A stretch of DNA of 30,575 nt from Gemmatimonadota bacterium. Lineage in GTDB: Bacteria > GCA-2686955. Below the pieces are notes generated by a model. That model ran no database searches, was not told where the DNA came from, and was given only the letters and a program-made list of their open reading frames with translations. The DNA lies in the NCBI GenBank assembly GCA_002686955.1, contig NYZA01000024.1:1-30575 (forward strand). Direction: 5' to 3'. Shown here one piece after another: positions 1 to 30,575 of the stretch. Made by a program: the position numbers and the translations under genes. The number at the start of each line of letters is the position of its first letter. Positions within the stretch are counted from its first letter, which is position 1.

Positions 1-297
1 CCGACGCAGTCGAAGGCGCATGCCGTTGCCCAAGTCCAGCTCGATCTCCCAGTCGCCGGCTGGCGCGCGAGAGCCCGCTGATGACAGCTCCAGCCAAGAG
101 TTCTCTTGGCCAGGGGCACATCGAGGCGACTCAGCACCACCGCGCAGGCGACGCTTCCACTGGGCGAAAGTCGCGGGGCGTAGGCCTTCGCGTTCACAGA
201 ATGCTCCAATGCTCAGGCCGCTCTTCGCTTGCTCAGCCAGCAACTGCTGCCAGCGCTCCCGACCCAAGCGGACTCGTTTCGATGATTGTGTGGGCAT
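1..297 (-). CDS. tnpA: IS66-family accessory protein TnpA (partial, 3' end outside window)
   Basis: The frame stays open from ATG at 297 (minus strand) to the window edge, 99 codons. The N-terminal half reads like the helix-turn-helix protein encoded first in IS66 elements: after a basic start comes RERWQQLLAEQAKSGLSIGA, then FCEREGLRPATFAQWKRR, the typical 'Cys-Glu-Arg-Glu-Gly-Leu ... Trp-Lys-Arg-Arg' helix-turn-helix. The visible end, WEIELDLGNGMRLRLRR, matches the usual C-terminal strand of this family. GAGGAG lies about 7 nt upstream of the ATG as ribosome binding site. In IS66 elements this gene is followed by tnpB and tnpC, which would lie to the left. TnpA is known to be needed for transposition in this family; its biochemical role is not established. 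Confidence 0.85.
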   Translation of the reverse strand, partial: MPTQSSKRVRLGRERWQQLLAEQAKSGLSIGAFCEREGLRPATFAQWKRRLRGGAESPRCAPGQENSWLELSSAGSRAPAGDWEIELDLGNGMRLRLRR

Positions 298-342
298 CGC
301 TCGTGCTCCTCGTTGTGGGTGACGGGGAGACGATATATGGAG

Positions 343-382
343 CCGGCACGGAGGGGAAGAACGCCGCAGTTTGACCGCTTAC
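343..382 (-). repeat. IS66 terminal inverted repeat
   Basis: Read on the minus strand from 382 the sequence starts GTAAGCGGTCAAACTGCGGC and continues into a pyrimidine-rich stretch. The GTAA start and the AAACTGCG core are typical of IS66-family ends. The inner limit is approximate because the partner repeat is outside the window. Confidence 0.75.
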
Positions 383-483
383 CTTCGAGCGGCGCGTTTC
401 GACTGCCGATCGCGCTTTGGAAGCGGCTGCCTTCGCCAGTCGCCGATTTGCTTGGGCCGATGATATCGAGAGGACTGCCTTGA
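383..483 (+). pseudogene. C-terminal remnant of a gene cut by the IS66 insertion; possibly FemAB-like (XrtA-associated)
   Basis: Directly outside the IS end an open frame (codons from 385) runs to a TGA at 481-483. It encodes about 32 residues, including FRLPIALWKRLPSPVADLLG followed by PMISRGLP. The pattern 'LP..lWkrLP..va..lGP.isr.lP' resembles the C-terminal tail of FemAB/GNAT-type proteins that accompany exosortase XrtA loci. That fits the exopolysaccharide genes downstream, including an XrtA-type deacetylase and glycosyltransferase. What is seen is only a short frame with good codon use in the same direction as the downstream genes. The family name is inference from memory of the tail motif. 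The rest of the gene would be beyond the left end of the IS. Confidence 0.4.
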
Positions 484-487
484 ACAC

Positions 488-518
488 TTGTGATCCGGAC
501 GAATGCGGTCGATATGAT
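488..518 (+). promoter_or_regulatory. Possible weak sigma70-type promoter upstream of the nucleotide-sugar block
   Basis: TTGTGA at 488-493 and TATGAT at 513-518 are separated by 19 bases, longer than ideal. They lie about 70 nt before the start of the cytidylyltransferase gene. This is the only recognisable promoter-like pair between the IS remnant and the first gene of the block. It could equally be chance. Confidence 0.2.
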
Positions 519-587
519 GGGGGGCGTGTGGGAGGGCCGCGCCGTGCCCTGCGCTGCGGTGTGGAAGCGATGCCCGAGGTCTAGCGG

Positions 588-1358
588 ATGAAAGTAGCCA
601 TACTCGCCGGAGGGGTGGGGAGCCGGCTCTCCGAAGAGACGGCGGTGAAGCCGAAGCCGTTGGTGGAGATCGGCCCTTACCCGATTCTGTGGCATATCAT
701 GAAGCACTATGCGCATTTCGGGCACGACGATTTCGTCATCGCGCTCGGCTATCGCGGCGAGATGATCAAGAAGTTCATGGTGGACTACGCATCTCTCGGC
801 GGCGATCTGACCGTGCGGATGCGCACGGGAGAGGTGACTCAGCACGGGAACGGGGCGCCGGATTGGAGGGTGGATCTGGTCGATACCGGGCAGGAGACTC
901 TCACCGGGGGGCGGATTCTGAGGCTGGCCCCTTTTCTCGAGGACGGGACTTTCATGCTCACCTGGGGGGACGGCGTGGCCGACGTCGATCTTGCTCGCTT
1001 GGCCGAGTTCCACAAGTCGCATGGCAAGCTGGCCACCCTCACGGCGGTGCGTCCGATTGCTCGTTTTGGGCATCTCGAGCTGCAAGGCGACCGGGTGCTG
1101 GAGTTTTCGGAGAAGCCGCAGACGTAGGAGGGCTGGATCAACGGCGCCTTCTTCGTGCTGGAGCCGGGAGTGTTCGACTATATCGAGGGGGACGACACTC
1201 AGTGGGAAAGGGAGCCGCTGGAGCGCCTGGCGATCGACGGGGAGCTGATGGCGTATCGGCACGAGTCGTTCTGGCAGTGCATGGACACGCTGCGTGACCG
1301 ACATCTTCTCAATACACTTTGGGACAGCGGGGCTCCGCCGTGGAAGATCTGGGAGTGA
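588..1358 (+). pseudogene. rfbF: Glucose-1-phosphate cytidylyltransferase, interrupted by an in-frame TAG
   Basis: The intact enzyme joins CTP and glucose 1-phosphate to give CDP-glucose, the entry to CDP-dideoxy and branched sugars. The N-terminus MKVAILAGGVGSRLSEETAV followed by KPKPLVEIG is the nucleotidyltransferase signature, and PILWHIMKHYAHFGHDDFVI is typical of RfbF. The frame hits TAG at 1125-1127 after 179 codons, then continues without any frame change into [20 protein letters not shown] and ends at TGA 1356-1358. Counting the TAG as one residue gives 256 residues, the usual full length of the family, and 'FSEKPQT(x)EGWINGAFF' is continuous family sequence. A single base change explains the stop. 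TAG is used as a normal stop by neighbouring genes (2400, 3655, 4864), so genome-wide recoding is unlikely. It could be a recent pseudogene, strain polymorphism or sequencing error. The SDR gene follows 4 nt later. Confidence 0.88.
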
Positions 1359-1362
1359 GTCG

Positions 1363-2400
1363 ATGCGGGTTCTGATCACGGGCCATATGGGGTATATCGG
1401 GACGGTGCTGGTTCCGTTGGCGCGGTCGGCGGGGCACGAGGGGGTCGGCCTCGATAGCGATCTCTATGGCGATTCGGTTTTTGGAGCGCTGGGCGATTCA
1501 GTGGAATCGTTGCGGATGGACGTTCGTGATGTTTCCGCGCGGGAGCTGGAGGGGTTCGAGGCGGTGATGCATCTGGCCGGTCTATCGAACGATCCGCTTG
1601 GCGATCTCGATCCGGAGCTGACGCTGGAGATCAACCATCGGGCCTCGGTCGAACTGGCGCGATTGGCGAAGCAGGCCGGGGTGCAACGCTTTATCTTCTC
1701 TTCGTCGTGCAGCTCCTACGGGTCGGCGGGAGAGGACTGGGTGGATGAATCTTCGCCGTTGCGGCCGGTGACGCCGTACGGGCACTCGAAGGTGGCGGCG
1801 GAGGAGGAGATCGGTGCGCTCGAGGGGGACGGATTCACGCCGACCTTTCTTCGGAATGCGACGGCGTACGGTTATTCGCCCTTGCTGCGCTTCGATCTTG
1901 TCGTGAACAACTTGGTGGCTTGGGCGTTCACAACGGGTCGGGTGCATCTGAAGAGCGACGGTTCGGCGTGGCGACCTCTGGTGCATATCGAGGACATTTC
2001 GCGCGCGTTTCTGGCCGTGCTGCACGCACCGCTGGAGGCCGTGGCGGGGCAGGCGTTCAATGTGGGGGGATCGGACGAGAACTACCGGGTGCGCGATGTC
2101 GCGGAGATCGTTCGCGAGGTGGTGCCCGGGAGCGAGGTCGAGTTTGCTCCGGGCGGGTGCGCGGATAAGCGATGCTACCGGGTCAAGTGCGACAGCATTC
2201 GCGCCGCGTTGCCGGAGTTCAAGCCTGTTTGGACGGTGAGGAAAGGGGCCGAGGAGCTCTATGCGGCGTATCAGCGCTTCGGATTGGAGCTGGATGAGTT
2301 CGAGGGACCGAAGTACCGCAGGGTGGATCATATCCGTTCATTGATGGCGGCGGGTCGGCTGGCTCCTTCGCTACGATGGATGGAAAACGACGGGAATTAG
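1363..2400 (+). CDS. NAD(P)-dependent nucleotide-sugar epimerase/dehydratase (extended SDR)
   Basis: This 345-residue protein probably epimerises, dehydrates or reduces a nucleotide-linked sugar in the cytoplasm. It starts with a Rossmann motif, [17 protein letters not shown] (GxxGxxG at residues 7-13). It has DVRD near 53-56, a serine-rich active-site strand [10 protein letters not shown] at 111-120 and the catalytic YGHSK (Tyr139, Lys143). The length is normal for extended SDRs. The ATG at 1363 is chosen because the Rossmann strand begins there and GGGAG lies just upstream, overlapping the previous stop. A longer frame back to 1294 only reads through the end of the preceding gene. It sits between the cytidylyltransferase and three methyltransferases, so its substrate is probably a CDP-linked keto-sugar. 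The exact reaction cannot be read from sequence. Confidence 0.88.
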
Positions 2401-2401
2401 G

Positions 2402-3655
2402 ATGGAGGCGAGAACTAGAGTCGTCGGTGACCTGATCGAGGGGTGCCGGTCGTGCGGTGGCGGGGGGATCGAGACCGTGCTTTCGCTCGGGGTCACGCCC
2501 CTGGCCGATCGGCTCGTCGCGGAGCATCAGCTCGATGAAGTGGAACCGATGGCCGCGCTCGACCTTGCGTACTGCCCGCGATGCGCGTTGGTGCAGATCG
2601 ACCGGACCGTTCCTCCCGACCTGCTTTTCAACGAGGACTATCCTTATTTCTCGTCGGTTTCCGATGCGCTCTTGGAGCATTCGCGGCACAACGCGGAGGA
2701 GCTTTGTCGGCTGCTGGGGCTGGATGGCGACAGTTTCGTCGTAGAGCTGGCGAGCAACGACGGATATATGTTGCGGAACTTTGTCGCCAAAGGGATCCCG
2801 GTATTGGGGATCGATCCTTCGCGCGCGCCCTGCGAGGCGGCGGAGCGGGCGGGGATTCCGGTGATGTGTCGCTTCTTCGATGAGGAGGTGGCGGGGCAGG
2901 TGGTTGCGGATAGGGGACGGGCCGATCTCGTGATCGCCAACAATGTGCTGGCCCATGTGCCGGATCTGAACGGCTTCGTGGCGGCGATCGCGTCGTTGTT
3001 GTCGGACGATGGGATGGTCGTGATCGAGGCGCCATACCTGGTCGATCTGATCGCCGAGACACAGTTCGACACGATCTACCATCAGCATCTCTGCTACTTC
3101 TCCGTGTCGGCTCTGGTCCCCCTCTTTGCCCGGCACGGCTTGAGCCTGAACCGTGTGTGCCGGGTTTCGATTCATGGAGGCTCGCTCAGGCTCTATGTCG
3201 GGCGGCGAGAGGATGGTGATCGTGCTTCGGTGCGGGAGTTGCTGGAATCGGAGGCGGAGCTCGGGCTCGATTCTCGCGCCTATTACGAGTCGTTCGCTGG
3301 GCGTGCGGCGAGCGTTCGGGAGCGACTCGGGAAACTGCTCGCGGGACTGAAGGGGGAGGGGAAAACGATCGCGGCGTACGGTGCGGCGGCGAAGGCGACG
3401 ACGATGTTGGCTTTCTGTGGAATCGATCGGAGCTGCGTTGATTATGTGGTTGATCGCAACAGTTTCAAGCACGGGAAATTCATGGGGGGGAATCGGATTC
3501 CGATTCGTTCGGTGGAAGCGTTGGTTGCGGAACGACCCGACTATGTGCTGCTCCTGGCGTGGAACTTCGCGGAGGAGATCATCCGGCAGCAGCAGGATTA
3601 TGTGAGGGGCGGCGGCAAGTTCATCGTGCCGATCCCCGAACCCAGGATTCTGTAG
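2402..3655 (+). CDS. SAM-dependent sugar C-methyltransferase, TylC3/NovU type (first of three)
   Basis: The 417-residue protein has the three parts of deoxysugar C-methyltransferases. First is an N-terminal zinc knuckle with Cys15, Cys18, Cys58 and Cys61 (CRSC ... CPRC). Second is a SAM-binding Rossmann domain starting [15 protein letters not shown] at about 113-127. Third is a C-terminal Rossmann-like domain with [14 protein letters not shown] at about 323-336. Family members transfer a methyl from SAM to C3 of an NDP-4-keto-sugar, giving branched sugars. The active-site segment reads [10 protein letters not shown] (225-234), where many relatives have Tyr-x-Glu-His, so Gln replaces the usual Glu. 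It starts 1 nt after the SDR stop and is probably cotranscribed with it. The sugar substrate is unknown. Confidence 0.88.
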
Positions 3656-3688
3656 AGCGAAGGCTATCGCGTAGGAGGTTGCCGAGGA

Positions 3689-4864
3689 ATGTCGAATGCT
3701 TGCCCTTGCTGTCTGGACGGCGTTCTCGCTCCCTTCTACGAGGCGAAGGCCGTGCCGGTGCACAGCTGCTGCCTGCTCGACGATCGGGTGTCGGCCCTCG
3801 CGTTCCCACGGGGGCGGATCGAGCTGGGGCACTGCGACGCGTGCGGTTTCGTGTCGAATACCGCCTTCGACGAAGGCCTGCTTCGTTATGACGCGACCTA
3901 TGAGGACCAGCAGACATTTTCGCCTACCTTCAACGCTTTTTCCGATCGTTTGGCGCGCGATCTAGTCGAGCGTTATGCGTTGCGCGATAAAACCGTGGTG
4001 GAAGTTGGTTGCGGCAAGGGGGACTTTCTGCGTTCGCTCTGCGCGGAGGGCGCCGGGAGGGGGATCGGCATCGATCCGGCGGTGATTCCCGGTCGTCTGG
4101 CGGGAGCGGGAGCTGAGCGGGTCCAGCTGATCGCGGAGCATCTACACGTAGATCATGTTCGACTGCGGGCCGATCTGATTTGCACTCGGAACACTCTGGA
4201 ACATATCCACCGTCCGGAGCAGTTCGCGCGCACGCTGAGGCGCATGTGCGGCGATGAGTCGGCTCCATTCGTGTTCGTGGAGGTTCCGGCGGTCGGGCGC
4301 GTCCTCGAAGAGGCCGCATTTTGGGACGTGTACTACGAGCATTGTTCCTATTTCACTCCCGGTTCGATGGCGCGGCTGCTGCGACGATGTGCGTTCGAGA
4401 TCAACGATCTCTCCCTGGACTATGACGACCAATATCTGTTGCTTCATGCCCGCCCCGCCTCTAACGACCGGAGCTTGCCGCATTCCGCCGAGGACGCCAC
4501 GGGCGCTTTCGCCCCTTTTGTGGGGTCGTTTTCCGAGCGAGTGGCGGCGAAGGTGGGTGATTGGAGGGGCAAACTCTCGAACCTACACGACCTGGGAAGC
4601 AAGATAGCCGTGTGGGGATCGGGATCGAAATGCGTGGCCTTCCTCGCCGCCCTCGGAGAGTCGGCTCCGGTTGACCGGATCATCGACATCAATCCCCATA
4701 GGCAGGGGAAGTACCTGCCGGGAAGCGGTGCCCGAATCATCGCACCGGCCGATCTAGTCAACGATCCTCCTGATACCGTGGTGGTCATGAATCCGATCTA
4801 TCTAGGCGAGATTCGGCGCATGCTCGAATGCCTCTCGTTGCGGCCGAGCCTCGAGGCGCTCTAG
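3689..4864 (+). CDS. SAM-dependent sugar C-methyltransferase-like protein (second of three)
   Basis: The 391-residue protein has the same three-part architecture as its upstream neighbour but is clearly diverged. Zinc cysteines are Cys5/Cys8 (CPCC) and Cys49/Cys52 (CDAC). SAM motif I is VVEVGCGKGDFL at about 103-114. The active-site segment is VYYEHCSYFTPGSM, with the usual Glu-His, and the C-terminal domain contains IAVWGSGSKCVAFLAAL. A Shine-Dalgarno AGGAGGT lies about 10 nt before the ATG. This and the next gene share WGxGSK, an EVP(A/N) segment and 'DxNPxxxGxxxPG', and look closer to each other than to the first methyltransferase. They are probably paralogues acting on different sugar positions or intermediates. 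The stop TAG overlaps the next start as TAGTG. Confidence 0.85.
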   Translation: MSNACPCCLDGVLAPFYEAKAVPVHSCCLLDDRVSALAFPRGRIELGHCDACGFVSNTAFDEGLLRYDATYEDQQTFSPTFNAFSDRLARDLVERYALRDKTVVEVGCGKGDFLRSLCAEGAGRGIGIDPAVIPGRLAGAGAERVQLIAEHLHVDHVRLRADLICTRNTLEHIHRPEQFARTLRRMCGDESAPFVFVEVPAVGRVLEEAAFWDVYYEHCSYFTPGSMARLLRRCAFEINDLSLDYDDQYLLLHARPASNDRSLPHSAEDATGAFAPFVGSFSERVAAKVGDWRGKLSNLHDLGSKIAVWGSGSKCVAFLAALGESAPVDRIIDINPHRQGKYLPGSGARIIAPADLVNDPPDTVVVMNPIYLGEIRRMLECLSLRPSLEAL

Positions 4865-6021
4865 TGTCTTGCCCGGTCTGCGGCGCGACGGGAGCTTCGC
4901 CCCTGTTCCGGCTCGATCGGGTTCCCGCTCTGTGCAACTCGCTCTTCGACAGCGCCGGCGATGCCGGAGAGGTGCCGCTTGTCGACATTGACCTGGTAGC
5001 GTGTCCCTCTTGCGGGCTGATATGGAATCGGTTGTTCGAGGCGACCGGTATTGATTACGGCGCGGATTACGGGAATCCTCTGGAATGCTCCGCGATCTTC
5101 CGCGAGCATCGGGATCGGCTCGTCGAGCGATTGGCGCGGGAGCTGGCGCTGGAGGGGAAGACGGTTCTGGAGGTGGGCTGTGGGGACGGAGCTTTTCTGC
5201 GGGCGCTGTGCAGGGCGACGGGCGCCGATGGTGTCGGTGTGGATCCGAGCTGTGTTCCCCAGGTGGAGAATCGGGGGCCGGGGACGATTCGCCTGATTCG
5301 CGGCGAATACCCGCTACGGAGCGAGTCGATCGCGGCGGATCTGATCTGTTGCCGGCATGTGCTCGAGCATATGCCGAATCCGCGGGAGTTTTTGGAGACG
5401 CTGGAAAACGACCTCGCGCCTCACGGGCGCATACTCATCGAAGTGCCGAACGCGGAGCACATGCTGGAGGTCTGCTCGATCGGAGACGTGATCCATGAAC
5501 ACTGTCTCTATTTCGCTCGTTTCCCACTCGCCGCGCTCTTCGAGAGCCGAGGCTATCGAGTGGAGCTCAGCGAGGGGTTTGGAAGGCAGTTCCTGGTGCT
5601 TGCGGCCGAGCGGATCCGGTCCCGTGAGGAGGCGCGATCAGCCGCGCCGACACCCGAGCTGATCGAAGCCACCAGCTCATTCGGAGCACGAGCCAAGGAG
5701 CGGCTGCGCGGGTGGCGACAGCGCGTTGCCGACGCAAATAGGGCCGGTCAGCATCTCGCCGTCTGGGGGATCGGCTCCAAAGGGGTGACTTTCCTGAATC
5801 TGGTGAACGATGGAGGCCGGATCGCGGAGGCGGTCGACATCAACCCGGACAAGGAGGGGAGGTTTGTACCGGGAACGGGGCATGAAGTACGGTCACCACG
5901 GTGGTTGCGGGAACATCCGGTCGATACCGTTCTGGTGATGAATCAGCGGTACGTAGGCGAGGTTGAGGCGGAGCTGCGCTCCTTGGGTGTCTCGTGCGCG
6001 GTCGATGGGGTGCTCGGTTGA
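4864..6021 (+). CDS. SAM-dependent sugar C-methyltransferase-like protein (third of three)
   Basis: With a GTG start at 4864 the product is 385 residues and begins directly with the zinc knuckle MSCPVCGATG (Cys3, Cys6; partners Cys47 and Cys50 in CPSC). SAM motif I is VLEVGCGDGAFL at about 101-112. The active-site segment is VIHEHCLYFARF, and the C-terminal domain has LAVWGIGSKGVTFLNLV. An ATG at 4828 in the same frame would add 12 residues that only shadow the end of the previous gene. The TAGTG overlap indicates translational coupling and favours GTG. This is the last + gene of the block; it ends 2 nt from the end of a convergent gene. Function by family is C-methylation of an NDP-keto-sugar; the substrate is unknown. 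Confidence 0.85.
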   Translation: MSCPVCGATGASPLFRLDRVPALCNSLFDSAGDAGEVPLVDIDLVACPSCGLIWNRLFEATGIDYGADYGNPLECSAIFREHRDRLVERLARELALEGKTVLEVGCGDGAFLRALCRATGADGVGVDPSCVPQVENRGPGTIRLIRGEYPLRSESIAADLICCRHVLEHMPNPREFLETLENDLAPHGRILIEVPNAEHMLEVCSIGDVIHEHCLYFARFPLAALFESRGYRVELSEGFGRQFLVLAAERIRSREEARSAAPTPELIEATSSFGARAKERLRGWRQRVADANRAGQHLAVWGIGSKGVTFLNLVNDGGRIAEAVDINPDKEGRFVPGTGHEVRSPRWLREHPVDTVLVMNQRYVGEVEAELRSLGVSCAVDGVLG

Positions 6022-6023
6022 GC

Positions 6024-7046
6024 TCAGTCCCTTTCCACCCGGTACTCGTGCACCCGGACGGCGCAACGATGAGCGATGATGCCTACGGAGCCGCGCTCGA
6101 GGCTGCCGTCGGCGGCGGGCACGACGATCTGAGGGCGGGGACGTTTCCGTGCAGCGGGCCATACGGTGAGCATGTGTTGTTCACTTCCTACGTTGAGCCG
6201 GAATCGATAGTGACGCCCCAGGGCAAGCTCCGATACGAAGGGGATCAGCCCGGCCCGGTACAGGAGCTGAGAGCGCCAGCGACGGATCAGGCTCAGAGGG
6301 GTTTGCCCGAGAAGTCGATCCCCGACTTTGCGCCCACTTTCGTCGATATGCACTTGCTCGCCGACCCGGATGCGCAGACCGGGACCGTAGGAGCAGTAGT
6401 AGCCGAGACCGGTGTTCCAGGTCGTCGGAATCGTGGTGCCCTCACCGAGTTCGTGACAGTTCCATTTGTAGAGGAGTCCGACATTGTGCGGGCCGGTGAT
6501 TCGGTGAACGGAGATCCGGGCGGAAATGGTGTAGCCTGTAGTCCAATCCTGTCGCCCGAAAAGCACGATGCGGTCGTAACCGGTGTCCGATTCCGCGATT
6601 TCGAGACAGGGAGCTCCCGAGGCACCGCGCCCGATCTGCCAGCGCCCGTCCACGATCTGGGCGATCTCTTCGGCATTGCGGACCCCTTCGATATCGAGCT
6701 CGAATCGAGATCCGTCGAAGCGCTCGCAGCGGAAATCGATCTCGCGTGTCGAGCTGCTCGCATTCTCTCGCCGCACCGTCAATACGAGACGGTTTTCGGC
6801 ACGCAGCTCTTCGAGGTCGATCGAGTCGATTCCGAACACACCGGCCCGATCAAGGCGCGTTCCTTCGTCGTCGACACGCTGCAATGCCACCGGGCGCGGA
6901 GCGGAAGAGTTCAGCGAGTAGACGATCTCCCGCACGCTTCCGACATCTTCGACGCGCCCCAGTACATTGAAATTCGGGAGTGCGCCGACCTTGGCGACAC
7001 CACCGGGAGTCAGATTCCAGACCTCGAGCTCGTCGTCACGAAACAT
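6024..7046 (-). CDS. Uncharacterised 340-residue protein, beta-rich, LamG/concanavalin-like appearance
   Basis: I do not recognise a named family. The frame is long, with codon use like its neighbours, and begins MFRDDELEVWNLTPGGVAKV. The sequence alternates short hydrophobic strands and polar turns. Its middle, with YTISARISVHRITGPHNVGL, LYKWNCHELGEG and then WNTGLGYYCSYGPGLRIRVG, looks like the jelly-roll of LamG or glycan-binding proteins. A later HYRFRLNVGS...HMLTVW stretch repeats the style. There is no signal peptide or membrane segment at this start. It stands alone on the minus strand inside a + strand exopolysaccharide cluster, convergent with the third methyltransferase and divergent from the deacetylase with only 40 nt between start codons. 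A role in binding or modifying the polysaccharide is guesswork from position. Confidence 0.7.
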   Translation of the reverse strand: MFRDDELEVWNLTPGGVAKVGALPNFNVLGRVEDVGSVREIVYSLNSSAPRPVALQRVDDEGTRLDRAGVFGIDSIDLEELRAENRLVLTVRRENASSSTREIDFRCERFDGSRFELDIEGVRNAEEIAQIVDGRWQIGRGASGAPCLEIAESDTGYDRIVLFGRQDWTTGYTISARISVHRITGPHNVGLLYKWNCHELGEGTTIPTTWNTGLGYYCSYGPGLRIRVGEQVHIDESGRKVGDRLLGQTPLSLIRRWRSQLLYRAGLIPFVSELALGRHYRFRLNVGSEQHMLTVWPAARKRPRPQIVVPAADGSLERGSVGIIAHRCAVRVHEYRVERD

Positions 7047-7086
7047 GGTGCTTTCTCACGCGACCAACTGCCGTGGAGATCGATCG

Positions 7087-8010
7087 ATGATCCGTCATGA
7101 GAATCCGATCGTGGCGATCGATCCCTGCAGCCGGCTGCCTTCGGTGCGCCACGCTCTGACAGTCGATCTCGAGGATTACTACCAGGTCAGCGCCCTGGCC
7201 GGAGCGATTCGGCGTTCCGACTGGCAGGATTATCCGAGCCGCGTCGAGGCCGCCACGCACAGGCTTCTCGATCTTTTCGACCGCAGGCGCACCCGGGCCA
7301 CCTTTTTCGTCTTGGGGTACGAGGCGGAACACCGGCCGGCCCTGATTCGAACGATCTCGCAGCGGGGCCATGAGCTTGCCTGCCACGGCTACGACCATCG
7401 ATTGCTCACCGACATGACCCCAGAGGTTTTTCGCAACGACCTTCGCCGCGCCCGTTCCTCGATCGAGGATGCCGCCGGCGCGGGGGTGAGTGGGTATCGG
7501 GCACCCAGCTACTCTATCACGAGAAAAACGTTGTGGGCGCTTGACATCCTGGCATCTGAAGGCTTCACCTACGACTCGAGCATCTTCCCCGTCCACCACG
7601 ATCGCTACGGAATCTCGGACCACCACAGACATCTACACAGGCTGAGGCTCAGCTCGGAGCGCTCCCTCATCGAGTTCCCTCCGACTACACTGCGCTGCTG
7701 CGGTGTCAATCTACCCGCGGCGGGAGGGGGCTACCTGCGCCAACTCCCCTGGAAAGTGTTCCATTTCGCGCTCGAGCGCTCGGCTCGGCGACACGGCATG
7801 CCCGGACTGCTCTATCTTCATCCGTGGGAGATCGATCCCGATCAACCCCGCGTTTCGGTGAATCGCCTCACCAGGATTCGCCACTATCGCGGCTTGGCCG
7901 GGATGGAGCGGAAGGTCGACCAGCTCTTGGATCGACTGGAATTCGCGCCGATGGGCGAGATCATCGACTCGAGCGCGAGATCGATTGAGAGCGCCCGCGA
8001 CGAATCATGA
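7087..8010 (+). CDS. Polysaccharide deacetylase, XrtA/PEP-CTERM-associated type (DUF3473-like)
   Basis: The product is 307 residues from ATG 7087. It is a NodB-type carbohydrate esterase that removes N- or O-acetyl groups from a polysaccharide. Motif 1 is LTVDLEDYYQVSALAG (Asp27). Motif 2 holds the metal histidines in CHGYDH (His100, His104). Motif 3 is GYRAPSYSIT (136-145), and motif 4 is LYLHPWEIDPDQPR (His245). The 'VDLEDYYQV' and 'LHPWEIDPDQPR' forms are typical of deacetylases found beside exosortase loci. The frame runs back to 6967, but the extra 40 residues lie antisense to the neighbouring gene and lack family similarity; GGAG sits about 9 nt before 7087. It overlaps the next gene by 4 nt. 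No signal peptide is visible at this start. Confidence 0.9.
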   Translation: MIRHENPIVAIDPCSRLPSVRHALTVDLEDYYQVSALAGAIRRSDWQDYPSRVEAATHRLLDLFDRRRTRATFFVLGYEAEHRPALIRTISQRGHELACHGYDHRLLTDMTPEVFRNDLRRARSSIEDAAGAGVSGYRAPSYSITRKTLWALDILASEGFTYDSSIFPVHHDRYGISDHHRHLHRLRLSSERSLIEFPPTTLRCCGVNLPAAGGGYLRQLPWKVFHFALERSARRHGMPGLLYLHPWEIDPDQPRVSVNRLTRIRHYRGLAGMERKVDQLLDRLEFAPMGEIIDSSARSIESARDES

Positions 8011-9230
8011 GGATCTACTTTCTGGCCCACCGGATTCCGCACCCGCCCGACAAGGGCGAGAAGATCCGCGCCTACCATCAGCTTCGCCACCTGGCTCGCT
8101 CCCACGAAGTGACGCTCGCCACCCATGTCGAGTCGAAGGACGATCTGGCCGGCATCACGGCGCTGGAGCGGTGGTGCGAGCGAATCGATTGGGCTCCGCG
8201 CCCCACCGGCCCGCGCATGAAGATCAGGCTCGGAACGGCGCTTCTGAGAGGCGAAGCGCTGAGCTTCGCGGCTTTTCGCACGGGGGCCCTCGAGCGGAAG
8301 GTGCGGGCGGGGCTGCGGCGCGACAATCCCGATGTCGTCTTTTGCTACGGCGCCGCGATGGCTCCTTACGTCATGCACCACACATCGGCTCGCCGAGTGA
8401 TCGATTTCGTGGACGCCGACTCGGCCAAGTGGAGCGCGTTGGCAACGCGGGGGCCTTTGCATCTCAAGAAGCTGTACGCCCAAGAGGCACGCAGAGTCGT
8501 GCGGGCGGAGGCCAGAATCCTTAGCGAGCTCGATCAGGCGATTGTGGCCTGCGAGGGGGAGCGCAACGACCTGGGGGGCGGACCGGAAGCACGAGCCCAC
8601 TCATCTGCGGCGATCGCGGTGATCGGCAATGGCGTGGATCTCGACTACTTCCACCCCGACCGGCAGGGGGCGGTGCCGATCGCCGAACGGGAGCCGATGT
8701 TGGTGTTCACGGGCGTCATGGACTACCCGCCCAATGTCGACGGCATGGTGCGTTTCGTCCGTGAGGTCTGGCCGCGCGTGCAAGCGGACCTGCCGCCCGC
8801 GCGGCTCGTCATCGTTGGCCGCCATCCGACCCGAAACGTGCGCCGACTGGCCGCCGCGCCCGGAGTGAGTGTCACTGGCGGGGTTCCCGATGTGCGCCCC
8901 TATCTGAGCCGGGCGACGGCGGCGGTGGTTCCGCTGCATCTCTCCAGAGGTGTGCAGAACAAGCTCCTCGAGGCGGCGGCGATGGGGCTGCCTGCAGTGG
9001 TGAGCTCTCGTGTGGCTGGCGGTACGAATCTCGAACCGGGACGCGATCTGATCGTCGCGGATGACCCGGGACGCTGCGCCAAATCGGTGCTGCGCCTGCT
9101 GAACGATCGCTCCTTCGCGGCCGAGCTAGGCGCGCGCGCGCGACGCGCGGTGGAGGAGCACCACCGCTGGGACCCGATCCTCGAACGGTTCGAGAGGCTG
9201 CTGCTCGGCGGAGGCGAGGTGGATGCATGA
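8007..9230 (+). CDS. Glycosyltransferase, exosortase/PEP-CTERM-associated (stp1-like, GT4 fold)
   Basis: This is a 407-residue GT-B glycosyltransferase that would add a sugar to a lipid-linked exopolysaccharide intermediate at the cytoplasmic face. The N-terminus MRIYFLAHRIPHPPDKGEKI followed by RAYHQLRHLA closely matches the sugar transferases of XrtA/EpsH1-type loci. The donor-binding half contains VIGNGVDLDYFHP, a VFTGVMDYPPNVDG segment, and the GT4 motif LEAAAMGLPAVVSS. Length is normal. It starts at an ATGA overlap with the deacetylase stop and ends in another ATGA overlap with the next gene, so all three are translationally coupled. The sugar and acceptor are not known. Confidence 0.88.
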   Translation: MRIYFLAHRIPHPPDKGEKIRAYHQLRHLARSHEVTLATHVESKDDLAGITALERWCERIDWAPRPTGPRMKIRLGTALLRGEALSFAAFRTGALERKVRAGLRRDNPDVVFCYGAAMAPYVMHHTSARRVIDFVDADSAKWSALATRGPLHLKKLYAQEARRVVRAEARILSELDQAIVACEGERNDLGGGPEARAHSSAAIAVIGNGVDLDYFHPDRQGAVPIAEREPMLVFTGVMDYPPNVDGMVRFVREVWPRVQADLPPARLVIVGRHPTRNVRRLAAAPGVSVTGGVPDVRPYLSRATAAVVPLHLSRGVQNKLLEAAAMGLPAVVSSRVAGGTNLEPGRDLIVADDPGRCAKSVLRLLNDRSFAAELGARARRAVEEHHRWDPILERFERLLLGGGEVDA

Positions 9231-10780
9231 GTCCCGGATCCGGCGAACACACGTCTTCGAACCGGCGTCCGGCGATCGTCACCTTCTGTCCCGAGCTCGA
9301 GGCCCCCGTCGCGGGAAGTCGGCATCTGATCGAGCGCGCCATTGCGTTGGCGGGCCGGGCGGAAGTGCTCTTGGTGGGCCGCTCACTGCGACGAACCGGG
9401 CGCGGGAATGACGCGCCTCGCGTTTCTCGAGTGCGAGCCGCGGGCAGCGAAATCGAGCTCTTGCGGCTGGCCTCGGCACCTCGCCTCGCGCCTCGATCGC
9501 TGGTGGAAGCCATGGCGCTGCGGACGCTTCTTCGAGACCTTCGCCGGGAGAATCGCCTCGATCTCCTCGACGTGATCGGCTCCGGACCGGGGTGCGCAGA
9601 GGCGCTTTGGATTGCGCATCGGCTGGGAGTTCCTGTGTCGGTCACGGTTGCGGGTGCGGCCGATCCCACGGCGGCGCCGAAGGGACGAGTGCTGCGCCGC
9701 GCCGATCGCGTGATCTGCGCCAACGAATCGGCCGCCGGCGCGCTGCGGGCGATCGGAGTCCGGGAGCCGGCGATCGTAAGGGAGGCGGTGGCGGCCCGCT
9801 ACCGCCCCCTCGTCCGAGCCGATTGCCGCGACCAATTGGGACTAGTGAGGGAGCGTCCCCTGGTCCTTTGCGTCGCAGATCTCGAGCCCGGAGCAGGCCA
9901 GGACGAGCTGTTTCGCGCCGTGGCCGCTATGCCCGTGCCCGGCCCGCAACGACCGATCGTCGCTCTGGTCGGCGACGGTTCCGCTCGCTCCTCCCTGGGC
10001 AACCTGGCCGCCGATCTCGACCTCTCGGATCATGTCTGTTTCGAGGGAGATCCACATTTAGATGGGCTGCCCCTCTACTACGGAGCAGCGAATCTGGTAG
10101 TGAAAGAACCAGGGAGGGAGGGTGGGGATCGATCGGAGCGCGAGGCGCTGGCATGCGGCAGAAAAGTTGTCGCTACCAATCTCGACTCCCTTCGTGACGC
10201 ATTGGAAGAGCTCTTGGTGGAACCTTCGCCCGGGCCGTCCGGCGTGGCTCCAATCGACCGTGATTGGAACGATGTCGCCCAGGAGCTGCTCGATCTGTGG
10301 CGGGTGTTGCTTCCTCGCCGTCCGATCGGCGGCGGGAGGTTTGAGAGCGGGCAGGCCGAGGGGGACAGGGCTAGGAGCTTGTTGCGCATGGGCTTTCGAG
10401 CCCAGCATTCGAGCTCGTTTCGAGATCAAGGAGCTGGGGCCGCGGGAGGGCTGGCTGCCTTTCAAGGACTTACCGACGCAGAGATCGGAACGAAGACGGA
10501 TGCTGAGCGAAGCGAAGACTATGCGCAACAGGTTCCTGGCGCGGGGCCGACCACTTGCGTCGGCTCCGCGCCGGATCATCGAATCAACAAGACGCCTCAC
10601 CCCCCCCTTTTCAGAAGGCTGGACCCCCATCACCGGCCGCACGATCGTCTACCACCATCGAACGCAGGGGAGTGGAGTGGAAGGGGTGCATATTCGTGGC
10701 GTGGCCGGTGCGCTGCGCCGGCTCGGTGCCGTGGTGAATCTGATCGAGCCGCCGGGCGTACACGCATTTGGTATCGGTGA
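9227..10780 (+). CDS. Glycosyltransferase, group 1/GT4-like; C-terminus uncertain (possible frameshift)
   Basis: The protein starts at an ATGA overlap with the preceding glycosyltransferase. It reads as a diverged GT4 enzyme: a RPAIVTFCPELEAPVAGSRH start, VSVTVAGAADPT and RADRVICANESAAGALRAIG in the acceptor half, then VLCVADLEPGAGQDELFRAV, VALVGDGSARSSL and SEREALACGRKVVATN in the donor half. Family-like sequence ends near LLDLWRVLL (about residue 365, near 10320). The open frame continues to 10780 (517 codons), but the last stretch is arginine-rich and out of phase with the following glycosyltransferase, so it is probably not native. A frameshift between about 10320 and 10420 would explain this. 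A frame slip of the right sign would end the protein at TGA 10342-10344. The end coordinate given is that of the uninterrupted frame. Confidence 0.7.
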   Translation: MSPGSGEHTSSNRRPAIVTFCPELEAPVAGSRHLIERAIALAGRAEVLLVGRSLRRTGRGNDAPRVSRVRAAGSEIELLRLASAPRLAPRSLVEAMALRTLLRDLRRENRLDLLDVIGSGPGCAEALWIAHRLGVPVSVTVAGAADPTAAPKGRVLRRADRVICANESAAGALRAIGVREPAIVREAVAARYRPLVRADCRDQLGLVRERPLVLCVADLEPGAGQDELFRAVAAMPVPGPQRPIVALVGDGSARSSLGNLAADLDLSDHVCFEGDPHLDGLPLYYGAANLVVKEPGREGGDRSEREALACGRKVVATNLDSLRDALEELLVEPSPGPSGVAPIDRDWNDVAQELLDLWRVLLPRRPIGGGRFESGQAEGDRARSLLRMGFRAQHSSSFRDQGAGAAGGLAAFQGLTDAEIGTKTDAERSEDYAQQVPGAGPTTCVGSAPDHRINKTPHPPLFRRLDPHHRPHDRLPPSNAGEWSGRGAYSWRGRCAAPARCRGESDRAAGRTRIWYR

Positions 10781-11864
10781 GAGCGAAACGAAGCGGCGCA
10801 GACGGTCGTCAGGCTCAGGTCGGGTTGAACGGAGTTTGCGTCGTTTCGCTTCCGCCGCTCCAGCCTGGGGCTTCTCGGCCGCCGAGATCGGCTACAATAT
10901 AATGGCCCTACCAAAGCTGTTGCATGCGCTTCGCGGAGGGGACCGGCTGCTCTATGAGCGGTACGCCCTCTTCGGTTTCGCGGGAGCTCTTGCGGCGTCC
11001 GGGCGGGCGCCCTTGCTACTCGAAGTCAACGATGCGACAGTGATAGAGCGTTCTCGCAAAACTGCGTGGCGCAGCCTGGCCCGCGCCATCGAGCTTTCGG
11101 TGCTGCGCAGCGCGGCACGGATTGTTGTAGTTAGCGATACCATTCGTCTGCGACTGCTGGGACTCGGGCTCGATCCGCGGCGGATCATCACCGTCCAGAA
11201 CGCTTCAGACGCGCCGAGCGCAACGCCGGAGCGCCGGGAGGCAATTCGACGACGATTTGGTGGCGACGCGCCGGTTCTCGCGGGCGTATGCGGGGCCTTT
11301 TTGCCTTGGCACGGACTCGATCTGGTCGTCGAGGCGTTGGCGAAGGAGCTGCGCTCGGGCGAGCTCGGATTGATCTTCGTCGGCGACGGGCCGGTTCGGG
11401 CAACGATCGAAACCCTGGCCCGCAAGCTCGGCGTAGAGAATCGGGTTGTGTTTACCGGGCGGGTTCCGGCCGCGGAGGTTTCGTGGTACCTCTCGGCACT
11501 CGATATTGCGTTGCTTCCGGACGTGGCCCCCCATGCATCGCCGATGAAGCTCTTCGAGTACATGGCGCATGGCTTGGCGATTGTCGCGCCCGATATCGCG
11601 TCGATCCGCTCCGTCGCGGAGGCGGGCCGCAGTGCAGAGCTCTTCAAGCGGGGAGATCGAGCGGCACTGAGAAGAGCGGTGCGCGCGCTGATCGACGATC
11701 CACCCATGCGGCGCGAGCTCGCGAAGGGCTCCAGTGACCGATGGGCGGAAGCGCATACCTGGGACCGGAATGCCCAGCGCGCCATTGGCCCGATCGAGAG
11801 CAAGCGCGATTGGGGCGAGACGATCCATCGGGGAAGCTGCACGGAGCGACCGAGACCGTGCTGA
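10500..11864 (+). CDS. Glycosyltransferase, group 1/GT4
   Basis: The product from ATG 10500 is 454 residues. The conserved start of the fold is GRTIVYHHRTQGSGVEGVHI, followed by RGVAGALRRLGA. The acceptor half continues to LLYERYALFGFAGALAASGR and LLLEVNDATVIERSRKTAWR. The donor half has IITVQNASDA, LIFVGDGPVRATIETLARKL, VVFTGRVPAAEV and the nucleotide-sugar motif SPMKLFEYMAHGLAIVAPDI. ATG 10521 is an alternative start. The same frame looks coding from about 10410 (FEIKELGPREGWLPFKDLP) although no good start codon lies there, which suggests a lost start or a frameshift fusion with the upstream glycosyltransferase. The gene overlaps the transporter start by 7 nt. It probably extends the same exopolysaccharide; the donor is unknown. 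Confidence 0.82.
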   Translation: MLSEAKTMRNRFLARGRPLASAPRRIIESTRRLTPPFSEGWTPITGRTIVYHHRTQGSGVEGVHIRGVAGALRRLGAVVNLIEPPGVHAFGIGESETKRRRRSSGSGRVERSLRRFASAAPAWGFSAAEIGYNIMALPKLLHALRGGDRLLYERYALFGFAGALAASGRAPLLLEVNDATVIERSRKTAWRSLARAIELSVLRSAARIVVVSDTIRLRLLGLGLDPRRIITVQNASDAPSATPERREAIRRRFGGDAPVLAGVCGAFLPWHGLDLVVEALAKELRSGELGLIFVGDGPVRATIETLARKLGVENRVVFTGRVPAAEVSWYLSALDIALLPDVAPHASPMKLFEYMAHGLAIVAPDIASIRSVAEAGRSAELFKRGDRAALRRAVRALIDDPPMRRELAKGSSDRWAEAHTWDRNAQRAIGPIESKRDWGETIHRGSCTERPRPC

Positions 11865-12781
11865 GCGCGCTGCTCGAGGTCGTTGTTCCGGTGTTCGCCG
11901 TCGCGCTCGTCGGCTATCTGTACGCGGCAAGGCGGGGCTTCCCCATCGCGGAAGCGACGGATCTGATCATCTACGTGGCGGGTGCTTGCTTGATCTTCGA
12001 CTCCCTGGCCAAGGCTCCGGAGCTAGACTTGAACGCCCTGAGAATCCCGATCGCGGTCACGGGACTGGTGCTGGGCGGAATCGCGCTGGCCTGGCTAGCG
12101 GGCCGCGCGCTCCCTCCCTTGCGCGAGCTTTCATTCGGCGCAATCGCGCTTCCCGTCGCCTTCGTCAATGCAGGCAATCTCGGACTCCCCCTCGCCCATC
12201 TGGCTCTCGGCGAAGAGGGATTCCAAGCGATGCTCTTGGTATTCGTTGTCTACAGCGCTCTTCACAATTCCATCGGCGTCGCGATCATGAACGGCCGCGG
12301 CGGCATCGCCCAGGCGGCAAGACTACCGCTCGTTTATGCGGCGATCGCTGGTGTCGCGACCAACCGTTTCGGTATCTCGCTGCCGCGGATGCTCGACGTG
12401 CCCATCGTCATGATTGCGCAGTTGGTGATCCCCCTGATGTTGCTCTCTCTAGGCGCCAGAATGCGCACATTGATGCCTTCGGGCGGATCGCGACAAGACG
12501 CGCCACTCGCTCCATTGCTCTTGCTCCCTATTCTGCGGATCGGCGGGGGGATTGCGATGGCAATGGCGCTCAATCGTGTCATGGGAAATACCGGCGTTAC
12601 GGCGCAGGTGGTTCTATTGACCGGTGCGTTGCCGTCGGCGGTAATGAACTTCGCGCTCGTCGAGAAGTTCGGCCAAGAAGAGGCCGAATCAGCGACGGTT
12701 TCCGTGGCGATCGCTGTGGCCACGGGGGCCTCGATCGTCGTGCTGCCCGTGGTTATCGCTCTACTTCCGCGTACGGGGTGA
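11858..12781 (+). CDS. AEC-family (auxin efflux carrier-like) transporter
   Basis: This is a 307-residue inner-membrane protein with about ten hydrophobic segments. It begins VLSALLEVVVPVFAVALVGY and contains the family pattern FVNAGNLGLPLAHLALGEEG (the 'N-x-G-N-x-G-x-P' motif of AEC carriers). A second half follows with VIPLMLLSLGARM and VVLLTGALPSAVMNFALVE. Bacterial AEC proteins move organic acids or similar small anions; the substrate cannot be told here. GTG 11858 is chosen because it starts the first membrane helix and overlaps the previous stop (GTGCTGA). The longer frame from 11741 adds 39 residues that only shadow the preceding gene. The 3' end overlaps the convergent pabB by 21 bp. 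It may simply be the last gene on the exopolysaccharide transcript. Confidence 0.87.
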   Translation: MLSALLEVVVPVFAVALVGYLYAARRGFPIAEATDLIIYVAGACLIFDSLAKAPELDLNALRIPIAVTGLVLGGIALAWLAGRALPPLRELSFGAIALPVAFVNAGNLGLPLAHLALGEEGFQAMLLVFVVYSALHNSIGVAIMNGRGGIAQAARLPLVYAAIAGVATNRFGISLPRMLDVPIVMIAQLVIPLMLLSLGARMRTLMPSGGSRQDAPLAPLLLLPILRIGGGIAMAMALNRVMGNTGVTAQVVLLTGALPSAVMNFALVEKFGQEEAESATVSVAIAVATGASIVVLPVVIALLPRTG

Positions 12782-14305
12782 GGCGCATGCCGCCTCCACC
12801 GCCGCAATTCCCCCCCGGGCCTTCACCAACGATTCCGAGTACTCCTCCATCGGCTCGGAATCGACCGTCACCGCGCCGCCCACGCCGAGCTCCGTTCGGC
12901 CGAGGCGCTGCACCAAGGCCCGAATGACCACCGAAAAATCGACGTCGCCGTGGCTGGCGATATAGCCGAGCGCGCCGCCGTATGGCCCCCGCGCTACCGG
13001 CTCCAGTTCGTCGATGATCTGGCAGGTGCGGATCTTCGGCGCTCCAGTCATGGAACCGGGCGGGAAGATCGCACGCAACAGATCCGCGGAACCTACGTCC
13101 TTTCTATGCTTCGCAATTACCGTGCTCACCAGATGATGCACCAGGGCATGGCGTTCCGGCCGACAGAGCCGTTCCACGCGCACGGTTCCAGGTTCAGCGA
13201 TCCGCCCCAGATCGTTGCGCACCAAATCGCAGATCATGATGTTCTCAGCTCGATCTTTGTCGCTCCGCAGCAGCTCTCGGAGCATCACCCGATCGGCCAT
13301 TCGGTTCCTCGGGCGTGTCCCCTTGATCGGGCGGCTCTCCACATGGCGCCCCCTCATCCGCACGAGACGCTCGGGAGAGGATGAGACAATCGTAGCTCCA
13401 GGCAGGTCGGCATATGCCGAAAAGGGAGCGGGAGCGATCAGACGCAAGGCTCGATGCAGAGCCGCCGCATCGGGCGCATCGGTCAGCTTCAGCTGCTGAG
13501 TGAGGTTTACCTCGTAGGTCTCGCCTTCGCGAATCAGACCTTGGATCGTCTCGACGGCCCTCAGATAGTTGTCGCGATCAAGAGATGAGCGGATTCCGGC
13601 CGGCAGAGATCGCGGCGGCTCAATCGAAAGCTGTGGGTTCGATGTAGAGTCGAGTCTGTGTTCGACGGAACCTGCAGGTGTCTTCAGTGCCCGCAGAAAA
13701 GGACGCATTCCTCCCCTGCGCCCTTCGGCCAGCAGCGTCCGGTTGATGCGGCGATCGTGCAGCATGGCCGCTCCGTAGAGTCGAGCGCGCACAAGCGGTT
13801 CCCCAGGTTCCTTGGCCGGCAGGTACGCGAAGGAATTCGGCTCCAACAGACGGACCAACTCGTGAGAGAGTGACACAATTATGCCCCCCGTGATCGGCAA
13901 CGACCCGGATTCCGAGGGGCCGAGTACCCGCGCCAGGTCCTCGATCGCATCGAGCGGATCGGCAATCCACTGATGGACCAGGCCTCGAGCGGGTGTCGTC
14001 AAGCGGAGCTCTGCTTCCCCCGCCGCGATCTCGCGCGCCTCGAAGCTCGCCAACGGTTCGAGAAAAAGCAGCGACCAACGCGCCCTCGGCCCAACCGCTC
14101 CCCCCGACTCGAGGAGGCAGGCGCCGGCTGGATAACCGGCCCGATCGAGAAGCTCCGCGGGTTTCGGAGAGCCCACCGGCAGCCGCAGAATCCGAGGTGT
14201 GTCCCGGCGCCGGTGCCCTGGCGCGACGGCATCGAGTACACAGCCCGGGACGGCCGCGTGCCGTGAGCGGCGCTCGCCGCGAGGCGGTGCGGAGATCGGT
14301 CCCAC
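12761..14305 (-). CDS. pabB: Aminodeoxychorismate synthase component I
   Basis: PabB converts chorismate plus ammonia to 4-amino-4-deoxychorismate on the way to p-aminobenzoate and folate. The 514-residue frame carries the chorismate-binding domain in its C-terminal two thirds: VNLTQQL near 267-273, SRPIKGTRPR (PIKGT at 326-330, with the Lys typical of PabB where TrpE has Ala), DRAENIMICDLVRNDLGR (351-368), and FPPGSMTGAPK. The GTG start has GGAGG 8 nt upstream and follows the preceding stop by 3 nt. The first 35 or so residues are arginine-rich and weakly conserved in appearance, so an internal start is possible. No amidotransferase partner (pabA) is in the window. It is the last gene of a five-gene minus-strand operon and overlaps the convergent transporter at its 3' end. 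Confidence 0.92.
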   Translation of the reverse strand: MGPISAPPRGERRSRHAAVPGCVLDAVAPGHRRRDTPRILRLPVGSPKPAELLDRAGYPAGACLLESGGAVGPRARWSLLFLEPLASFEAREIAAGEAELRLTTPARGLVHQWIADPLDAIEDLARVLGPSESGSLPITGGIIVSLSHELVRLLEPNSFAYLPAKEPGEPLVRARLYGAAMLHDRRINRTLLAEGRRGGMRPFLRALKTPAGSVEHRLDSTSNPQLSIEPPRSLPAGIRSSLDRDNYLRAVETIQGLIREGETYEVNLTQQLKLTDAPDAAALHRALRLIAPAPFSAYADLPGATIVSSSPERLVRMRGRHVESRPIKGTRPRNRMADRVMLRELLRSDKDRAENIMICDLVRNDLGRIAEPGTVRVERLCRPERHALVHHLVSTVIAKHRKDVGSADLLRAIFPPGSMTGAPKIRTCQIIDELEPVARGPYGGALGYIASHGDVDFSVVIRALVQRLGRTELGVGGAVTVDSEPMEEYSESLVKARGGIAAVEAACASPRTRK

Positions 14306-14308
14306 GCC

Positions 14309-14602
14309 TCAGTCCTCCAGCATCGCTTCGGCCTGGCCCTGTGGATCGTATCCACCTTCGAGAACCGATATCACCCGCCCTTGCGCCGGACCGGCGCTCT
14401 CGAGGTCGGTCACGATTCGTGTCAGCTCCGTGAAGGTGTTCGGACGCAGGCCCAGGCCCGCCAGCGGATCCGATTCCAGAGTGTCAAACCCCGCGTTGAT
14501 CAGAACCAGCTGCGGATCACAACCCTCGAAAGCGGTTTCGACCGCGCGCCGAAAGGCCGCAAGGTAGCTGCTCTCACTGATCGAAGAGATGTAGCAGATC
14601 AT
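14309..14602 (-). pseudogene. C-terminal fragment of a histone-deacetylase/acetylpolyamine-amidohydrolase-family protein
   Basis: This 97-codon frame matches only the last third of the HDAC/AcuC/AphA family. It reads SSYLAAFRRAVETAFEGCDP, then QLVLINAGFDTLESDPLAGL, then VISVLEGGYD near the end. GFD is the position of the third zinc ligand and GGY holds the transition-state tyrosine. The upstream two thirds, with the active-site histidine pair and the Asp-x-His zinc ligands, are absent, because pabC lies immediately upstream. It cannot be an active deacetylase alone. Yet it keeps an ATGA overlap with pabC and a 3-nt gap to pabB, so it is probably still translated. It is either a remnant of a deletion that brought pabC and pabB together, or a small protein reused for another role. 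Family call is firm, status uncertain. Confidence 0.75.
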
Positions 14603-15468
14603 CTCGAATCGTCTCGCGAGCTCGTGGATTCCCGCCGAAAGATAGCCAGCTCTGCGTCGAGACGCTCCGCGAGACTACGCGTCAATAGACCTGGACACTC
14701 TTCTCCCACGGCCTCCCCCTCGATCGAAGCAACCCCCACGATTCCGATCCCCACGGAGGTGATGAATACCTCATCGGCGGCTTGGACCCGGTCGAGCATA
14801 TGACGCACTTCCCGAAAACCGGTCCCCGCGTCATCCGCTTCACGAATCACGAAGCGACGCATTACACCTGGAAGCGCGCCCAGGTCGAGCGATGGCGTCC
14901 GTAGCTCCCCCCCCGACGCCCAAAATATGTTGCTATGAGCACCCTCGACCACAAAGCCCACCGGGTCGAGCATCAGAGCCTCGTGCGCCCCGCGGGCCAG
15001 GGCAGCGCGATGAGCGAGGACCAGCGGCTGAAACGAGATCGACTTCAGCGCGGGGTCCGATGACGCGGCTCGAACGACGGAGCTGACGACCACGCGCGCT
15101 CGCCCCCCCGCCGGCGGTTTCGAGACCGCCCGCAGATGGACCACCATCGTCGGCCCGTGCGGCGCCGCGCTCCCATCCGCCGCGGCGAGCTCTCCCCGGC
15201 TGATCGTCACACGGGCCATGCATTCAGGTCGCTTCTCCCGCGACGCCAGCTCGCCGACGATCTCATCCAGCCCGCCAATCGGCGCCGGCTCCGGGATTCC
15301 GACAGCCGCGAGCGAGGCGCGGAGCCGCTCGAGGTGTGCATCGATCCGGAAAACACGCCCGCCCGCGACACGCATCGTCTCAAAGAGGCCGTCGCCGTGC
15401 TGAAAGCCCACATCCAACGCCGAGATCTTCGGCTCTTCCGTGAAAACACCGTCGACGAAAGCGATCAA
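14599..15468 (-). CDS. pabC: Aminodeoxychorismate lyase / class IV PLP aminotransferase
   Basis: The 289-residue protein is a fold-type IV PLP enzyme. It begins MIAFVDGVFTEEPKISALDV with GFQHGDGLFETMRV after it, the classic N-terminal signature. The Schiff-base lysine is Lys142 in DPALKSISFQPLVLAHR. VVEGAHSNIFW (Glu175) and GALPGVMRRFV give the cofactor-binding strand and phosphate-binding loop. Together with pabB in the same operon this supports aminodeoxychorismate lyase, which releases pyruvate and p-aminobenzoate. A branched-chain or D-amino-acid aminotransferase cannot be excluded from motifs alone. The start overlaps the protease stop by 4 nt and its stop overlaps the HDAC fragment start by 4 nt. 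Confidence 0.88.
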   Translation of the reverse strand: MIAFVDGVFTEEPKISALDVGFQHGDGLFETMRVAGGRVFRIDAHLERLRASLAAVGIPEPAPIGGLDEIVGELASREKRPECMARVTISRGELAAADGSAAPHGPTMVVHLRAVSKPPAGGRARVVVSSVVRAASSDPALKSISFQPLVLAHRAALARGAHEALMLDPVGFVVEGAHSNIFWASGGELRTPSLDLGALPGVMRRFVIREADDAGTGFREVRHMLDRVQAADEVFITSVGIGIVGVASIEGEAVGEECPGLLTRSLAERLDAELAIFRRESTSSRDDSR

Positions 15469-18035
15469 GGCCGCAGCTCCAGTACCATGCCCGCCGCGTC
15501 GAATGCGCCCCCACCAGCCACGATTTCGACGGCGACCCCGTGCAGTCCCGGCGCCATCGGAGGAATCCCACGCGTGATCGAAACCGATCGACTCTCACCC
15601 TCCGCCAGCGTGCCGAAGGGGAGCTCCAGGTGGGGCACACCGTCGAGCACGATCCGCAGCCTCGCGTCGATCGTCGAGCCGGAGCGGTTCGTCGCTGAAA
15701 CTGTTGCCTCGACCGAATCGCCTGGGCGCGCGCCGAGCACCGCGCTCGGCTCCAGGTCGACATCGAGTACCGGCACCAACCCGCCATGCAGCACCAGATC
15801 ATCGATCCACCATCCCTCCCCCGCGAGACTTCCGTCGGAGCCGAGATGCCACCGCAGTCGGATCTTCTCGCCCTCGAACTCCCCGAGTGGCACCACCACT
15901 CGTCGCCAATCGATCGCGCCGGTCCAGCCGGGTTCGCCACGCAGTGCCCCATTGCCGTTCGGGAATGAGGCGTGGGGATAACCCCCCGAAGGAACAACAA
16001 CACTCCAGCTCGTATCATCCTCGACCGAGACACCCAGATTGCCCCCGTCGAAGCCGTCCTCGGCGGCCATCTGGTGGAAGAAGCTCACCTCCGCGCCGGC
16101 GCCTTCCACGAGAAGGGGCGGCGAGATCAGGCTCGCGTCGGCATCGTTGGGATAGCCGCCCAGCAAGGGTGCCCCCCAGACCGCGGGAGCGCTGTTCGAC
16201 GAGGGACCGACACCGTGCGCCCACACTCCACCCTGCACCTCCATGCCTCCATCCACCTGATCGAAATCTTGGGACGGCGATAGCACCAGCGCGACCGAAA
16301 CGGTGTCTCCACCCTGTACGACGAGCGATTCGGGCGCGGAGCCACGGAGCACGCCTCGTGCCTGAATTACGATCATCGAGTCCTGCGGCAGTCCCCCGAC
16401 TTCGAAGCTCCCGTCCGAAAGCACGGAACCATGAGCCATTTCGGGAACAAAGCGGAGCAACCCAGCCGTGTCTCTCCCCTCTTCGTCCGCCAGAGTTCCC
16501 TCGATACCCCCAACAGGTAGCACGACCGGTTCGAGGTCGAGATCGGTGATCCCCCCGGGCGCTACACTTGCCCACGCCGTATCAGCTCCCAAACCCCACG
16601 CACTCGCGATAATCATATGCTCCTCACCCCCGGGCAGCGGCAACGAATAACTCTGATCCGCCTCGTCCACCAATACCTCAAACCCAAGATCGGCCGCCTC
16701 GACGCGCACACTGCGCGCCAAAGCCCAATCGCCCCGAGGAAGATGAACACTCCCAAAGACGTGTCCGATCAATTCATTGCGAACATCGATCGCTCCTCGC
16801 GCATCGATCCGTCCCCAGCCGAACTCCTCGTCCCGTCCCGGCGCACCAAGGTCCGTCGCGCCCGACGCAAGAGAAAGCAACAGATCGTCGCGCACCGGCA
16901 AGAACGGACTCGCCGACGCAACCAAGCCGGCAGCCCCCGCCACCAAGGGCGCCGCGAAAGATGTTCCGCTGACGTTGTCGTATCCGCCCCCTTTGTCGGT
17001 CGTCCAGATCTCATCTGCCGGCGCGGCGAGCTCGATCTCTGCGCCGCGGGCCGAGCTCGACCAAAGCAGATCGTCGCGCGTGGTCCCCGAAACGGCGACG
17101 GCATCGGGCAGCGACGCCGGATACCCCACCTCGCCCCCCGTATTCCCGGCAGCCGCGACCAGCAACACACCGGCCCGCCGAGCCTCCGCGACCGCCTCGT
17201 CGATCGCCTGCGACGGCGACACCCGAAGCGACATCGTAATGATGTCGGCACCCATGTCGATCGCGTAGATGATTGCGTCGTCCAACACCTCCGACAGGGG
17301 TTGATTCTCGCCGATCTGCAGCGCCATCAATCGAACACCGCCCTCACCGCCCCATCCCCCCGCGATTCCCGCGACCCCTTCGCCGTTCGAACCGCGCGCC
17401 ACGATCGTCCCGGCCACCAGTGTTCCATGGTCCGACAGCGTGGGCCGTGGATCGTTGTTGTCGTTGGCGAAATCCCATCCCCAGAGATCGTCGATGAAAC
17501 CGTTCTGATCGTCGTCGATCCCGTTCTCGATCTCGTCGCTGTTCCGCCATGCCGACCCGACCAGATCGATGTGCTCGAGCTCTACGCCGGAATCGAGCGC
17601 GGCGATCACGACCCCGGAATCCCCCTTCGAGATCCGCCACGCGTCGCGAGCCCCTATGTCCGCGCCCGGCGTGCCGCCCTCCTGTCCCGTGTTCTCGAGA
17701 TGCCACTGATCCTCGAACATAGGATCGTCCGGCAGCGGGGGATCGGTGTCTGAAATCAGCCACTCTCCGGCCCTCGCGACCTCGGCCCAAGCGACTTGGG
17801 GGTCGAGCGCGAAACGCCGGGCAGCTTCCGGCGCAGGCAGTTCGCCAGTGTGGACATCGACGATGCCGAGACGATTAACCCGCGCCACATCGAAACCGTG
17901 TCGTCTGGCGATCGAGAGCGCGTCGGTCGCCCGCCCAGATGCCGCTCGAAACGAAAGTGTTTCGCTTCGATCAGCAAACGCAGCTACCCCGATACCAACA
18001 CCCGCGGCGCACAGAAGAGGGATGACAAAAGGCAC
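15465..18035 (-). CDS. Secreted subtilisin-like (S8) serine protease with C-terminal beta-sandwich domains
   Basis: The 856-residue protein begins with a hydrophobic export signal (PFVIPLLCAAGVGIGVAAFA) and a propeptide-like stretch. The S8 domain has all catalytic residues: Asp148 in VVIAALDSGVELEHIDL, His203 in SDHGTLVAGTI, the oxyanion Asn298 in VAAAGNTGG, and Ser359 in NVSGTSFAAPLVAG. An acidic insert NGIDDDQNGFIDDLWGWDFA lies between Asp and His and looks like a calcium site. The C-terminal half has carboxypeptidase-regulatory-like strands, then an immune-inhibitor-A/MAM-like domain (EVSFFHQMAAEDGFDGGN ... GEGWWIDDLVLHGG). A final strand domain follows. No sorting tail is obvious. The GTG start overlaps the transglutaminase stop as TAGTG. 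It probably acts outside the cytoplasm on an unknown protein. Confidence 0.92.
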   Translation of the reverse strand: MPFVIPLLCAAGVGIGVAAFADRSETLSFRAASGRATDALSIARRHGFDVARVNRLGIVDVHTGELPAPEAARRFALDPQVAWAEVARAGEWLISDTDPPLPDDPMFEDQWHLENTGQEGGTPGADIGARDAWRISKGDSGVVIAALDSGVELEHIDLVGSAWRNSDEIENGIDDDQNGFIDDLWGWDFANDNNDPRPTLSDHGTLVAGTIVARGSNGEGVAGIAGGWGGEGGVRLMALQIGENQPLSEVLDDAIIYAIDMGADIITMSLRVSPSQAIDEAVAEARRAGVLLVAAAGNTGGEVGYPASLPDAVAVSGTTRDDLLWSSSARGAEIELAAPADEIWTTDKGGGYDNVSGTSFAAPLVAGAAGLVASASPFLPVRDDLLLSLASGATDLGAPGRDEEFGWGRIDARGAIDVRNELIGHVFGSVHLPRGDWALARSVRVEAADLGFEVLVDEADQSYSLPLPGGEEHMIIASAWGLGADTAWASVAPGGITDLDLEPVVLPVGGIEGTLADEEGRDTAGLLRFVPEMAHGSVLSDGSFEVGGLPQDSMIVIQARGVLRGSAPESLVVQGGDTVSVALVLSPSQDFDQVDGGMEVQGGVWAHGVGPSSNSAPAVWGAPLLGGYPNDADASLISPPLLVEGAGAEVSFFHQMAAEDGFDGGNLGVSVEDDTSWSVVVPSGGYPHASFPNGNGALRGEPGWTGAIDWRRVVVPLGEFEGEKIRLRWHLGSDGSLAGEGWWIDDLVLHGGLVPVLDVDLEPSAVLGARPGDSVEATVSATNRSGSTIDARLRIVLDGVPHLELPFGTLAEGESRSVSITRGIPPMAPGLHGVAVEIVAGGGAFDAAGMVLELRP

Positions 18036-20044
18036 TACGCCCGCCCCAGCTCGATCGTCGAAATCATCGCATCGAACAGCTCGACGTCGCCATCCGCCGG
18101 ATTCTCGAGTGTGAACATGAAATAGGTGTCGCCATCCAAGAAGATCAGCGATACTCGGCGCAATCCGTCGACCGGATCCTTGAACTCCAGCCGCAACGCG
18201 CTCGTGTGCCCAATCCGCGTCGCGCGCCGCGATTCGAAGCCACCTACATACCGAGAGATCTCATTCTCCGCCCCGCCCAGACTAAAATCGTAACCAACGA
18301 CAATCGCCTTGACCGCAAGGGCCGCTAGATGGCTCGGTTCGGGCGGATAGAACATTTGCAAATAGTCGGCGGGTAGCTCACGAGGCTCGGTAGGTCGCCA
18401 CAAGGGAGGCGTCTTGAAAGCGATTCGGTGCTCCGGACTGCGCACCGATGCTCCATCGATCTCGAGCGCCGGACGGGCGCCGGTGAAACGAGACCCCCGC
18501 GACATATATTCCACGACTTCGAGATCGATCCGCCCCATCACGTCGAGCAGCGGAACGAAACTGCTGCCGGTCGCCCCACCGGCCATCGTATCCGCGGCGA
18601 TCTTCACGTGGGTCGCGTCGACCGAATCGAGCCCGAAAGCGGGATCCAGCGGAAACCACACACCCGTGAACACTTCGGTCCACATGTGATAGCCGAAGGC
18701 GCCGCGAAAATAGATCAGCCCGCTGACCGCGCGCGCCGGAATCCCTACCGATCGGCAGAGAGCGGTCAACAGAAGCGCATGCTCGGTGCAATCCCCTTCT
18801 CGCCGCCTGAGCGCCTCGAGCGCCGAAGCGAAACCAACACTGAATCCCTTCTTGCTCATCGAACGAAACACCCATTGATTCAGACCGCGCGCCGCCGCCA
18901 GAGGATCGCGCTCCGCCCCGATCAGCTCCGCGGCAATCCGCCGCAGCTCTTCGTCCCCCGACTGAATCAATAGCGAAGGCGCCAACTCGTCGGCCCACTC
19001 CCCTCCCGCGTAAGGCAACTCATAACTCGCAGCCGGCTCCTCGGGACGCCGAATCCGAAGCCTCAAGGCAGGATTCGAATCGGAGGGATGCGTGCCCAAG
19101 GGCGCGTCTCCACCCACCGACGCCGCCACTTCTCGCTCCTCGACGACGATCTGGTGGGGCGGCCAGCTCAACCGCGCCCTGAGAGCTCGCGTCTCCCCCC
19201 GCGGCTCCACCCGCAGCAAGAGTTCATCCACGGTCCGCGGCCGGGGAATCCGTCGCTTCGACTCGACCAAAGTTTCGAAGATCAGGTCGAGAGTGTAGTC
19301 GAGTGGCGGGCTCTTCGCCTTTGCTCGATTCGAAAGAACCGTCTCTTGCTTGATCCCCATCAGCTCCGCATGAGAACGCACCACACTTCCGGTCGAAATG
19401 TCGCGCCATTCATCGGTTGTCATATTCGTCAAGCCCGAAATCGTCGTTCGCGTGTGCAGTGCACGAATCGTCGCATCCCGCGCTTCGACATCTTCGACCC
19501 CGAGCAGCTCGACATCGAAAGTCTGAATCGCCGCCATCTCGGGAAGAAAAGAGCGATATCGCACCACGGGCGCCTCCGCCGCGAACGCACCGGCCAGTAA
19601 CCGATCCGCCGTCCAGGGAAAAACGAGGGCGGTATCGCCAATAAAGATCGCCCGCCGCGAGGCCGACTCGAGCCCCTTCGAAACAAGGATCAGAGAATCG
19701 CCCTCGACCACGGCATTCGTGCGTGTCGAATTCGCCGCCACCGACTCGACATACTCGACCGAAACCGGTCGCCCCGCCCGCGTCTCGACGAAACGCGCCG
19801 TGCTCGCCATCTTCACCTGCTCGCCCACCCGCCGAACCCGCATTTCTGTGTCGAGTGTCACCGCAACCCGATCGTCCCCGGTCGCCTCCACGTCGACATG
19901 AAGAAACCCGACCTTCTTCGTATCCATGAGCAGCTCGTGCCACTCCTCACGCGGCGGCTCCTGCGGCGGCCAAGCCTCGAACGAGATCGCGGGGGAACCG
20001 TGAAGCAGGGCAAGGGTGCAGAAAAGGTGGGCAATGGGACGCAT
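18035..20044 (-). CDS. Secreted transglutaminase-like cysteine protease/peptidase-fold protein
   Basis: The product is 669 residues from ATG 20044, with a signal peptide MRPIAHLFCTLALLHGSPAI. A long beta-rich N-terminal part is followed by a transglutaminase-like core. The catalytic triad is visible as Cys419 in RREGDCTEHALLLTALCRS, His453 in GYHMWTEVF and Asp467 in WFPLDPAFGLD, with GIPARAVSGLIYF between Cys and His. Bacterial members often act as peptidases or amidases on cell-surface proteins rather than cross-linking. The frame is open back to 20230, but the extra 62 residues precede the signal peptide and look non-coding; the ribosome site before 20044 is weak, so the start is moderately sure. 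It is first in the five-gene operon and directly coupled to the S8 protease, which suggests joint action outside the cytoplasm. Confidence 0.87.
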   Translation of the reverse strand: MRPIAHLFCTLALLHGSPAISFEAWPPQEPPREEWHELLMDTKKVGFLHVDVEATGDDRVAVTLDTEMRVRRVGEQVKMASTARFVETRAGRPVSVEYVESVAANSTRTNAVVEGDSLILVSKGLESASRRAIFIGDTALVFPWTADRLLAGAFAAEAPVVRYRSFLPEMAAIQTFDVELLGVEDVEARDATIRALHTRTTISGLTNMTTDEWRDISTGSVVRSHAELMGIKQETVLSNRAKAKSPPLDYTLDLIFETLVESKRRIPRPRTVDELLLRVEPRGETRALRARLSWPPHQIVVEEREVAASVGGDAPLGTHPSDSNPALRLRIRRPEEPAASYELPYAGGEWADELAPSLLIQSGDEELRRIAAELIGAERDPLAAARGLNQWVFRSMSKKGFSVGFASALEALRRREGDCTEHALLLTALCRSVGIPARAVSGLIYFRGAFGYHMWTEVFTGVWFPLDPAFGLDSVDATHVKIAADTMAGGATGSSFVPLLDVMGRIDLEVVEYMSRGSRFTGARPALEIDGASVRSPEHRIAFKTPPLWRPTEPRELPADYLQMFYPPEPSHLAALAVKAIVVGYDFSLGGAENEISRYVGGFESRRATRIGHTSALRLEFKDPVDGLRRVSLIFLDGDTYFMFTLENPADGDVELFDAMISTIELGRA

Positions 20045-20347
20045 GGCAATTCGGGGATCGGGTGGAAACTCTGACGAAATCCGATCTTCCCCCAGGTAGG
20101 GATCGCGGCACCAGCGTAAATCGGGCGGCATCTTCGCTGCGGGTCCCCGGAACATCCGATATTGAGGCGATATGCGGCCTCCGATCGTCGACCGCCGAAT
20201 CGACGCCGGCTCCAGTGGCTGCGCGACCAAATCCGGCCGGGCAGCCGGTGCTTTTGAACACGTGCTCCGCTACAGGTAGCCGCAAGCTCATACTGCATGC
20301 CAGAATCGCGGGTCCTCTCGCCACATCGACGGAAGGCAGATTTCCCG
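20045..20347. other. Divergent intergenic region
   Basis: About 300 bp lie between the starts of the transglutaminase-like gene (minus) and the small outer-membrane-like gene (plus). The minus frame stays open to 20230 but shows no family-like sequence. I see no clear promoter pair, hairpin or RNA gene; promoters for both directions must be here. Confidence 0.5.
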
Positions 20348-21040
20348 ATGCAATCGAAGCGATGTCGAGCACTGCGCCGGCGCGGCGCTCTCTTGATCCT
20401 CGCACTCTGCGCAACCGCGGCGGCCGCTCCGGCCGACGGCAATGACGATCCACGGCGGCGGCCACGCGGGCCGGAGGAAACGCGCGAACCCGCTCCCCCA
20501 CCCCGCTTTCGGGTGCTGATCGATGCGGGCCTCGGGGCCGCCACGACGACCGGATCGTGGTTCGAGTCCTACACCAGCGGCCTCAGTTGGCAGCTGGGTG
20601 CTCGGCTCGCGGGCAACCGCAACACCACGATGGGCTTGCGCTATCGACGACAACACCTCGGACTCGCCCTGAGCTCCGCCGGATCCGGCTCGGACCGGAT
20701 CGAAGAGTACTTCTTCATCCTCGGCCTCACCGCCGCCCCGCGATCGAAGCGAGCGCCCCAGATCAACGCACACTTCGGAATCGGCGCGATCCACAGTGTG
20801 CTGGTCGGATTGTCCGATCCCGGAGATCCTCCGACCTTACCCGCCATCGTCTCCCAAGAGGACCGTCTCGCGCTGCGCACCGGCGCCGGCCTGATCCTCC
20901 CTTTGAGCGAGCACTTCGGATTCGAGATCGAGAGCAATCTGCGCATCACCGGCCGAGGGGCCACCGACCCTCTCGACCCGAGCTCGAGCGCGACCGGCGC
21001 GCTCTTCGGCATCGCTCTTCGGGTGGTTTGGATGCTCTGA
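20348..21040 (+). CDS. Uncharacterised exported protein, probable small outer-membrane beta-barrel
   Basis: The 230-residue product starts with a basic region and a hydrophobic signal segment (RRRGALLILALCATAAAAPADG), followed by a proline/arginine-rich linker. The mature part alternates hydrophobic and polar residues in short strands: FRVLIDAGLGAATTTGSW, LSWQLGARLAGNRNTTMGLR, EYFFILGLTAAP, INAHFGIGAIHSVLVGL, LALRTGAGLILPLSEHFGF and ALFGIALRVVWML. It ends in an aromatic/hydrophobic strand as outer-membrane barrels do. No family is recognised. ATG 20348 is preferred over 20297 because it starts the signal peptide cleanly. It is a single gene, convergent with the SUMF1-domain gene 25 bp away. 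The barrel call is inference from the strand pattern. Confidence 0.72.
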   Translation: MQSKRCRALRRRGALLILALCATAAAAPADGNDDPRRRPRGPEETREPAPPPRFRVLIDAGLGAATTTGSWFESYTSGLSWQLGARLAGNRNTTMGLRYRRQHLGLALSSAGSGSDRIEEYFFILGLTAAPRSKRAPQINAHFGIGAIHSVLVGLSDPGDPPTLPAIVSQEDRLALRTGAGLILPLSEHFGFEIESNLRITGRGATDPLDPSSSATGALFGIALRVVWML

Positions 21041-21065
21041 ACCGCCCCCGAAGGCGATTCTCCGA

Positions 21066-21977
21066 CTAGGGATCCGACCGAACGACGCGGAAGCCAAGGA
21101 AGGACTCGGAGCTGTCGGGCTGCGAGATGAAACGGTTTCCCGAGCGACAATTCCTGGCGATGGTGGCGAAGCTGCCCCCGCGGACCACTTTGGCCGCGCC
21201 AAAGGCAGGACCGAGAGGGTCGATGACTGGGCCAAGTGGGTAGTTCCCGAACCAATCCCAACACCACTCCTGCACATTTCCGCTGTTGTCGTAGAGTCCC
21301 CACGCATTTGGATCCTTCTGTGCCACATCCTTCGTACCGTTCGGCGCGTTGTTTCCGCAGTACCAGCCGATCAGATCCATATTAGGGTCGTTGCAGCTCA
21401 CGTCGGTGATATCGCCATTGTAGAAAGCGGTCGAAGTGCCTGCTCGGCACGCGTACTCCCACTCCGATTCCGTCGGTAGGCGATAGCCGTTCGTATCAGT
21501 CAACCAGGTTACTCCGGTCGTGTCGACGTCGTAGACCGGATCGAGTCCATCCAACAAAGACGCGGCGTTGCAGTAATCCACGGCGTCGTACCAGTTCACA
21601 CGCTCCACCGGGCAGTCGTCGCAGTCGGCGAAGGCGCTCGGATTGGTCCCCATGACCGCGAACCACTCGGACTGAGTCACCGGGGTCGTCGCCATCAAGA
21701 AGTCTTGCGAGATCGTAACGGTGTGCTCGGCCTCGCTTGCATATCGCCCGAGCTCATCGGGCGGTGTTCCCATCGTAAAGGTCCCCGCTGGAATCCAGAC
21801 CATGCCCTCGGGCGCCGGAAGTTGCGCCAGCATCAGATCAGTGCTGATAGGTACGGCGCGCCGAACGTCGCGTAGCTTCCGTGCGACTCGGGCATTGGGC
21901 TCGGACAGCGCGGCCGAAACCCAGCCGAGCGCGAGCGCCAAGGCGACAATGCGCATACTCGTTCCGCGAACACTCAT
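21066..21977 (-). CDS. Exported SUMF1/formylglycine-generating-enzyme-domain protein
   Basis: The 303-residue protein has a signal peptide (MRIVALALALGWVSAALSEP) and one SUMF1 domain. The family marks are MVWIPAGTFTMGTPPDE, ISQDFLMATTPVTQSEWFAV, CPVERVNWYDAVDYCNAAS, GYRLPTESEWEYACRAGT, GLYDNSGNVQEWCWDW and a terminal VVRGGSF ... FLGFRVVR. The C-terminal region has one cysteine (NCRSGNRF) rather than the close Cys pair used by true formylglycine-generating enzymes. A binding or structural role is therefore more likely than sulfatase activation, and no sulfatase is nearby. ATG 21977 has GGAG 6 nt upstream; ATG 21989 is 4 codons earlier. Extra cysteines (CDDCP) may form disulfides in the periplasm. 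Confidence 0.9.
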   Translation of the reverse strand: MSVRGTSMRIVALALALGWVSAALSEPNARVARKLRDVRRAVPISTDLMLAQLPAPEGMVWIPAGTFTMGTPPDELGRYASEAEHTVTISQDFLMATTPVTQSEWFAVMGTNPSAFADCDDCPVERVNWYDAVDYCNAASLLDGLDPVYDVDTTGVTWLTDTNGYRLPTESEWEYACRAGTSTAFYNGDITDVSCNDPNMDLIGWYCGNNAPNGTKDVAQKDPNAWGLYDNSGNVQEWCWDWFGNYPLGPVIDPLGPAFGAAKVVRGGSFATIARNCRSGNRFISQPDSSESFLGFRVVRSDP

Positions 21978-22125
21978 TTCGATCTCCATCTCTTTTTTCT
22001 ATTTCTTCGCTTCGCACTGTGGAGCGTCCCCGTCGCCTCACACGACAGCCCGCGCCACACACATCCGAACCATCAACGCCAAACCCAAGGATAACCGCTC
22101 GCGGGCAGCGATGTCGGCCAGGCCC

Positions 22126-22367
22126 TCAGGAGGTCGCGAAGAGGATATGCCTCAACCCGACAGCGACATCAGGGGAGGATCGCATGAGCCGAACAGTCTC
22201 TTCCCGGCTCGCCATGCAGAGCTCGGTGTCGGTAAGCGCCTCCGCGGCGCATTGATGGTCATTCCGCAGGAAAGCCCGGAGATGACCTCTTCGGGCACGC
22301 CCGCGAGCACCCCTTCGCTTCTCATCACGCAATCATCGCAACGGCGTACGTCCACTGTGGCGGTCAT
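22126..22367 (-). pseudogene. Crp/Fnr-family regulator remnant (internal deletion plus frameshift)
   Basis: Two overlapping minus-strand frames each carry a different piece of a Crp/Fnr protein. From ATG 22367 one frame reads VDVRRCDDCVMRSEGVLAGV then PEEVISGLS, the Fnr-type N-terminus 'C-x-x-C ... R ... lFagl.eE...L'. In the other frame, ending at 22126, AAEALTDTELCMASREETVR then LMRSSPDVAVGLRHIL matches the end of the cyclic-nucleotide-type barrel and start of the dimer helix ('AlTdtElc.i.re...ll...P.va..l..ll'). The roughly 80-residue barrel between them and the C-terminal DNA-binding helix-turn-helix are missing. The junction is near 22250-22280. It is not functional. Matching was by eye and is not exhaustive. 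Confidence 0.65.
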
Positions 22368-22579
22368 TTGGATTGTCCGACGTCGTCGGTTCCTTCGCGG
22401 GCGTTCAGCCGAGGCTGCTGCGCCGGCGGTTCTATCGCGACAGGTAGACGCTCACCGCCTCGCGCATCAAAGGATGCCGTGCATTGCTCCTCCCCGCAGC
22501 GCGCTGCGCATTCTATTCGAGGAGTAGATTGACGTATTCTCGTGCCACACAAGCAATGTCGAGTAACCGCGAGGCAAAT

Positions 22580-23140
22580 ATGGCGACCGATCAAGAGATT
22601 CTGGAGATCTGGCCTGAGCTGGGCTGGATCGAAAACGAAGGTCTGCGAGAAAAGACACTGGCGACGTGGAGGCTCGCATTCGAGCGCAGTCCGCTCGGTC
22701 CGCAAGATCTACTGGAGATCCCCTTCACCTTGCATGTGGAGGATTGCGAAGTGAGCTTCATGGCGCACAAACAGCTGGTGGTGCACATCGCGCTTCAGTG
22801 CGCCGAGAAGATCGGGCAGTTCATGCGCGAAGCGATGCCGCTCGACCGCGATACGCTGATCGCCGGAGCGATTCTGGCCGACGTCGGCAAACTGCTCGAA
22901 TACGAGAAGATCGAAGGCCAGGTGAGGCAGTCGCGGCGCGGTCAGTATCTGCGTCATCCCTTCACCGGCGTGGGGCTGGCCCAGGAGTGCGATGTTCCTC
23001 CCGAGGTCTGCCACATCATCGCGACCCATGCCGGCGAGGGGAATCTGGTGAAGCGGAGCCCCGAGGCCTATGTGGTCCACCATGCCGACTTCATGACATA
23101 TGAGCCGCTCGTGAAGGGGCTCGTTTTCGCCGACGAGTGA
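22580..23140 (+). CDS. HD-domain family protein with the HD histidine replaced
   Basis: The 186-residue protein has the helical HD-phosphohydrolase layout: IPFTLHVEDCEVSFMAHKQL, VVHIALQCAEKIG, LIAGAILADVGKLLEYEKIE, RRGQYLRHPFTGVGLA, CHIIATHAGEGNLVKRSPEA and VVHHADF. Most putative metal ligands (His63/69, His126, His145/150, Asp170) are present. However, the motif that gives the family its name reads Ala100-Asp101 (LADVGK) instead of His-Asp, so catalysis is doubtful or uses another ligand. ATG 22580 is chosen because GCGAGG lies just upstream; ATG 22556 lacks a ribosome site and the longer frame from 22484 looks non-coding. The stop overlaps the next gene's GTG start (GTGA), so the two are coupled. 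Substrate unknown. Confidence 0.82.
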   Translation: MATDQEILEIWPELGWIENEGLREKTLATWRLAFERSPLGPQDLLEIPFTLHVEDCEVSFMAHKQLVVHIALQCAEKIGQFMREAMPLDRDTLIAGAILADVGKLLEYEKIEGQVRQSRRGQYLRHPFTGVGLAQECDVPPEVCHIIATHAGEGNLVKRSPEAYVVHHADFMTYEPLVKGLVFADE

Positions 23141-24561
23141 CGCTTCCGATACCAGCGACCTGGAAGGGGATCGGCTGGCTGAGGGATATTGTGGTGCACG
23201 GCGGCCGTGCCTGGGCAGTGGGCGGGGCGGTGCGTGATCTGCTTCTGGCTCTGCCGGCCCGTGATCTCGATGTGGTCGTCGGAGGAATGCCCCGCGCAAT
23301 GCTCCGAGAGATCTTGTTGCGTCACGGCGCGGTGGACGAGGTCGGCGCGGATTTCGCGGTCTTCAAATGGCGGGAACGGGAAGGGGGGACCGCGGTCGAC
23401 GTGGCGCTGCCCCGAAAAGAGCGCTCTACCGGGCCGGGCCATCGGGACTACGAGGTTCAGGGGGAGCCGGATCTTGCCATCGAAGAGGATCTGGCTCGGC
23501 GCGATTTCACGATCAACGCGATCGCCGTGGAGCTGCCCTCGGGGGATCTTGTCGATCCGCTCGGCGGACGGCACGATCTGGAAGAGGGGCTCTTGCGCGC
23601 GGCCGGGGTGCCGCTGGAGCGTTTTCGCGAGGATCCCCTGCGAGTCCTGCGAGGAGCCGGTTTCGTCGCCCGTTTCGAGCTCGTGGTGGACGAAGCGACG
23701 CGCGCCGCGATGACCGAGGCGGCTCCGCTGCTCGAGACCGTCGCGGCGGAGCGGATGGCGAGCGAGCTGATCAAGCTGCTCTCGTGCTCGATGCGCCCAT
23801 CCCTGGGGCTGCGTTTGCTCTTCGATGTGGGCGCGATGCGGTGGCTGGTGCCGGAGCTCATGGCGGGGGTCGGCTTCGACCAGAAGAGCCCGCACCACCA
23901 TCTGCCGGTGGACGAGCACACACTGCTGACCGTCGACGAGGCGGCGGCACGCAGCGACGATATCGTCGTGCGGATGGCGGCTCTGCTCCACGACGTGGCG
24001 AAGCCGAGCTCTTTCAGCGAGTATCCGAACCGCGAAGGACGGGTGGTCGGCCACTTCCACGGCCATGAGAGAGAGGGCGCGCGGATGGCGAGACGGGCGA
24101 TGTCGCGCCTGCGCATCTCATCCGCCCCGGGATTCCCGCGAGGCGGTGTCGGCGAGGTGCTGGCGCTCGTTCGGCACCACCTGGTCTACCTGCGCGCCGA
24201 CGCTTCGGATCGTGCACTGCGCCGCTTTCTGACACGGGTGGGCAGTCTGAAGAGAATGCGGCGCCTGCTCCTGCTGCATCGGGCCGATCGCGCCGCGCAC
24301 GCCGGCGGTGAAGAGGATGCCGCCATCGACCTGCTCGAAGCCCGCATCGAAGAGCTGGCGCACGATATGCCGCTGTCGCCGCACGACTTGGCTCTGCGAG
24401 GCGGGGAGCTGGTGAGCCTGCTCGGTCTGCGCGGTCCGACGGTGGGCCTCGCCCAGCGATGGCTCATGGGAGAGGTGATTGACGGGCGGCTGCCGAACGA
24501 CCGGAGGAGCTTGCTGAAGGCGGCGAAGAGGTGGGCGGCGGGGGATGCCGGAAGCTGGTGA
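23137..24561 (+). CDS. cca: CCA tRNA nucleotidyltransferase / poly(A) polymerase family protein with HD domain
   Basis: The 474-residue class II nucleotidyltransferase adds CCA to tRNA 3' ends or A tails to RNA. The head domain has WAVGGAVRDLLLALPARDLD, with GG-x-x-RD at 29-34 and the metal-binding DLD at 43-45. Next come DLARRDFTINAIA and the base-recognition region RFREDPLRVLRGAGFVARF. A C-terminal HD domain follows, with LLHDVAKPSSF (His285-Asp286) and GHFHGHEREGARMARRAM. Which of the two activities applies cannot be settled by motif reading. The GTG start overlaps the HD-protein stop. Its last 98 bp overlap the convergent cytochrome gene. Confidence 0.9.
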   Translation: MTLPIPATWKGIGWLRDIVVHGGRAWAVGGAVRDLLLALPARDLDVVVGGMPRAMLREILLRHGAVDEVGADFAVFKWREREGGTAVDVALPRKERSTGPGHRDYEVQGEPDLAIEEDLARRDFTINAIAVELPSGDLVDPLGGRHDLEEGLLRAAGVPLERFREDPLRVLRGAGFVARFELVVDEATRAAMTEAAPLLETVAAERMASELIKLLSCSMRPSLGLRLLFDVGAMRWLVPELMAGVGFDQKSPHHHLPVDEHTLLTVDEAAARSDDIVVRMAALLHDVAKPSSFSEYPNREGRVVGHFHGHEREGARMARRAMSRLRISSAPGFPRGGVGEVLALVRHHLVYLRADASDRALRRFLTRVGSLKRMRRLLLLHRADRAAHAGGEEDAAIDLLEARIEELAHDMPLSPHDLALRGGELVSLLGLRGPTVGLAQRWLMGEVIDGRLPNDRRSLLKAAKRWAAGDAGSW

Positions 24562-26836
24562 TCGACGACCGGTCCCCACCGACCGTACCGGTGGCGGTGG
24601 AGCGCAGATGGTCCAGCCACTGTCGCCTTGCGGGATCGTCTCCGAACAGGTCCTCGAGAATGAGAAGCGCGGCGTCGGAGCGACCCTCGCCGTAGAGCAC
24701 TTGCGCATCCGCCAGCCGAATCCGGCCTTCGAGTGAGAGCTTTTTGACGATCAGATAGTCGTTGAAATCCGGCTTCTTGGTGTAGCCCTCGAGGGCACCA
24801 TCATCCGCGCCTTCGAGCTTCGCCAACCACTTCCGCGCGGCGCGCTCGGCGATCGCCGGGTCATCGGTGAGCTCGACGCTCGCCGATGCGGTGTCGAGCT
24901 CCACGACCGGTGCATCGATCTGTGGAATGAGCTCGGCCTCGGCGGCAAAATCGAGGATCGCCTGGTTGAATTTCCTGAATCGGAGCCGGACGGCGATCCG
25001 GAAGGGACCTACGGCATCGTGACCGGCCGGATCCACGGAGAAGGGGAGCTCGTCGAAGTACTTGGCCGGAACGACATGCAGTCGGTCTTCGGCGAAGAGC
25101 CAGCTTCGGTGCCGGTCGAGCTCCAGAGCACGCCCCTTTTGATCGTGCGGCGCCACCGTATAGACGTGAGTCGAGTCGCGATCGAGGTGCCCGTCGCGGT
25201 CCAAGAGCCCGTAGGTGAGGAGCCTCTCGCCCGAGCCGGCGGTGACGATCACCTCGATCCACGATTCGATCAAGTCGGCCGCCGGGCCGGCGGGAAAGAT
25301 GTGGCCCACGCCCTTGTTGATGACGCGCACGACGAACTCCAGCTCGTCGCCGAGTCGGATCGCTTCGGGCGCCACCACATCGAGCACCATGTGGCCGTCT
25401 TTCATGAACTCGCGCGTGAGACGTTCCTGCTCCTCGAGGCCGTAGAGGATTGGGGTGACCACGTTTGACCCAAGCGTGCGGTGGTTGGCGATCGTCCCCT
25501 TCTCGTAGGCGGAGACGTCGTTGCTCGTCTCCACTTGTGCCATATGACAGTCCTGGCACTCCTTCCTCTCCTCTCCGGCGGGAGGGTGGTTGTAGGGGCT
25601 CGCCGCCCAGTAGGCGTACTGGAGCCGGCGATGGCAGCCGACGCAGTGCTCCGAGGTCTCGAAAAGCGGCGTCCGGAACATCGCCTTGTGGTGCTCGGGC
25701 TTGTTGTTGATCAGGGTCTTGTTTAGCCAACGGCCGATAGGATGGTCGGAGAAGGCGAAGAGATAGCGGTTCGGCGGTGGCGCAATCGAGTAGTCGCCCC
25801 CTCCCCCACTCCCCACATCGCCCGTCGAAACGATCCGGTGGCAGAGAATGCAGGAGTCCCCCTCCCACCTCTCGAAGTTCGCCACGCCCGCGCCTCGGGT
25901 GACCTCTCCCGCGAAAAGCGCGACTGGAGTATGGCATCCGGCGCAGTATCGGTAGCTCTCGCGCCCTACATGGGATTCGCGCTCCTCGCCGCTTCGGTGC
26001 GCATAGCGGTTGCCGAGGAATTCGCCTCGCCGGGCGTCTTCCATGAAGACCGACTGGACGGCGTCGAAAGCCGGCGTCGTAGTGCGATAATGTGCCGACT
26101 CTTTGAATTGGTTGAGGGTCTCGACGTGGCAGCCGGAGATGCCGCAGCTTTCCGAGCGAAGAAAATGTACGGGTTCGTAGAATCCACCGGATGCGGTCTG
26201 AGCGCGGCTCGGGTAGAAAGGGTCGTCACCGAAGGGGTAGCTGTACCCTCCGACGATCCGGTCCACCGGAGGCTCTTCATAGAGGGTGGAGAAGGCGGCG
26301 CTGACCGCCACGAGCACCACGGCGCCGACGCCGACCCTGGCGCCGATCCTCCACAAACTCTGTCGCAGATACGCCTGCGCACTTGGCTTTGTGTCCAGCT
26401 CTCCCATCCAGAGTCGAACCGTCACGAAGGCGTAGAGAGCCATTGCCGCGACCCCGTAGAGCGAGATCACCGTGTGGGAAAGCCAGAGCCAACGGATCCC
26501 CGTGATCCCCCTGAAGGTCAGCCAGGCTCCTGAGATGAATGCGAATACCAGCGACAGTACACAGCTCCAGCCGAACCATGCGTAACCCGGCCGATCGACG
26601 ATCGAGACGTAGCGGCGGTGCCTGCGCCAGAACATGATGCAGGGAAGAACGAAAGGGAAGCCCGCCAAGATATGGAAGAGGAGCAGCGTCATGTCGAGGT
26701 GGGTCAGCTCGTCGATGAAGAGCAAGTAGAGCCCCACCAACGACTCGACGATCGTGAACGCCAACCCCAACCAGAAGTACTTCGATTCCCAATTCTCGCC
26801 CCGCTCGATCCGCACAGCTCCTCGCACGAATTCCAT
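24464..26836 (-). CDS. Membrane-anchored pentahaem c-type cytochrome (copy A)
   Basis: The 790-residue protein has an N-terminal domain of about five hydrophobic helices (near 20-41, 48-70, 86-108, 117-141, 165-187). Its histidines LLLFHILAGF (His55) and LSHTVISLYG (His121) could bind b-haem. An extracytoplasmic domain follows with five covalent haem sites: CGISGCH at 231-237 (a CX4CH variant), CAGCH 298-302, CILCH 329-333, CVGCH 398-402 and CQDCH 427-431. Conserved possible distal ligands include HH382/383, NHRTLG and GVGHIFPAG. The C-terminal part is beta-rich then helical. The layout suggests electron transfer between the quinone pool and periplasmic partners; substrate unknown. The last ~50 residues (PPPPTSSPPSASSSG) differ from copy B and are antisense to the end of cca, so the native 3' end seems lost. 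Divergent from the lipoprotein gene. Confidence 0.88.
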   Translation of the reverse strand: MEFVRGAVRIERGENWESKYFWLGLAFTIVESLVGLYLLFIDELTHLDMTLLLFHILAGFPFVLPCIMFWRRHRRYVSIVDRPGYAWFGWSCVLSLVFAFISGAWLTFRGITGIRWLWLSHTVISLYGVAAMALYAFVTVRLWMGELDTKPSAQAYLRQSLWRIGARVGVGAVVLVAVSAAFSTLYEEPPVDRIVGGYSYPFGDDPFYPSRAQTASGGFYEPVHFLRSESCGISGCHVETLNQFKESAHYRTTTPAFDAVQSVFMEDARRGEFLGNRYAHRSGEERESHVGRESYRYCAGCHTPVALFAGEVTRGAGVANFERWEGDSCILCHRIVSTGDVGSGGGGDYSIAPPPNRYLFAFSDHPIGRWLNKTLINNKPEHHKAMFRTPLFETSEHCVGCHRRLQYAYWAASPYNHPPAGEERKECQDCHMAQVETSNDVSAYEKGTIANHRTLGSNVVTPILYGLEEQERLTREFMKDGHMVLDVVAPEAIRLGDELEFVVRVINKGVGHIFPAGPAADLIESWIEVIVTAGSGERLLTYGLLDRDGHLDRDSTHVYTVAPHDQKGRALELDRHRSWLFAEDRLHVVPAKYFDELPFSVDPAGHDAVGPFRIAVRLRFRKFNQAILDFAAEAELIPQIDAPVVELDTASASVELTDDPAIAERAARKWLAKLEGADDGALEGYTKKPDFNDYLIVKKLSLEGRIRLADAQVLYGEGRSDAALLILEDLFGDDPARRQWLDHLRSTATGTVGGDRSSITSFRHPPPPTSSPPSASSSGRSAAARQSPLP

Positions 26837-26896
26837 GGGACCTGACTTCCAGCTTCCAAGCCACTACTCGCTTCGATCTACGGCGGTAGGGTTCCA

Positions 26897-26925
26897 ATAC
26901 TAGGTGTACTCGAACTTGGTCGCAA
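26897..26925 (-). promoter_or_regulatory. Probable sigma70-type promoter of cytochrome copy A
   Basis: On the minus strand TTGCGA (26925-26920) and TAGTAT (26902-26897) are 17 bases apart, each matching four of six consensus bases. A start of transcription near 26890 would give a leader of about 54 nt before the ATG at 26836. It lies in the 171-bp divergent region shared with the lipoprotein gene. Confidence 0.4.
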
Positions 26926-27007
26926 CCGCACGAGGGTCCCCAGGATCCGCCGCCCGGCTCCATGCTACGGTCGGCCGGAGATCTTCCAATCGGAAAGGGC
27001 GATCGCG

Positions 27008-27508
27008 ATGCGCACTCCGACAAGAGGCCGGTTTTGTAGCTTTGGGGCGGCGTTGCTCATCGGATGCGGAAGCGAGAAGGGGGCGTCGATCGATGCGGAT
27101 CAGAGCTCTTCCACCGGAGGCGAAGAAGATGGTGCCGTGTCATCGGAGCACCGGAACGCGGACGCACCGAGCCCGGCATTCGGCGCTGCACTCTTCATCA
27201 GAGCCTTCGCCTCTTACCTGGAGCTGACGGGCGGCGAGATCATCGATCGTGATCTGCTCGAGGCGGCGATCGAGGAGGACGATTACGAAGGAAAGGCGTT
27301 CGCCGGCGCGCTCGACCTCCTCAATCAACGCTTGGAGGAGCGGGGGGAACGCCCGATTCCGCGACCCTTGCCGGAAGGTCTCGGATTGAGCTCCCGCATC
27401 GAAGCGAGACCTCCTTCGGCCCACGAGGATCGGTGGCGTAAGATGGGCTCCACACGAGCGGTAGCAGCGCCAAGAATCGCAGATGACACCAAGACCGAAC
27501 CGAAATAG
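27008..27508 (+). CDS. Uncharacterised lipoprotein
   Basis: The 166-residue product has a lipoprotein signal with lipobox LIGC (Cys20) after a basic/hydrophobic start (RGRFCSFGAALLIGC). A Ser/Glu-rich linker follows, then one helical region (AALFIRAFASYLELTGGEII and DRDLLEAAIEEDDYEGKAFA) and a polar tail. No family is recognised. GGAAAGGGCG just upstream is a good ribosome site for ATG 27008. It is first in a three-gene + strand set between two cytochrome genes and overlaps the next gene by 26 nt, so it is probably cotranscribed with the EF-hand proteins. A role as an assembly or docking partner of the cytochromes is inferred only from position. Confidence 0.72.
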   Translation: MRTPTRGRFCSFGAALLIGCGSEKGASIDADQSSSTGGEEDGAVSSEHRNADAPSPAFGAALFIRAFASYLELTGGEIIDRDLLEAAIEEDDYEGKAFAGALDLLNQRLEERGERPIPRPLPEGLGLSSRIEARPPSAHEDRWRKMGSTRAVAAPRIADDTKTEPK

Positions 27509-28085
27509 AACACGCGTACTGGCCGGAGCGACGTTGGTGTCGTGGGTGGCTTTGCTGGTTTTCGTTCTGTCGCCCGGGGGACCGGCGGGCATGGAGTGGG
27601 GGTTTCTCGGGGGCGATGGACCGGTGGATGGCGAGTCAGGGCTGCCTCCTCTCATTCTGGGCCTGGACCGAGACGGGGATGAGCGCATCTCTCGCGACGA
27701 ATTCCATATCTTCGAGCGCCTCGATCGCGACGGGGATTTCTTCCTCGACACCGCGGAGGCCCGCGCCGAAAACCGGGTCTCGCTCCGGGAACCGGCTCGC
27801 GGCGGAAGCCAGGGTGGAGAGCAGATCCGGCCACTCCCCGCGCACGACCGCGACGGAGATATGCGGGTCTCTCCCAGTGAGTTCCCGGGTTCGCGTCGGC
27901 TTTTCGATCGACTGGACAAGGATGGCGATGGCTTTCTCGATCTCGGAGGAGGAGCTCCGGGGAGCGCGTTGCGCGGCAAAAGGCTCGGGACCAGAGACCG
28001 GTCGCGGCGGTGGGGGATGGAAGACCTACTGGAATTCGTCCCAAGCAGCGATGAGCCGGTCGACGACAAGCCGGAGTCGCAATGA
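27483..28085 (+). CDS. Membrane-anchored protein with four EF-hand loops (copy 1)
   Basis: The 200-residue protein has one N-terminal membrane or signal-anchor helix (VLAGATLVSWVALLVFVLSP). It then has four canonical calcium loops: DRDGDERISRDE (62-73), DRDGDFFLDTAE (81-92), DRDGDMRVSPSE (122-133) and DKDGDGFLDLGG (145-156). The first three keep Asp at 1, 3 and 5 and Glu at 12; the fourth ends in Gly and may be weak. Loops 1-2 and 3-4 form two pairs, as in calmodulin-like folds. The protein would place a calcium-binding domain on the outer face of the membrane. It lies between two cytochrome genes and resembles the next gene closely around its first loop pair (LDRDGD.R.S..EFH.F.R.DR.GD.F.D..EA). 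Confidence 0.85.
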   Translation: MTPRPNRNRTRVLAGATLVSWVALLVFVLSPGGPAGMEWGFLGGDGPVDGESGLPPLILGLDRDGDERISRDEFHIFERLDRDGDFFLDTAEARAENRVSLREPARGGSQGGEQIRPLPAHDRDGDMRVSPSEFPGSRRLFDRLDKDGDGFLDLGGGAPGSALRGKRLGTRDRSRRWGMEDLLEFVPSSDEPVDDKPESQ

Positions 28086-28098
28086 GCGATCTCGATCG

Positions 28099-28452
28099 AT
28101 GAAAGCGAATCGAAGGGCAAGGAAGAAAGCGAGACGGAAGCGGGTCGATACCGCCATCTCGCGCATTCTGGTCGTCATGGCCGGCATCGCCGGATTGGCG
28201 CTGGCGGTATTCATCGTGAAACAGGGAGAGCTGGGCAGACTGCTGGCCAGACGCGCCGTACGCTCAGAGAGCGCCGAGGGTGAAACGCCATTCCTGATAC
28301 AGGGACTGGATCGAGACGGAGACCAGCGCGTTTCGTGGAGGGAGTTTCACGTATTCGATCGCATCGACCGGAATGGGGACGGCTTCGTGGACGCCGACGA
28401 AGCGAGCGCGCGAACGCAGGCGAAACGCCCGCGCCGACGCGGAGACCAATAG
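28099..28452 (+). CDS. Membrane-anchored protein with one EF-hand pair (copy 2, short)
   Basis: The 117-residue protein has a strongly basic N-terminus (KANRRARKKARRKR), one membrane helix (ISRILVVMAGIAGLALAVFI) and an EF-hand pair: DRDGDQRVSWRE (71-82) and DRNGDGFVDADE (90-101). The basic start predicts the N-terminus inside and the calcium domain outside. It corresponds to the anchor plus the first loop pair of the preceding gene and is probably its paralogue. The frame is open further upstream, but that stretch is a shadow of the preceding gene; ATG 28099 begins the basic segment, though no strong ribosome site is visible. It ends 39 nt from the convergent end of cytochrome copy B. Confidence 0.8.
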   Translation: MKANRRARKKARRKRVDTAISRILVVMAGIAGLALAVFIVKQGELGRLLARRAVRSESAEGETPFLIQGLDRDGDQRVSWREFHVFDRIDRNGDGFVDADEASARTQAKRPRRRGDQ

Positions 28453-28491
28453 GACCTCGGCCGAGTCCCAAATCCGAATCGGTTCGATCGA

Positions 28492-30575
28492 TCAGCCGGA
28501 ATCACCGCCGCCGAAGGGATCGACCACGTCGCCGACCGGCTGCTCTCGCCTCTCTTGCACCGCTTCGACGAGGGCGCTGCGAAGGCGTGCCAACCACATC
28601 CGTTCTTGCACGTCGCGATCCGAAAGCTCGTCGAGAATCGCCAACGCGGACTCGTAACGCCCTTTTGCGTACAGGGCCTGCGCGTCCACGAGTCGAATGC
28701 GGCTCTCGAGAGAGAGCTTTGTCGCGAGAAGGTGGTCATCGAAATTCGGCTTCTTCGTGTAGGCCGCGAGATCGATGTCATCCGACCCGTCGAGCTTGGC
28801 CAACCACTCTCCCGCGGCCCGCTCGGCGACAACCGGATCGTCGGTGAATTCGACATTCGCCGAAACAACATCGAGCTCCACGACCGGCGCTTCCAGTCTC
28901 GGCGCGAATCCGGCTTCGGCGGCGAAATCGAGGAACGCCTGATTGAACTTCCGGAATCGAAGTCGGGCGTCGATCTTGATCGGACCGATGACATCACTTT
29001 CCGCGAGATCGACCGCAAAGGGGAATTCGTCGTAGTACTTGGCCGGCACGACGTGCAGTTTGTCTTCGCTGAACATCCAGTTGCGGTGCCGGTCGAGCTC
29101 CAGTGCGCGACCATCCTGATCGTGCGGCATGACCGTATAGACATAGGTCGAGTCGTGATCCAGGTGGCCGTTTTCGTCCAGCAGCCCGTAGCTGAGAAGC
29201 TGCTCTCCAGAGCCGTCCGTGACGGTCACCTCGGTCCAGGATTCGATCAGATCGGCCTCTGGGCCGGCGGGGAAGATATGTCCCACCCCTTTGTTGATGA
29301 CGCGAACGATGAACTCCAGCCTATCGTGCGGCTGGATCTCGGCGGGCGCTACCACGTCGAGCACCATATTGTCGTTCTTCATGAACTCGCGCGTGAGGCG
29401 ATCCTGCTCCTCGAGGCCGTAGAGCATCGGTGTGACCAGATTGGCCGCGAGCGTACGGTGGTCGGAGATCGTCCCCTTTTCAAGTGCCGAAACATCGTTG
29501 TGTGTCGCCACCTGCGGCATATGGCAGTCCTGACACTCCTTCGTCTCTTCACCGGGTGGCGGATGGTTGTACGGGCTCGCCTCCCAGTACGAGAATTGGA
29601 GCCGCTTGTGACAGCCGACACAATATTCCGATGTTTCGTAGAAGGGCGTATCGAACATCGCCATATGGTGCTCGGGCTTGTTGTTGATCAGCGTCTTATT
29701 GAGCCAACGCCCGACTGGATGGTCCGAGAACGCGAAAAGGTAACGGTTCGGCGGTGGGGCGACGGAATAATCGCCTCCACCTCCGCCGACCACATCACCC
29801 ATGGAAGCGATCCGGTGGCAGAGAATGCAGGAATCCCCTTCCCATTCTTCGAAGCTGGGCAGCCCCGCGCCCCTGTCGATTTCGCCCGCGATCAGCGCCA
29901 CCGGAGTGTGGCAGCCGGCGCAGAAGCGAAAGCTCTCGCGCCCCTCGTGGATGTCCCGCATCTCGTCGATCTGGAGGCTGCCACGGGAACCGAGAAACTG
30001 GCCTTGGCGGGCCTCCTCCATGAAGAGCGACTGAACGGCCCCGAAGATCGGCGTCGGCGTGCGGTAGTGGACCGAATCCTTGAATTGGACCAGAGTTTCG
30101 ACATGACAACCCGAGATGCCGCAGGTCTCCGAACGGAGAAAATGGACCGGTTCGTAGAACCCGCCCGAGGCGGTTTGCACCCGGCTCGGGTAGAAGGGGT
30201 CGTCGCCGAAGGAATAGCTGTATCCTTCGACGACCCGGTCCACCGGCGGCTCTTCGTAGAATGCGGCGTAGGCGATATTCGCCGCCACTAGAACGACACT
30301 TCCCACGGCGACCTTCGCGCCGATCTTCCACAAGGTCCGACCCAGGAAAGCCTGCGCTTTCGGCTTGCCGACCATCTCGCCCATCCACAGCTTCACCGTC
30401 AGGAAGATATAGAGGCCAAGCGCGGCGAAACCGTAGAGCGAGATCACCGTGTGGGACAGCCAGAGCCAGTAGATCCCGGAAATGCCCCTAAAGGTCAGCC
30501 AGATCCCGGAGATGAGCGCGAAGAGCATCGATACGACGCAGCTCCAGCCCAGCCAGTTATAGCCCGAGCGCTCCA
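28492..30575 (-). CDS. Membrane-anchored pentahaem c-type cytochrome (copy B, N-terminus outside window)
   Basis: This is a close paralogue of copy A, alignable almost without gaps from the visible start (ERSGYNWLGWSCVVSMLFAL) to near the C-terminus. About the first 80 residues lie beyond the window. It keeps the later membrane helices with LSHTVISLYGFAALGLYIFL. All five haem sites are in the same order: CGISGCH (CX4CH), CAGCH, CILCH, CVGCH and CQDCH. GVGHIFPAG and the helical C-terminus are also kept. Unlike copy A it ends in an ordinary polar tail (QERREQPVGDVVDPFGGGDSG) with its own stop at 28492, and probably shows the ancestral 3' end. The two copies are in the same orientation, separated by the lipoprotein/EF-hand genes. 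Confidence 0.9.
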   Translation of the reverse strand, partial: ERSGYNWLGWSCVVSMLFALISGIWLTFRGISGIYWLWLSHTVISLYGFAALGLYIFLTVKLWMGEMVGKPKAQAFLGRTLWKIGAKVAVGSVVLVAANIAYAAFYEEPPVDRVVEGYSYSFGDDPFYPSRVQTASGGFYEPVHFLRSETCGISGCHVETLVQFKDSVHYRTPTPIFGAVQSLFMEEARQGQFLGSRGSLQIDEMRDIHEGRESFRFCAGCHTPVALIAGEIDRGAGLPSFEEWEGDSCILCHRIASMGDVVGGGGGDYSVAPPPNRYLFAFSDHPVGRWLNKTLINNKPEHHMAMFDTPFYETSEYCVGCHKRLQFSYWEASPYNHPPPGEETKECQDCHMPQVATHNDVSALEKGTISDHRTLAANLVTPMLYGLEEQDRLTREFMKNDNMVLDVVAPAEIQPHDRLEFIVRVINKGVGHIFPAGPEADLIESWTEVTVTDGSGEQLLSYGLLDENGHLDHDSTYVYTVMPHDQDGRALELDRHRNWMFSEDKLHVVPAKYYDEFPFAVDLAESDVIGPIKIDARLRFRKFNQAFLDFAAEAGFAPRLEAPVVELDVVSANVEFTDDPVVAERAAGEWLAKLDGSDDIDLAAYTKKPNFDDHLLATKLSLESRIRLVDAQALYAKGRYESALAILDELSDRDVQERMWLARLRSALVEAVQERREQPVGDVVDPFGGGDSG
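28540..30575 (-). repeat. Diverged direct repeat of the cytochrome gene (partner about 24600-26600)
   Basis: The two cytochrome genes form a long direct repeat at protein level and, with many third-position changes, at DNA level. The stretches coding for the CCACCGCCGAACCG... segment and for the GVGHIFPAG region are near-identical in both copies. Accumulated synonymous differences indicate an old duplication rather than a recent one. Limits are approximate. Confidence 0.7.

Follow-up and report, generated by a model that had tools for sequence, protein, structure and literature searches.

A membrane-bound pentahaem cytochrome family and its lineage-specific link to anchored EF-hand proteins

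Introduction

The pentahaem cytochrome (PHC) family includes ExtKL, Gsu2801 and the sPHC and lPHC proteins of cable bacteria (PMC11976967), and its members drawn in that study bear signal peptides. In these proteins, as in cytochrome c552 of Thermochromatium tepidum (5ZE8), the pentahaem domain is followed by an Ig-like domain. A different principle is found in CbcL, MtrH and MtoC, in which a di-haem b membrane domain and a periplasmic multihaem c part are joined in a single polypeptide (PMC9129911, PMC6295460). CbcL itself has nine N-terminal c haems and six C-terminal helices, and its homologues have been implicated in both directions of electron flow (PMC6295460). In ImcH the transmembrane helices are N-terminal and the multihaem part is C-terminal, with three helices and seven CX2CH motifs (PMC6295460). 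In addition, loci of hydrazine-synthase homologues place an FG-GAP protein of the CRTAC1 family beside a multihaem protein, which is a homologue of HZS alpha (PMC12758564).

Here we analyzed a window of 30,575 nucleotides, the entire contig C24 of a Gemmatimonadota bacterium, which encodes two membrane cytochromes that combine features of these systems. Their periplasmic PHC fold and the CbcL principle are already known. However, cytA, the complete one of the two, carries a five-helix b-type domain in place of the signal peptide of PHC members and a helical tail after the Ig-like domain. The likeness to CbcL is one of architecture, and the order is reversed, five N-terminal helices being followed by five c haems and the Ig-like domain; compared with ImcH, the helices of cytA number five and include histidines of the b-haem type, and its c haems number five as well. 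Like the hydrazine-synthase case, the loci of this family mostly have an FG-GAP neighbor, but the cytochrome is of another kind, and the window itself contains no FG-GAP protein. An earlier note on this DNA knew of no described system of such composition. This holds for the fusion of a membrane b domain with a PHC domain, the FG-GAP/UnbV pairing and the EF-hand variant, none of which was found in the literature searched, and only PMC12758564 and PMC3174227 were found to treat UnbV or CRTAC1 together with cytochromes (subscription journals were outside the scope of both searches); it does not hold for the PHC fold and the CbcL principle.

Results

The draft genome is 84.5% complete and consists of 270 contigs. 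In the window, two minus-strand genes, cytA (24464..26836, 790 aa) and cytB (28492..30575, cut by the contig end, with 693 aa encoded in 28492..30573), enclose three plus-strand genes, which encode a small lipoprotein (27008..27508, 166 aa, lipobox LLIGC) and two membrane-anchored EF-hand proteins with one transmembrane helix each, EFlong (27483..28085, 200 aa) and EFshort (28099..28452, 117 aa). For the latter three genes, codon usage favored the plus-strand frames over the alternative frames. Because the window is the whole contig, cytB lacks its first approximately 80 residues, and none of the other contigs of the genome supplies the missing start. Nine CXXCH motifs were observed in the window versus 1.08 expected by chance, and eight of these lie in frame inside cytA and cytB. 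The lipoprotein had no family match above cut-off; it showed no relation to an NMT1-like lipoprotein encoded on contig C170 of the same genome, and a substrate-binding role was therefore rejected. The arrangement of two five-haem membrane cytochromes around an opposite-strand lipoprotein and two paralogous EF-hand proteins was thus as the earlier note had described it.

CytA and cytB are 72% identical, and each carries five haem motifs, four CXXCH and one CX4CH (CGISGCH), all on the minus strand. In cytA, the CX4CH motif (26126..26146), of which C231, C236 and H237 are invariant in 52 sequences, is followed by CAGCH (25931..25945), CILCH (25838..25852), CVGCH (25631..25645) and CQDCH (25544..25558), as located by motif search. 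The corresponding cytB motifs are the CX4CH at 30103..30123 and, by the same search, those at 29908..29922, 29815..29829, 29608..29622 and 29521..29535. Alignment of 52 family members showed that all five c-haem motifs are invariant. Furthermore, the non-motif periplasmic residues His249, His383, His452 and His512 were present in 52/52 members and His576 in 51/52, which makes five candidate distal ligands for the five putative c haems. The match of five conserved histidines to five haems argues for bis-His ligation throughout.

Five transmembrane helices were predicted at the N terminus of cytA (membrane domain 26282..26776, minus strand; helices at residues 21-39, 46-80, 85-109, 116-146 and 151-185). 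Across the family, this domain matched Pfam DUF4405 in 31 of 51 members and Ni_hydr_CYTB in 16 of 51, which adds weight to its assignment as a putative b-type domain. Two helices carry two conserved histidines each, which give the candidate pairs His55/His121 and His73/His135, a putative di-haem b pattern whose four positions are kept in most members. Position 135 is His in 47/52 sequences and Tyr in exactly five, namely, the four copies of this genome and that of bacterium UBA796, and none of the 47 members outside this lineage has Tyr there; one lineage copy, on contig C167, also lacks His73. Folded alone as a protein-only model (pLDDT 90.8), the membrane domain matched hydrogenase-1 cytochrome b (Z 10.4), cytochrome b6f, superoxide oxidase and b561. 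This fold match (Z about 10) stands in one list with unrelated helical proteins such as TRP channels and is therefore no more than supportive, and a sequence profile of the domain matched no solved structure. Together, the conserved histidines, the two Pfam families and the structural matches support the earlier proposal that a multi-helix, b-haem-type membrane domain is joined to five c haems.

The full protein-only model of cytA, built from 52 sequences (pLDDT 80.6), placed five transmembrane helices ahead of the haem domain, which is followed by a beta domain around residues 481-660 and by C-terminal helices, in keeping with the domain order of an N-terminal five-helix b-type domain, a pentahaem domain, an Ig-like domain and a helical C-terminal part. 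In a second-look alignment, residues 221-654 matched 5ZE8 with a Z of 19.2 over 332 residues (rmsd 3.8), the next row scoring 10.4; cytochrome c552 was absent from the top rows of Foldseek's own ranking of the model, and a sequence profile agreed with the match to 5ZE8 (E 1.2e-8). As modelled, the periplasmic part of cytA thus folds like pentahaem cytochrome c552, of the PHC/ExtKL family, and the two are collinear from the pentahaem to the Ig-like domain. Against the ExtKL equivalog NF040886, cytA scored 20.6 bits versus an NCBIfam cut-off of 250 bits, and partial matches occurred in 47 of 52 family members. Given its five N-terminal transmembrane helices, cytA is a membrane variant that shares the PHC domain rather than a typical PHC member.

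A survey of 386 genomes, mostly from different families, used a profile threshold of 1e-30. The cytochrome profile matched in 37 of them; approximately 10 of these matches extend over the membrane part, whereas many of the remainder correspond to soluble proteins some 460-500 residues long. The other sampled genome of the window's phylum (G001), a phylum of two genomes, gave no cytochrome match. When contigs of named genomes were scanned, the single cytB sequence found no match, whereas the family alignment gave 515 loci, of which the best 80 were kept; these were chosen by similarity to the alignment and are thus not an unbiased sample. They span at least 10 phyla, including Acidobacteriota, Planctomycetota, Gemmatimonadota, Verrucomicrobiota, Bacteroidota and Marinimicrobia. 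By motif, an FG-GAP-type ORF lies directly downstream on the same strand at 61 of these 80 loci. Scanning of 62 downstream proteins detected FG-GAP_3 in all 62 and UnbV_ASPIC in 55, so that a CRTAC1-like FG-GAP/UnbV_ASPIC protein directly follows the cytochrome at no fewer than 62 of the best 80 loci. An EF-hand ORF with at least two EF loops was found within about 6 kb at only 4 of the same 80: UBA796 (L071), L094, L102 and L148. Of these, L094 and L102 are a related Planctomycetota pair that has the FG-GAP gene as well as the EF-hand neighbor, and the EF-loop ORF of L148 encodes a protein of 981 aa rather than a small EF-hand protein. The cytochrome family is widespread and apparently undescribed, and it mostly occurs without EF-hand neighbors, a finding that the earlier note had named as one that would refute its proposal. 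EF-hands as the defining partner, which that note had implied, are not supported, the usual partner being the FG-GAP/UnbV_ASPIC protein, and the proposed new module is thus only partly right. Of the suggested search for cytochrome/EF-hand adjacency, what remains is recurrence on C170 and in UBA796 within a family that mostly lacks EF-hand neighbors.

The genome contains further cytochrome copies: a third (54% identical) at the end of C170, a fourth (39% identical) on C167, and a degenerate C167 copy without the haem part. A quick-method tree built from 52 sequences placed cytA, cytB and the C170 and C167 copies with UBA796 in one clade (SH-aLRT 100), in which cytA and cytB were sisters (99) and C170 grouped with UBA796 (94). 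In the large phylum of UBA796, the membrane cytochrome occurred in 4 of 282 sampled genomes; in the three other members position 135 is His, and an FG-GAP neighbor is clear in one of them.

The genes at these loci raise the possibility, which we consider appreciable but less likely than not, that surface modification by a Dlt-like acyl-transfer and sulfatase/SGNH system is what the EF-hand proteins take part in, the cytochrome being the electron-transfer part of that system or merely sharing the locus. In UBA796, genes for a DltB-like MBOAT protein, an acyl carrier protein (ACP), an AMP ligase and two more haem-motif proteins run on one strand with the cytochrome, and one EF-hand protein and one EF-hand/sulfatase protein are encoded opposite. 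On C170, an AMP ligase and an ACP are interspersed among two EF-hand genes and the cytochrome, and on C167 two MBOAT proteins adjoin it and a sulfatase is encoded as well. Across bacteria, this MBOAT subfamily occurred in 1 of 241 genomes surveyed, with both copies at C167 (2 of 377 genomes in a second survey count), and further EF-hand proteins of the genome, on C121, C108 and C151, adjoin sulfatase or SGNH genes. (EF matches were also seen on C97 and C12, the C97 frame being a long transporter-like protein.) However, DltA/B/C homologues are absent from the window and those at C170, C167 and UBA796 are distant, the best MBOAT scoring 42 bits versus the DltB cut-off of 375; moreover, the MBOAT locus of another genome, G584, showed no cytochrome within the 13.6 kb read.

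Both EF-hand proteins of the window exceeded the Pfam PF00036 (EF-hand_1) cut-off (EFlong, E 2.5e-9; EFshort, E 3.4e-6). With a canonical loop taken as 12 residues with acidic residues at 1, 3, 5 and 12, EFlong has three canonical loops (DRDGDERISRDE, DRDGDFFLDTAE and DRDGDMRVSPSE) together with a fourth that is degenerate (DKDGDGFLDLGG), and both EFshort loops (DRDGDQRVSWRE and DRNGDGFVDADE) are canonical. Lanmodulin-like EF-hands, suggested by a weak NCBIfam match of EFlong (E 0.01), were rejected, the loops having no Pro at position 2. EFlong and EFshort are paralogues (42% identity over 104 aa, E 3.6e-19), and C170 encodes two anchored EF-hand proteins as well (3863-4192 and 4594-5301), the long ones of the two contigs being 36% identical over 171 residues (E 2.6e-21). 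Thus, local duplication of both cytochromes and EF-hand proteins, as the earlier note had observed, was borne out. Its further suggestion, a unit duplicated as a whole, is no more than a possibility. A simple tandem duplication of cytochrome plus EF-hand gene would alternate, which the order cytochrome, lipoprotein, EF, EF, cytochrome does not fit, and the short EF-hand proteins of C24 and C170 do not correspond to the same half of the long one. If a whole unit was duplicated, this is more plausible between C24 and C170 than within C24.

Whether the adjacency is accidental, the EF-hand proteins having no joint function with the cytochromes, was weighed against its frequency. Their rarity at the best 80 of 515 loci would agree with accident, as would C167, where no EF-hand protein was found within the 20 kb read around the cytochrome. 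On the other hand, EF loci number only about five in the 4.28 Mb of the genome, yet two lie within 5 kb of the three cytochrome loci, for which the chance is about 0.0005; UBA796 also has the pair, though it comes from a different, larger phylum set. We therefore consider accident improbable. The presence of EF-hand genes at C24, C170 and UBA796 but at few loci family-wide indicates that their link to the cytochromes is real but lineage-specific. It is equally improbable that the cytochrome is no conduit but a catalytic reductase, with an open haem site, beside unrelated EF-hand neighbors: its relatives ExtKL and MccSep are named as reductase-linked or selenoprotein forms and some PHC relatives carry other fused domains (PMC11976967), but the five conserved histidines argue for bis-His ligation and the EF-hand recurrence is hardly due to chance.

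Discussion

We favor, with some confidence, the view that cytA and cytB mediate CbcL-like electron exchange between quinone and the periplasm, by analogy with that system. They would be inner-membrane proteins, each composed of a four-helix b-haem domain, a fifth helix, and a periplasmic domain of PHC fold capped by the Ig-like domain. Electrons would pass, in one direction or the other, along b haem and then the five c haems, which would link the quinone pool to a partner in the periplasm; we infer the haem content and the quinone site. In the lineage, the change of His135 to Tyr would remove a ligand of the inner-side b haem, so that the working b haem is probably a single one, close to the periplasmic face.

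As for the EF-hand proteins, we infer that they most likely bind calcium and are accessories in the envelope that belong to the cytochrome loci of this lineage. Anchored in the membrane, they may dock or stabilize the redox complex, and their genes, being opposite in strand to the cytochromes, do not imply co-expression. Because most bacteria have a different partner, also with calcium-type loops, the EF-hand pairing is a local specialty of the lineage. A broader speculation, which we hold to be unlikely, is that the family pairs as a rule with a calcium-loop protein outside the cytoplasm; in most phyla this would be an FG-GAP/UnbV propeller, which anchored EF-hand proteins would replace here, with calcium controlling docking or electron exit; L094 and L102 would then represent an intermediate state.

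With its occurrence in at least 10 phyla and an FG-GAP/UnbV_ASPIC partner that is nearly constant, this probably quinone-linked multihaem cytochrome would represent a common unit of electron transfer. The lineage described here is a natural variant of it, in which one b-haem ligand is lost and the partner exchanged, and could help to test the role of the FG-GAP/UnbV_ASPIC partner.

Genes neighboring the cytochrome family

Among the 80 named cytochrome loci, which were the best 80 of 515 by similarity to the alignment, at least 62, drawn from many phyla, encoded a CRTAC1-like FG-GAP/UnbV_ASPIC protein downstream of the cytochrome, and TPR was often present in this protein. A literature search found no description of this cytochrome and FG-GAP/UnbV_ASPIC pairing. 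UnbV_ASPIC matches occurred at ten places in the genome that carries the window, none of them on a cytochrome contig.

Genes of a rare, distantly DltB-like MBOAT subfamily adjoined cytochromes in two genomes, at 6939-8249 and 14691-16058 on contig C167 of the window's own genome and at 2949-4211 in L071, the cytochrome locus of bacterium UBA796. C167 also carried a second, degenerate cytochrome (11600-12294) adjoining the intact copy, in which fragments of the membrane and Ig-like parts were kept and the haem part was gone.

Proteins at the EF-hand genes and the remainder of the window

At 2-1873 of L071, a single protein combined a sulfatase, EF-hand loops and an N-terminal lipoprotein signal. 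Two lookalike membrane proteins, on contigs C170 (8011-10245; no Pfam matches) and C121 (2584-4839) of the window's genome, resembled a fused transporter/spermidine synthase, and an EF-hand gene was found near each.

In the window itself, positions 1-12900 held a cluster of polysaccharide type, with an epimerase, methyltransferases, a DUF3473 deacetylase and glycosyltransferases. Positions 15465-24561 included genes for an S8 protease, a transglutaminase-core protein, an FGE-sulfatase-domain protein and an HD-domain protein. A nucleotidyltransferase of the poly(A) polymerase/CCA type was also encoded there, and the 3′ end of the nucleotidyltransferase gene overlapped the cytochrome gene cytA by 98 bases.
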